64,000 nucleotides of DNA from Crambe crambe (lineage: Eukaryota > Porifera > Demospongiae > Poecilosclerida > Crambeidae). The translations under genes were made by a program, and so were the position numbers. The notes below the pieces were generated by a model. The model saw only the letters and a program-made list of their open reading frames with translations, was not told the DNA's origin and made no database searches. Where the stretch lies: positions 4,278,001 through 4,342,000 of the forward strand of contig OZ004587.1 of NCBI GenBank assembly GCA_963924555.1, in the 5' to 3' direction. Below, in pieces: positions 1 through 64,000 of the stretch. The stretch's first letter is position 1. Every line of letters starts with the position of its first letter.

Positions 1-1640
1 AATCTTTTCAATGGTGAACAAGTAATTTCTCTTTAATTTGGAGTTGGGGAGGGGTGAACTGCATGAGCCCTCTTATATTATATTACGTCTAATTACGTAG
101 GTTGAATGTGATTATATGGCTGTGAATTTAGAACTATTACTAATGTTATCCACATTGTTAGACTGTCAAAATTCAATGAACCTCCACCCATTAAAATAAA
201 TTTAAACCCTTCCCAGATTTTGTCAGTGTAATGTCAACCTCTGGCCTGCAATATATGCATGTTTTTGAGGCTGTTGTTAATATACACTGTAGCAGAGTCC
301 CGGCTCAAGAATGCAGTAGTAAGGAGATGATATATGATCCTCATGTAGGATTATAGTTATGAAACCAATAATTCTGAGTGCTTATTATTCTCACAATTAG
401 TCTAAGAGTTGATCTATTAGTTATTCCATGTAGCATTTTTCCTGCCTACACTGTATTCTCGTGAATTTGAAGGGCTATTCAAACCACTTGATATCATTTT
501 GCTGACATAGCTACTACTTGATATCATTTTGCTGACATAGCTACTAGCAACTGAGTGCATGTGTAGTCACTTGAAGTTTACCATCCTCAGTTAGTTTTAT
601 AAAACAATTAGTAGTGAGTTATAAGTCAATAAGTAGTTAAAATATTAGCTAGCTATTGTAGTCAGTAACACTGGCTTACGAAGTTATGTATGATGTTAGA
701 AAATGATGAACACAATGTTCAATACATGCATTGCTAGCTTATAGCTATAAATATGATCATACAGTGAATATGTATCTGAATGTAACATTATTGTTTGTTG
801 TCAAATTAATTGGTAGGTGGGGAGGACATTGACCATTGTCTAATCTTGTTGAAAGATAAGCCAGTAGCTGAATCCCAATAATCTGTACACAACTGGAAGA
901 ATAAGTTCACAAAGGACATCACCAATGTAGAGAAGGGACATACCAGTGGGCTATACCTTCAAAATAAAAAGTCATAGCTAAATCATTTCCAGTCACAGTA
1001 GTGTTAGCAATGATTTCATTGATGGTATAGCTAGTCTATTCTTGTTTCTTCGTATAGATCACCTATTACTATAATTTTGATTGCACATAGATTAGACCAG
1101 CTGTGAGTTAGCTACAACTCCAACTTTACTCTTCTGATTTAGGACTGCCCCCACATCCTTCTCTACTCAACTGCATATAAATCTGAAAAGAACCAAAAAA
1201 ACAACAACAAAAAACAACTGGATAACTGGAAGTGCATACATTCACACTCTAAACTGCAAAGAAGAAATGATGACTAAGCTCTCGGTCACAGAACAATTTG
1301 CTATTAGTATTGTTAAATAATTAACTATCTTCAATCATTGTGATTGGTGTAGCTAAGGATTCACAAGATAGTTGAATATCAATAATCAATCTGGCCATTC
1401 ACAAATCACACTTATTCTCCAATTCACATGATATAGAAACACTTTTGAAATACACATACATGTACTTAATTCTCGATATTAGTCTGATTAACAGATTTTT
1501 ATGATACTGTGATAATCTGTACCTGAATTACATTAATGTCATGTGATGTCTGTTTAATTGTACAAGCACTTTCCATTCTAGGCTGTAGAAATATCCTGGC
1601 TTAAAAAGTGGGTGAATAACAAGCTTTTAAAAAGTTCATT
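1..1640. other. Upstream flank with no recognised gene
   Basis: AT-rich sequence with many stops in all frames. I see no open frame of useful length, no domain motif and no terminal inverted repeats apart from the short tandem duplication listed separately. It precedes the promoter region of gene A and is best treated as intergenic DNA. Confidence 0.5.
486..545. repeat. Two perfect tandem copies of a 30-bp unit
   Basis: The 30-bp unit beginning acttgatatcattttgctga is repeated head to tail twice without mismatch. It lies in non-coding DNA and looks like a recent replication-slippage duplication. Confidence 0.85.
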
Positions 1641-2045
1641 ATTAATTATTGACGTCACTAATGAATTGCGCACGCGCGTCTTGAGTTTATATTATAATAT
1701 ATCTAAACCACACCCAGATTTTTGGTCTTTATCAAAAAGCTTATCTTCTTGTAAGTTACCGTTGAAAAACCGAGATTTGAATCGCTAGACAGTCGTACAT
1801 CCTATTTATAGGCTCTAGCTAACATCATCCTATCATCGAACCTCAACAAGAAGGCGGGGCTTGTACCACCGCTACTAAAAGTCACTGTACATACTTCTCA
1901 CCTAAAGAGGTACTTATAGCAGCAAGTGGTCCCTCCTGATGATCAGATAGTGTAGTTGCTTTATTTCTCCCTTGTCAATCTCCCTGTCTAGTTTCATTCT
2001 CCATCTATACTACAACCCATACCCTCGTATCATCAAGACTACCAA
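1640..2045 (+). promoter_or_regulatory. Conserved 5' flank of gene A with CRE and NRF-1-like sites
   Basis: This flank is clearly homologous to the flank of gene B at 28,675-29,082. Both carry a perfect TGACGTCA palindrome (1650-1657 here), the binding site of CREB/ATF-type bZIP factors. Both follow it within about 20 bp by an NRF-1-like GCGCA-YGCG core; here the match TGCGCACGCGCG fits the consensus YGCGCAYGCGCR. A shared tract with two runs of pyrimidines leads to the ATG at 2046. No convincing TATA box was seen. The function as a promoter is inferred from position and paralogue conservation. Confidence 0.5.
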
Positions 2046-2151
2046 ATGGACCCTGGCTCATCCCAGCCCCTCAACCTCTCCTTCTCATTGGTGCTTCTCT
2101 CTGCTCTACTGATGTTGAGTGGAGATGTGGAACTCAATCCTGGACCTGAGA
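2046..2151 (+). CDS. Gene A exon 1: hydrophobic leader with 2A-like motif
   Basis: Starts at the ATG in ccaaATGGA and codes for 35 residues. A short polar N-terminus is followed by a hydrophobic stretch (LNLSFSLVLLSALLML, residues 9-24) that resembles a signal peptide, then SGDVELNPGPE. The donor is GTGAGT at 2152, leaving phase 1. Exon 1 of gene B is identical except for Ala20 to Ser. Confidence 0.75.
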
Positions 2152-5100
2152 GTGAGTCCATTGTTAACTGGATGTGTGGGTAGGTCACTTGATCGTAATA
2201 GCTAGCTGGAAATCAGTCATTATGCTAAGTTATCAGAATTATATAGGACAACCTACTTAACTACCTGACAAAAAGTAGATTTAATACAAGTGTATTGCTC
2301 TTATTATGTTCCTGCAGCTGTCTTAGTTGCAAGGGATCTTAAGATGGTGAGGAATTTCATATGGCGAGCCCATATCAAGTGGTACGACATAGGTGTGGAG
2401 TTGGAAATGGATCCTTCCACACTACAAGCAATCAAGGATAATTTCTCCAACAATCCTGCTAATTGCTTTAGTCAAGTACTGCTGGACTGGCTGGAGGGAC
2501 AAGGCTTGGAATCTACATGGTCAAATCTAGCCGCAGCTTTAAAGGCACCGCCTGTTGGTATGTCAGCTATAGCTGAAGCAATTGAAGCAAAATACCTTGG
2601 AGATACACATCAACCAGGTAAGTGTATCTACTAATCTAGTCTTTGCGTATTCCTTCTTATTTAAGCACTAAGTGGTATAATATGACTGAGAGTTACACAC
2701 TAATCGAAACTTCTATTGAGGCTTTCAGTCACTTTTTTGAAATAGCTAAGGCTAAAAGCTATATATTTCCATTATCAGCTGACATTCTAGATTTACTATT
2801 GCTTTTTCTCTTTTATATTCAGCTTAAATTCTAGAGCTATAATTACATTTGGCTAGATTTCTGAGCTTGCCCTAATTACTATAGCTGTAGCAACTCAACA
2901 GATGCTATACAATAATCTAATCTTATCAATGAGATCTCTAAATGAGTCTTGTGAAGAAATGGCTTCTCTGATAATCACACCCATTTCTTCTCCTATATCC
3001 CCAAATGAGTCTTCTGAAGCCACATCCTCCTCTTTTATTCCATCCAATATTGCTCCTTTGCCAGTAACCTTACCCTTTACAACAGCCACACCCACCATCC
3101 CACTCTCCAGTGGCTCCTCCCCAGTCCCAACACGATCTTCTACTGATCCCTCTGGAAGAATGCAACCTTGTGCTGCAGCAACAAGTGATAACTCAAGTAA
3201 GCCCGAGTTCCTACACCAACAATTTCAATTCCCCTAACAGTTTTAATGACCCATTGGCCATTACCAGTTACAAAATGCAGCCTTGTGTTCTGGATATGAT
3301 CTTCAACCCTTAGCTTTTTACCATGTACCACCAGCAATTTAGACCAAATATAATACCATAATATGGCCGAAAATGTAGGCAGAGAATTAATTTGGCGGTT
3401 GAAGACTTAAAAAGTAATCTTTTTACATTGGTATTGTAAAGGTCGTCAACATTACAAATTCAGCACAGCTAGCTAGCTAGACATGACGATGCTAACTTTT
3501 GGTCCCCTAACACAACTTTCAACAGAGAATTCAAAAGCCATCGATCAATTGAGAGCGCTTGTATGCTTGATATAGCATGCATACACACATAAGCAAGAGC
3601 TGGCACATTCCGCCAATATTAAATCTACCAAGTTTGAATGAGAGCAATCTGCCAAATTTTATTTCTGCCTATATTTTTGGCCATATGGTATGCCACCAAC
3701 AATTTAGATGATCCTTTACCAATGTTGTGTCCTGACGTTATGCAGGTTCTTGCTATGAGATGATAGAACAAAAAATCAAAAATTTAGACGATAAATTCAC
3801 TGAACTTGCTGATAAAACATTTGATGAAATTAAAGTAGATAATCCTGATGTTAAGCGATTCAGAGCAAGACTTATTTCTCTGAGGTTTAAGTACCAAGAA
3901 CAGCACAAAGATTTTGTCCAGCAGCTCAGAGAAGATATAGAGAAAGACACGACCATAGATCATATATGGACGAAGCTAAGTAGTTACTGGAATTTCCTCA
4001 ACTACTCACTCCTTGAGAATCTGGTTCACAAATATGGGAGTCACACTCTCAAAGCTGATATGAGAAATTATTTGGAGCAATTAAAAGAATTTCGAACTAA
4101 CACTCGTTTGTGCGAATTTGCCAAATACTGTGATAAAATCAGTAGAAAGTTGCCTGAAAAAGATTTACAAGAATTTGTTGTTAAGCTGAAGAAATCCTGG
4201 GATGAATGCACACTTGAAGACTTAGAAGAATTGAAAGAGAACATTACTCAACAGTTCTTTCTTCCTTCATTTGTGATGAGTATACGAAGCATTGAACCAG
4301 GATCCATCATAGTCACATGGACAATCCCAACACTTATCGCATCAGCTCTCAGGAAGAACATCAAAAACATTGACATTTGTGAATTCTCTAATGAAAATGG
4401 AATTGAATGTATCCTTATTGATGGCAAAGAATTCTCTGAAGAAACCAAATCTATGATGACTACACCAATCACCACATCTATCAGTGGCTCCTCCCCTGTC
4501 CCATCAAAACGATCCTCTGGTGATCCGTCTGGAAGAAGTCAACCTTGTGGCAAAGATGCCAATGGTGAGCTTTATCAGAGAGTGCGTTAGGTAGGGTCAT
4601 AAGACTGTATGAACTCAAAACTCTTTTCTCTTGGTTATCTGACTCAAAAAACTACAGTGTCATAGAAGAGAGAAAAGTACAGCGAGTAAGAGAAAGAAAG
4701 CAATTCATAAAATTTACATTTCATCTAGATTGTTCATTGCAGCGAGTGAGCTGACTCTCAGGTCATGACTCATGAAATTATATCAGAGAGTGCGCTAGCA
4801 CTCTCTAAGTGGGGATGGCGGGTCAAAGGTCATAAAACTGTATAAACTAAAAACTCTTCTTTCTCTTCTACCCTTACTCTACAGGTTCTCAGAAGGCTAC
4901 AGTGAATTATTACATCTACAAAGAAGAGAGGAGAATGTTCAAAAACCAAAAATTCATTCGCTAACATAAGAAAAAAAACAATGTCAAAAATTGACTTTTG
5001 TTCTTTTTCTTTATCGAGAGTGTGTTAGCACTGTCTAAGTAGGGATGGCTGGTCAAAGGTCATAAGACTGTATAAACTAAAACTCTTCTTTCTCTTCTAC

Positions 5101-7565
5101 CCTTACTCTACAGGTTCTCAGAAGGCTACAGTGAATTATTACATCTACAAAGAAGAGAGGAAAATGTTCAAAAACCAAAAATTCATTCGCTAACATAAGA
5201 AAAAACAATGTCTAAAATTGACTTTTGTTCTTTTTCTTTATCGAGAGTGCGTTAGCACTGTCTAAGTAGGGATGGCTGGTCAGAGGTCATAAGACTGTAT
5301 AAACTAAAACTCTTCTTTCTCTTCTACCCTTACTCTACAGGTTCTCAGAAGACTACAGTGAATTATTACATCTACAAAGAAGAGAGGAGAATGTTCAAAA
5401 ACCAAATATTCATTCGCTAACATAAGAAAAAAACGAGTTCTAAAATTGACTTTTGTTCTTTTTCTTTATAATAATGTATAAGATCGACGTACCGACTTAC
5501 TGGCTATAGTCATCAAAATTCTGCTTTGGCCATCTGTTAGAACAGCACCTAGAGGCTGATCTTTTGCTATTAGTTTTGACTAAAGCGCTACTTCACAAAT
5601 CAGTGATATCAATAGCACTTGGCTAATCTTTCTACACCATTTTAAAGCACACGTCGGTAGGGGGCGGAGCGTATGAGCGTATGGGCGTGGCCATATATAA
5701 GTGCTATAGTGCAGCCTAATCAAGCTAGGTCTTCAGTTTAATCATTTAGCTAGCTATTTATTCTTATCTGATGATCTTCCTGACACTCCTTACTGAATTA
5801 CAGTACAGATGCTCATCCTATAGTAGTATTATAGCCAGTACTTGGCTGCAGTGTAGTCAGCTCACTTTACCATGCCATGCACATGCCATTTACATTGTTG
5901 TTGCTGTAAAATTTTATATTAAAAAAAAAAACAAAAAACAAAATTTAGCCTAAATAGCTAAATAAATTCTTCCAGAGACTGTGTATGAAGAAAAAAGATA
6001 GGTTTATGTAGAGCTGGCTTTGTATAGACTAGCTATACTGTAGCCTCATGTCAAATATTATATACTCTCAGTTTAAGTGACAATTAATACTGCCACCCTC
6101 GATTCTTTACTTACACAAACTTACTTTCAACTTCAAGCACTAAAAAAAGGATAGAAACAAGTGAGCACAAAAAATTTCTTCTAAATAAAAAGTTAAGTAG
6201 GGATAGCCTAAAATCTAACTGGGCTGTATAATGCAGGTCTACACTCCAAAATGCCCCAGGCGTACATAGGTGTTGTGCAATAGTAGCACCCTGCTCTAGA
6301 TTGACTTCTGCTTTGTGGGCAGCCAAGCACAAGGCTTATCTAAGCAGATTGTAGACACTAGGTCTAAGTGCTTTGAGGTAAGCATTACAGCATTCTATGT
6401 ATGCAGCTGCCTGCCACTTACATAATTATAACTCACAGCAATATCTTCTAAGGAGTTGAAGCACAAATGAATAGCAGCATAAAAGCCTAGCTACTTGCTT
6501 GCTTGCTCGCTGTGACTCAAATGTTGTACATTGCCCTAGTAATAAATTATAATAATACATTTAAGATCAGTGTACTGACTTACTGGCTTTAATTGTCACA
6601 CTGCCATCTGTGAGAGCACTATCTTGAGGTTGATCCTTTGCTGGTTGTTTTGACTAAACTTCTACTCTACTAGACAGAGTCAGCACTATCTATAGCAAAC
6701 AGCACAGGCTGGTCATTCCCCGCCATCTTGAAGATAATCATTAATGTGATAGTACTTGGGTCTTATCAAGCAAAAATTCAAAAAGCTCAGGTTTTTGAAT
6801 CAAATTTATACACCATTTTATTCCTGAGTTATGCTTAATCAGAGAGTGCGGTAGCACTCTCTATGTAGGGATGACTCGGACGGCCGCGCGTGCCGCCTAT
6901 AGACTAATACAAAAGTGAAATTCCAGTTCCCCCACTTAGACCTAACAAAAGCTACTGTGAATGATTATCCAGCCTACTAGAGCCTACTACAATGTGCAGA
7001 CCAAGTTTCAGGACCAGGGAGCTTACCGTTTCAGAAATACGGCAAGCAGGTAAATCGCTATATTCTTCTTCTTCTCTATCAGAGATTGCGGTAGCACTCT
7101 CTATGTAGGGATGACTCGGACGGCCGCGCGCGCCGCCTATAGACTAATACTAAAGTGAAATTCTAGTTCCCCCACTTAGACCTAACAAAAGCTACTGTGA
7201 ATGATTATCCAGCCTACAAGAGCCTACTACAATGTGCAGACCAAGTTTCAGGACCAGGGAGCTTACCGTTTCAGAAATACGGCAAGCACGTAAATCGCTG
7301 GATTCTTCTTCTTCTCTGTTATTATTATCAGAGAGTGCGGTAGCACTCTCTATGTAGGGATGACTCGGACGGCCGCGCGCGCCACCTATAGACTAATACT
7401 AAAGTGAAATTCTAGTTCTCCCACTTAGACCTAACAAAAGCTACTGTGAATGATTATCCAGCCTACTAGAGCCTACTACAATGTGCAGACCAAGTTTCAG
7501 GACCAGGGAGCTTACCGTTTCAGAAATACGGCAAGCAGGTAAATCGCTATATTCTTCTTCTTCTC

Positions 7566-7597
<32 letters not shown>

Positions 7598-10500
7598 TTA
7601 TTATTATTCTTCTTAGACAACCATATCTCTCGAACCACTCACGCTACAGCTATGATTTCTGGACAAATCCACTCCAAATTCTACGAACTACGATCTTTTC
7701 TACTCGTTGATCCTCGAAAGAGTCGATGAAAAAGGAGACACTAAGGAGCACAGCACTCGACTAATTCAATTAGGAAGCCATCTTTTCTATAATACGCATG
7801 CGCATGTATTTGATATCCAATTATTCGAAATTATAATATTATTCAGCTGCCTCTAGCTAGCTAGCTAGGTATAGGTATATGTAGCTAGAATAGTGATGAT
7901 GATGATAGACTACTGTATCGACTCGGGGATTTAGATTCAACAAGGTAGACTCTATTTCAGCATCTTCTACCTCCACCTTGACTCGTTGATAGTGATTGGG
8001 CTGGTATGCTATTGGAGAACTATTCTTCTTTCATCTGTCCCTGCATACACATAGAAGAATGAACTCTATACATAGCTAAAACCATAAAAGAGAGGAAAAA
8101 AAGACCAGGAACAAGTAAGGGAAAAAGCATTTCGTGAAATGAAAAAAGATGTAGGGATGACCACTGCACAAAAAAGTAAGGAAACAAGAAGGATGAAATC
8201 TTTGTTCTGTATATCCAGCCAACAATCCCTACATGTACGTACATTACTACACTATAATCTGAAGCTACCCGACGTATATGTAGGGATTGTTGGCTGGATA
8301 TACAGAACAAAGATTTCATCCTTCTTGTTTCCTTACTTTTTTGTGCAGTGGTCATCCCTACATCTTTTTTCATTTCACGAAATGCTTTTTCCCTTATTAT
8401 TATTCTTCTTAGACAACCATATCTCTCGAACCACTCAAGCTACAGCTATGATTACTGGACAAATCCACTCCAAATTCTACGAACTACGATCTTTTCTACT
8501 CATTGATCCTCGAAAGAGTCGATGAAAAAGGAGACACTAAGGAGCACAGCACTCGACTAATTCAATTAGGAAGCCATCTTTTCTATAATACGCATGCGCA
8601 TGTATTTGATATCCAATTATTCGAAATTATAATATTACTCAGCTGCCTCTAGCTAGCTAGCTAGCTAGGTCCTAGGTATAGGTATATGTAGCTAGAATAA
8701 TGATGATGATGATAGACTACTGTATCGACTCGGGGATTTAGATTCAACAAGGTAGACTCTATTTCAGCATCTTCTACTTCCACCTTGACTCAATAATGAT
8801 TGGGCTGGTATGCTATTGGAGAACTATTCTTCTTTCATCTGTCCCTGCATTATTACACATAGAAGAATGAACTCTATACATAGCTAAAACCATAAAAGAG
8901 AGGAAAAAAGACCAGGAACAAGTAAGGGAAAAAGCATTCGTGAAATGAAAAAAGATGTAGGGATGACCACTGCTCAAAAAAGTAAGGAAACAAGAAGGAT
9001 GGAATCTTTGTTCTGTATATCCAGCCAACAATCCCTACATATACGTACATTACTACACTATAATCTGAAGCTACCCGACGTATATGTAGGGATTGTTGGC
9101 TGGATATACAGAACAAAGATTCCATCCTTCTTGTTTCCTTACTTTTTTGAGCAGTGGTCATCCCTACATCTTTTTTCATTTCACGAAATGCTTTTTCCCT
9201 TATTAAATTTTACATCTCATGTACATTAAGTAGCTTGTAAACTTTACAAGTGTTTAACAGCTTTTAATATTTTGCACGATTTTCTCAAGTTGCTATGTAC
9301 TACCTATAGCCGGTAATATTGACATAAAAATACCATTGACAGTATTTAATTTGACGGAATCTGAAATCACACAAAATAAATAATGCATGTGCATCGTGCA
9401 TGCGAGCTGTGTACAGCTAGTTAGCCATATAGCTATTATCAGTTTAGTATGAGTTCTCCAGTTGTGTTAGTCTACGAAAGTGTATAGACTTCAATTCTTG
9501 GGAGAAACTAACACTGATAGCGATCCTTATGCTACAATCGTTGGACACATCCCTCGAAGAATTTCAGCCGCTTGTTCTCTCTTTATAGTGATGGATGGCT
9601 CATCAATTCGTTACGCTATCACAGGTTCAAGGCGCTACTCCTCCAGAGCCTATATTTTCTTTGACTCTCCAGCGGTGGTGTGCAATAAATGGAACGCAAT
9701 GTATCGCAAACTTAATTAAACCGCGTGACTTTTTGACGGTTTTATTTTTGGCGATTTGATGCTTAAACCGCCAAAGCGTCAAATTAAAATCTTCGTCAAT
9801 ATTTCCGGCTATACGGTATCACAAATGCATGCATCATGCCAATTAATGTGGTATGCATAATTGGAATTCAAAAAGTGAAAAGCACAAAAGGATGGAACCT
9901 CTAAATTAAGTAGGGATGGCCTAATTCTTTCTGGCCTGTATAACTGTACTGCAACCTAGTATGAAAACTTTACAACTGCCTATTAGCTAGGCAGTTGTAA
10001 ATTTTTCATACAAGGCTGCAGTACGCCAGCTAGATTTTAGGCTAACCTAGAAGAAATTTTTGCACTCATACACTTGTATATACAGTCTACTTGAGGTTAA
10101 GATCAAAGTACCGCACTACCGCTCTATGCACACTGCAGACTTGTTGTTTACATAGGCTGAGCCAAAATGGGAGGAGTGCAGAACTACCTTTATAGTTAAT
10201 TTCAGATATTCTTCCCTATCCAGACCCTCTCATTCCTGCCCTTTCTCTGGTGGGACCAATGACTACTCTTGATATAAAAAATGGTGCTGATGACAACATT
10301 GATGCTGACTCAGCACTTGGCACCATCAGTGACGTGACTGGAACAGATGTGAGTAGCTATCCTACAGATGATATGAGCATAGTCACTGCAGGTCTCAGGA
10401 CTGAGGTCTCTGATGAGTTCCAGGTAAGAAGTGAATAAGTGTGTGTAAGATTCTTCTTCATACATACAAATTATTGTAAATATTCCAGTGAAATACATTA

Positions 10501-13500
10501 TAAATAATTATTTTCTGTAACTACAGCTAGCATTTATTTTTTAGGAGCTCAACTTTCACAGATTGGCCACTGAAGGATTTTCTAGAAATAAATATTAATG
10601 GTAGAAGGCAGAAATAAGTCCTTAGGTCTTGGCTCTGAGTCTTCACTTTTAGTAACGGGCACGAGGCTGAGTATTTTTTTTAATGTGTAGGCGCAACGTA
10701 CAGGCAGGTAATTACAATCAACCTCAAGATCAAGCAGTTAAATGCTGGTTCGAATACATGCATAAATCAGTGAATAAGCTTAGTAATACACTCAGATTAT
10801 TTCTGAGCAAAAAATGAGTTATGGAGCCTTTACATGTTTGTTTCACTGTCGAATGTTACATATTGCCCTAGTTATTTACAATACTTCAATGTGCATGTTG
10901 CCATGCCTATTTTTTTCCCCTCCCACTGGCTAGGATCTGAGACAAAGTCTACAACTACAATTATAATAACAGAACTGTCTTTGCTGGTAAAGAATTGACA
11001 GAGAGGGTTAACAGCCAATTCAATTTAAGTTAACATTTTTTTCCTTCTACGGTCTTTCTATAGTATTGCCCATCACTCGTACAGGAGCTTGCAAAGCTTG
11101 AAAATCAATTTATGGTGATAGACCTATCAAAATTGGCAACCTAAACCATAAGATTGATATAACACACCACACATATCAACATGTGCTATTACTCCACTTG
11201 TTGTTTATCATTTCCAGCTCTTTAAGATGATTAGTCAAGCACACCAGAGTTATGATTATAAATTCAATCATTTAAATCAGAGCTCCTTTCAATGTGCTTA
11301 ATTAGAGAACATGTCTAAAGCAATGTGTAAACACTGCATGCCTTCGTTTCTATATTTGTTGAATTTTTGCTGTTACACCACCTTTAACTCTACCCGTGTA
11401 GAATTCAGCACACAATTACACATAAGATCTGGTAAAGCACGTAAGTACGCAATAATACGTCAAGCTTCGTTCGGAGATACGCGTTAAGCGTGCTTTATCA
11501 TATAATTTCGCAGAAAAAGGCGTAAAAATGGCAATAATCTCGCATAAAATAACGTCTACATGCGCCGTTTATTGTTGCGATTTAGCGCACTTTAGCATCC
11601 ATTGTGCTGCAGCTATCACAGCATTGGCCTTAATTGTGTTTTATATGTATTTTTATACTACAATGCTATCAGCAGTAGTGGAAAGAAAATTGAACTCTTA
11701 TACCTACCTTATCACAAAAGTAAAGCAGTGGTTTCATCCACCATGATTGTGAGTCATGGATGTTACTAAGAAGCTTCCTCACATTATTTTTCTAAAATTT
11801 CATGAACATACTCCAGCTACTTAAAGAAGGTGGTCTTCAGCCTTTGACCAAGCAATACTGCTTCATTGTGGCCTTGTAAAGCAAGACCATATCTTGGTAA
11901 ATACCACACACTGATATTAGATCTCTGCATGGCTTCTTCTGTGTTTCTAAGGTTTGTGAGCAGAACGTAATCGTCTGATAACACTATTCGTCCTCATCCC
12001 TTTTTTCCCTTTTTGTTGCTTCATTATCCACAGCTTTTTGGCTCTCTACTGTGCATAAATATTTCAAAGCTATGAAGCATCAGAAACAGCTCATTGAATG
12101 CTCCAGGTAGTATCCATTAGTGTTTTAATTTATAGAGAAAAGGATGAATGAGCAAAGTGATCATTATACTTCCAGTCATGCCCATTTACTAAAAGCGAAA
12201 GGGTAAGGAAGCCCAGGGATGAGTAACAAGGTGCCGAAGGTGGAAACTGTTTGTTCACATTTTCAAGTGCATAAGTCTTAGGGCATGGCTCAGCTGTTGC
12301 ATTCTCCATGCATAAAGCTTTCATGGCAGACTTTAGTACTTAGGTCAGAGCATAGTTTAAGGATTACAGAAAAAAATTTTTTTTGTAAAAATGATAATGG
12401 CACACTAACATTCTATTACTTTTGTACAAAATAATTGGCATTTTTGCCAAATAATTGTATTTTTCATTAGTGGCTATTATTCAGCCTACAACTGAAGAAA
12501 AAATTAGTACTTTTCTCCGAAATAGCAACTCAAAGAATTGTATTTTTTCTTCCGACTGTGAATTGACACTCAAGTATTGGTCCTTTCCTTAGTGCAAGGC
12601 CAGCTGCATGACTACGTGCGCCAACCATCACAAAGCTATCTCATTGAAAAAAGTAAAAGTAGGTCAACCACCAGAGAAGCAAAGGACAGATGCATTCCTT
12701 GAGGTTACCAGATTTCTATCATTTCATTTGTGTTGCAATTTGTTTAAGGTCAAACCATAATTATAATGACTGGACTAATGTATAAACACTCCCTTCGATT
12801 CGATTTTGTTGAATTTTAGCTGCTACACCACCTTTAGCTCGAGCCATTGTGCTGCAGCCATCATAGCATTTGCCTGATATTTAAAAAGCAAAAGAATATC
12901 TTTAATAGTTGCTGCAATGCACTGGAAAGAATGTTGTACATCCCAAGGAACTCTTCACCAGATTGAAAATTCTTATCTACCTATCTTATCGCAAAATAAT
13001 TAAGTAGCTCTTTATTGGATACATCAGTGATTTCATCCACCATGACTTTAGAAATTTAAGGAGAGTCATGGATGTCACTAAGAAGCTTCCTCAGAACATC
13101 ATTTCTAAAAATTTTTTTGGTTCTCATGTGAAGTTGTGGCCTCATAAAACAAGCAGTGGTGTATCTAGAATTTGAGCTAGGAAGGTGCTAAAGTTATATC
13201 AATACTGCGCGCATAAGCGCGCGCGAATCTTTTCCAACCACGCCCACTTTTGATTTTGATCGAGCTGTTGCATTCTCCATTCTCGAAGCTTTCATGGCCG
13301 ACTACCTAGCTTTAGCACTTTAGTTTAAGGATCATAGTTTTGATTTGTACTGAAGAAATTCTTTGGCAAAAATGATTTTGCTCAAAGAAACTATTGTGGG
13401 GCTCACTTTGCTCGCCCCAAAGCAGTTACACATTGAGTACCTCTATTTCAGTCTCAAATTTAAGTACCTAATCTAATTCTAGACTGAATTATGATTTGTA

Positions 13501-16500
13501 CAGAAATAAATTTAAGGTAAATATGTTTTGGCTCACTAGAACTATTTGAGCTCTTTAAGATGAGCATGCAAGAATTATGATTATTAAAAACAATCTTATC
13601 ATTTAGATAAAGCTCCTTTTAATGTATCATTTGTGCTCAATTTGAGAGCATGTCTAAAGTAATGTGTAAAGACTGCCTTCATTTCTATCTGTTGAATTTT
13701 AGCTGCTACACCACTAGCCATTGTGCTGCAGCCATCATAGCATTGACCTTGTATTTTATAATTGGCTATTTCAAAATGCATCATTATACTACAATGCTAT
13801 CAGCAGAAGGTTGAACTCTTCACTAGATTCAAAATCCTACCTTATCACAAAAGTAAATCAGTGGTTTCATCCATCATGATTGTGAGTCATGGATGTCACT
13901 AAAGAAGCTTCCTCAGAGCACTACATGACAATATTTTTCTTTTTGGGAATGAATATCCTCCAGCTTTGTTCTAACCACTTATCAGAAGTGTGTGGTCTTC
14001 AGCCTTTGACCAAGCAATATTGCTTCATTGCGGCCTTGTAAAGCAAGACCGTGTCTTTGTAATACCACACACTGATATTACAATATTCTCCGCATGGCTT
14101 CTTCTGTGTTTCTAAGGTTTGTGAGCAGAACTTCGATGTCTGATAACACTATTTTGTTCTCATCCCTTTTTTTCCTTTTTGTTCATTCATTATCGACAGC
14201 TTTTTGGCTCTCTACTGTGCATAATTATTTCAAAGCTATGAAGCATGAGGAATAGCTCACATGTAGCATCCATTAGTGTTTTAATTTATAGAGAAAAGGC
14301 TGAATGAGCAAAGTGATCATTACTTCCAGGCATGTCCCATTTACTAAAAAGTGAAAGGTGGGGTTACTAACTAGATTCAGAGAGAAGCTAGTTTCTCACC
14401 TCTTGGAAAAGCCCAGAGATGAGTAACATGGTGTCGAAGGTAGAAACTGTTAGCAAACCTACTTTAGACTCAGCTGTTGCACGAAGCTTTCATGGTAGAC
14501 TAGCTAGTTTTAGCACTTTGGTCAGAGTTTAGTTTAAGGATCATTGTTTTGTACTTAAAAATTTTTTTGGTAAAAATGATATGGCTCAGTAAAACTACTA
14601 TGTGATTTTGGCTGACTGCCGTATTTTCCCAGAGTGAGTCACACATTGAGTATCTAATCTAATTCTGGTCTCAAATTTGAGTATCTATATTCTAATTCAG
14701 AACTCAAATTTGAGTATCTAAACTTATCCAGGTCTCTAATTTGAGTACCAATTTTTTATTCAGATTTGAGTACCTACTAATTCTGGTCTCAAGTTTCAGT
14801 AGCTAATCTTATCCAGGGCTCTAATTTGAGTACCATTTTGTGTTGAAATTTGAGTTTCTAATCTAATTCAGGACTCGAATCTAATTCAGTACTCAAATTT
14901 GAGTACACATACTAATTAAGGACTCAAATTTGAGTCAGGATTCAAATTTGAGTACCCTAAATTTTAGTACCTTCTCTGATTAAGGACTCAAATTAGAGTA
15001 TCTAATCTTATCCAGTAATCAAATTTGAGTACCTGTTCTAATGACTCAAATTTGAGTACCTCAGGTCTTAAATTTGAGTATCTAATCTTATTGAGGACTC
15101 TAATTCAGGTACCTTCTCTAATTCAGGACTCCATATTTAATGTACCTAATCTTGTATCTAACCCAACTTACTTGGACTCAAATTTGAATAAATTCAGGGC
15201 TCTGTTTGACATTCTATTGCTTTTGTACTCCAAAATTAATTGTATCTTTCAATAAGGGAAAAACATTTCCGTGACTTGAAAAAAATGTAGCATTGCTCAG
15301 AAAGTAAAGAAACAAGTATAGGGATGAAGGATGGAAGGAATCAATCTTTGTTCTGTATATCCAGCCAACAATTCATATGCATACCAATAGTGCGTACTTC
15401 ATAATTCTAAAACATTCAATTCCCTACTTGACAGGAAATGTTATGGTAACAGATATTGCATAGTTACCAAACCAATTCTAAATCTTAAGTAAGTTCTGTA
15501 CCAGTTAGTATTGCTATATCACTATCAACCTTCATAATTTTTTCTTATATAAAAAAACAAGCGAGTTATTTTCGAGAGGTAATATTTTTGTTTTCATGGT
15601 TGAAAATAAGCATTACCCACGAATAATTATACCTGTACACTTATGTGAAAAAACACACCCCCTCCCCCTCCCATAGCTAGCTATGTTCTAGAAGATCGTT
15701 GCAGCAGCAAAAAATCTGATACTTTAAAATGTAAAAAAAAAAAACAAACTTGTCTTCTAGACCCTCAAGGCCCCCTTTCAAGGATTGTACCATCTTTGCT
15801 GGTGAAGAAACTGTGGAAGAGGTAGAAGTATGATCCGTGTACTGGCTTCTACCGCAAATGAGTTAGTCATAGTCACAACTTCTACTTCTAGTACAGGCAC
15901 CTGCCACTCTTGTAGGTCATTTACACTTAGTGCAAGGCCAGCTGCACAGGCTACAGCTAGCTGCATGTGCCAAACATGCATGAAAATTTAACCATTCCTT
16001 CCCAAATGCGACATTTTTACCCAGAGTATTAATTACAACATTGCATGACTATGCAGCAAGGACCATACAGGGATCTGTTAGACAGTCACAGCTAATAATT
16101 TTATAGAGTACAGTAACTAAAGAGGCGGACAATACTTCAAAAGATAACTTTCATATAATTTTTATAGTTTCAAGATAATCAGCAGTTAGTTTGATGATAT
16201 TTTTTCCCTCTACTAATGAAGACTATAACTGGGCAGTCTAAAAAATGTTCATAGCCCTGAGACCATTATTAAGGTCAGCATAAAATACAACTTTATTGGT
16301 AATCTACTACTTAAACAAATTATCTTTTGGAGATCACTGTCATGACGCCAGGTCAGTGTAGTCCTTCTAATAGTTCAAACAACTTACTGATATGAGCCAA
16401 AGGTCAAGGGTCAAGATGATTTCCACAATAATTTCCATGGAGCACAACTTTCAGGTAAACGTTTGAATACCATGAATGTTATGCTCTTATACTATGAGCT

Positions 16501-19500
16501 ATTACTGCATAACCTAGTTGCTGTAGTTTCTGTAGTCCTTATAATTCTCAATATCAAGCCAGCTCAGAAAAAGAAGTTGTCTAGAATACATAAGTTATGC
16601 AGCTGTTTTAAAATCAAGCAAAGCAAGCAAGCCTCTCTATAGTCACGTCAATACAAATTTTGAGAGGCATAATACACATGTTTTAATCTGGTAGTCAATA
16701 ATAATCTTTATGTGCTTGTACATCAGTTCAAAAGTCATTTTGATAATAGGCATGCATTTTACTCACTTTATGACAATAAGCCTAAGGTAAGGAAGGGTGG
16801 CTTGATACGCTCAAGTTTTCAGCTATTGACTTGACTCAACAATGAATCTTGACAATCCAAGAGTCCAACGAAGAGGAGAGAGAGGTATAGTTCAAAGGTC
16901 AGTTGCTATGTAGAGAACAAGGCATCAGAGAGTCAGATTGCAGTGCTGCAAGCTGGTGAAGATAGAAACAACCAAGGCACTTGAGACTGTTGTAAGCTTA
17001 GGCAAGTGAAGAGAGCAACATGTAACATGTCATGGGGCAATCATCTACAGTGCTTCTTCCTTTTAATTTCCAAGAAAAAGCATGGAAATTGATTGTGTAA
17101 GGTTCACAGTTTACTAGACTACCTACCTGGAGCACTATACCACTACACTACCTTAGAAGTACAGGAAAGGGTTGCATGCAGACTTCCCTAATGATGATGT
17201 GTCTCTGTTCAGCAGGTGATGTTGAAGGAGGTGCCCCTTAACTGGGGAGATTGATAGTATTAACAGAGTTAAATCAGAGTTTCCAATCTTCTGTCTATGA
17301 AATCTGTAGGACACATTGCTGCCAATTATGCTGATCAGAGCACGTGTTATTAGCTATATATTGAAATCATTCTTCAACATGCTGCAGAAAATATAATCTG
17401 CAAGAATCATTGAGTAATTGGGTTGATTTCTTCTAGCTAAGCCTGTGCTATGCTCTTCTTCATTCAATGAGGCTCTCCCTGTGCAGGCCCTGGTACCTTG
17501 CTTGTTGTCGGCTTGCTGTAGTGTAGCTCCTAATTATTACTTAAGAAAATGAACCATATTCAAAACATGGACTGATACTGCTATAATTATATCTCCATTT
17601 TGAACTATTGTATTCAATAGCCAAAGCGAGTTACACATTGAGTACCAAGACTCCAATTAGAGTACCTAATCTTATCCAGGTCTCTAATTTGAGTACCAAT
17701 TCTTACTCAATTTTGAGTATGTACCAAATTCAGGACTCAAATTTGAGTACACGTTCTAATTCAGGACTCACTTTTTCTAATTAAGGACTCAAATTAGAAT
17801 ACATAATCTTATCCAGTTATCAAATTTGAGTACCTAGTCTAATTTATGTCTCAAATTAGAGTATTCAAGACTTAAATTTGAGTACCTAATCTTATTTACT
17901 TAGACTCAAAAATTAGAGTACCCAGTACTCCAATTCAAGTACCTATTTTAATTCAGGACTCAAATTAATGACTTAATCTTGTACCTAATCTTACTTACTA
18001 CTTGGACTCTTATATTTGAATACTTGATCAAAATTCAGGGCTTGCATCTTTCGATAATGGCTATCATATGTACATACATACAGTATATAAGGGATATGTG
18101 TATGTATGTTCTAACATACACTGCACTTCATTTTTGTCCTTGTGTAAACTGTATGTGCCCCACATCCCCTAGTAGTTTATATGTGAAGGACAAAGCATGA
18201 ACATATCACTATTAGAATCAGAGCTCAAGATAATCAGCATCACCTTGTTTTATACTGAAAACATGAAATAAATACAAAGAGTGTGCATTAATTGACCCCA
18301 TAAACTATGAATAAGTTGTTATGTGTGTAGTTACACCGACTACCATAGGGCAGGTTAATTTCGATATTGTCATAATTAAGGAGAGCTTCTGCAGCAGTTC
18401 CATTCCACCGTTAGATTGTGAAGCGGTTTATGATTGAAGAGCTTCATTCATTTTTGTTATGATGATGTATCAGAGAGTGCGGTAGCACTCTCTATGTATG
18501 GATGACTCGGACGGCCGCGCGCGCCGCCTATAGACTAATACTAAAGTGAAATTCTAGTTCTCCCACTTAGACCTAACAAAAGCTACTGTGAATGATTATC
18601 CAGCCTACTAGAGCCTACTACAATGTGCAGACCAAGTTTCAGGACCAGGGAGCTTACCGTTTCAGAAATACGGCAAGCAGGTAAATCGCTATATTCTTCT
18701 TCTTCTCTATTATTATTATTATTAGGGTAAAACGGGGTAATTCCGGTCACTCTTTATGACTGCTATGTTAAGTCCCTCGAAACGCAGAGGTTAAGCAAGG
18801 ATGAGCTTCGAATTTTTTTTCCCAGACAGCACCACATTAGTACAGTTTATGCTCCAAAAAGATAGAGTGCAGGTTGAAATAATGTAGAATTAAAAATAAT
18901 TTAAAGTGTGCAGCTAATAAATTGATAAAATCAAATTCATGGGGTAATTCCAGTCGGCTCATCTATTTTGCAGTTAAAGCTGTATAAAAGATTTATGAAG
19001 TTGTATTATAATTATTTGCACCTGTTTAGATGCAACATGGACCTGGAGACAGTTGTAACTAAGTTCTATCAACCATTTGCAGTGATTTAGATTGAAAAAG
19101 ATGATGAATTCAATAATAATGTCTGGATACTGTAATAGCATGGTCAATTCCTCTCCTCCTTGCCCAGAACCTTGAGGGTTACTTCTCTGGCAGTTCCAGA
19201 TAAAGGTTAAAACTTAATACTTACAAAATGTTTTTTCACACACAATCGGTAAGGGGTCTGGCTCGAGAATAGTCTAGATACTAGGTCCTGTAAGCTGTAA
19301 ACTAGTGGTGATATTTCCTCTGTGTCTGATCTTTAGCTGCAAACTAAAGTGTAGTTACTTTCAGTATAAATGTAGTTAATAGTCTCACAGTTATGAGCTG
19401 CCTGCTTACCTTATCTCAGTAGCTATATACAAAATTCTGAAGTTTTGACTAACAGGCCTACCGTGATCATGTCAAACGTGACAGAATAATAAGTGCTCCT

Positions 19501-22500
19501 CTGCCAACAGGAAACAAGGTATATGCTAATCATTCTACCCAAATGTAGTCAAGTGAACTAGCTACCTGTAGCAGGAAAAAAAATTGATTTGGTGCAAAAA
19601 CTCTGTAGATACTGACATTCTTTCTCCGCGTGACCGGAATTGCACCGCGACCGGAATTACCCCGCTTTACCCTATTATTATTATTCTTAGACAACCATAT
19701 CTCTCGAACCATTCAAGCTACAGCCATGATTTCTGGACAAACCAACTACGATCTTTTCTACTCGTTGATCCTCGAAAGAGTCGATGAAAAAGGAGACACT
19801 ATGGAGCACAGCACTCGACTAATTCAATTAGGAAGCCATCTTTTCTATAATACGCATGCGCATGTATTTGAATATCCAATTATTCGAAATCATAATATTA
19901 CTCAGCTGTCTCTAGCTAGCTAGCTAGCTAGCTCTAGCTGATGATAGACTACTGTATCGATTCGGGGATTTAGATTCACCACGGTAGACTCTATTTCAGC
20001 ATCTTCGACCTCCAAGTATGGCTCAACAACACAACACCTTGACTCGATAAATGATTGGGCTGGTATGCTATTGGAGAACTTCTTTCATCTGTCCCTGCAT
20101 ACACATAGAAGAATGAACTCTAATCATAGCTAAAACTATAAAAGAGAGGAAAAAAGACCAGGAACAAGTAAGGGAAAAAGCATTTCGTGAAATGAAAAAA
20201 AGATGTAGGGATGACCACTGCTCAAAAAAGTAAGGAAACAAGAAGGATGGAAATGGGATCAATCTTTGTTCTGTATATCCAGCCAACAATCCCTACATAT
20301 ACGTCAGGTAACTTCAGATTATAGTGTAGTAATGTGTGTATATGTAGGGATTGTTGGCTGGATATACAGAACAAAGATTGATCCCATTTCCATCCTTCTT
20401 GTTTCCTTACTTTTTTGAGCAGTGGTCATCCCAACATCTTTTTTTCATTTCACGAAATGCTTTTTCCCTTATTTAATAGTATAACAGTATCTTTTTGAGG
20501 GCCCTAACATATAGTGGAGCAAAACTGAAAGAAAGAATGGAACAGAGATTATGATTTTCAACGGGTGGTCGATTAATGATTTCATAGTTGACATAATAGA
20601 TTCGCATAGCAAAATTTTTATCCATTATTGTGAGAAAAATAATTCATATGACGTTATAGAGGATGAAATTGTTTTTAGTTGTTTCCATTTAGCAGAATAT
20701 AACTATCAACATGTGCTATAATAATACTTCACTTACTAAAATATCAAAGTGTTCCTCATGTTCAGCTCTAAGCACACCAGAGTTATTATCATCTTTCTAT
20801 CTTTCACATTTCAATCATTTAGATCAGAGCTCCTTTTATCATTTTAAGTTGAGAGCATATCCAAAGACATAGTGTCCATTAGTGTTTTAATTTTGTAGAG
20901 CCTCGTTCCCAGGTCCATTAAAATAGGGCCTGATATACACCGATTGCACATGGACAAGATTAAGTTGTCATAATGACAGCCACGTGGTTATTATGTCAAT
21001 ACTATCCTGATTCCTTTCTGACACAGCAGGCTTGTCGAGAGCATCCCTCCACCTAGATGAACAGGGCTTTAGGATCACAAAAGAAGTGAGTCTGAAGCAA
21101 GTGATGCCGCTCTGAGATGTGATGACCACTGATTTCATGCCTCTCTTTCTAAGAGTTTCAACCTGGTCAACTGTCAGTGTGATGAATGGAGATGCTACCA
21201 GCACAGCGCTGGTCTTCTGACTGCCAGCCAGGAAGCAAGCCAGCCAGCCAGCCATGAACACTTGGTAGCACAGACTCTTCCAGACGTCTGGTTCATGAGA
21301 CTACCTGTGGGGAGACACACACAAAGACATCTCTCCCCTTGTAAATGGCAGGCGCTGCTCTTCTTTCAAAACAAGAATGAACCAAACTTCTCTGAAAACG
21401 ATCAACCACACCCATTATTCTTACATAATAATAATGGTATATGGATGATATTATGATATAGGCACTGGAATGCCAGGGCATTTTAGCACATGCACGATCA
21501 GTGTATACCAGGCCCTATTTCCCCCCCATAATAGGCCTGCGAACAATGCTAAGAGAAAACCAACATGATCATTACCTCCAATCACATGCATTTACTAAGA
21601 AGTGAGTGGTGGAGTTACGAACTAGATTCAGAGAGAAGCTAGTTTCTCACCTCCTTGCAAAATCCAGAGATGAGTAACAATGTGCCGAAGGTAGAAACTG
21701 TTTGTGCACATTCTTCAAGCGCATGAGCTGGAAAATCTACCTTAGTTTTGGCATGACTCAGCTGTTGCATTCTCCATGCATAAAGCTTTCATGGCAGACA
21801 CACTTTGGTCAGAGTTTAGTTAAGGATGATAGTTTCAATTTGATTTAACTAAAATTATTATGTGGAATATTATTACATAGGCGTAGGAAGATGATTTAGA
21901 GCATGAGGGCACCAATCATATGTAATAAGAGGGTTTCATCTAGGAATTTCACCTTGGGGGGAAGCTCGCTGCACATGGCCATCAAGCCAGGGGAGGGTGC
22001 GGTAGGGAGATGTGTCCCCTCCCGCAAAGCCAAAAAATGCTTACTACTCTAAAGTATCCCCCTTTGTAACAACCTGTGGTCACCAAGGGAGTAGCCTATA
22101 AAAAATATCTAACCTGCAGTCAGAATGAGTATAGTTGGTAACTCAGAGGGCATGGGGGCCAGGCCCCCATGAATAAAAGAGCATGAGGGCCATGGCCCCC
22201 ATGCTTCCTACGCCTATGTATTATTTCGGCTAACTGCCGTGTTTCTCCAGAGTGAGTTACACATTGAGTACCTAATCTAATTCTGGTAGTATCCATTCTA
22301 ATTCAGAAATATCTAATCCTCCAGGTCTCTATATAATTTGAGTACCAATTCTTACTCAAATTCGAGTACCTACTAATTCTGGTCTCAAATTTCAGTAGCT
22401 ACTCTTGTACAGGACTCTAATTGGAGTACCATTTTGTATTCAGTAATCATATTTGAGTACCTGTTCTAATGACTCAAATCAGGTCTTAAATTTGAGTACC

Positions 22501-25500
22501 TAATATCCAGGACTCTAATTCAAGTACCTATTCTAATTCAGGACTCCATATTTAATGTACCTAATCTTGTACCTAATCCAACTTACTTGGACTCAAATTA
22601 AATACTTGATTTTAGTTCGACAATTCTATTGCTTTTGTACTCGCTATTATTCGACATAGAACTGAAGAAAAAAATTAATTGATACCTTTCTCTGAAATAA
22701 CAACTCAAAGAATTGGATTTTCTTCCAACTGTGAATTGGCACTCATAATAAGCATGCACCTTTTATACTGATCCCCTTGATGCATAATTCGATGATTGGG
22801 TATGATTTTTTGGTGATTCAGAGCAAACCTTCAGACCCGTCAAATAAAATCCCCAAGTAAAGTACTATAATATGGTATAACATTTACATATCTACCACCT
22901 GAGTATGTGTTCATCACCAAAACTCATTAGTTACCGTAACATTTCCTGATTTCCTGTAAAGCAGAAAACTCTTCCTATTCATGCTGTTCCCTCCCTGGTC
23001 GGTACCAGTGGCGTATCTAGAATTTGAACTAGGAGGGTGCTAGATAATGCGCGCGTGAGCGCGCGCGAAATTTTTCGAACCACACCCACTTTTGATTAAC
23101 CACACCCTCTTTATTATACCCAGATGATGGCCTAAGTATTAGCTACCCTACTTTACCAGCGTACAGGATCAGAAGTGAGAAGACACTGGTGCAGACTGAA
23201 TAAAGAAGCATAGAGATTTTAGATCGAGATGTGCATTATTTAGGGTAAAAATGTGCCGGGCGCATGCGCCTCGCCGATGTCACGCGATGTGATTATTGAA
23301 CTCTGACCCAATGCTGCTCTTTCTGTATTAGTGTAATAACTGCTTGCTAGATGAAAATAATTGGATAGATAACTATACAAGCGAGCCTACTGAAAAAGCT
23401 AGCTAGCAGCTGAGGGGGGTGCTTGAGCACCCTGAGCACCTCGCTAGATACGCCACTGGGTACAGTGATGAAAAAGGACATTATTTCTCCCCACTCAGTA
23501 CTCCTTACAATAATTATGTCTGAAGATAACAATGCACATTTTGTCATTACTGCATGTGATGTACTGTATGTGTTAGTAAATAATAACTTATATATCATGA
23601 TGGCACTATCTAGTTCAATTTCCATTAGTGTGGACCACAGAGCATTAATCACAACATTGCATGACTACTTGTAGACCATGCAGCAAGGACCATACAGGGA
23701 TCTGTTAGACAGTCACAGCTAATAATTCATTTCTAGAGTTCAGTGAATAAAGAGGCAGACAATACTTCAAAAGGTAACTTTTATGGGACTAGTGAAGGAC
23801 AAAGCATGAACATATCACTATTAGAACCAGAGCTCGAAATAATCAGCATCACCTGAAAACTTGAAATACTAGCCTAAATAATCCAAATAGTGTGCATTAA
23901 TTGACCTTTTCCTACATAAAATATGAACAAGTGATGTGCTTGTAGTTACACTGACTATGAGACGCTATAGTTAAAAGCTGACTACTTCCTACTATACAAC
24001 TGAGGGCAAACCAGACGACTTAGCTGTCGATCGAGCAATTGAATGGCTCAAAAGTGCCATAGCTCTCGCCTACATTGGCTTATTTTCAAAATCTCTTGGA
24101 CTCGCACTGCCCACTGGTTCATACGCAAGTACATATGGTCATGCAGCATATTGCTGCTGCTCAAGAAATTTGACAACTGAAAATAGTACTTGCCTCATTA
24201 TTCATGAGCAAACATTATACCAAAGTGACTTCATAGTTACTGTACTCATTATTAGTTGTGATTTTCTAAATTCTAGTTGCTGCATGATCTCTAAGTAGTC
24301 ATACATGTAGCTGTAATTAGCCAGTGATTGTTTACTACACATACAATGGTACATCACATGCTGTAATTACAGTCAACATGTAAACAATGACATTATCATG
24401 TGTGGTGTGTGACATACAGGGCACAATCCATAAACTTCCAATATAGTAGCTCTATGAGAATATTAGTACTAGAGTGAGAGTTTTCTTCCTTCACATCACA
24501 GGACTACATCGGGAGAGACTTGAAGGACCCACGACTAGACATGATAGTCTCAGCAGAAACAACAACCGAATACAGCTCAGAATTACATGATGCAGCCTCA
24601 GCTGGAATTCTAGACTTGGTGAAGCAGCTCATAGCAAAAGGCCACAACCCTATGGTGAAGGATAGAAATAATGATACTGCTCTCCATCGTGCAGCTCACT
24701 ATGGTGAACTAGATGTTATCAAGTTCTTAATCGAAGAAGTGTCGTGTAACCCAGCTCCCTCTGGCTGGCATGGAACAACTCCTCTACACTCTGCAGCCGA
24801 AGCAGGACATCTATCGATCGTGGAATACCTGATAGAAAAGCACCAAGTAGATCCCCTCAGCCAGGATGAGGATGGCCTCTCCCCTCTACATAGAGCCTGT
24901 AGGGGTGGTGATTTAAATGTAGTGAAATTCATGATGAAGACAATGCTCGAGTACATGAAAATAGAAGAAATATTTACCGATTCCTCAAAACATAAAACTA
25001 CCCCCATTCATGAAGCAACCATGAAAGGGCATCTAAACATTGTGAAATATATGATCAGTGAGTGCAAGTGTGATCCTAACATTCGTGATGGTAATTATGG
25101 TAGAGGACCTCTCTTTGTTGCTGCCCAGGAGGGTCACTTGTCCATTGTCAAGTTCTTGACATTGGAGTGTGGTTGTGACCCTGAGAGTACAGACGTGAAA
25201 CAGTCGACCCCACTACATATTGCTGCAGGTAAAGGACACTTGCCAGTAATCGAGTTCCTTTCCCAAGAAATGAAGAGTAATCCCAACTACAGGGACGAGA
25301 GCAACAACACTCCCCTTCATCAAGCAGCCCTTGCTGGTCATTGTGAAGTGGTGGAGTATTTCATCGACACCTTGCATTGCAGTCCAAACACTCCTGGTGG
25401 TTGGCATGGAAGAATGCCACTACATCATGCTGCCCAAGAGGGTCACCTCAACCTAATCAAGAATCTCGTTGAAAAGTACGCCTGTGACCCTAATAGCCTG

Positions 25501-25791
25501 GACAACAATAAAGTCACACCTCTCCACATGGCAGCTAAGAATGGACACTTGTCCATCGTCCATTATCTAACCCAGAACAAAGAATGTAATAACATGTGCC
25601 AAGATATCAATGGAGATACTCCACTCCATTCGGCTGCCATGTTCGGTCAACTCTCAGTAGTCAAACATTTCGTTGAACGTCTCCATTGTTCCCCACACAC
25701 CAAAGACAAGTTTAACCAGACACCATTCCAGTTGGCCCTAGAGAAGGGTCACAGTGAGGTGGTCCATTATCTGTTTTACTTCTATTTTTAG
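2046..25791 (+). CDS. Gene A: 2A-leader / death domain / helical module / ankyrin-repeat protein (six exons)
   Basis: Manual model: 2046-2151, 2318-2617, 2885-3196, 3746-4564, 10206-10423, 24502-25791. All junctions are GT-AG, phases are 1,1,1,1,0, and the total is 3045 nt (1014 aa plus stop). Order of parts: hydrophobic leader ending in DVELNPGP (1-34), death domain (about 38-130), Ser/Thr/Pro linker (136-239), mainly helical module (about 240-490), acidic linker (513-585), about 12 ankyrin repeats (about 605-1010). Death domains recruit signalling partners by homotypic contacts and ankyrin arrays bind protein ligands, so an innate-immunity sensor or adaptor is plausible. No NACHT or kinase domain is seen. 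The same order and phases recur in gene B, which is the main support for joining exons across a 14-kb transposon-filled intron. Alternative: the ankyrin exon belongs to a separate transcript. Confidence 0.65.
2124..2147 (+). other. 2A-like ribosome-skipping motif DVELNPGP (gene A)
   Basis: The peptide exactly fits the 2A consensus D-(V/I)-E-x-N-P-G-P. In known 2A peptides the ribosome fails to form the Gly-Pro bond and continues from Pro, giving two products. Here skipping would leave a 33-residue leader and a main protein starting with Pro34. Without skipping, the hydrophobic leader would stay attached as a signal peptide. The activity is inferred; the motif itself is seen. Confidence 0.8.
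2318..2617 (+). CDS. Gene A exon 2: death domain
   Basis: Phase 1-1 exon of 300 nt (acceptor cctgcag, donor gtaagt). The translation reads ARDLKMVRNFIW..., then W..IGVELEMD, L..I...F, C...LLDWLEG, and STWSNLAAALKA..VGM...AEAI. This is the six-helix death-domain pattern, with the typical W-x-x-IG-x-EL near helix 2, the Trp in helix 5 and the closing L-x-x-AL-x-x-x-VG. It differs from the gene B exon at about seven residues of 100. Confidence 0.85.
2885..3196 (+). CDS. Gene A exon 3: Ser/Thr/Pro-rich linker
   Basis: Phase 1-1 exon of 312 nt between the acceptor actatag and the donor gtaagc. It codes for 104 residues of low complexity, rich in Ser, Thr and Pro. Its end (SSGSSPVPTRSS.DPSGRMQPC) is repeated almost exactly at the end of exon 4 (SGSSPVPSKRSSGDPSGR.QPC), so a short segment was duplicated within the gene. 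Gene B has no equivalent and instead has three exons of 20-22 codons here. Likely a flexible tether. Confidence 0.6.
3354..3690. mobile_element. MITE with about 28-bp terminal inverted repeats (337 bp)
   Basis: The left end taccataatatggccgaaaa is matched in reverse complement by the right end (taccatatggccaaaaatat), and the similarity continues inward. No open frame lies inside. It sits in the intron between exons 3 and 4 of gene A. Similar sequences ccacca(g/a)caatttaga flank it on both sides. Confidence 0.75.
3746..4564 (+). CDS. Gene A exon 4: large helical module
   Basis: Phase 1-1 exon of 819 nt from the acceptor ttatgcag to the donor gtgagc; translation starts SSCYEMIEQKIKNLDDKF. The first half is strongly helical and charged, with a landmark I..IWTKLSSYWNFLNYSLLE.LVHKYG. 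The second half has beta-like segments (MSIRSIEPGSIIVTW). The same landmarks appear, much diverged, in gene B exon 6, and I recall this module from many sponge and cnidarian death-domain proteins. Its biochemical role is unknown. It ends in the duplicated Ser/Pro linker. Confidence 0.75.
4783..5470. repeat. Three tandem copies of a ~229-bp repeat
   Basis: Units start at 4783, 5014 and 5241, each with a hairpin (gagagtg-ygytagca-ctctct type) followed by aag(t)gggatgg. Units are nearly identical. A fourth single copy starts at 53,087 in the other large intron. The head-to-tail array with a terminal hairpin resembles arrays left by rolling-circle elements. Confidence 0.8.
5471..6240. repeat. Dispersed repeat shared with 53,323-53,960
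   Basis: Begins ataagatcgacgtaccgact and matches the right part of the copy at 53 kb, including a GC-rich stretch (gggggcgg...gggcgtggc). In this copy the GC-rich stretch is followed by a TATA-like atatataa at about 5693. There is no coding potential beyond chance. The two copies sit in non-equivalent introns, so this is a mobile repeat rather than ancestral intron sequence. Confidence 0.65.
6241..6838. other. Intronic stretch with partial dispersed repeat
   Basis: The segment at 6236-6545 resembles parts of the repeat found at 52,053 and 55,019 (tctacactccaaaatgcccc near 6239, then a diverged form). The rest has no recognised feature. Confidence 0.4.
6839..7613. repeat. Three head-to-tail units with Helitron-like hairpin end
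   Basis: Units begin at 6839, 7079 and 7328 with TCAGAGA(G/T)TGCGGTAGC, a self-complementary hairpin (AGAGAGTGC/GCACTCTCT), then atgtagggatgactcggacg. Each unit ends in a cttcttcttctcta tract directly joined to the next TC. The third runs into an ATT microsatellite (about 7567-7614). The same hairpin end, reversed, bounds the large Helitron-class element near 52,048, so these are probably its non-autonomous relatives. Confidence 0.7.
7328..8395. mobile_element. Non-autonomous composite repeat ending in a fold-back
   Basis: From the hairpin end at 7328 through the ATT tract, about 500 bp of unique-looking sequence (tagacaaccatatctctcga...) and a large palindrome to 8395. A second copy without the first 240 bp follows directly (8399-9201). 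A third complete copy is at 18,470-20,470, so the whole ~1.07 kb behaves as one unit. Open frames on both strands here are by-products of the palindrome. Confidence 0.6.
8117..8395. repeat. Fold-back palindrome, copy 1
   Basis: Arms of about 122 bp (from aagggaaaaagcatttcgtg) with a ~30-bp spacer; the arms are almost perfectly complementary. It contains gtagggatg near each end. Related copies are at 8925-9201, 20,170-20,470 and 41,942-42,737, with half copies near 15,254 and 62,650. Confidence 0.9.
8925..9201. repeat. Fold-back palindrome, copy 2
   Basis: Same design as copy 1. Base differences from copy 1 occur in both arms in complementary fashion (for example gctcaaaa/ttttgagc here against gcacaaaa/ttttgtgc in copy 1). 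It closes the second composite copy that begins at about 8399. Confidence 0.9.
9301..9817. mobile_element. TIR element (MITE), ~517 bp
   Basis: The left end tacctatagccggtaatattgac... pairs with the right end ...gtcaatatttccggctatacggta, and the inner parts (ttaatttgacgg / gcgtcaaattaaa) also match. The open frame at 9480-9719 inside has no recognised homology. Ends of the type TA-c-n-TA recall Tc1/mariner-type MITEs. Confidence 0.7.
9944..10028. repeat. Short fold-back
   Basis: Arms around ttacaactgcc-tattagcta-ggcagttgtaa, extending outward through tatgaaaa/ttttcata and ctgtactgca/tgcagtacg. Just upstream is aagtagggatgg, the motif common to most repeats of this window. Confidence 0.75.
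10206..10423 (+). CDS. Gene A exon 5: acidic linker ending SDEFQ
   Basis: Acceptor atttcag, donor gtaaga; 218 nt moving phase 1 to phase 0. Translation starts DILPYPDPLIPALSLVGP and contains DADSALGTISDVTG and TEVSDEFQ. The phase and the terminal SDEFQ match exon 8 of gene B. The sequence itself is closer to the gene C exon at 60,390. Joined to exon 6 it reads SDEFQ-DYIGRDLKDP. Confidence 0.65.
11230..12350 (-). pseudogene. Decayed hAT transposase relic 1
   Basis: Read on the minus strand in broken frames, pieces match the transposase at 39.4-41.5 kb: an ...LRNTEEAMQ...VWYLPRYGLAL segment corresponds to the RRMFLKILSNVRFLSRQGL region. The RKLLSNIHDS..VDETTD region and the GQCYDG region follow. 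A foreign ~205-bp segment splits it. No intact frame remains. Confidence 0.55.
12770..13330 (-). pseudogene. Decayed hAT transposase relic 2 (partial)
   Basis: Shares with relics 1 and 3 the gctacaccacctttag / ccattgtgctgcagcc and gagagtcatggatgtcactaagaagcttcctcag blocks, which on the minus strand correspond to the GQCYDG and LRKLLSDIHDS parts of the transposase. At 13,153 it runs into a truncated cagtggtgtatctagaatttgag end of the MITE family described at 23,006. Confidence 0.5.
13560..14530 (-). pseudogene. Decayed hAT transposase relic 3
   Basis: The open minus-strand segment 13,599-13,784 reads IQGQCYDGCSTMASGVAAKI...RHALKLSTNDTLKGA. This aligns with CRGQCYDGASNMRGAEGGVAKL...GHALNLAVGDTIK of the 40-kb transposase. 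Further blocks follow toward 14,160 in other frames, then a minisatellite. A sister relic is at 61.4 kb. Confidence 0.65.
14640..15210. repeat. Minisatellite built on CTCAAATTTGAG
   Basis: About 16-18 degenerate units of roughly 30-35 bp, each with the palindrome ctcaaatttgag followed by taccta-atct-aattcagga-like spacer. The same array occurs at 17,630, 22,255, 37,445 and 62,095, usually beside a hAT relic and a half fold-back (here 15,254-15,370). It is therefore part of a larger dispersed element. Confidence 0.8.
15371..17625. other. Intron sequence without recognised gene
   Basis: Contains a ~120-bp block at 16,030-16,150 repeated at 23,650-23,780, and a block at 16,650-16,870 repeated in direct orientation at 33,323-33,580. 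A block at about 17,160-17,450 is present in inverted orientation at about 33,590-33,880. No coding signal. Confidence 0.5.
17630..18030. repeat. CTCAAATTTGAG minisatellite, copy 2
   Basis: Same unit type as at 14,640. It is orthologous to 37,445-37,860 in gene B by flanking sequence (ggacaaagcatgaacatatc... downstream here, a matching tail there). Confidence 0.75.
18724..19673. mobile_element. 950-bp TIR element inserted in an ATT microsatellite
   Basis: The left end agggtaaaacggggtaattc and the right end, in reverse complement agggtaaagcggggtaattc, match over about 26 bp. Flanks on both sides are ATT repeats, so the target duplication cannot be read. The uninterrupted arrangement exists at 7.56-7.62 kb. 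No transposase frame inside; superfamily not assigned. Confidence 0.85.
20170..20470. repeat. Fold-back palindrome, copy 3
   Basis: Arms of ~135 bp. Compared with copies 1 and 2 it has an extra block in both arms (gaaatgggatcaatc on the left, gattgatcccatttc on the right), a paired insertion. Confidence 0.9.
20905..21544. mobile_element. TIR element carrying a RecQ-like helicase fragment
   Basis: The left end gttcccaggtccattaaaat... and the right end in reverse complement gttcgcaggcctattatggg... pair, as do the inner tagggcctg-rtatacac tracts. The interior holds a minus-strand open segment with helicase similarity. The superfamily is not certain. Confidence 0.65.
20968..21261 (-). pseudogene. 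RecQ-like helicase fragment
   Basis: The 97-residue minus-strand frame includes VLVASPFITLTVDQVETLRK and KRGMKSVVITS, which resembles the motif Ia region of RecQ-type helicases (ASPLxxLMxDQVxxLxxRGI). Later comes RWRDALDKPAVSER, which resembles the stretch before the DEAH box in the RecQ-like genes common in sponges and cnidarians. Walker A and DEAH are absent, so it is a non-functional scrap. Confidence 0.5.
21874..22220. mobile_element. 347-bp MITE
   Basis: Perfect terminal inverted repeats tacataggcgtaggaag / cttcctacgcctatgta. The interior has internal repeats of gcatgagggc / gggccatggcccccatg. It lies inside the hAT-relic/minisatellite assemblage of the gene A intron. Confidence 0.85.
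22255..22610. repeat. CTCAAATTTGAG minisatellite, copy 3
   Basis: Degenerate units as at 14,640, shorter and more diverged. Confidence 0.7.
23006..23458. mobile_element. 453-bp hAT-type MITE with GGTAC duplication
   Basis: Ends cagtggcgtatctagaattt and, in reverse complement, cagtggcgtatctagcgagg. Both ends are flanked by GGTAC (23,001-23,005 and 23,459-23,463). CAGTGGCGTA-type ends are common in hAT elements, although a 5-bp duplication is shorter than the usual 8. A truncated relative is at 13,153. Confidence 0.85.
23464..24501. other. End of gene A intron; unassigned open stretch
   Basis: Contains the block repeated from 16,030 and the site corresponding to both B-specific insertions: tatgagacgctatag at about 23,955 and tgtactcattattagttgtg at 24,241-24,260. 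A stretch at about 23,971-24,299 is open on the + strand (reads GKPDDLAVDRAIEWLKSAIA...) but has no start codon and no match I know. Confidence 0.4.
24502..25791 (+). CDS. Gene A exon 6: ankyrin-repeat array
   Basis: Acceptor ttcacatcacag, phase 0, reads DYIGRDLKDPRLDMIVSAE and then about 12 ankyrin repeats of 33-36 residues with TPLHxAAxxGHLxxV motifs and many xCDPN loops. Repeat 4 to 5 has an insert (KTMLEYMKIEEIFTDSSK). About 89% identical to the gene B exon. The C-terminus differs: about 43 bp present in B (including B's stop) are missing here, so the frame runs on to add FYFYF before TAG. Function: protein-protein recognition. Confidence 0.9.
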   Translation, partial: DYIGRDLKDPRLDMIVSAETTTEYSSELHDAASAGILDLVKQLIAKGHNPMVKDRNNDTALHRAAHYGELDVIKFLIEEVSCNPAPSGWHGTTPLHSAAEAGHLSIVEYLIEKHQVDPLSQDEDGLSPLHRACRGGDLNVVKFMMKTMLEYMKIEEIFTDSSKHKTTPIHEATMKGHLNIVKYMISECKCDPNIRDGNYGRGPLFVAAQEGHLSIVKFLTLECGCDPESTDVKQSTPLHIAAGKGHLPVIEFLSQEMKSNPNYRDESNNTPLHQAALAGHCEVVEYFIDTLHCSPNTPGGWHGRMPLHHAAQEGHLNLIKNLVEKYACDPNSLDNNKVTPLHMAAKNGHLSIVHYLTQNKECNNMCQDINGDTPLHSAAMFGQLSVVKHFVERLHCSPHTKDKFNQTPFQLALEKGHSEVVHYLFYFYF

Positions 25792-26900
25792 TCTTAGTTT
25801 GTATTGCTCACCTAAGCTTGTTTATGTTTTTTACAATGATCTATTATTCCATACCATTCAATGTTTTCTTTTAGAAAAAAAAATTTTTTTGGGGAGAAAA
25901 AAAATTATGATGGAGTGTTCAAAACGGATTTGTATTGGTATCATTTTAAAGCACATAATCTGGTGTTTTAGTATGGTACATCAAACTTTGTTCTTGGGAT
26001 AATTATACTGAACATCTCATGCAGCTACTATGTGGCTTGTACACTTTACAAGCCTTTAACAGCTTTTCATGTTTCGCACCCATTACCTGTCTCAAGTAGC
26101 GTAAAGAAAAAATGTCACAGTCCTAAATTGTGCAGATCAGTAATTACAAGTGTAGAGTTCATGGTTGTCCAAGTCCCAATGCCAGGATACTTTCAACCAC
26201 TCTGGAGTTAATTACTGTATTCACTCATATCAATAGCTAGCTACAATAATAAGATGAGACAAAAAGAGTCATATAAATCTCAGTTTTTAAGAGATAATAA
26301 AATGTTGACGTGATTAGTATATAACTACTTCTTCTTTGGCTTGCTGTGTAATGGGGTCATGTAATGATGATGTAATGGTGGGTGGAGCAACAAAGAATGC
26401 TTCACAAGGTAATTGCTTCATAATGAGTGATATGGGATATGTTATTATCATGAAAAAGTGTCTAGAGAGGTGTGCTAATCTATGGAATCCAAAGGATAAA
26501 GAGTATCGAGAATACCCTGGTAGTGGAATAAAGGCAGACTTGGACTAGCTACCATACCAAACATCTCATATGTGGCTTATTATAGGGTACTTTGGTTTGA
26601 AATGAAGGTGCCGGTAACTGGTTACTGAAGTTACAAAGGTTACAAATGTCTTCCTAGCTATATATACAACTTAGTGTGTAGCTACCTGGATACTAAAGTC
26701 ATATGGTTTCAAAGTAACTGGTTACAAAAGTTACAAAGGTTACAATGTCAATAAGAGCAGCAGCAAAAGCATAATTATTAGGAAGAGCTTGATGAATACA
26801 ATAACTCCATAGTAACTCCATAGTAACTCCACAGTTGTGGAAAGTATTCTGGCACTGGGACCAAGGCAGACCTTAAGGTATAGCTTAGTCCACTCTTAAC
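25792..26900. other. 3' flank of gene A, duplicated downstream of gene B
   Basis: Closely matches 57,300-58,440 (by eye about 96-97%). It probably includes the 3' UTR; candidate aataaa near 26,295. A 70-codon frame (26,336-26,548) is kept in the B copy with an in-frame codon loss, but flanking non-coding DNA is equally conserved, so coding is not supported. It contains a repeated gtaactggttac...gttacaaagg block. Confidence 0.55.
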
Positions 26901-27990
26901 ACACTTACACAATACCATGCTAAGGCTTATGGGGTATGATTTATAGGATAGCCCTAAATGAAAATTTTTGCACTTTTTATGCAGCGCAGGTAGCTACATA
27001 CTGATTATTTAGATCCCAACACTGACTGGGAATATTAAATGGATCCCATGCAGGACAAATAGCATACTGACAACCCGTGTAGAAGGCGCTTAAACTAACA
27101 AGAGAGGAGTGTTGCTAAATGATAATATTTCCTACCTAATACATACATTCATTCCCATAGAGCAGGTGTGTAATAAAAGATATATCACACTCCCTCAGGC
27201 TAGAAGTGAGATATGAATTGTATTAATAGCTACATCAGCATTTTGGACTGCAGGCAAATCATATCAGCACTTAGGACTGTAGATTTTTTCATAACAGCCA
27301 TAGAGAGATACTGTACATGAAGGAGTGCAACTATGCTATGAATGAAGTGTAGCAGACTTGGAGTGCCAGGGCTGAGGCACTCAAATCACAGCAAATATGG
27401 AGGATGCCAAAGAGTTGCAAGTTCAGAACTACATAAATTGGTGCTCATGCTTGCTTGTCACAGGAGGAAGTACATACGTACATTGATGCAGTGCTGCCAT
27501 ATCGATCAATACATAAACAATTAATACAATCTGTGTAGTAGCTATGCACTCAAACTAACAAGAGAGGAGAAGTAGTTTCTAATATCTGCTAAAAAGAATG
27601 CAGTTAGCTAGTACAATGCTCAACAAGCATACGTAGTTATAGTTATATAAAGGGGATTGTGGTGTAAGTAGCAAATGCTATTAATGGTGCTATTATGTTA
27701 TTAAAATTGAGTATTATTGAGAATATATATTTACTACTTTGCTATTATCCATGTGTGCATGGTGTTGGGCTCAGAATCAGATTATAAAACTATAGGCTGT
27801 CATAGTGCAAAGATATAGACAAGTTACAGAAGAGCGAGTAAGAATATGAGTAACTAAAAGTAGCATGACCTAAGGATGAACTTAAACAGTAGCATGACCG
27901 AAGCATGAACTTAACTTTCACATGACCAGAAGTCAACAGTCTGCTGAGTGAAAAAGAGGCAAGACTACTAGAAAAGTTGTCCAGAGAACA
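26901..27990. other. Intergenic stretch between genes A and B
   Basis: No frame, TIR or known motif recognised. Two similar sub-blocks (taaactaacaagagaggag at 27,089 and caaactaacaagagaggaga at 27,550) suggest a local duplication. Confidence 0.4.
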
Positions 27991-27994
27991 ACTT

Positions 27995-28310
27995 GCTCAG
28001 AGAGCTGACCCAATTTTGGCCGGCCTTGCAGGTCATTTTGGAAAACAAAACCACTGAACGTATCCTAAGGAGATTTTCCTGGCCAGGAATTTAAAAGGAA
28101 ATGCAATTAAGCCAGTCAACTGTAGTCAATTGAGAGACTTGATATATGCTACATTGGAAAAGAGTGTCTGTCTGTTATGCTTGGAGAGAGTTTACTTGGA
28201 AGGAACCAAATTTACAAATTATACTGATCATCGTTCATTAGATTATTATTTGCAAAGAATGGGACAAACAAAATTGGATGACTTTCTGCAACCTTTGTGA
28301 TCTGGCATAG
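27995..28310 (+). pseudogene. Ty3/Gypsy retrotransposon relic
   Basis: At about 27,995-28,090 a frameshifted segment resembles the integrase zinc-binding region (GHFG..., then KTTERILRRFSWPG). At 28,190-28,310 RVYLEGTKFTNYTDHRSLDY resembles the RNase H region (F..YTDHRSL.Y). In intact Gypsy pol, RNase H precedes integrase, so the order is reversed here and the relic is rearranged. No LTR seen. Confidence 0.55.
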
Positions 28311-28674
28311 AAAAGTAATTGACCATGGTAGCTATAATCAATAGCTACTGATGGACTAGCTATATACTGAGGACTGGTAAAAAGGACTTCTGAGCTCTGA
28401 TATAATAATTATATTATATTATGTTAACATTTCATGCTGTATAATTATCATCACAATCATTATGTATTAATCATTATGATGTCATCATGGAATGCTCATG
28501 CACAGTAGTGTCACCTTGGTTTTTTGTGTTTGAAAAACTCTTGAGAAGTGCATCATTTCACTTTAAATAATTATTTTAATGACAAGAACTCTCATAAAAT
28601 TAATAGTTTAGGAGTAGTTAGGAATACACGCTGTATTAAAAAGCTAAATTCATTAATCATATTCATGACACTGA

Positions 28675-29082
28675 TGTAATTATGACGTCACAAATGAATT
28701 TGCGCATGCGTCATGTGTTTGTTTATCCAACCACACCTATTTTGGGTCTTTATAATAATTTTCTTTTTTCTTTGTCTTCTAGTAAGTTACCACTGAAAAG
28801 AAGAAATTCGAATCGCTAGACAGTCGTAGCAAAACATACATCCTATTAGGCTCTAGCTATTGCTAATATCACCCTATCATCGAACCTCTACAAGGAGGGC
28901 GGGGCTTGTACCACCGCTACTAGTGATACTTCTCACCATCTAAAGAGGTACTTATAGCAGCAAGTGGTCCCTACTGATGATCAGATAGTGTAGTTGCTTT
29001 ATTTCTCCCTTATAAATCTCCCTGTCCAGTTTCATTCTCCTTCTCACTCCAACCCATACCCTCGTATCATCAAGACTACCAA
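28675..29082 (+). promoter_or_regulatory. Conserved 5' flank of gene B with CRE and NRF-1-like sites
   Basis: Counterpart of 1640-2045. TGACGTCA is at 28,683-28,690, followed by TGCGCATGCGTC, an NRF-1-like core. The sequence then closely follows gene A (gaatcgctagacagtcgta..., aagaggtacttatagcagc..., gatcagatagtgtagttgct) up to ATG 29,083. Shared regulation of the two paralogues is inferred. Confidence 0.5.
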
Positions 29083-29188
29083 ATGGACCCTGGCTCGTCC
29101 CAGCCCCTCAACCTCTCCTTCTCATTGGTGCTTCTCTCTTCTCTACTGATGTTGAGTGGAGATGTGGAACTCAATCCTGGACCTGAGA
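29083..29188 (+). CDS. Gene B exon 1: hydrophobic leader with 2A-like motif
   Basis: Same length (106 nt), start context and GTGAGT donor as gene A exon 1. One amino-acid difference (Ser20). Confidence 0.75.
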
Positions 29189-32100
29189 GTGAGTCCATTG
29201 TTAACTGGATGTGTGGGTAGGTCACTTGATCGTAGTAGCTAGCTTCAAGTGCTGGAAATCAGCTGTTCTCAGAGTTATATAGGACAACCTACCTGTCAAA
29301 AAAGTGGATTTACTGGGTAATAAAAAGTAATACTAGCTACAGATGCAAATAAAGTCAGGGAACTAATCTATAGTTGACTATAGTGAACTTTTATAATGTC
29401 AACTAAAGCTTGTGATTCCATATTCATGATGCCAAATGAAGCTATGTAAGTTGGTATGAGGGATGATTGCTCTTATTATGTTTCTGCAGCAGTCTTAGTT
29501 GCAAGGGATCTTAAGATGGTGAGGAATTTCATATGGGGAGCCCATACCAAGTGGTACCACATAGGTGTGGAGTTGGAAATGGATCCTTCCACACTACAAG
29601 CAATCAAGGAGAATTTCTCCAACAATCCTGCTAATTGCTTTAGTCAAGTACTGCTGGACTGGCTGGAGGGACAAGGCTTGGAATCTACATGGTCAAATCT
29701 AGCTGCAGCTTTAAAGGCACCACCTGTTGGAATGTCAACTCTAGCTGAAGCAATTGAAGCAAAATATCTTGGAAATACACACCAGCCAGGTATATTGTAG
29801 TCACACTTTAATCAAAAACAGTCATATACTCATATAAATGTATGGCTATACGTAGGTAATGATTAGGTGATGAATTTTAAGTAAATATTAGGCTGGTTTC
29901 CTTTGAGCTTGCCTTGAGATAAATAATAATTCCAGCAAGTACTATAATTCAATCTTATCACTCTTGACTAGGTGCCAAAGTTTTGCTACCGGATAATATA
30001 CCTACTTCTGAATCATGTACAAGTTCAGAAGGTAAATAAAGTTATAGTGCATTTCAGTGATTTTAAGAATAACAATTTCTGCTACAATAAGAGACTGTTC
30101 TTATAAACCATGCTCACTAATTCATTGCAGTTGGCTATAGTAACCACTAACTTAACTTGCATGTGCATTGTCAATTAAACTAAGTGGATCACTTGTTAAG
30201 CTTATCAAAATGTTAATAAGGATATCATTCCTCCAAGTACATACACAAGTTCCTCCCAGCAAAAACAATGAGCAAACCCTAGCTGGATATTCTGACGAGT
30301 AGATGCCCCATCTTTTGCAATTGAAACAGCATAGCTATCTGTCAATGCATGGTGTTGGTTGGTTCCCAAGGCCTCCTCCATTAGCTGCTGCCCAGATAAT
30401 TAGCTATGTTGATAGACGTGATGCCATGAACGCAAGAAGAAGTTATTTCAAATCATTAATATCTCTTCTATGGTGGTACCATGTGCATATCTGGTGTGCG
30501 TTTCATTGGCAGCTGATACAGCTAGAAAATTAATTTTAATATTAATAAAAAATATCTGGATTTTATATTACTGCACTTGTCTGGTTTTGGCATGGCTTAT
30601 AAGAATAAATCTCTTATCATCACACTTGTCTGTGGCAAGGATATTTCACAGGCCTCCTGCTCATGAAATATCTCCCCATATCTCGCTTACTCGTGTAAGT
30701 CGTGATAAAAGTAGCACTATCACATAAAAATCATAGTAGTTTTTCCACTGTATAATGAGTCAGAATACTATACTTACGTAAAAACATTTATCTTGTAGAT
30801 TCATTAAAACCTCAATATTCTGAACCTGTCATTGCCTCTACTACATGCTCTGGATCTGGTACGTATGTTAACATAATTGCCAATAAAGTTACAACAATCA
30901 TTCCCTCTTGAATTGGAATAGATCCATTGACGTGTCCTCCACTTGGATCTGATGCTGTTTCTACGATTAGCTCATGCTTTAGCTCAGGTATGAAAAATAT
31001 CAAGGTATAGCCTGCTACATAGCTGTGTTCTCATGTTCTGTTTTATTACTACTATAATACTCTAGGCCATCTTTACATGAAAGAAATAGCACTCTCTCTG
31101 ATGCACTATATCTGGTGTGCATGACTATCTTAATAATCTAGCTCCTCATTCCACTAAATTTTTTAATATGATTTCAGAAAAAAGTGCTGTGCCTCTAACT
31201 CCATCTTTCCCCTTTCTCTTGACTGATAACATGTCAGAAACCGAAATAGAAAATTGGAAGCAAAAATTATCTAACGAAACTGAAAAGATAAAATCTAAGT
31301 TTACTCACATCATGTATTGCCTGCAAAAGTCCATAGAAAAGTCAGGAAAGTTCAATGATCTCATCACTTTCTTGAGCCTTCACGAGAAAACATTTGAAGA
31401 AGTTTTAATCAGCTGTGTGACCACATCAGAGGCATTTATCAGAATACGTAGATATTGTTCATTCTACGATTACAGCATCATGAAGCTTTTGACTGATAAA
31501 TTTGGTACTGATGAAGACAAGAAGAGATTCAAGAAATACTTGCATATGTTTCAAGAATATTCAAAGAGGAGAGTTTGTGAATGCCCTACCAGTACATTCG
31601 GAGCCGCAGAGAAAGAAGAGAAGGTCCTCGTGCTAAAAACTGAGAATAAAAAAATAGATGAAGTAACTGTAGAAGAAATGAAAGCATTGCAGTTCCAGAT
31701 GAATCAGATATTGGGACGAAAAGATTTGCGTTTACTTTATGTTGATGAAGGTTGCATTGAGCTGACTTTCAGGGTTACTGATGATGTATTGGATATTGCT
31801 AGAGAGAGGCAACAGGAACTGAGGAGTCTTGGATTCACTAGCATCAGTTATGGAGGTCATAGTCTTGATCTCGATGTTGAGAAGACTGGGACTCCAAGTA
31901 TGTGAATTATAACTATTATGATAGGAAAAAGTGCTGATAATTATATTTTCACTATGCAGCAGCCAACACTGATGCTACTAAAAGAAAAGGTATAGCTATT
32001 CTTTGTCACGAATCAAAATGCTACTGATTGGTGAGAGTGTCATACTTTGATATCTGAATGCATAATTTTAGGAATGGGAGGGGGGAAGGAGTGGCCCAAC

Positions 32101-35100
32101 CAAGAAAGCATTCCAAATACAAAAGGAGCCAATGATTTATTCTTGCCACATGGAGCTCCCATCCCTATAGAATGCAGCTTATCAAGTGCATGACTTACAT
32201 GCTTTACATTTTCCTGCAGTTGCATCAAATCTAGACACAACTTTGCCTCTTTCTAAGCGCCCTCACACTGAAATCACATCTCCTTTTAGTCCTGAAATGC
32301 TGGCTCCTCCCACTCTACTGTCCCACTCAGGAAGGATCACTCTGCCCACAGGAAGAAATGAACATGAAAGCGATGTCGATTCAGCACTTGGCACATTGAG
32401 TATGATAACTGGAGCAGCCACTTATTCTGCAGATAATGCAAGCATTGCCACGACAAGGTTTATGACTGAGGCCTCAGATGAGTTTCAGGTGGGTAATAAT
32501 AATTTCATAGCAATCACATCAGAATAGAAGGAGACCACCCCCTTTTCTTTTCCATAGCATTTGTACCAGTATAATGCTTGGGTATACAAGTGCAACAAGT
32601 TATACATACTCTCTGAATGGCCATAATATTTTCTGCAAACCATTAGTAGAAATCACACAATTCAATTGTAGAAAAAGCTTGAGTTAAAATATTTACATAT
32701 CACTGTGTGTTTACTGCACACCATTTTTTATCCCAATACACACACTGTGTGTGTATTGAGTGTGCAATACTCACTCATTGTTACAGTGTATGTCAGCAAT
32801 CAAGCAAAGCAAGCGAGCCTCATGCAGGGACAGCCTCCACTCTTGAGTTGCAGCCATTTTCTTAGACTCCATTTACATGTGTTTAGCTACTACCGTACAC
32901 TTTTCTTATACTAAGTGGTCGATAATAAGTGCTGCAACGGTCGATAATAGGTGCTGGTCGATAATCGACGACTTACACTACACAGAAAAATGAGCAGCTA
33001 ATAGTTAGCTATGTCAAACTGATATTTTTCTTGACTTACATCTCTTAATTACTCTCAGAGAGCACTTCAGTACAATTCTTCAGTTCGATACACAAAATTG
33101 GCATTTACTTATGAAAATGGTAGAATTACCCAACAATGAGTCCTAAGTAAATTTTCTTTCATGCTCTACGCAGGAGGGGGCACATCTCCCTCTCGCACCC
33201 TTCCCCTCGCTGTAGCCTACGGCCACATATAGATCCACTTTTCTTCTGCCCCCTCTTTTTTCTACACCCCAAGTTTGCGCCCCGCCCCCCTACCAAATTT
33301 CTGCATACAGCTCAACAGAAATTTTGAGAGGCATAATACACGTTTTAATCTGGTAGTTTATGCTGTCATCAATAATAATTACGTATGCCAATAATTATCT
33401 TTATGTGCTTGTACATCAGTTCAAAAGTCAATTGATAATGCATATGCATTTTACTCACTTCATGACAACAAAGCTAAGGTAAGGAAGAGTGGCTCGATAC
33501 ACCAAAGTACTCAAATTTTTAGCTATGGGCTCAACTCAACAATAAATCTCGACACTCCAAGGGTCCGACAACAAGCAAGGTACCAGAATAGGTTTAGCTA
33601 GAAGAAATCAGCCCAATTACACAAAATTATGATTGTCAGATTACCTGCAGCATGTTGAAGAATATTAGCTAATAACATGTGCTCTGATCACTATAATTGA
33701 CAGCAATGTGTCCTGTCCTACAGATTTCATAGATGGAAAGTTGGAAATTCTTAGCCTCCTTCAATGGGCATCTAACATGACCTCACATGCAATAATTGCT
33801 TATGGCAGTACTGTGTAGCCTAGTTTGCTGAACAGAGACACATCATCATTAGGGAAGTCTGCATGCAACCCTTTCCTCCACTTCATCCACATAATTAATC
33901 ATTAATAGTACACTATACCTAAGTTACGTACGGACAATAATTGTATGACCACGTTTTAATATCAAAGTGTTCCTCGTGTCCAGCTCTTTAACACCAGACT
34001 TATGATTAATTTGAAAACAATCTTTTAATCTTTCACATTTCAATCTTTCGGATCAGAAACTCCTATTAATCATATCATTTGTGCTTAAGTACTAGTAGCA
34101 ATGTGTAAAGACTGCCTTCTTTTGTCTGTTGAATTTTAACTGCTACACCACCTTTAACTCTATAGCCATCATAGCATTGGCCTTGTATTTTATAATTTAC
34201 TATTTCAAAATGCAAATAGATGCTATATACAATGCTATATCAGCACTAGTGGAAAGTATGTTGTACATCCCAAGAAACTCTTCACCAGATTGAAAATTCT
34301 TATCTACCTACCTTATCACAAAAGTAATTAAGTTGCTCTTTATTGGATACATCAGTGATTTCAACAACCATGAATGTTAGAAACTTAAGGAGAGTCATGG
34401 ATGTCACTAAGAGGCTTCCTCAGACTAAAACTTCTTTTTGGTTCTCATGTGAAGTGAATTTCCTCCAGCTTTGTTCTAACCACTTAACAATAAAGAGATG
34501 GGTGGTCTTCAGCCAAGTCATTATGGCCTCGTAAAGCAAGACCCTGTCTTGCTAAATACCACACACTGATATCAGAATATCTCTGCATAGCTTCTGTTGT
34601 GAGCAGAACTTCACAACTTCTAATATGTTCCAAACGATTTTATCCTAATATAGCGGGTATATTTCAAGGGGCGAAAGTTTCGCGCTTAGACCTTTTTGTC
34701 TTATTTCGCTGGGAAATGCATGCACACAGAGCTATGAACTAGCTACGATGGCATGCAAGTCTAGGCCATCTTTCGTTTGAGACTACGTTCTGGTTAAGTT
34801 TAAAATGATATCTGGAGTGCCGTAGCTAGCGAAGCGTTATATTGTGCAGCGATCCTTTTGCCGTGGCATAGCGATGATAGATGTTCTGCCACCTCGAAGC
34901 CATCAGACCATCTGATCATGTGGCTCTATTTTTCTTCAGCGAGGTGAGTCTATCTGTTGTAGAGTCACAGACACATGAACTAGAGTGATTAGTCTGAGAG
35001 ACTGGATTTCCCAAAGTGATTCGGTGGTTAAATATTCGTGGATGAAAAAAAAAATCGCGAAATCCGCGAAACTTTTTCCCCTCGAAATATACCCGCTATA

Positions 35101-38100
35101 CAATATTTATTTTTTGAATAAAATCTGTGAAAATCATCCACACATTTAAATAGATTGAGACAAGAATTTATAAAACATTAATTCATTTTTTTTTATCAAT
35201 AAAGTTGAGATAAATTTAAGGCATGGCAATACTTAAACGGAATGCTCAAATTTGATGTTAAGTATTTATCAGTGCTTCATGAAAATAATTTGAGAGGAGT
35301 AACAAGTCTTACTCAAATTTGTAATATTATTCTCTTGGAGAACCCAGCAGTCGGCCAAAAATAATAATTATCTACAGCCCTTGGGCTCTCTACTGCACGT
35401 ATTTCAAAGCTCTAGTTCCTATGATGCCTGAGGAACATTACCTAGAATGCTCCAGGTAAACTTTTTTAATAAAAGGCTGAATAAGCAACGTGAACATTAC
35501 TCCAACACAGTCGGCCGACTAGCTAGCTTTAGCACTTTATAAAAACTTTAGTTTAAGGATCATAGTTTCGATTTATACAGAAGAAATTTTTTGGTAAAAA
35601 TGATTTTGCTCACTAAAACTATAGTAGGGATTGCCAATTATTTTTTCTGACTGCAGTGCTTTCCCGAAGCAAGTTATACATTGACTACTTAATCTATTTC
35701 AGTCTCAAATTAATCGAATTCAGGACTGAATTGTGATTTGTACAGAAAATGATTAAGGCTCACTAAAACTATTTTGAGCTGTTTAAGATGATTAGTAAAG
35801 CATAAGTACGTACAAGAGTTTTGATTCTGCTTATTTTTTCAGCTAACATGATAGTTCTCATAAAAATTAGCTTATGAAATAAACCACCAAAGTTTCAACC
35901 AGAATACTCAAGCGTTCATCAGGGTGATACAAAAAATGCACATAGAAAAGTTCTTATATAGCTACACTTGTTGTTGAAATAGTGTTTATGACTTCTGGTA
36001 ATGACATGCTATTGACATGGTAACATAATATCCATAGGTGTATGCATGTGCGTTGTCTAGATAACAAGCGTAGCTCTATGGTATATGGTTTGTTTCAAGA
36101 GTTATGATTATTAAAAACAATCTTTCACATTTCAATCGTTTAGATAAGAGCTCCTTTTAATGTATCATTATTGTGCTCAATTTGAGGGCATGTCTAAAGC
36201 AATGTGTAAAGACTGCCTTCATTTCTATCTGTTGAATTTTAGCTGCTACACCACCTTTAACTCTAGCCATTGTGCTGCAGCCATCACAGCATTGGCCTTG
36301 TATTTTATAATTGGCTATTTCAAAATGTATCATTATACTACAATGCTATCAGCAGTAGTGGAAAGAAAGTTGAACTCTTCACTAGATTCAAAATTACATA
36401 TGTACCTATCTTATCACAAATATAAATCAGTGGTTTCATCCACCATGATTGTGAGTCATGGATGTTACTAAGAAGCTTCCTCAGAACTCTACATGACATA
36501 ATTTCTTTATCCTTCAGCTTTGTTCTAATCACTTACAAGAGGTGGGTGGTCTTCAGCCCTAAGACCAAGCAATATTGCTTCAATGTGGCCTCGTAAACCA
36601 AGACCCTGTCACACTGATATTGAAATATCTCTGCATGGCTTCTTCAATGTTTTGTGAGCAGAACTGCAACATCTGATAACACTAATTTTTGTCCTCATCC
36701 AATTTATTATTTTTTTGGCCTTTTTCTATTCATTATCCACACTTTTTGTTGATTCATTATCCACATCCTTTTGGCTCTCTACTGCACATATTTCAAAGCT
36801 ATGAAGCATGAGGAACAGCTCCTAGTGTTTAAGATGCACCAGAGTTATGAATATATATATATTTTAAAAAACCATCTCTCAATCTTTCAGATCAGAATTC
36901 ATTTTAACGGTATCATTTGCACTGGAAAGAAGGTTGTAATCCCAAGGAACTCTTCACTAGTTTGATCTACCTACCTTACCACTTAAGTTGCTCTTCATTG
37001 GATACGTCAGTGGTTTCACCCACCATGATTATATATTAGAAAGGAGAGTCATGGATGATACTAAGAAGCTTCCTCAGAACACTGCTTTTTTATTGGTTTT
37101 CATGTGAAATGAATTTCTTCCAGCTTTGTTCTAACCACTTAACAAGAGGTGGGGGTCTTCAACCCTAAAACCAAGCAATATTGTTTCATTGTGGCCACAT
37201 AAAGCAAGACCCTGTCTTGGTAAATACCACACACTGATATTAGATTATCTATGTATGGCTTCTTGTTTTGAACATCTGAAAACATGTTGCAAACTATATT
37301 GTCCTTTTCCAATTTGAAAATCTGGGAAATCACCCACACAAATCTGGACATTTTTCATAAAACATTAAAGACTTCTCAATTGATATTCAAAACATGGACT
37401 GCTACCATATAATTATATCTCCATTTTGAACTATTGTATTCAATAGCCAGAGCGAGTCACACATTGAGTACCTAATCTAATTCTGGTCTCAAATTTGAGT
37501 ACCCATTCTAATTCAAGACTCCAATTAGAGTACCCAGGTCTCTAATTTGAGTACCAATTCTCAAATTTGAGTACACGTTCTCATTCAGGACTCACTTTTT
37601 CTAATTAAGGACTCAAATTAGAATACCTAGCTAATCTTATCCAGTTATCAAATTTGAGTACCTAGTCGAATTTATGTCTCAAATTAGAGTATTGACTTAA
37701 ATTTGAGTACCTAATCTTATTCACTTAGACTCAAAAATTAGAGAACCCAGTACTCCAATTCAAGTAACTATTTTAAGGACTCAAATTATGTACTTAATCT
37801 TGTACCTAATCTTACTTACTTGCATGGACTCATATTTGAATATATACTTGATCAAAATTCAGGGCTTGTATCTTTCAATAATGGCTCATACATACAGTAT
37901 ATAAGGGATATGTATGTGTATGTATGTTCCAACATACACTGCACTTCATTTTTGTCCTTGTCTTGCTCCACATTCCCTAGTAGTTTATATGAGAAGCCAC
38001 AGACAAGGGACTCTTCTAGTGAAGAACATATCACTATTAGAATCAGAGCTCAAGATAATTAGCATCACATTGTTTTATGCTGAAAACTTTGAAATACTAG

Positions 38101-41100
38101 CCAAATAAATACAAAGAGTGTGCATTAATTGACATGAATAAGTGATGTTATGTGTGTAGTTACACCGACTACCATAGGGCAGGTTAATTTCGTCAGGAAA
38201 AAATTCCATCATATCAGGAATCGTTACAGAGGTTTGGACGGTTCTTGCACCTTGAAGTGCCACGCGCATGCTCATTATAATTCCATAGCAATGACTTCTT
38301 GTGAGCCTACTCATTGCAGTGCTTACAGTGAGGACCTTCATTGGCGAATTGTGTGGCAGACAGAAGCTCTTCACTATACTAGTCAACTTTGTCTAGCTAC
38401 ACTATCACAAGAAGTCGTCATTCTACTATATTGCCATGGAATTTACACGCATGTGCGTGGCGCTTTCCATCAATAAAGGTGCGCAGACTCTGAAAAAATT
38501 GAACAGATAAATCTAGCATATGTGCACGAAATTTTTCCCCCGCCCGGTTTCTGTTGAAGCAAAGATGGACTATTTCGAGAGAGAGACTTACGTTTGTGGC
38601 TATCACAAATGCACCCTTGTTGCTGGCTAACCTCGTTAGACATCTTAATGTATGGACCTCTCTTTTTAACCTGACGCATCTCTTCAACTGCACTGTTAGC
38701 TGCTACTATAGCCTTTGGTGATATCAAAGCAGACAATGGTCCATCAGGATTGGGGAGATCCCTACCAGGTATAACTTTGAAGTATTTGAGAAGAGCCATG
38801 AGCAGCATTTGGAGCAGTTCTCTTACAGCATTCTCTAGCTAGCTCTCGCATGAAGCGATTGACAATGCAAAAAATATGTGCAAAAATTTATGACAGTAAA
38901 AAATTATAATTTCAACTTTATACCAATGGTGAAATAGACGAATTTTTTCCTCACGAAATTAACCCGCCCTACGGTATGAGATGCTATAGTTGAAAACTAC
39001 ATACTGAATAGCTCTGAAATGGACGTTCTAGAAAGTAGGAAGTGCTAGTCAGTATGAAACTGTAGTTTTCAACTATGGCATCTCATAAGTCGGTGTAACT
39101 ACTTGCCTCATTATTCATGAACAAATATACCAAAGTGAATTCATAGTTACTGTACTCATTAACAGGCCCGGAGGAACCAGTCCGGTTGCTCAGGTTTTGG
39201 CCTGACCAATTTTACGCAGATAACGTTAGTTTATGATAACCTTACCTATGGAGCTACTAGTAGACTAAGGCTACATCGCCACGATCATTAAGACACGCCC
39301 ACATTCTATCGCATATTAGTATGACACACCCACACTCTATTGCACATGCTCAAATGATTTCTTTAGCAGCTGCATGCGCCATTTTATAGAAGAGTCATGG
39401 CTTCGGTCTTACCTGATCTTCCTGCTTCTCCCACACATCCTCCTCATCATTTTATTTTCCCAAAGAGAGACTTTGGACAGAAGAAAGTTGTGAAGAGATC
39501 TTGTCAGGCATCATGGTTTTCTAAGTGGCCTTGGTTGCACTATCAGCAGTCAAGTGATGCTGTGTTTTGTCACGTGTGTGTCAATGCTTTAAGATCTAAA
39601 AGAATGGATATGAGAAGAGGAGATCCTTCATTCAGCTATAAAGGCTTCTCTAACTGGAAGGACGGAACCATTGCTTTTAAGAAACATGAATCTTCAGTAA
39701 GTCATAAAGAAGCAATGCAAGTAATGGTAACAATTCCATCATCTTGCCCTGATGTTGATGAAATGCTTTCAAAGCAGCATGCTAAAGAAAAATGGGATAA
39801 TAGGCAATGTTTTCTAAAAATATTGTCTAATGTACGCTTTCTTTCTAGGCAAGGACTTGCCTTTCGAAGTGATGGTTCAGAGATAAATTCTAATTTCATG
39901 CAACTTTTAAAATTAAGGGGGTCAGAAGATCCTCGCATTGAGACATGGCTTGCAAAGAAATCTAATAATTACACCTCCCATACAGTGCAGAATGAAAATC
40001 AAATTTATGTCCCTTAATATTTTAAGATCAATAGCAACTAATATCAATAAGTCTGAGTTTTACCGCATCATGTGTGATGAGAGCACTGATGTTTCGAATC
40101 GAGAGCAACTTGTGATCTGTATTAGGTGGGTGGATGATAATCTTGAACCACATGAAGAATTTTTGGGCCTATACAAGATTGATAACATCCAGGCTAGCAC
40201 CATTGTAGCTGCTATAAAGGATAGCTTAGTGAGGCTAAATTTCTCTTTTAGTAAGTGCAGAGGGCAGTGCTACGATGGTGCATCAAATATGAGAGGTGCA
40301 GAAGGTGGTGTGGCAAAGTTGCTATGTAAAGAAGAATCTAGAGCAGTATATATGCACTGTTATGGGCACGCACTCAACTTGGCAGTTGGTGACACTATAA
40401 AGGAATCAAAAAATAATGAAAGATGTGCTTGATACAGCATTTGAAGTCACTAAGCTGGTAAAGTATTCCCCAAAAAGAGCTGTGCAATTTGAGAAGCTGA
40501 AAAATGAGCTTGTCCCAGACTGTCCAGGTTTCAGGGTCTTGTGTCCAACTCGATGGACAGTGAGGGCAGCATCACTGAAGTCTATTATAGACAACTATTC
40601 AGCTCTCCAAGAGCTTTGGCATGTGTCTAGAGGTGATGTGGCTGATCCATCTGTAAAAGCACGCATCATTGGAGTCCAGTCCCAATTTTGTACCTTTAAC
40701 TTTTATTTTGGAGCACAGCTGGGTTTTCTTTTGTTACAGCATAGTGATAATACTCTTCAATCACCTAAGCTCTCAGCTTCTGAAGGTCAACAGTTAGCTA
40801 AAATGACCATTACAGCCCTTAAAAAAATCAGAAATGAGGAATCTTTTGATAAATTCTGGAAGAAAGTCGAGATTTATTGTCAGTCATTAGATGTGGAAGA
40901 CCCCAAACTTCCAAGAAGGAGAAAGCTACCCAGAAGGCTTGACGATGGATGTCCTGAAGAAGTTAATTTCCAGAATCCTAAAGAATTCTACAGACCACAG
41001 TATTATGAAGCCTTAGATCATATAGTATCTTCTATTGAAGATAGGTTTGATCAGCCTGGGTATAAAGTTTACCAACACCTTGAGAAGTTACTTCTTAATG

Positions 41101-44100
41101 CTGTACGCAAGCTTGATTTTGAAGATAGCTTAGCTGCTGTTATTGATTTCTATGGCAATGATTTTGATGCCACACAGTTACATTTGCATCTTCAAACCTT
41201 ATCTGCCAATATTCCAGAAGATTTTCAATCTTCTACCTGCACAATAATGGATATCAAAAAATATATTTCGAGTATGTCCAGTGCAGAAAGAAACCTGATA
41301 TCTGAAGTTGACAAGTTATTGAAACTTGTATTAGTGATGCCATCAACTAATGCTATTAGTGAGCGCTCCTTTAGTGCTTTGAGGAGAGTAAAGAATTACC
41401 TCCGAAGCACAATGACCCAAGAGAGATTAAATCATTTACTTCTCTTACATGTTCATAGGAGCTAACTGATTCCCTTGACCTCATTACAATTGCCAACGAG
41501 TTTGTTGCTGCTTCTGATCACAGAATTGGAATCTTTGGGAAGTTCAGTGAATCTGATGTATTGCCTGGTGGATTCTGCCAAAGGTGTAAATCATCTCTTC
41601 AATGCTCTTCTTGTGTAGCAGAATAAACTAACAATATAATATTATTATAGCTAGCTATTTTTTAATTTTAATTGCAGCGAGCGAGCGAGCGAAGCGAGTG
41701 AGCTGACTCTCAGGTCATGACTCATTGAAATTTTAAATATATATATATAGATTATTACATTGATACCGTGAAATATCACGAGTCTGTTGGCTAGTATTCA
41801 CACGAGTGCCGCAGGCACAAGTGAGAATACCAGCCAATCAGACGAGTGATATTTCACGGTATCTACGTAATTGCAGCGAGCGAGCGAAGCGAGTGAGCTG
41901 ACTCTCAGGTCATGACTCATTGAAATTTTAAATATATATATACAAGTAAGGGAAAAAACATTTAAAAAAAATGAAAGGTGATGTAGGGATGACAAAAAAC
42001 AGTGTACAAAAAAATAAAGAAACAAGGGAAGAAATTGTGGAAAGAAAAAGGTTTGACTTATTATCATCCCTACATCAAGCCTATGAATGGAATTATTGTA
42101 GCTAATTGACATCTACCAAAATAGCTACTGGCATCTGACTATAATATTGAAACCTCCCTAATAGTAGAATATTAGAGGCTCTCCCCTCTTTCAGAGGTGA
42201 AATCTATTAGCAGTCACTCTTAGCATGGAGGATGTTAGCATGCTTTAGGTTGTTGAGACTGTCCTTTCAGTACCCTTTATCAGAGGTTGAATTGTGAGCA
42301 CCAAGTACATGCAGTGAAATGAGTAGCTACATTCAATTGTACCAGTGAATTAAATGAATCATGAATTATGCAATTGTCCATAGTTATGCAGCCTTTTTGG
42401 TAATGAAAACAATTTAGTGTGAAAATTGAATGAATCAATGGGAAGGTGGGATGACTGTATGTATACACTCCATGTAATCAGAGCATAGATAAGACATTAT
42501 TGTACAGGAAGAGAAGGTGGAGGAAGAGTAGAAGGTAGGGGAAGAGTATAATAGTCTAAGTGACTATAGCTAGCTACGTACAATAATTCCATTCATAGGC
42601 TTGATGTAGGGATGATAATAAGTCAAACCTTTTTCTTTCCACAATTTCTTCCCTTGTTTCTTTATTTTTTTGTACACTGTTTTTTGTCATCCCTACATCA
42701 CCTTTCATTTTTTTTAAATGTTTTTTCCCTTACTTGTTTTCTCTCTTTTTTTAAATTAAATTTTTAGCACTAGCTCCCCTGCTTAAGTCCTTGGTAGCTA
42801 CATGTCAAAGGGTGGACTAGCTACATATATAAGATCATGAAACTTTGAGGAGACATAGCTATTATTATGACAAATTGCTCCTTCCCCACATGCAGCGCAT
42901 GTGGGGTATGAAATATAAATTTTGTACTTGGTAACCATGGACAATCGACCACACAGCATGCATTATAAGCATGGTGTGATTGATTGCCCCTCTGTTAAAG
43001 AGGAAAGTGGCAATTCGACTGTTTCGCTCTATTTGGAGCTCTTCAGCATGGTGCAACCAAGTACATAGAACACATTCAGGTTTATAAAATTGTCTCAGTA
43101 CTCTTCTAATCACTGTCAGAGCAGTCAAGTTCTCTGCCCTCCGCTTTAATTCATATGTACAAGTTAAAATCAAAATGTTCGCACAATTAAATTTCATTTT
43201 TGATAGAATAACTGAATCTGACATAATAATGCCTTGCATTTTTGCATGAATAGCCAGCTGCAAACCTTGACATGCATGACCCTCCATAGGACTAATAGCT
43301 ATAAAATGAAGTTGGATTTTCTCAGGAAACAGTAAGATGTAGCTGCTATGACTGCTTACCCCATATTCTTATAAAATATAATTTTGGAGCCTGAAAGATT
43401 AAACACTGAAGAACAGTAAAAATGCATTAGCTATAGCTGTAAACCCGAGTTACTTGATGTGCATGAGCACAAACGTTAAATGCGAAATAAATTTTGCACG
43501 AATGGTTTGATTTTAACTTGTACTGTATGTTACCATACAGTGGCACCAAGTTTTTTAGCCTGTGAGTCTGTGTTAAGTACTGTTGCCTATACAGAGAAAG
43601 GATCAGTGCTCGTTGGGACTTTTACATATATCCATATCCATACATATACAGTTAAACTGGAAGTGAATGACATCTGGCCTATGTGTTAATGTGCGCCAGT
43701 ACACTATAATGATGCCATTCTTTATGCAACACCACCTTTTTACTTCCAGCTGTGTCCCAACGTTTCAAGTGGCACCCCCCTGCACTGTTGTAATCATTAT
43801 CCTTCTCTACAGTACTTCTTCCTTCAATCATATAAATAAGCTGGGAAGTGCCATTGTGGTGTTGCTCCTGGTGCTTATACACAGCAGGCTATACATGATG
43901 ATGCTGTATAACAACTGGCATAATTGCCAAGTATACTTTGTGATGTGCAATAAGTAGCACTGACACACAATCATCATAGTGAAGGTATTCAAGTAATTAT
44001 AAGACTGAGCATACGACTTCAAAGTGTTCAGAATGAAATCTTATGTACATTGCCTTTTGTGTGACATCATCACATGTGACATCATCATACATGGTTAGAT

Positions 44101-47100
44101 TTATCCGGGAGGGGGGATATTTATGCCAATCATTTAAATTTTTAACAAATGAATATATTGGAGTATTTAGCAAATGTGCAAAAGCAAACATTTCGATATC
44201 AGTACCCCAAGTGTTTATTTTGTCCATATTGGTTCTATTCAAGTAGTCATTAACACTTTTATAGCCATAGGTGCCCAAGAACCCAGGAATTCTTTGCAAG
44301 TGTTCTATTATGGCCAAACGTACAGCTACATGATGTCTTTGAGTTCCCGTTACTATGTGGGAAAGACACCGAAACAGACAATTGCCATCTGCTATAATTT
44401 TTTGCATCTTATCTGGACGTGTCAGAATTACATTGGCACCACCCCGACTTAATCCATTTTTGCAATGATATGGAATATTTAGTACACCACATGCAACTTT
44501 TTGCCACTCTTCGTCCACTGAATGGAATCTACACTCTGGCCACTCTTCCTGTAATATTATGTTTCCATCTATGTGATTGCTTGTGGGAATGCTGTTACCA
44601 CTGCTATGGTCTGCTTTCTTTTCATCTGGTTCATTGGATTGAGGTGGGTTTGAATTTATCAAAGGTTCAACAGCAAGAACAACCTCATAATGAGCTTGTG
44701 GGTGTCTTAGATACAGGGAACTTGATGCTAAGTCTGTTTTCACTGTCTTGTCTATGCTGCTAGGTTTGAACCTGTGTCATAAGAGAATATGCATGTTTTT
44801 AGTAAGTGGGCAAGGGTTAGTAATTCTATATCAGTGCCCCACACACCAGTTTTGTCCATTCCACTGCCCTGTATGTATTCCCCAACAGTGGTGTATCTAT
44901 CTTGAGAACGGCCCCTGATATGTCCTATAATAAGGGGAGCGATATCATGCATGTGCTGAATAATTTTTGTACGTAGCCTCCCATGTTGGGCTTGTGAACC
45001 CGTGATAATATAAGACAGAGATCGAAACATGCAATTTCCGTCTCCAACTATTGTCTTAATTTTATTCTTGTCTGGACAAGTGAGAGGCAAACTGCCACTA
45101 CCTGGACTCGCTCCATTGCTTCTCTCAAACTGGAGACCAAGGGAGGCACAAGCATTGCGCTGCCATTGCTCATCGACTGAATGAAATTTGAAAGGCCATA
45201 CCCTTTGTTCCAGCTGAGAGTTGATAGGATTGGCTTTGATAGGGTTGTCAACCCTTCTCTTCTTAGCATTGGGCTCAATTTGTTCAGAAGTACCAGTAAG
45301 CTTGCGCTTGGAGCGAGTTCTTGGTGCTGGCACATCATACAGAGGAAGGTCTTTTCTATACATTTCCCTCAGTCTATTGATTTCCATGATGCTTTTCCTA
45401 TTGACCCTGATTGAGTCTTTGTCCAGAGAAATTAGGTGCAACCCAAGAAGCGATTTCACCCTTGAGAGTGCTACGTAAGCCATGCCATCAGCAAATACCT
45501 TGCTTGATAAGTCTATGATAGCACAATCCAAGGATAAACCTTGGCATTTGTGAATTGTAACTGCATAGGCAAGGATAAGGGGAAATTGCTCACGGTAGAC
45601 AAAGTAATTTTTCATCACCATGAACTTTGTTTTTACCTTTTCAATATCACATGGATCATTGATGTGGTCAAATTGAACAGAGATACATCTTGCTGAGATT
45701 GCTATAACTGTGCCAATGGCTCCATTGACCAAACCTGTTTCTATATCAATGTTACGTCTCAGCATGACACGTGCACCAACAGCTAGTTTCAGCACTGCTT
45801 CTAATCCTGCAGTGTTATTGCAGTCTTTGTTTAGTTTCTCTAGCTTCTCAGCTGCTTTCTTGTTCCACTTGCTTTTGCTCTTTGTTTCATCAACTTCGTC
45901 AGTGCACGATATTTTATATATTTCTGAGTCCAGGCTTCCAAGCATTTCATTGTTGACTTGGTCGCATTGCTCTCTGGTGGGGAAAAGACAGACAGGATTC
46001 ATGTCTGAGTTCTTAAGATCACGAAAGAGTTCAGGTACAGAACGGTCAGTAACACGTTCTTGGAGTGTGCATAGTGTTTCCTCAGTTGGAGAACCTCGCC
46101 TCACACTGTCCAGCATTTGTGAGAACTCCCTGTCTTTCTTTTGTCTCTCATTGATGGTGAGCTCATCGTATTTGATGGAACTTTTCCATATGTTCACTGA
46201 TGTTGTACAGCCAAGTTTGTGACATAGTGATTTTTTGGATATCATTTCAAACACAGGACTACCGTTAACAGGCTGCAACTGAAGCAAATCACCTACAAAT
46301 ATAACATTTTTCCCACCGAACCAACTGTGTCCACCAAATAGTTCCTCAAGTCTCAGGTGCATGTATGCAAGGTTGAGACTGGAAACCATGGACACTTCAT
46401 CTACAATAATCATTTTGAGACCACGAAGCACGGTCTTCATTATTTTCTGTGAGGCTTTTGAAAGAGACCAGTAACCAGCCTCTTTGCCTTCATGTTCTAT
46501 AGGCAATTGAAAGAGCCTATGGATGGTTACTCCACCAACATTAAAGGCAGCCAAACCAGTAGGTGCAGCAACTGCACACGTCAAATCATCAGACGTCCAA
46601 ATGCCATCTATGAGCTGTTTCAGAGCTTCAATGAGAAACGATTTGCCAGTTCCTCCGACACCACTTATGAACATGCAAAGTGGTTCAAATTCACAATTAC
46701 ATTCGTCAGCTTCATGCTGTACTTGATGAAGGAGGTGGTCCTTTACACGTTCAAAGATCCTCCTCTGATCAGAATTCAACATCATGACTCTTTCTTGTAA
46801 GGTGAGTTTATCAGGCTTTTTGGCGTTCATGTGCAATGCATCCAGCATTGCTGACTTTGCCTGACCTAGCAACTCTGGTTCGTCATGATCTTCCTTGTTG
46901 GTTCCCTCATTATCATTATTTGCCTCTCTTGCATCATTGATTTTCTTCAGAGCCTCCCGTGCTTTCAATATCTTCTGCAATCTAGAGTGATACTCTGAGC
47001 AGCTCTCATTGGAAGGTAAGAGGCGGTTGAATGCTTCCTCTGGTTTTTCATTCTCCTGGAGCAAGGAAGCCTCATTTCTAAAGGGAACGAAAAGAAGTAC

Positions 47101-50100
47101 GAGGGAATAATAGAAGTCTTCCCTCTCCTCTTCTTTGTTTGGATCATAGAGCTTGTGATTCACAAGTCTAGGTTTTGTCAGCCTCCTGTAAATCCTATCG
47201 CCATTACGATCCTTGCTGTACCAATCATAATTGGCTACAAAGTCATGCAGGCAGACGTCCTCCAGATCAGCTGGTCTTTTGGGATAGTGGGTATTGAAGA
47301 GGTCATCCTCAAAGATGTCCTCACTCTCTGGATTCTCGTCTGCAATTTCCTGCAACACACTATGGTTTTTCAACCTGCGACTTCTCTTGTGAGGCATCTT
47401 GACACAGATCCACTTCACAGTGGTCGATTTTTCACATAGGTGATCACCTATTAATAAATCGCTGGCTTCATATAAGCCACATTCTCGAGAGCGGAGGGCT
47501 CTCACACCAAAGCTCCACAAACGACTGTAGACACTCTTGTTATCACTTACCTCATTCCATACTTCCTGCAAGGTGCTTCTTTCAGCTTTGGTAACATAGG
47601 CAGTGACATAATAGCTGAGAGCCAAGGAGGACTCAGCCACAAACTGTATGTCAATGTTAGCCTTCCACAGCAACAAAAGAAGGGGATTATAATCATTCAC
47701 CCTTGTCTCGGACTCTGTCCGTGGGAGCTGATAAATTTTTTGGCGCTTTTTGAGCTTTTCTTCCACACAATGTAGCACTGCATTTTCACAGGGCTCACGA
47801 GGAAAATTGAATTTGCAAGTGGTTGTATAGATAGAACCACGCTTGACTCGTCGTCTGCAATAAGCACTGCACTTGTGCATTTGGTATCTCGTGACCAGTG
47901 AATTCAGTTCAGGATTACTTTCCTTTTCTGGGATGTGGCAAGTAATTCTTTCCTGAATCCAGGCCAGGATTTTGTCTGGATCGTCCTTACCAATCACAGG
48001 TGCATCACGTATCCACAAAAGTACGTGGAAATGGGGAGCACCACGTGCTTGGTACTCTTTTTTCCAAAAGTAATGGTCTACACAGCCCAAAACCTCACCT
48101 TTGATCAACACTTTTTGGAAGAAAGCATGAAATTTGTGCGAAAACTGCCTAGAGACAGAAACAGGGTCCTCTGTGCATAGCTTTCCTATATTGTAACTAT
48201 CAGACACATCATTCAAAGACCTGAGATAGCTTACAATGTCATAAGATTCATACTCGGCACAGCTGAATGTGAGGAAGAGAGTTGGTGAACCGTATTCGCG
48301 TACCATACACCTCAGATCACTCTGCCGCACATACCAATACTGCTTTGTGCCACGGACTGACTGAAGCATAGTGGATAAATTGGATTCCAGGTGTTCGTCA
48401 TTTGCTCCCACCTTGTCCAATAAGTTGCCAACGGTCATTGAGTGTGATTTTGAAGATTTCAGTATGTTGTAAACACCCGCTGAAATTTCCCTCATTTCTT
48501 TCTGCCAAAGCAAGTAAAATATGTAGCGAGGCTCCTTTCTGAATCGAGGGTCTTTATTAAAGAGGCGGGACTTTATATATTCGCTGTGGGAAATTTTCAC
48601 ACTGCGAGGGTGATACTTTCCAAACTTTCCATCTGGGAAAAGTGTTGGAAAACACATAACATCAAGGAACTTTTGACGATTGTCTAAAGGTTCCTCCTCA
48701 ACGTGCAAAAGCTTATACTGTTCTATGTCAGAATCAGTATTCAGCTTGTTGTTCAAATTTCTTATCGTGTAACATTGCAATCCAGATATGTCATTATCTG
48801 AAGCTTTCTCAAGCATAGTGCTAGAAGCGTTACTTACTACTTCTACGACTTCCTTGAGTGTAGTGTCTAGAGAACTGTCATCTACGTCTTTGTAAAGCCA
48901 GTTGATTTGTCTGAGCTTCTCTACAGCTCCCTTGATATCTTTGACATTCACAAGGCTGCGCCACACCATTTTGTTGGTGGTAGGCTTACCATTGACTATG
49001 ATATAGAGTTCAGGACTGGCTAGAGATGTAACTGGATGGTTAACCTGATCTAAAGTCTCTAGGGTCTTTCCCAGAGGCAAAGGAAGGAAGAACATTGTAC
49101 CCTTGCATGCCTGTAATGAGTTGTATGTGGGTACTTTATTTGTGTAAGTGCCTAACCTAACAACAGTTTGATAACTTTTGGCACGTTGAATGAACTGCTT
49201 ACTCAAGCAATCCAAATTTTTCAGCTCTTCTGGAATGGGAATCACCTCTAAACCATTGAGCACACAGCGTGGTGGCATTTTATCATGTTTCATACTAGAT
49301 TTACAGTAGTTGCACATGAAATGTGTCTCATCTGCAGCTTGTTTGTTGTCTCTTAGCATGAACTGTTTCAGCGCAGGCCACACAGTGTCTCCCAATCTAT
49401 TTGAGAAATTAATTTTGGTTACATTTCTGCGCTGATGTAGCTGCTGACAACTACAGCATGGATTTTGAGGATAGTCCAACTGCCTTTTGATACTCAGCTA
49501 TTAGCCCAGCATGAGTGATCTGAAGATGCAATTCTAGATCTCTCCTTCTCAGGACTGAGTGTGCTGTTTCAGTAAGCTCATGAGTTGTTTCCACGTCATT
49601 ACTCAAAAGAGAGTCAAAATCACCATCTAAATTGTTCATTAGAAAGGCAAAGTCACCAGACTTGAGTGCTTCATCAAGCTTAGATACGCTGCGCAGGCTA
49701 TTAATAGCTACATACACAGCACGTATTAAAGAACGCAAAATAGGATAATGGGTGGCAGCTGATCTCAAAATCCTAAGTCTGCTTTTGCATTCTGTACCCA
49801 TGTAACAAAGCAAGCTGTGCCCTTTAAGTTCTCTAGATTGACCACTTACAGCCTTACTATAATGGTAGTTTGGACAACTACCATCAATATTGTCCAAAAC
49901 TCGTGACAGTTCATGAATCGGGTTCTCAAACTCTGACTTAAGATCAAGTATACTGCTCACTTCTGACTCAGTGAGAGGTTTGCACTTTGAACTACATTTC
50001 CATGTATGTGCATGTGGGATATCACTACTAACCTTACTCTCAGAAACATTCTCTTCTTGCCTACATATCCCACTTTGGTCTATAGTCAAAATATCAGGTC

Positions 50101-53100
50101 TTTTTGCAAAGAGGTATGCAGAATCATAGAAGTAGGGCTCACTGTGAGCCGAGTGCAAACCCTCACCAAAGTCTGCCCTTCCTTTGATCTTAAGTCCATT
50201 TATATATCTGACAGCTTTGAGCAAGGCACCAACATATTGCTTGCGTATCTGTATAGCTTTGCATACTACTCTCTGCGCTGCCAGATTAGAAATTGCAGTC
50301 TTGCGATTGCCTTTTGAAATCTTATTGCATGCACAGGTATGCTCCTTTTCAAAAGTGTCTATTAGGTTAGACAACAATCCAGTATTGCGCATCAGATTTT
50401 TCTTTATCTTGTGCACATAAAAGAGTTTAGTCAGTGGCTTTGGTTCTGCTAATTCATACTTCCGTCTCTCATTAGCACAAATGTAGCCCCTGTTCTTAGC
50501 ATAGTATTGCCTTGCTCTTTTAATAACAGCTTTTGCCTTCTTTGAATATCCAGCTTGAGCAGCAACTTTCCTTGATTCAGAGTTGGATCTATAGTAGGCA
50601 TGATTAGCTGCTTTGATTTTGTCACTGTTTTGTTGGTATCTTTTTCTCTTCAGAGAGCAGAGACGGTCTTTATTTTTTTGATAATGAGCATTCAGTTTAG
50701 ATTTAATGGAAATTTCATGCTTTTGGTTGTATTCTTTGATTTTATATTTGAGGGCATCCTGATTCTTTTCATAATACTGTTTAGATTTTAATTTGATGTC
50801 ATCTTTGTTCTTTTCATAATATTTGTTGAATTCAGATTTCCTAGCATCTTTGTTCTTTTCATAATGTAGTTTAAATTTAGATTTCATGGCGTCTTTGTTT
50901 TTTTCATAATTTTGCTTAGATCTAGATTTTGCAGCATCTTTGTTCTTTTCATAATTTAGTTTAGACTTAGATTTTATGGCATCTTTGTTCTTTTCATAAT
51001 TGTGTTTAGATTTTGATTTCATGGTATCCCTGTGTTTATCATGGTACTGTTTCATTGTGGACTTTTCTGCAGCTTTATTCATTTCATACCTCTTTTTTCG
51101 CTGTGCCCTCTTTTTTTTTGCTGAAGCCATAGTAATTATTAGTGTAGACAGATGTATAAGTTGTTCTTTTTATTATGTTATTTATCCAATATATATAGAG
51201 TAGTAGATAAAATTAATATGCCAATAAAATAATAATTAATAATAATAATATGCTGTATACTGTAGCTGAGTATTACACTACAGCTAGCATTAAATACAAG
51301 TTTACAGAGCTAGCAATTTGCTGTAGCTAACTATTCAGCTAAGTGATAAGAGCTACAAAGGTAGCTGGTTAACACTAAGTAGTTGGCTAGCTCAGTATAA
51401 AGTTGACTTTTAACCAACTTGAATTTTGGTAAGATTTACCTAGGTATTTAGCTAGCTAGTTAGTTAGCTAGCAAAAATAGCTATAACAATAGCTAATAAA
51501 AGAATAACAATAACTTATCTCGAGGACTTTGAAGAATAGCAAGTAGCTAGTTTAGCTCAGACGGTATCGATCCGGACGGTAGATTTTAGTCATGGTAACT
51601 GTACGTACGCATGCGCAATCTATTTAAGTTTAATGGCTGATTAGCTGTATAACTGTACTAAGGAAGCGGCTTTTTTTTCTGAGTGAACTAGAGGCTAAAC
51701 TGATGGGATGTGGACCTGGTCCGAGTAAAATGGTACAAATTCATATATAGAAGATGGCCAAAGCGCGGCCCAATTTTACTCCAGATCGTGCCATTATGAA
51801 GAATATGATGATGATTAAGAACCTGAAGAATAAGAAATCATGAAAAAGTGCGCTACTACTGTTTCTCCGTGTTGAGTATTTCAGCCTCCAAAATTCTCCT
51901 GCATGATAAGAATGTGCATAAGAGACAGGGTGAGCAGTTATAGCAGCTACAACTTACTGTTTTCTGAGAAAATCCAACTTCATTTTGTATTAGTCCTATG
52001 GAGGGTCATAGGTCATCCCTACATAGAGAGCGCTACCGCGCTCTCTGATATCTAGGTCTACACTCCAAAATGCCCCAGGCGTACGTACGTACGTACGTGT
52101 CGTGCAATAGTAGCGCCCCTGCGCGTGCATTTATGCACATGCTCCAGTTGTAATTGCTTGATTGATTTCTACATCGCTTTGTTTATAGCATGGTGGATAG
52201 TATAGGGCTAGGCTTATCTAAGTGGATTGTAGGCACTAGACATATCTAAGTGCTTTGTGGTAAGTACTTAGCTTTCTATGCATGCAACTGCCTGCCACTT
52301 AGCTAGCTACATAACACAACAGCAAAGCACAAATGAACTATCAGCTCAACATTTCTACAGCCTTTTGGGCAGCAGGCACAAGAGGCTTATCTAAGCGGCT
52401 TGTAGGCACTAGGCTTATCTAAGTGCTTTGAGGTAAGCATGTATGCAGCTGCCTGCCACCACTTACATGACTCTTAGCAATATCAAGCACTGAAGCCTAT
52501 CAGCTACTTTAATTGCTCACTGTCAAATGCTGCACATTGCTACAGATACTCAACAGCAAATGAAAATCGTTGAAGAATGCTTGCTCGCTCGCTGTCAACT
52601 GAATGTTGAACATTGCCCTAGTAATCAATTTATTATGTAACTACTGAGCATGCGTGGTGCCTTCAGGCCGTTGGATTCTTTTTGTTTATCTGGTGAGTGA
52701 GCTTGACTTGTTACAGTTGTAATTGATTTCTACAGCATTTCTAATTGTGGACACTAGGCTTATAAGTGTCTATTGTAAGCGCTAAGTGCTTTGTGGCTAG
52801 CATTACAGCTTCCTCTCTGTATGCAGCTAGTCTCGTGGGCCAGACCCTTTACCAACCGGGCTGCCAGGCTGAACTGCCACTTACTACAGCAGCTAGTTAA
52901 GGAGTTTAGGCACATCTAAAAGGTATAGCTGTACTTGCTTCACTTGCTGTCAAATGTTTTTACTACTTGTTGTCAAATGTTGCACATTGCCATAGTATAA
53001 TTAGCTACTGGATTTTTTTTGCTAGGAGTTCAGCATAATTATTTTTTAAACTCTTGAAAAGGAAGTATAGTCTAGTTTTTCACTTATCAGAGAGTGCGGT

Positions 53101-56100
53101 AGCACTCTCTAAGTAGGGATGGCAGGTCAAAGTCCATAGGACAGTATAAACTAAAAACTCTTCTTTCTCTTCTACCCTTACTCTACAGGTTCTCAGAAGG
53201 CTACAGTGAATTATTATATCTACAAAGAAGAGAGGAGAATGTTCAAAAGCCAAAAATTCATTCGCCAACATAAGAAAAAAACGAGTTCTAAAATTGACTT
53301 TTCGTTCTTTTTCTTTATAATAATAATAATAAGATCGACGTACCGACTTACTGGCTATAGTCATCAAAATTCTGCTTTGGCCATCTGTTAGAGCGGCACC
53401 TAGAGGCTGATCTTTTGCTATTAGTTTTGACTAAGGCTCTACTTCACTATTCGATAGCACTCGGAACACAGCTGCTACGCCATTTTGAAGGGGGCGGGGC
53501 TTATGGGCGGAGCCACGTAAGCTTAAGTTTAGCTATAGCCAAGGTCTTCATTCATTATCTGATGATGTTCCAGTCACTCCTTGCTGAATTACAGTACAGA
53601 TGCTCATCCTATAGTAGCATTATAGCCAGTACTTTGCTGTAGTGTAGTCAGCTCACTTCACCATGCCGTGTACATGTCATTTACATTGCTGTTGCTGTAA
53701 AGTTTTATATCAACAAAACTTAAATAGCTAAACAAATTCTTCAACCAGAGACACTGTATGTACCTACAAAAGAGGTTTATGTAGAGCTGGCTTTGTATAG
53801 TACTGTACTGTAGCCTCCCTCATTCAACTTCAAGCACTAAGAAAAAGGATAAAAACAAGTGAGCGTAAAAAATTTCTTCAAATAAAAAGGTTAAGTAGGG
53901 ATAGCCTAAAATCTAGCTGGGCTATCTATAATGTGCTTCAGCCTCGTATGAAAAAAATCTTCACGATATTACCTCATAAAAGGGGTGGGGCAATTAATAG
54001 CAGTTCTCCTCATATAACACCTGCACAGGATGTGGCCATTTGATGGCATCCACTATTATGATCACTACACCAAATGCATAAACTCCCCATACTCCTCCCT
54101 CAAGCAAGACATACGTACCATCTCAATAATTATTTCAGTGATCACATATGTAACAATTAGCTAATGCTGTTCACTTTTTAAAATGTTCACTCCTTTCAGT
54201 ACTCCATTACACTGCAGATGATCATCCTTCAAACTCTCCTCCCTGAACAGAATGAAATACTGATCATTAAATAAATTTAGTTCAATCAAGGGAGCCTTTA
54301 GTGTCTATCAATTTTCATAATCACAAAGAAAAAGAATGCAAACAAGTGAATGCAAAAAATTTCTTCGAAATAAAAATGTGAAGTAGGGATGCTATTATAA
54401 CTGGAGCTTCATAATGAAAACCAAGTACTGCAGCATCGAAGCAGTATGGCCCAAAAATCTAGCTGGAATATGTATTATAACTGCATGCAAGAGAGTGAAC
54501 TTAGTGAAGTGACCCTTACCCATCATCAAGTACAAGATATAATTCCTACTTCACTCCCATGATCAAGGGCCAAGGGAGTGAAGTAGGAATAGTATCTCGT
54601 ACTTGATGATGGGTAAGTGTCACTTCACTAAGTTCACTCTCTTGCATGCAGTTATAATACATATTCCAGCTAGATTTTTGGGCCATACTGCTTCGATGCT
54701 GCAGTACTTGGTTTTCATTATGAAGCTCCAGTTATAATAGCATCCCTACTTCACATTTTTATTTCGAAGAAATTTTTTGCATTCACTTGTATATATATTA
54801 TCATGGCTATACATGTAAAATAAATCATTATGCAAAGATTGCCCAGGGGGACGTAATATGACTACGCGATATGACTACGCGATATGGTAAAATATCACCC
54901 TAGTTGTGATACTACTATTCTCTATGGGACATGCTCAGTAACTACATAATTGCAGCGAGCGAGCGAAGCGAGTGAGCTGACTCTCAGGTCATGACTCATT
55001 GAAATTTTAAATATATATATCTATGTCTACACTCCAAAATGCCCCAGGCGTACGTACGTACGTACGTACGTGTCGTGCAATAGTAGCGCCCCTGCGCGTG
55101 CATTTATGCGCATGCTCCAGTTGTAATTGCTTGATTGATTTCTACATCGCTTTGTATATAGCATGGTGGATAGTAGGGCTAGGCTTATCTAAGTAGATTG
55201 TAGGCACTACACATATCTAAATGCTTTGTGGTAAGTACTTAGCTTTCTATGCATGCAGCTGCCTGCCACTTAGCTACATAACACGACAGCAAAGCACAAA
55301 TGAACTATCAGCTCAACATTTCTACAGCCTTTTGGGCAGCAGGCACAAGAGGCTTATCTAAGCGGCTTGTAGGCACTAGGCTTATCTAAGTGCTTTGAGG
55401 TAAGTATGTATGCAGCTGCCTGCCACCACTTACATGACTCTTAGCAATATCAAGCACTGAAGCCTATCAGCTACTTTAATTGCTCACTGTCAAATGCTGC
55501 ACATTGCTACAGATACTCAACAGCAAATGAAAATCGTTGAAGAATACTTGCTTGCTCGCTCGCTGTCAACTGAATGTTGAGCATTGCCCTAGTATAAATG
55601 CACAAGCAAAACACTCGCCGATAAAGGGGCGTGGTTACGTAAAAGTGGGCGTGGCTTCCAAAAAATTTTTCAAGCACTTACGCACGGTACATTTTTTTTA
55701 TAGCTGCCTGACCAATCATAAAAAGCTTCCTCCAGGCCTGTATTAGTTCTGATTTTATAAATTATAGTTGCCGCATCATCTCTAAGTAGTCATGCATGTA
55801 GCTGTAATTAGCCAGTCATTCTTTACTACACGTGCAATGGTACATCACATGCTGTAATTACAGTCGACATGTAAACAATCACATTATCATGTGTGGTGTG
55901 TCATATACAGGGCACAATCCATAAACTTCAAACTTAGTAGCTCTATCACAATATTAGTACTATATTGAAGAGTTTTCTTCCTTCACATCACAGGACTATA
56001 TCGGGAGAGACTTGAAGGACCCACGACTAGACATGATAGTCTCAGCAGAAACAACAACCGAATACAGCTCACAATTACACGAGGCAGCCGAAGCTGGAAA

Positions 56101-57265
56101 TCTAGACTTGGTCAAGCAGCTCATAGCAAAAGGCCACAACCCTATGGTGAAGGATAGAGATAACGATACTGCTCTCCATTGTGCAGCTGACTATGGTAAA
56201 CTAGATGTTATCAAGTTCTTAATCGAAGAAGTGTCGTGTAACCCAGCTCCCTCAGGCTGGATTGGAGCAACTCCTCTACACCATGCAGCTGAAGCAGGAC
56301 ATCTCTCAATCGTCAAATACCTGATAGAAAAGCACCAAGTAGATCCTCTCAGCCAGGATGAGGATGGTTGCTCCCCTCTACATGCAGCCTGTGTGGGTGG
56401 TGATTTAAATGTAGTCAAATTCATGATGAAGACAATGCTCGAGTACATGAAAATTGAAGAAATATTTACCGATTCCTCAAAATATAAATCTACTCCCATT
56501 CATGAAGCAACTGCCAAAGGGCATCTAAACATTGTGAAATATATGATCAGCGAGTGCAAGTGTGATCCGAACATTCCAGGTATAAGAGGAATGGGACCTC
56601 TCATATATGCTGCACAGGAGGGTCACTTGTCCATTGTCAAGTTTTTGACATTGGAGTGTGGTTGTGACCCTGAGAGTACAGACATGGAACAGTCGACCCC
56701 ACTACATGCTGCTGCAATGAACGGACACTTGCCAGTAATCAAGTTCCTTTCCCAAGAAATGAAGAGTAATCCCAACTACAGGGACGAGCGCAACAACACT
56801 CCCCTTCATGAAGCAGCCCTTGCTGGTCATTGTGAAGTGGTGGAGTATTTCATCGACACCTTGCATTGCAGTCCAAACACTCCTGGTCAGTATGGAAGAA
56901 TGCCATTACATATGGCTTCCCAAGAGGGTCACCTCAACCTTGTCAAGAACCTCGTTGAAAAGTACGCCTGTGACCCTAATAGCTTGGACGACAATAAAGT
57001 CACACCTCTCCACTGGGCAGCTAGGAATGGACACTTGTCCATCGTCCATTATCTAACCCAGAACAAAGAATGTAATAACATGTGCCAAGATATCAATGGA
57101 GAAACTCCACTCCATTGGGCTGCCATGTTTGGTCAACTCTCAGTAGTCAAACATTTTGTTAAACGTCTCCATTGTCCCCCACACACCAAAAACAAGTTTA
57201 ACCAGACACCACTCCAGTTGGCCCTAGAGGAGGGTCACAGTGAGGTGGTTGATTATTTACAATAA
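29083..57265 (+). CDS. Gene B: 2A-leader / death domain / helical module / ankyrin-repeat protein (nine exons)
   Basis: Manual model: 29083-29188, 29490-29789, 29972-30031, 30799-30858, 30922-30987, 31178-31897, 31960-31989, 32220-32488, 55994-57265. Donors are GT, acceptors AG, all internal phases 1 until exon 8 returns to 0; total 2883 nt (960 aa). Order: leader with DVELNPGP (1-34), death domain (about 38-130), three short linker exons (136-197), helical module (198-437), short linkers (438-537), about 12 ankyrin repeats. Introns between exons 4 and 8 are 62-230 bp, then one of 23.5 kb holds a nested hAT/Helitron insertion. Role inferred as for gene A. The distal ankyrin exon could instead be expressed separately. 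Confidence 0.65.
29161..29184 (+). other. 2A-like ribosome-skipping motif DVELNPGP (gene B)
   Basis: Identical in protein and DNA to the motif of gene A, eight codons before the exon end. See the finding on dual targeting. Confidence 0.8.
29490..29789 (+). CDS. Gene B exon 2: death domain
   Basis: 300 nt, phase 1-1, acceptor tttctgcag, donor gtatat. Death-domain pattern as in gene A; changes include Arg to Gly, Ile to Thr and Asp to His around the IW.AH.KWY.IGVELEMD segment. Confidence 0.85.
29972..30031 (+). CDS. Gene B exon 3: 20-codon linker
   Basis: Phase 1-1, acceptor ttgactag, donor gtaaat; reads GAKVLLPDNIPTSESCTSSE. Low-complexity tether, supported by splice sites and phase only. 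Confidence 0.5.
30799..30858 (+). CDS. Gene B exon 4: 20-codon linker
   Basis: Phase 1-1, acceptor tcttgtag, donor gtacgt; reads DSLKPQYSEPVIASTTCSGS. Same length and style as exon 3 (acidic or polar start, TxxCxxS near the end), which suggests linker exon duplication. Confidence 0.5.
30922..30987 (+). CDS. Gene B exon 5: 22-codon linker
   Basis: Phase 1-1, acceptor ttggaatag, donor gtatga; begins DPLTCPPLGSDAVSTISSCF. Third member of the short linker series (IxSxC.S ending like exons 3 and 4). Confidence 0.5.
31178..31897 (+). CDS. Gene B exon 6: large helical module
   Basis: 720 nt, phase 1-1, acceptor gatttcag, donor gtatgt; starts EKSAVPLTPSFPFLLTDNM. It shares landmarks with gene A exon 4: an aromatic helix (IRIRRYCSFYDYSIMKLLTD.FG), a Cys/Pro-rich middle, and a beta-rich end (LRLLYVDEGCIELTFRV). 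Overall residue identity to A is low (about one in five by eye). Its end (RQQELRSLGFTSISYGGHSLDL) resembles the gene C exon (KQQALRNMGIISISYGEFLFDL). Biochemical role unknown. Confidence 0.75.
31960..31989 (+). CDS. Gene B exon 7: 10-codon micro-exon
   Basis: 30 nt, phase 1-1, acceptor actatgcag, donor gtatag; reads TANTDATKRK. Supported by phase and splice sites; could be skipped without frame change. Confidence 0.4.
32220..32488 (+). CDS. Gene B exon 8: acidic linker ending SDEFQ
   Basis: 269 nt, phase 1 to 0, acceptor ttcctgcag, donor gtgggt. Reads VASNLDTTLPLSKRPHTEIT, then SDVDSALGTLSMITG and TEASDEFQ. Homologous to gene A exon 5 but much diverged before SALGT. Confidence 0.65.
32489..33990. 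other. Start of gene B large intron
   Basis: Short local tandem of ggtcgataata(a/g)gtgct at about 32,918-32,965. The block at 33,323-33,580 is shared with the gene A intron, and the block at about 33,590-33,880 is inverted relative to A (about 17,160-17,450). No coding signal. Confidence 0.5.
34000..34600 (-). pseudogene. Decayed hAT transposase relic 4
   Basis: Same blocks as relics 1-3 (gctacaccacctttaactcta, agagtcatggatgtcactaag, cttcagcc..ggcctcgtaaagcaagac), read as hAT transposase pieces on the minus strand. It is interrupted downstream by the MITE at 34,649. Confidence 0.5.
34649..35100. mobile_element. 452-bp MITE
   Basis: Ends tatagcgggtatatttcaag and, in reverse complement, tatagcgggtatatttcgag; the match runs about 36 bp with few differences (aagtttcgcg at the inner side). 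No frame inside. TATA-type ends suggest TA target duplication. Confidence 0.85.
35101..36149. other. Intron sequence, hAT-relic fragments
   Basis: Scattered pieces shared with the other relics (ttggctctctactgcac, tttgctcactaaaactat). Nothing else recognised. Confidence 0.4.
36150..37370 (-). pseudogene. Decayed hAT transposase relics 5 and 6
   Basis: Two overlapping sets of the same blocks. On the minus strand one frame reads VLRKLLSNIHDS...WWMKPL, equivalent to LRKLLSDIHDS...MVDETTD of hAT transposases, and another contains the GQCYDG region. Frames are broken. Corresponds to relic 1 in gene A. Confidence 0.55.
37445..37860. repeat. CTCAAATTTGAG minisatellite, copy 4
   Basis: Positional equivalent of 17,630-18,030 in gene A, with unit gains and losses. 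Confidence 0.75.
38170..38976. mobile_element. 807-bp TA-flanked MITE absent from gene A
   Basis: The left end taccatagggcaggttaatt and the right end in reverse complement taccgtagggcgggttaatt match over more than 30 bp. Flanks read accgac-TA/element/TA-tgagatgc; the gene A intron has ctgac-TA-tgagacgc with no element (about 23,950), an empty site with TA duplication as in Tc1/mariner-type elements. A left-end copy is also at about 18,340. Confidence 0.85.
39397..41465 (+). pseudogene. hAT transposase (TTF-type zinc finger, DUF4371-like), two frameshifts
   Basis: Three consecutive frames. 39,397-40,017: zinc-finger-like W.HY...D.VFCHVC...H..S..H region and R.CFLKILSNVRFLSRQG. About 39,990-40,432: IMCDESTDVSNREQ (first catalytic Asp region) and GQCYDGASNM (second Asp). 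About 40,416-41,465: TRWTVRA, then the C-terminal dimerisation region MPSTNAISERSFSALRR with the third acidic residue. The second shift lies at an A6 run near 40,410 and the first near 39,990. Otherwise well preserved, so inactivation looks recent unless these are sequencing errors. It would mobilise TIR-flanked DNA by cut and paste. Confidence 0.85.
41674..41945. repeat. Paired 72-bp repeat around a 105-bp fold-back
   Basis: gcagcgagcgagcgaagcga... ending in an AT tract occurs at 41,674 and 41,875 (and at 54,953; shorter at 4,738). Between them, 41,763-41,867 is a near-perfect palindrome with ends gataccgtgaaatatcac / gtgatatttcacggtatc. Confidence 0.85.
41942..42737. repeat. Fold-back element, copy 4 (long spacer)
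   Basis: Arms of about 150 bp (acaagtaagggaaaaaacat and its complement at 42,737), separated by about 490 bp of unique sequence. Same outer motif as the other fold-backs but a different inner arm. Confidence 0.85.
42865..43287 (-). other. Unassigned 140-codon open frame
   Basis: Open minus-strand frame with an internal CVLCTWLHHAEELQIERN stretch. I recognise no family. It overlaps the left inverted repeat of the Helitron-class element and part of a ~40-bp inverted pair (43,157-43,195 / 43,480-43,522). It may be chance or captured sequence. Confidence 0.2.
43997..44743 (-). CDS. Helitron-class ORF3: end of OTU domain 1 plus OTU domain 2
   Basis: 248 codons. The first residues contain LYLRHPQAHYEVV, the expected catalytic-His end of the OTU domain left unfinished in the upstream frame. 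A complete second OTU-like domain follows: ADGNCLFRCLS (catalytic Cys box, about 120) and HSEHFEVV near the C-terminus. It is in a different frame from the upstream ORF (4752/4743 junction), so one frameshift splits the original protein here. OTU proteases remove ubiquitin; in Helitrons and related elements their role is unknown. Confidence 0.7.
   Translation of the reverse strand: MKTDLASSSLYLRHPQAHYEVVLAVEPLINSNPPQSNEPDEKKADHSSGNSIPTSNHIDGNIILQEEWPECRFHSVDEEWQKVACGVLNIPYHCKNGLSRGGANVILTRPDKMQKIIADGNCLFRCLSHIVTGTQRHHVAVRLAIIEHLQRIPGFLGTYGYKSVNDYLNRTNMDKINTWGTDIEMFAFAHLLNTPIYSFVKNLNDWHKYPPSRINLTMYDDVTCDDVTQKAMYIRFHSEHFEVVCSVL
44752..49479 (-). CDS. Helitron-class Rep/PIF1-like helicase with OTU domain
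   Basis: 1575 codons. In order: Cys-rich start with a DUF6570-like region (CCSCQQ, C.YC, about 8-60; PLPLGKTLETL), Rep/HUH region with RGAPHFHVLLW (about 480) and the two-tyrosine motif LSYYVTAYVTK (about 620), PIF1-type SF1B helicase with GVGGTGKS (about 943), MIIVDEVSMV (about 1028) and TIHKCQGLSL, then an OTU domain with GDGNCMFRSLS (about 1481). Rep nicks and joins DNA for rolling-circle transposition; the helicase unwinds it. The likely start is not visible: the frame is open upstream of the TTG at 49,479 and overlaps ORF1 by 29 nt, so a frameshift from ORF1 is more likely than separate initiation. Confidence 0.9.
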   Translation of the reverse strand: MDYPQNPCCSCQQLHQRRNVTKINFSNRLGDTVWPALKQFMLRDNKQAADETHFMCNYCKSSMKHDKMPPRCVLNGLEVIPIPEELKNLDCLSKQFIQRAKSYQTVVRLGTYTNKVPTYNSLQACKGTMFFLPLPLGKTLETLDQVNHPVTSLASPELYIIVNGKPTTNKMVWRSLVNVKDIKGAVEKLRQINWLYKDVDDSSLDTTLKEVVEVVSNASSTMLEKASDNDISGLQCYTIRNLNNKLNTDSDIEQYKLLHVEEEPLDNRQKFLDVMCFPTLFPDGKFGKYHPRSVKISHSEYIKSRLFNKDPRFRKEPRYIFYLLWQKEMREISAGVYNILKSSKSHSMTVGNLLDKVGANDEHLESNLSTMLQSVRGTKQYWYVRQSDLRCMVREYGSPTLFLTFSCAEYESYDIVSYLRSLNDVSDSYNIGKLCTEDPVSVSRQFSHKFHAFFQKVLIKGEVLGCVDHYFWKKEYQARGAPHFHVLLWIRDAPVIGKDDPDKILAWIQERITCHIPEKESNPELNSLVTRYQMHKCSAYCRRRVKRGSIYTTTCKFNFPREPCENAVLHCVEEKLKKRQKIYQLPRTESETRVNDYNPLLLLLWKANIDIQFVAESSLALSYYVTAYVTKAERSTLQEVWNEVSDNKSVYSRLWSFGVRALRSRECGLYEASDLLIGDHLCEKSTTVKWICVKMPHKRSRRLKNHSVLQEIADENPESEDIFEDDLFNTHYPKRPADLEDVCLHDFVANYDWYSKDRNGDRIYRRLTKPRLVNHKLYDPNKEEEREDFYYSLVLLFVPFRNEASLLQENEKPEEAFNRLLPSNESCSEYHSRLQKILKAREALKKINDAREANNDNEGTNKEDHDEPELLGQAKSAMLDALHMNAKKPDKLTLQERVMMLNSDQRRIFERVKDHLLHQVQHEADECNCEFEPLCMFISGVGGTGKSFLIEALKQLIDGIWTSDDLTCAVAAPTGLAAFNVGGVTIHRLFQLPIEHEGKEAGYWSLSKASQKIMKTVLRGLKMIIVDEVSMVSSLNLAYMHLRLEELFGGHSWFGGKNVIFVGDLLQLQPVNGSPVFEMISKKSLCHKLGCTTSVNIWKSSIKYDELTINERQKKDREFSQMLDSVRRGSPTEETLCTLQERVTDRSVPELFRDLKNSDMNPVCLFPTREQCDQVNNEMLGSLDSEIYKISCTDEVDETKSKSKWNKKAAEKLEKLNKDCNNTAGLEAVLKLAVGARVMLRRNIDIETGLVNGAIGTVIAISARCISVQFDHINDPCDIEKVKTKFMVMKNYFVYREQFPLILAYAVTIHKCQGLSLDCAIIDLSSKVFADGMAYVALSRVKSLLGLHLISLDKDSIRVNRKSIMEINRLREMYRKDLPLYDVPAPRTRSKRKLTGTSEQIEPNAKKRRVDNPIKANPINSQLEQRVWPFKFHSVDEQWQRNACASLGLQFERSNGASPGSGSLPLTCPDKNKIKTIVGDGNCMFRSLSYIITGSQAQHGRLRTKIIQHMHDIAPLIIGHIRGRSQDRYTTVGEYIQGSGMDKTGVWGTDIELLTLAHLLKTCIFSYDTGSNLAA
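49451..51130 (-). CDS. Helitron-class ORF1: lysine-rich repeat protein
   Basis: 559 codons from ATG 51,130 (context ctatggcttc). Residues about 28-200 are 11-12 repeats of 14-15 residues of the type YEKNKDAxKSKSKxN, very basic and helical. A Cys/His-bearing middle follows (HTCACNKISKG; HAHTWKCSSKCK; CYMGTECKSR). It ends LSSKSML just as the Rep frame takes over. Probably the N-terminal part of one large Rep/helicase polyprotein; the basic repeat may bind DNA. I know similar YEKNKD repeats in transposon proteins of sponges and cnidarians, but not their function. Confidence 0.7.
   Translation of the reverse strand: MASAKKKRAQRKKRYEMNKAAEKSTMKQYHDKHRDTMKSKSKHNYEKNKDAIKSKSKLNYEKNKDAAKSRSKQNYEKNKDAMKSKFKLHYEKNKDARKSEFNKYYEKNKDDIKLKSKQYYEKNQDALKYKIKEYNQKHEISIKSKLNAHYQKNKDRLCSLKRKRYQQNSDKIKAANHAYYRSNSESRKVAAQAGYSKKAKAVIKRARQYYAKNRGYICANERRKYELAEPKPLTKLFYVHKIKKNLMRNTGLLSNLIDTFEKEHTCACNKISKGNRKTAISNLAAQRVVCKAIQIRKQYVGALLKAVRYINGLKIKGRADFGEGLHSAHSEPYFYDSAYLFAKRPDILTIDQSGICRQEENVSESKVSSDIPHAHTWKCSSKCKPLTESEVSSILDLKSEFENPIHELSRVLDNIDGSCPNYHYSKAVSGQSRELKGHSLLCYMGTECKSRLRILRSAATHYPILRSLIRAVYVAINSLRSVSKLDEALKSGDFAFLMNNLDGDFDSLLSNDVETTHELTETAHSVLRRRDLELHLQITHAGLIAEYQKAVGLSSKSML
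51131..51849. other. 5' region of the Helitron-class element
   Basis: AT-rich, with agctagctagttagttagct-like runs; no frame. It probably holds the promoter for the minus-strand genes, but no specific element is visible. Confidence 0.4.
52053..52622. repeat. 570-bp dispersed repeat, copy 1
   Basis: tctacactccaaaatgcccc... with a gtac microsatellite (cgtacgtacgtacgtacgtg), ending ...cattgccctagta. Nearly identical to 55,019-55,596; a diverged copy starts at 6236. It begins directly beside the right hairpin end of the Helitron-class element. Confidence 0.9.
52623..53086. other. Diverged repeat sequence
   Basis: Contains degraded pieces of the neighbouring repeat (gctttgtggctagcattacag, cttgctgtcaaatgttgcacattgcc). 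Nothing else seen. Confidence 0.4.
53087..53960. repeat. Second copy of the 5.2-6.2 kb repeat
   Basis: Starts tcagagagtgcggtagcact with aagtagggatgg, follows one unit of the 4,783 array and then the 5,471 repeat (atcgacgtaccgacttactg). This shows the hairpin unit and the downstream part belong to one mobile element. Confidence 0.8.
54342..54790. repeat. Near-perfect 449-bp palindrome
   Basis: Arms 54,342-54,559 and 54,574-54,790 (about 217 bp each) around a 14-nt spacer (atgatcaagggcca). Ends are acaagtgaatgcaaaaaatt and its complement; gaagtagggatg lies about 40 bp from each end. As single strand it would form a long hairpin. Confidence 0.95.
55019..55596. repeat. 570-bp dispersed repeat, copy 2
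   Basis: Near-identical to 52,053-52,622, with one extra gtac unit. It lies just inside the right end of the 16.6-kb insertion, next to the agcgagcgagcgaagcg repeat. Confidence 0.9.
55994..57265 (+). CDS. Gene B exon 9: ankyrin-repeat array
   Basis: Acceptor ttcacatcacag, phase 0, DYIGRDLKDPRLDM, then about 12 ankyrin repeats, ending SEVVDYLQ-stop. Compared with gene A, 10 of 12 repeats differ at the residue just after the TPLH box (for example Ser/His, Arg/Ala, Ile/Ala, Met/Trp, Ser/Trp), while the second helices and loops are nearly unchanged. One loop differs by one residue (GGWHG against GQYG). The stop codon here is probably the ancestral one. Confidence 0.9.
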   Translation, partial: DYIGRDLKDPRLDMIVSAETTTEYSSQLHEAAEAGNLDLVKQLIAKGHNPMVKDRDNDTALHCAADYGKLDVIKFLIEEVSCNPAPSGWIGATPLHHAAEAGHLSIVKYLIEKHQVDPLSQDEDGCSPLHAACVGGDLNVVKFMMKTMLEYMKIEEIFTDSSKYKSTPIHEATAKGHLNIVKYMISECKCDPNIPGIRGMGPLIYAAQEGHLSIVKFLTLECGCDPESTDMEQSTPLHAAAMNGHLPVIKFLSQEMKSNPNYRDERNNTPLHEAALAGHCEVVEYFIDTLHCSPNTPGQYGRMPLHMASQEGHLNLVKNLVEKYACDPNSLDDNKVTPLHWAARNGHLSIVHYLTQNKECNNMCQDINGETPLHWAAMFGQLSVVKHFVKRLHCPPHTKNKFNQTPLQLALEEGHSEVVDYLQ

Positions 57266-58640
57266 CCATGCAAAATTAGCTGATTATGCTTCACCATTAT
57301 CTGTTTTACTTCTATTTTTAATCTTAGTTTGTATTACTCACCTAAGCTTGTTGATGTTTATTACAATCATCTATTATTCCATACCATTCAATGTCTTCTT
57401 TTAGAAAATAAAATTTTTGGGGGGGGAAAAAAAATTATGAAGGAGCGTTCAAAACGGATTTGTATTGGTATCATTTTAAAGCACATAATCTGGCGTTTTA
57501 GTATGGTACATCAAACTTTGTTCTTGGGATAATTATACTGAACATCTCATTCAGCTACTATGTGGCTTGTACACTTTATAAGCCTTTAACAGCTTTTCAT
57601 CTTTTGCACCCATCACCTGTCTCAAGTAGCTACTATCAGTAAAGAAAAAATGTCACAGTCCTAAATTGTGCAGATCAGTAATTACAAGTGTAGAGTTCAT
57701 GGTTGTCCAAGTCTCAGTGCCAGGATACTTTCAACCACTCTGGAGTTAATTACTGTATTCACTCATATCAATAGCTAGCTACAATAATGAGATGAGACAA
57801 AAAGAGTCATATAAATCTCAGTTTTTAAGAGATAATAAAATGTTGACGTGATTAGTATATAACTACTTCTTCTTTGGCTTGCTGTGTAATGGGGTCATGT
57901 AATGATGTAATGGTGGGTGGAGCAACAAAGAATGTTTCACAAGGTAATTGCTTCATAATGAGTGATATGGGATATGTTATTATCATGAAAAAGTGTCTAG
58001 AGAGGTGTGCTAATCTATGCAATCCAAAGGATGAAGAGTATCGAGAATACCCTGGTAGTGGAATAAAGGCAGACTTGGACTAGCTACCATACCAAGCATC
58101 TCATATGTGGCTTATTATAGGGTACTTTGGTTTGAAATGAAGGTGCCGGTAACTGGTTACTGAAGTTACAAAGGTTACAAATGTCTTCCTAGCTATATAT
58201 ACAACTTAGTGTGTAGCTACCTGGATACTAAAGTCATATGGTTTCAAAGTAACTGGTTACAAAAGTTACAAAGGTTACAATGTCAATAAGAGCAGCAGCA
58301 AAAGCATAATTATTAGGAAGAGCTTGATGAATACAATAACTCCATAGTAACTCCATAGTAACTCCACAGTTGTGGAAAATATTCTGGCACTGGGACCAAG
58401 GCAGACTTGGACAACTATACTAATCAATGCAGGATGAAGAATATCAAGGAACCATCCATCTCATAACTATGTGTCTTTATTATAGGGTACTTTGGTTTGA
58501 AATGAAGTTACTGGTAACTGGTTACAGAAGTCACAAAGGTTACAAATGTCTTCCTAGCAACATATACCACTTAGCGTGTAGCCACCTGGATACTAAAGTC
58601 ATATGGTTTCAAAGTAACTGGTTACAAAAGTTACAAAGGT
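57266..58640. other. 3' flank of gene B, duplicate of the gene A flank
   Basis: 57,300-58,440 matches 25,790-26,900. A candidate polyadenylation hexamer aataaa is at about 57,406. At 58,420-58,640 an additional copy of the ggtactttggtttgaaatga...gttacaaaagttacaaagg block is present, so the flank has an internal tandem duplication not found in A. Confidence 0.55.
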
Positions 58641-58917
58641 AATTAGGAATAGCTTGAGGACTAACTACTCTCTTTCCTGTGGTGTAGCAGTAAGTAATGT
58701 AGCTATTTCTACGTTTCACAAGTTTATGCAAATAAAAAAGAAAGTGGCACTTGTTCATGGCACACATTATCTTCTTATGCCTGCTGAGCCAAGCAAATGT
58801 TTGTTCACAGGCCATGGTGTTGAAGTTGTGGTTTTCAGCCCTTAAATCATCCATACTATTATTATTATTTTGGCCTGCAAGATTGATCCCTGTGATTCCG
58901 TACGTGGAGATCATCAA
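58609..58917 (-). pseudogene. Transposon-like relic with CEQTFAWLSR segment
   Basis: The minus-strand frame includes NFNTMACEQTFAWLSRHKKI and CAMNKCHFLFYLHKLVKRRN. I associate the CEQTF.WL.R.K......M....F.FYL..M pattern with the C-terminus of KDZ-like transposases; the assignment is from memory and tentative. No other domain is present. Confidence 0.35.
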
Positions 58918-59409
58918 TTACTTGTATAAAAATCATCAAGTTTCCTGTAATAAGCTAGCAACTGCGCTATGTTTGAATGTTGTTGCCATACCTTGGTGAT
59001 GTTGGACAAGATATACTTCAGGTCTCCAGGCAAAGGTAAAGGTGATTTAGCGACTATAGCTAAGGTAGCTAATTATCGAGGTGACACATGTTGCGGAAAG
59101 GACGCCATGGTAAATCACCTGAGGGGCATAATGTGTCATAAGAATTTTTCCTAATGATCCAAAGGCAGCCACTAGCAAAAAGAAGACTTGTGCTGGACTG
59201 GTAGCTTGTACACTTACAAGCCTTTGTGGCTTGTGACTTGTAGCTTGCATGTCGTTTGTAGCTTGTAGCTGTAGCTTGTACACCTACAAACCTTTCATGT
59301 TTTGCACAATAAGACCCCTTTTCTCTCATATGTAATAGTTACGTATGCAAGCTTGGCATTTCATGTCACAGTCCTAAATTGTGCCGAGTACATTAAAAAT
59401 TATGTCAAT

Positions 59410-59484
59410 AGCTATGACCCGTTGGGTCACACACCTCTGCATTTTGCAGCTAAATTACATTGTGGACACCTTTCCATGGTCTAA
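59410..59484 (+). pseudogene. Solitary ankyrin-repeat relic
   Basis: Reads SYDPLGHTPLHFAAKLHCGHLSMV and then stops. It is a single ankyrin repeat, probably the remains of a further member of the A/B/C family. Confidence 0.6.
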
Positions 59485-60034
59485 CACATCTCATTTAACA
59501 GTTTTAAAGTCAATGATAATAACATACGTATATCACTCATTATGAAGCAATTATCTCTTGGAGCATCTTTGTTGCCCCATAATGCCTCAATGCTTTGTTG
59601 ACATTCAGTGCTCTTAGATTACGTACAAAGCACCATGACCAGAGAATCACGACCATCCATTGTTGTAAATTCACATTAGCATATATAACTTAATCAAAAC
59701 TCCTACTGAATTATTACAATAAAAGTGGGTACAATAAAGTGGGCATGGCCATCCAAATTTTTTTACGCACAAGCACACCGGACCACTCAAGATTCTGTGG
59801 ATACACCCCTGTCAAAATATCCAAAACGAAGACGATATATCATTCGAGCTGCAATCAGCAGTATTAAAATTCTTGATGACAGAGTAGGAGGGAGGGTAAG
59901 AGGAGGGGCTTAAAGGAGGAGGATAAGGGGATGGCAGTTGGCTTTAGTCAATATTTTGCAATAGTTGTATAAATCAGCTGAGAGAGAATAGCTCACTACA
60001 TTGAAAAATCAGTAAACCAGTAGTACGTCTAATA
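59485..60034. other. Intergenic stretch before gene C
   Basis: 59,725-59,800 (gtgggcatggcc...tttttacgcacaagcac) resembles the right end region of the 16.6-kb hAT insertion (55,630-55,690). No gene recognised. Confidence 0.4.
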
Positions 60035-60586
60035 ATGAACTCAAATAAAAGAAATGACATCAAAGAAAATGGTGCTACTGCAATAGGTAACAAGAACTGG
60101 AAGTGACTGGATAATGCAGTATTTCTCTTTGACAAGCAAGTATTTTATGATGGAGCTCTGATGAAGATTATATATATCTTTCAGATATAACTTGGAGATG
60201 CTTTACAATAGAAGGCATCACTGAAGAGAAACAACAAGCATTAAGAAATATGGGAATCATCAGCATTAGTTATGGAGAGTTTCTTTTTGATCTGACCTCC
60301 CTTGCTAAGAGTGTAGGATGTGACGCTCCACTTGGAATCGAGGAAGGTGAGAAGAACTATCAAGTTATTAACACTTTCAAATTTCACAGATGTCCTTCCC
60401 TATCCAGACCCTCTCATTCCTACCCTCTCTCTGGTGGGACCAATGACTGCTCTTGATACAAAAGCCGATGCTGATGACAACATTGATGTTGACTCAACAC
60501 TTGGCACAATCAGTGACGTGACTGGAACAGATGTGGGTAGCTATCCTACAGATGATATGAGGACTGAGGTCTCTGATGAGTTACAG
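60035..60586 (+). pseudogene. Gene C: truncated third family member
   Basis: Possible exons 60,035-60,086 (ATG, ends phase 1), 60,185-60,346 (phase 1-1) and 60,390-60,586 (phase 1 to 0), with introns of 98 and 43 bp. Exon 2 matches only the end of the helical module (KQQALRNMGIISISYGEFLF). Exon 3 (PYPDPLIPTLSLVGPM...TEVSDELQ) is close to gene A exon 5. No leader, death domain or ankyrin array is found in range; read-through after exon 3 stops at about 60,638. Either a decayed copy or a small derived protein. Confidence 0.45.
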
Positions 60587-61379
60587 GTAAGGAGTAGAGG
60601 AGTTTATTCATGTAATATTCTTCCTCGTACATACACGTAATTTCAGTGAAATACGTTGACAGCAATTCAAAACATGTTAATACGTAAGTAGAGGAATAAT
60701 ATTTTTTTACAGTCAAAAATTTCTGCAGCCTACAGCTAGCAGCTCGGCTTTCACAGATTGGCCACAAAGTATTTTCTAAATAATTGTAGTAGGCAGAAAC
60801 AAGTCCAGGCTCTAGGTTTCCATGCACTTTAGAAGCTAGGCATGAGGCTTGGGTGTTGTTGTTTATGTGTGGGCAGCTATTGAGTCAAGATCAAACAGAT
60901 AAGAAGAAGAAGTTTGCTAGAATACATGTATAAATCAGTGAGCAAGTTCATGACTCATTAAAGCTGAGCAAAAACTGAGTTTCGGAGCTATTACATGTCA
61001 TTGTCAAATGTTACACATTTCACTAGTCAATTTAAATGTCGGATTACTAAAATAATGTTACTCATTAATAGAAATTGATTGACAGCCAATTCAAAGTGTT
61101 CATGCTAAAAAATTTTACCTTCTATGGTCTTTCTACAGTATTGCCCATCACCCGGTTTGTAAGTGGCATGGGAGTGGAGGTTGCATAACTTGAAAATCAA
61201 TATAGGTGATAGACAAATTGGCAACCTGAACCATAAAATTGATATAAAATGATTTTGCTCACTAAAACTATTATGGGGCTCGCTTTACTTGCCCCAATTA
61301 TTTTTTCTGACTGCAGTGCTTTCTGAAAGCAAGTTACACATTGAGTACCTATGATCTATGAGCATACAAGAGTTATGAT
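60587..61379. other. Sequence downstream of gene C
   Basis: Similar to the start of the gene A large intron (10,430-11,230; for example tttcacagattggccac, gtctttctatagtattgcccatcac). The A/C homology therefore continues into the intron. Confidence 0.5.
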
Positions 61380-62050
61380 TAATCTTTTACATTTCAATCA
61401 TTTAGATAAAAGCTCCTTTTAATGTATTGTTTGTGCTCAATTTGAGAGCATGTCTAAAGCAAATATGTGTAAAGACTGCCTTCATTTTTATCTGTTGGAT
61501 TTTAGCTGCTACACCACCTTTAACTCCAGCCATTGTGCTGCACCCATCACAGCATTGGCCTTGTATTTTATAATTGGCTATTTCAAAATGCATCATTCTA
61601 CTTACAACAATGCTATCAGCAGTATAGTGGAAAGAAAGTTGAATTCTTGAGTAGATTCAATTCACCTACCTTATCACAATAGTAAGTTTGGATGGCTTCT
61701 TCAATGTTTCTAAGGTTGTGAGCAGAACTTTATCATCTGATAACACTATTTTGTCCTCATCCCTTTCCCCCCTTTTTGTTGATCCATTATCAACAGCTTT
61801 TTGGCTATCTATTGCACATAATTTTTTCAAAACTATGAAGCGTTTTAATATAATTATAGAGAAAAGGCTGAATGAGTAAAGTGATCATTCCAGTCATGCC
61901 CATTCACTAAAAGCAAAAGCTAACCAGATTCTAGTTTTTCACCTCTTGGAAGACCCCAGAGATTAGTAACAAGGTGTTGAAGGTAGAAACTGTTAGACTC
62001 AGCTGTTGTATGAAGCTTTCATGGCAGACTAACCAGCTTTAGCACTTTGG
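61380..62050 (-). pseudogene. Decayed hAT transposase relic 7
   Basis: The minus-strand frame 61,402-61,596 reads IQGQCCDGCSTMAGVKGGVA and RHALKLSTNNTLKGA. This is the hAT second-Asp region, with Cys in place of the Tyr of GQCYDG. Sister of relic 3. Confidence 0.6.
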
Positions 62051-62094
62051 TCAGAGTTTAGTTAAGTTTAGTTAGTTAACAGCCGTATTTTCCC

Positions 62095-62620
62095 AAAATG
62101 AGTCACACATTGAGTATCTGATCTAATTCTGATCTCAAATTTGAGTATCTATTCTAATTCAGAACTCAAATTTGAATATCAAATCTTATCCAGGTCTCTA
62201 TTTTGAGTACCAATTTTTACTCAAATTTGAGCACCTATACTAATTCTTGTCTCAAGTTTCAGTAGCTAATCTTATCCATGACTCTAATTTGAGTCCCATT
62301 TCGTATTCAAATAATATAATTCAGGACTCAAAATTATGTCAGGATTCGAATTTGAGTACCCTAAATTTTAGTACCTTCTCTAATTAAGGACTCAAATTAG
62401 AGTACCTAATTATATCCAGTAATCAAATTTGAGTACCTGTTCTAATGACTCGAATTAGAGTACCTCTGGACAGGTCTTATATTTTGAGTACCTAATCTTA
62501 TTCAGGACTCTAATTTAGGTACCTATTCTAATTCAGGACTCCATATTTAATCTTGTACCAACCCAACTTACTTGGACTCAAATTTGAATACTTTGATTTA
62601 AATTCAGGGCTCTGTTTGAC
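62095..62620. repeat. CTCAAATTTGAG minisatellite, copy 5
   Basis: Same array as 14,640-15,210, followed as there by a half fold-back (62,650-62,760: aagggaaaaaaaacatttcc...). The hAT relic, minisatellite and half fold-back therefore move or duplicate together. Confidence 0.75.
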
Positions 62621-62809
62621 ATTCTATTGCTTTTGTACTCTATCTTTCAATAAGGGAAAAAAAACATTTCCGTGAAATGAAAAAAAATGTATTGCTCAAA
62701 GAAGTAAGGAAACAAGGGTAGGGATGAATGGAAGGATTGAAATGGATTTGTTCTGTTCCCTCCTAAATATTCCAATCATTCTCAAATCCATTCCTTTTTC
62801 TAACTGAAG

Positions 62810-62998
62810 ATCCCCAAGGACCACCATCGCTACATCATTGGACGGAAAGGCCGGAAGTTGAAATCAATTGAGTTGCAGACTGCTACAAAGATACACGTGC
62901 CCCCTTCTGACCAGAGCACTGACATCATCAAGATTATGGGAACCAGGGAAGGTGTGGACAAGGCTCGCCATCAGTTGCAACGGATTTCCAATGAACAG
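62810..62998 (+). CDS. Vigilin-like protein, KH-domain exon
   Basis: 63 codons, phase 0-0 (acceptor taactgaag, donor gttaat). Reads IPKDHHRYIIGRKGRKLKSI, then ELQTATKIHVP and a region ending ARHQLQRISNEQ. This is a KH domain with the GRKG loop (GxxG), very like an N-terminal KH repeat of vigilin (HDLBP), a multi-KH RNA-binding protein of the cytosol and ER. Upstream exons were not found; the gene continues beyond the window. Confidence 0.85.
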
Positions 62999-63698
62999 GT
63001 TAATTTCATCGCATAGTATCATCTTCTCAGTTATACACACACACCTCCCAACTGGGTGATTGTCTACATGTACTTTGAACTCTTTTCAACCCTAGAATTT
63101 AGTAAATCTCTCTCTGTGGCCAACACACTTTGAGCTTTTCTCAGTCATAGGCAGCCCTAACTGCTCTCTGGTCTACTTGTACTTTGAACTCGTTCATAAA
63201 GGGTTCTATTGCCAGTAAAGTCAACCTTGTGGTGCTAAGTGATGCTTCAATGGAAGGAAATTAGTAACCCTTTCAGCTGCTTAATTTACAGAAACCAGGT
63301 GGACTCTTAGAAACACTCTTAGAGACACTATGTAACATTGAAAGTACTTATTGCATCCTTAACATAAAGAAAAGATCGACTTTTTTAAATAATTATCTGG
63401 TGTTAAAATATACTGTTTTGTTTTGCCTAATATAAGAACTTTGATCACGAAAAAATCCGTTCCCAAAGCTTTATAGCAATCCCTACATTACTGCCTAAAC
63501 CAAGCAGAACACTTTTACACTGATTAAAGCAGCTTGGTGGAAGGCGGATTGTTATTGAAGGCAGCATAATTTTGATGTTCGTTCACAGAAACTGCTATAG
63601 GTAAAAGTATTATGTAGATCAACCCTACATGGCCTTTTTATTTAGCATAAATTTTTTCCCCTTCATACTATTATCGTTTCAAGTTGTTTCACTTTTAG
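62999..63698 (+). other. Intron of the vigilin-like gene
   Basis: GT...AG intron of 700 bp; no repeat or gene recognised inside. Confidence 0.6.
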
Positions 63699-63902
63699 GC
63701 ATCTGAGCGTTTGGAGATATCGAGGAACTTTCATCCTTTCATCACTGGAGCAAACAACACTGTCGTCAAATCCATCAGTAAGTCAACAGGAGCGCGTATC
63801 AATATCCCTCTCTCTGTGAATAAGAATGAGATCACGGTTGCCGGGGATAAAGAGTGTGTTGCTAAGGCTGTGTCACAGATCATGAAGATGACTAGTGAAC
63901 TG
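63699..63902 (+). CDS. Vigilin-like protein, next KH-domain exon
   Basis: 68 codons, phase 0-0 (acceptor cacttttag, donor gtgagc). Reads ASERLEISRNFHPFITGANN, then STGARINIPLS, NEITVAGDKE and AVSQIMKM. In vigilin the KH repeat following IPK.HH..IIG begins ERL....FHPFI.G and continues TG.RINIP, exactly as here; the GxxG loop is degenerate, as in that repeat. Direct phase-0 joining to the previous exon supports one gene. Confidence 0.85.
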
Positions 63903-64000
63903 GTGAGCAAATTAAGAAGTAATTTCAGTAGATATTCTTAAAAGTAGAATTTAATATTTCAGCAGGAAACATATTTTCAAATATTTGAAGTAATTCTATG

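What the first reader, a model, noticed from the sequence alone, without database searches (positions are those of the whole stretch)
24502..25791. Ankyrin repeats of the two paralogues differ at the same position in almost every repeat
Aligning A (24,502-25,791) with B (55,994-57,265): the residue directly after the TPLH box differs in 10 of 12 repeats (Asp/Glu, Arg/Cys, Ser/His, Arg/Ala, Val/Tyr, Ile/Ala, Gln/Glu, His/Met, Met/Trp, Ser/Trp). The residue three further on differs in about six. Several changes need two or three base changes. Overall identity is about 89%. In ankyrin folds these positions lie on the inner helix near the ligand groove, so this looks like diversification of a recognition surface.
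Basis: partly seen in the sequence, partly recalled or inferred. Interest (0 to 1): 0.88.

Follow-up and report, generated by a model that had tools for sequence, protein, structure and literature searches.

The report
Ankyrin receptors with a hypervariable groove
The window holds two members of a large family of animal immune-type genes whose ankyrin repeats change under selection mainly at the few positions that line the binding groove, while the rest of the repeat stays constant, as expected of an inherited repertoire of recognition receptors.

Summary
In detail: A and B are 88.4% identical; the residue after the TPLH box differs in 10 of 12 repeats, the one three further on in 6 of 12. A and B are 2 of 16 full-length copies in one tandem array; two further arrays analysed are 59-65% identical to A. 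In 52 intact exons from three arrays, variation concentrates at ankyrin positions 3, 5, 10, 13 and 14. There dN/dS as a class is 1.5-2.2 by tree-free counts and 2.3-3.9 by codon model (mean beta over mean alpha), against 0.23-0.47 and 0.42-0.77 at other ankyrin positions. A confident model places these positions on the inner helix and the loop before it, the classical ankyrin groove. Both window genes join into open five-exon models: 2A-like leader, Death domain, helical/TRADD-N-like exon, linker, 12 ankyrin repeats. The Death exon is 97% identical over 11 of the array's 15 copies (dN/dS 0.25); four are a divergent class. Best reading: a germline repertoire of Death-domain receptors with a DARPin-like hypervariable groove. 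The architecture (Kaur 2021) and groove-directed selection on ankyrin repeats (fungal NLRs, Dyrka 2014) are each known; the combination in an animal multigene family appears new. Ligand, expression and allelic variation are untested.

The parts
24502..25791 (+). Gene A, exon 5: 12 ankyrin repeats (the finding's region); hypervariable positions 3, 5, 10, 13, 14 of the repeat
   Evidence: Open frame; Pfam Ank_2 E 7.2e-83; acceptor CAG; model mean pLDDT 85.6
55994..57265 (+). Gene B, exon 5: paralogous 12-repeat ankyrin exon
   Evidence: Open frame; 88.4% identical to A
2046..2151 (+). Gene A, exon 1: hydrophobic N-terminal leader ending in a 2A-like motif (GDVELNPGP)
   Evidence: Donor GTGAGT and phase fit; 45 matches to this peptide in the genome, 15 of them in this array (recounted)
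2318..2617 (+). Gene A, exon 2: Death domain
   Evidence: PF00531 E 2.2e-4, 21.7 bits against a cut-off of 22.6; splice sites; 97% identical over 11 copies, dN/dS 0.25
3746..4564 (+). Gene A, exon 3: helical exon related to B's exon 3; no Pfam family above cut-off
   Evidence: Splice sites and phase; 24% identical to B's exon 3 over 127 residues, E 2e-8; no Pfam match above cut-off
10206..10423 (+). Gene A, exon 4: linker exon; open stretches that look alike by eye lie upstream of ankyrin exons of arrays 2 and 3
   Evidence: Splice sites and phase; ORFs of L071-L074
29083..29188 (+). Gene B, exon 1: 2A-like leader
   Evidence: Donor GTGAGT and phase; genome match C10:4307083-4307217
29490..29789 (+). 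Gene B, exon 2: Death domain
   Evidence: PF00531 E 1.6e-4, 22.2 bits against a cut-off of 22.6; splice sites
31178..31897 (+). Gene B, exon 3: helical region plus TRADD-N-like end
   Evidence: PF20694 E 0.035, below cut-off; low-confidence model with beta-alpha-beta-beta-alpha-beta order at its C-terminal end; splice sites
32220..32488 (+). Gene B, exon 4: linker exon
   Evidence: Splice sites and phase

Best explanation
A and B belong to a germline repertoire of recognition receptors. Each gene encodes a signalling end (Death domain plus a TRADD-N-like exon) and 12 ankyrin repeats whose concave groove is the recognition surface. Shown here: intact multigene tandem arrays, the predicted exon order, and diversifying selection concentrated on positions 3, 5, 10, 13 and 14 of the repeats, with the rest of the repeat under purifying selection and the Death exon conserved within its class. 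Inferred: different copies bind different foreign or non-self ligands in the groove; binding releases or clusters the TRADD-N/Death unit, which recruits Death-fold partners and triggers a defence or cell-death response; the 2A-like leader sends part of the product to the secretory route and leaves the rest in the cytosol, as others showed for sea urchin NLR leaders in mammalian and plant cells.
For: Position-specific variability repeated in three arrays. dN/dS above 1 for the groove class and 0.23-0.47 elsewhere in the repeats by tree-free counts, also when only codon pairs with a single base difference are counted: 2.34, 1.41 and 1.82 against 0.19, 0.32 and 0.40. Same by codon model with one tree and with four segment trees. 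Outer-helix positions 18, 21, 25 and 26 are E/K-rich with entropy 0.16-0.37. Aromatic residues plus His: 523 of 3113 at groove positions against 121 of 2466 at those outer positions. All 16, 18 and 18 analysed copies have a distinct groove string. Death exon dN/dS 0.25 over 11 copies. Two complete five-exon gene models without internal stops. In ankyrin-R/B/G the same surface, finger loops and inner helices, is the target groove (PMC4358367, passages). In two other sponges ankyrin-repeat and Death-domain genes rose after exposure to microbial molecules (PMC6208332, passages); whether they belong to this family is unknown.
Against: No ligand, expression or population data. dN/dS of the whole exon is below 1 by tree-free counts (0.53, 0.63, 0.83). 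In array 2 the bootstrap interval of the groove class starts at 1.02, and single positions fall to 1.06 (position 5) and 1.17 (13); position 13 in array 3 gives 0.72. In array 2 some positions outside the groove set also exceed 1 by counts on small synonymous totals (position 25: 2.62, 26: 1.14), and 5 of 11 position-33 sites have posterior >0.9 with one tree, 3 of 11 with segment trees. Seven of 60 groove sites in array 2 look purified. Trees are star-like and sites often incompatible, so tree-based values can be inflated. The output end is not uniform: 4 of 15 array-1 Death exons are only 52-53% identical to A's, six array-3 Death exons are 78% identical to each other with dN/dS 0.59, and exons 3 of A and B share 24%. 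The TRADD-N call is below Pfam cut-offs. That the selecting partner is foreign is inference.
Confidence: 0.7

Rival explanations
1. Paralogue-partner co-evolution: the grooves diverge so that each copy keeps a private endogenous partner, without foreign ligands.
For: Selection on a binding surface does not say what is bound; the genes are tandem duplicates, where avoidance of cross-talk is plausible; Death exons fall into at least two classes in array 1.
Against: 52 analysed intact copies with all-distinct grooves would need as many private partners, and the Death exon hardly varies within the 11-copy class.
Confidence: 0.13
2. Allorecognition instead of pathogen recognition: the repertoire tells self tissue from that of other individuals.
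For: Sponges are named among colonial animals with allo-incompatibility (PMC8195603, passages), if the host is a sponge; groove diversity fits either use.
Against: No polymorphism data here; the predicted receptor is mostly cytosolic, apart from a possible secreted fraction.
Confidence: 0.11
3. Relaxed constraint on exposed residues, no positive selection.
For: Positions 3, 5, 10, 13 and 14 vary in many ankyrin families (recalled, not tested).
Against: Class dN/dS above 1 in all three arrays; positions on the outer helix have low entropy.
Confidence: 0.04
4. Gene conversion, multi-base mutation or a local mutational hotspot creates the pattern.
For: About half of the informative site pairs are incompatible and incompatibility grows with distance; many groove codons differ at 2-3 bases; synonymous differences at groove codons are raised in arrays 2 and 3 (0.173 vs 0.095, 0.150 vs 0.070).
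Against: Synonymous rate at groove codons is hardly raised in array 1 (0.135 vs 0.127); single-base differences alone give the same excess; segment trees leave it. On synonymous sites alone the recombination test is mixed (p 0.087, 0.694, 0.0075). Conversion spreads variants but does not choose positions.
Confidence: 0.02

Closest known systems
Amphimedon Death-like / NCOA6-clade TRADD-N / ankyrin proteins (Kaur et al. 2021, eLife, PMC8195603; passages)
   Same: Order Death-like domain, TRADD-N, fast-evolving C-terminus, often ankyrin repeats; expansion to 357 TRADD-N proteins; ankyrins proposed to recognise invaders.
   Different: The main text holds 'positive selection', '2A-like', 'NPGP' and 'hypervariable' 0 times, so no site-resolved selection or 2A leader under those words. 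The TRADD-N match of the window genes is sub-threshold.
Fungal NLRs with ankyrin repeats (Dyrka et al. 2014, PMC4986451; Podospora Pa_3_8560; passages)
   Same: Positive selection at five ankyrin positions; with one exception selected and polymorphic sites lie on the concave face, in inner helices and the hairpin loop.
   Different: Those fungal repeats are internally near-identical and vary in number between isolates; here repeats of A are 39% alike on average (positions 1-24), the 52 exons keep one length (421-439 codons), no NACHT was found in the exons, and diversity lies between tandem paralogues.
DARPins (designed ankyrin repeat proteins)
   Same: A constant repeat scaffold with a few varied paratope positions (PMC8683736, passages); DARPin chains are among the nearest solved relatives.
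   Different: Synthetic. Their randomised positions (2, 3, 5, 13, 14, 33, recalled) overlap but do not equal the natural set, which adds 10 and mostly lacks 33 (some signal in array 2).
Sea urchin NLRs with 2A-like signal sequences (Traffic 2016, PMC4981915; passages)
   Same: N-terminal 2A-like leader with the D(V/I)ExNPGP motif on a large family of immune receptors with an N-terminal Death domain.
   Different: Those have NACHT and leucine-rich repeats; activity of the leader here is untested.
Ankyrin-R/B/G membrane-binding domain (PMC4358367, passages)
   Different: There the groove is highly conserved from worm to human; here it is the most variable part.

Membership tests
Ankyrin repeat proteins | Stacked 33-residue helix-turn-helix repeats with TPLH motif | tested here: met
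Death / TRADD-N / ankyrin receptors (Kaur 2021) | N-terminal Death-superfamily domain | tested here: met
   PF00531: array 2 exon E 1.7e-7, above cut-off; window exons E 2.2e-4 and 1.6e-4, just below cut-off, but A's exon matches exons in the span of array 2 at E 1e-28 to 1e-37; array 3 exon E 0.019
Death / TRADD-N / ankyrin receptors (Kaur 2021) | TRADD-N domain between Death domain and C-terminus | tested here: inconclusive
   PF20694 E 0.035 (B) and PF13820 E 0.023 (array 2), both below cut-off, at the same end of the exon; none in A or array 3, though A's exon is related to B's; genome search with PF13820 silent, its 14 controls also silent; low-confidence fold
NLR (NOD-like receptor) | NACHT or NB-ARC ATPase between effector domain and repeats | tested here: not met
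   No such Pfam match in the exons scanned.
2A-like leader proteins | N-terminal D(V/I)ExNPGP after a hydrophobic stretch | tested here: met
   Exons 1 of A and B; motif as given in PMC4981915
2A-like leader proteins | Translational recoding and signal activity | not testable with these tools
   Needs a translation assay
Fungal-type ankyrin NLR with concerted repeats | Near-identical internal repeats and repeat-number polymorphism | tested here: not met
   Mean inter-repeat identity 0.39, maximum 0.58 over positions 1-24 of A; 52 exons of 421-439 codons. Longer relatives, apparently with extra repeats, exist elsewhere on C10; polymorphism between individuals was not testable

The most novel reading that the evidence does not exclude
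An early-branching animal has evolved a natural analogue of a DARPin library: a germline repertoire of many tens of ankyrin-based receptors with a hypervariable paratope joined to a Death-domain output, kept diverse by strong selection in at least three separate arrays, with dual targeting by a 2A leader.
Probability: 0.48. Interest if true: 0.87.

Novelty: new variant of a known kind. Interest (0 to 1): 0.73.

Why it matters
Repertoires of selected recognition surfaces are known on immunoglobulin folds and leucine-rich repeats (recalled) and on fungal WD, TPR and ankyrin repeats (PMC4986451, passages). A selected ankyrin groove joined to a Death-domain output in an animal would be another independent solution, and it names the residues to test. 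The constant scaffold should make single receptors easy to express, so ligands could be sought directly.

Tried and rejected
Relaxed constraint was rejected because class dN/dS exceeds 1. A mutational hotspot was rejected for array 1 because synonymous differences at groove codons are hardly raised; in arrays 2 and 3 they are raised, so the argument there rests on the single-base count. Fungal-style repeat shuffling was not seen in the 52 exons. Gene conversion is likely but not proven: the all-site test is significant in all three arrays (0 of 1000 permutations), the synonymous-only test in one of three. In array 1 there is no link between distance on the chromosome and groove difference (Spearman -0.06, p 0.50).

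No phage record matched exon A. PF13820 gave nothing in the genome or the controls. The fold of B's middle exon was poor (mean pLDDT 51.1). The first run of the tree-free counts stopped with an error inside array 2 and was repeated for arrays 2 and 3. No structure file was in the script box, so groove and outer face were judged from secondary structure and the published groove, not from coordinates; that 18, 21, 25 and 26 point outwards is assumed from their place on the outer helix.

Rows dropped before counting: of 58 stretches fetched, six were left out: L019 and L020 (partial exons), L037 and L046 (C10:1.17-1.18 Mb, outside array 2), L057 and L066 (C9:3.53-3.55 Mb, outside array 3; L057 has an internal stop). 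Other matches, more distant or with longer frames, some of them inside the spans of arrays 2 and 3, were not fetched. Of 15 Death-exon matches in array 1, the four at 52-53% identity were left out. In array 3 the Death and middle-exon counts used 6 and 5 of 10 stretches, those in which the script's pattern was found.

Full report
What was checked. The two exons exist at the stated places, read open and begin after CAG acceptors. They are 88.4% identical, 374 of 423 residues. Position 10, after TPLH, differs in 10 of 12 repeats and position 13 in 6 of 12.

Where it lies. The window is C10:4278001-4342000 of a 143-Mb genome in 119 contigs. A sponge close to Amphimedon is my inference from the match of domain order to Kaur et al. 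2021 (PMC8195603, passages); it was not tested.

A family, not a pair. A search of the own genome with exon A gave 115 matching places, a lower bound because 98 of 1552 candidates were scored. Sixteen full-length copies, 85-100% identical to A and all on the + strand, lie at C10:4.10-4.51 Mb (array 1, with A and B), along with two partial ones. I also took 18 copies from C10:0.21-0.94 Mb (array 2, 62-65% identical to A) and 18 from C9:0.30-0.57 Mb (array 3, 59-61%). All 52 exons used are open over 421-439 codons.

Where they vary. Counting the repeat so that TPLH is 6-9, mean entropy at positions 3, 5, 10, 13 and 14 is 0.91-1.40 bits in array 1, 0.74-1.51 in array 2 and 0.90-1.27 in array 3. 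Position 2 is intermediate (0.37-0.61); every other position is at or below 0.48. The five positions were chosen from that profile. Copies differ pairwise at 43-46% of groove residues on average but at 6.5-7.1% of other ankyrin residues.

Selection. Tree-free counts over all pairs give dN/dS at the five positions of 2.20 (bootstrap 1.47-3.69), 1.53 (1.02-2.39) and 1.85 (1.22-3.02) for arrays 1-3, against 0.23, 0.33 and 0.47 at the other ankyrin positions without position 2. Within-repeat permutation never reached the observed rate (0 of 10000 in each array). Single positions are noisier: 10 gives 2.46, 2.10 and 6.08; 13 gives 2.82, 1.17 and 0.72; 5 gives 3.22, 1.06 and 2.06; 3 gives 2.30, 1.54 and 1.73; 14 gives 1.37, 1.71 and 2.49. 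Pairs with just one base difference give 2.34, 1.41 and 1.82 against 0.19, 0.32 and 0.40, so multi-base mutation is not the cause.

A FUBAR-like grid model that I wrote, on IQ-TREE codon trees, gives global omega 0.72, 0.86 and 1.36, and mean alpha/beta of 1.18/3.44, 1.73/3.99 and 1.75/6.82 at groove sites against 1.13/0.47, 0.98/0.45 and 0.97/0.75 at other ankyrin sites. With a separate tree for each quarter of the exon the contrast holds: 25, 31 and 30 of 60 groove sites with posterior >0.9, against 6 of 319, 17 of 317 and 8 of 317. Against this: 1, 7 and 1 of 60 groove sites look purified, and array 2 has signal at position 33 (5 of 11 sites; 3 of 11).

Recombination. About half of the informative site pairs are incompatible and the all-site test is significant in every array. 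Synonymous sites alone give p 0.087, 0.694 and 0.0075. Exchange between copies is likely, not proven.

Whole genes. By splice sites and phase both genes join into open frames of 910 and 888 residues: 2A-like leader, Death domain, helical exon, linker, ankyrin exon. No RNA supports this, and further exons may be missing. B's last intron is 23.5 kb and holds a Helitron and a hAT element. The leader peptide matches 45 places: 15 in array 1 and 22 at C9:0.30-0.58 Mb. Of these 22, 20 lie 2.1-3.5 kb upstream of an ankyrin match and two lie further (6.2 and 20.9 kb). None of the 45 is in array 2, and none was seen in the open frames of two stretches upstream of array-2 exons. The bare motif pattern occurs 208 times genome-wide and 0 times reversed (its list of places is cut before C10). 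Sea urchin leaders of this kind worked both as recoding element and as signal sequence in mammalian and plant cells (PMC4981915, passages).

How constant the output end is. Array 1 shows 15 Death-exon matches: 11 at 93-100% identity to A's and 4 at 52-53%. The 11 are 96.8% identical to each other on average with dN/dS 0.25. In array 3, six Death exons are 77.6% identical (dN/dS 0.59) and five middle exons 90.8% (dN/dS 0.59). Exons 3 of A and B are related but only 24% identical over 127 residues. So the output end is constrained, in classes, and not one fixed module.

How it most likely works. Shown: repertoire, predicted gene plan, selection on the groove, constraint on the scaffold and within Death classes. 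Inferred: the groove binds foreign or non-self ligands; the Death/TRADD-N part signals. Kaur et al. already proposed that ankyrins on TRADD-N proteins recognise invaders. In two sponges ankyrin-repeat and Death-domain genes rose on exposure to microbial molecules (PMC6208332, passages); whether these are relatives is unknown.

What is known. Dyrka et al. 2014 found five positively selected ankyrin positions in a Podospora NLR, with one exception on the concave face (PMC4986451, passages). That is the closest precedent and lowers the novelty. The differences are the animal host, no NACHT detected in the exons scanned and none of the 103 listed NACHT places in the arrays (capped list), one exon length, unlike repeats, and diversity spread over tandem genes. 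Searches on ankyrin repeats with selection, sponges, 2A leaders or TRADD listed no paper whose title or abstract opening describes this; only an open-access library was searched and most listed papers were not opened.

Noticed in passing
genome-wide; e.g. C1:3.55-3.99 Mb, C5:5.78-6.37 Mb, C8:0.60-1.09 Mb: The 2A motif D(V/I)ExNPGP occurs 208 times as a DNA pattern (0 for the reversed control) and in runs on several contigs, suggesting other tandem gene families with the same leader.
   Followed up: no
C10:4361425-4362003 and C10:4371219-4371944 (L019, L020): Two partial ankyrin exons about 9 kb apart cover residues 1-193 and 178-424 of the query: perhaps one array-1 exon interrupted, or two fragments.
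   Followed up: no
window 59275-59484 and 60151-60640: A weak ankyrin match (PF00023 E 0.0012, below cut-off) and open stretches that by eye resemble the TRADD-N-like end and the linker exon lie downstream of B, perhaps debris of a further copy.
   Followed up: partly
window 43997-49479 (-): Helitron: Helitron-like N-terminal and PIF1 helicase domains in 44755-49479, OTU protease in 43997-44743, inside B's last intron; the open frame 49451-51130 beside it was not scanned.
   Followed up: partly
window 39397-41465 (+): hAT-type transposase with C-terminal dimerisation region (E 3.2e-7) in overlapping frames, also inside B's last intron.
   Followed up: partly
window 62804-63016 and 63699-63941 (+): Two KH-domain open stretches (E 1e-17 and 1.5e-12), probably a different gene at the window's end.
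   Followed up: partly
C10:0.14-1.25 Mb, e.g. 467511-468605: Relatives with longer frames (515-657 aa) in which parts of query residues about 245-425 match more than once, that is, apparently extra ankyrin repeats.
   Followed up: no
C21:1.29-1.64 Mb, C9:7.06-7.53 Mb, C1:1.43-2.11 Mb: NACHT domains occur in runs, 103 places listed and probably more, apart from the ankyrin arrays studied here.
   Followed up: no
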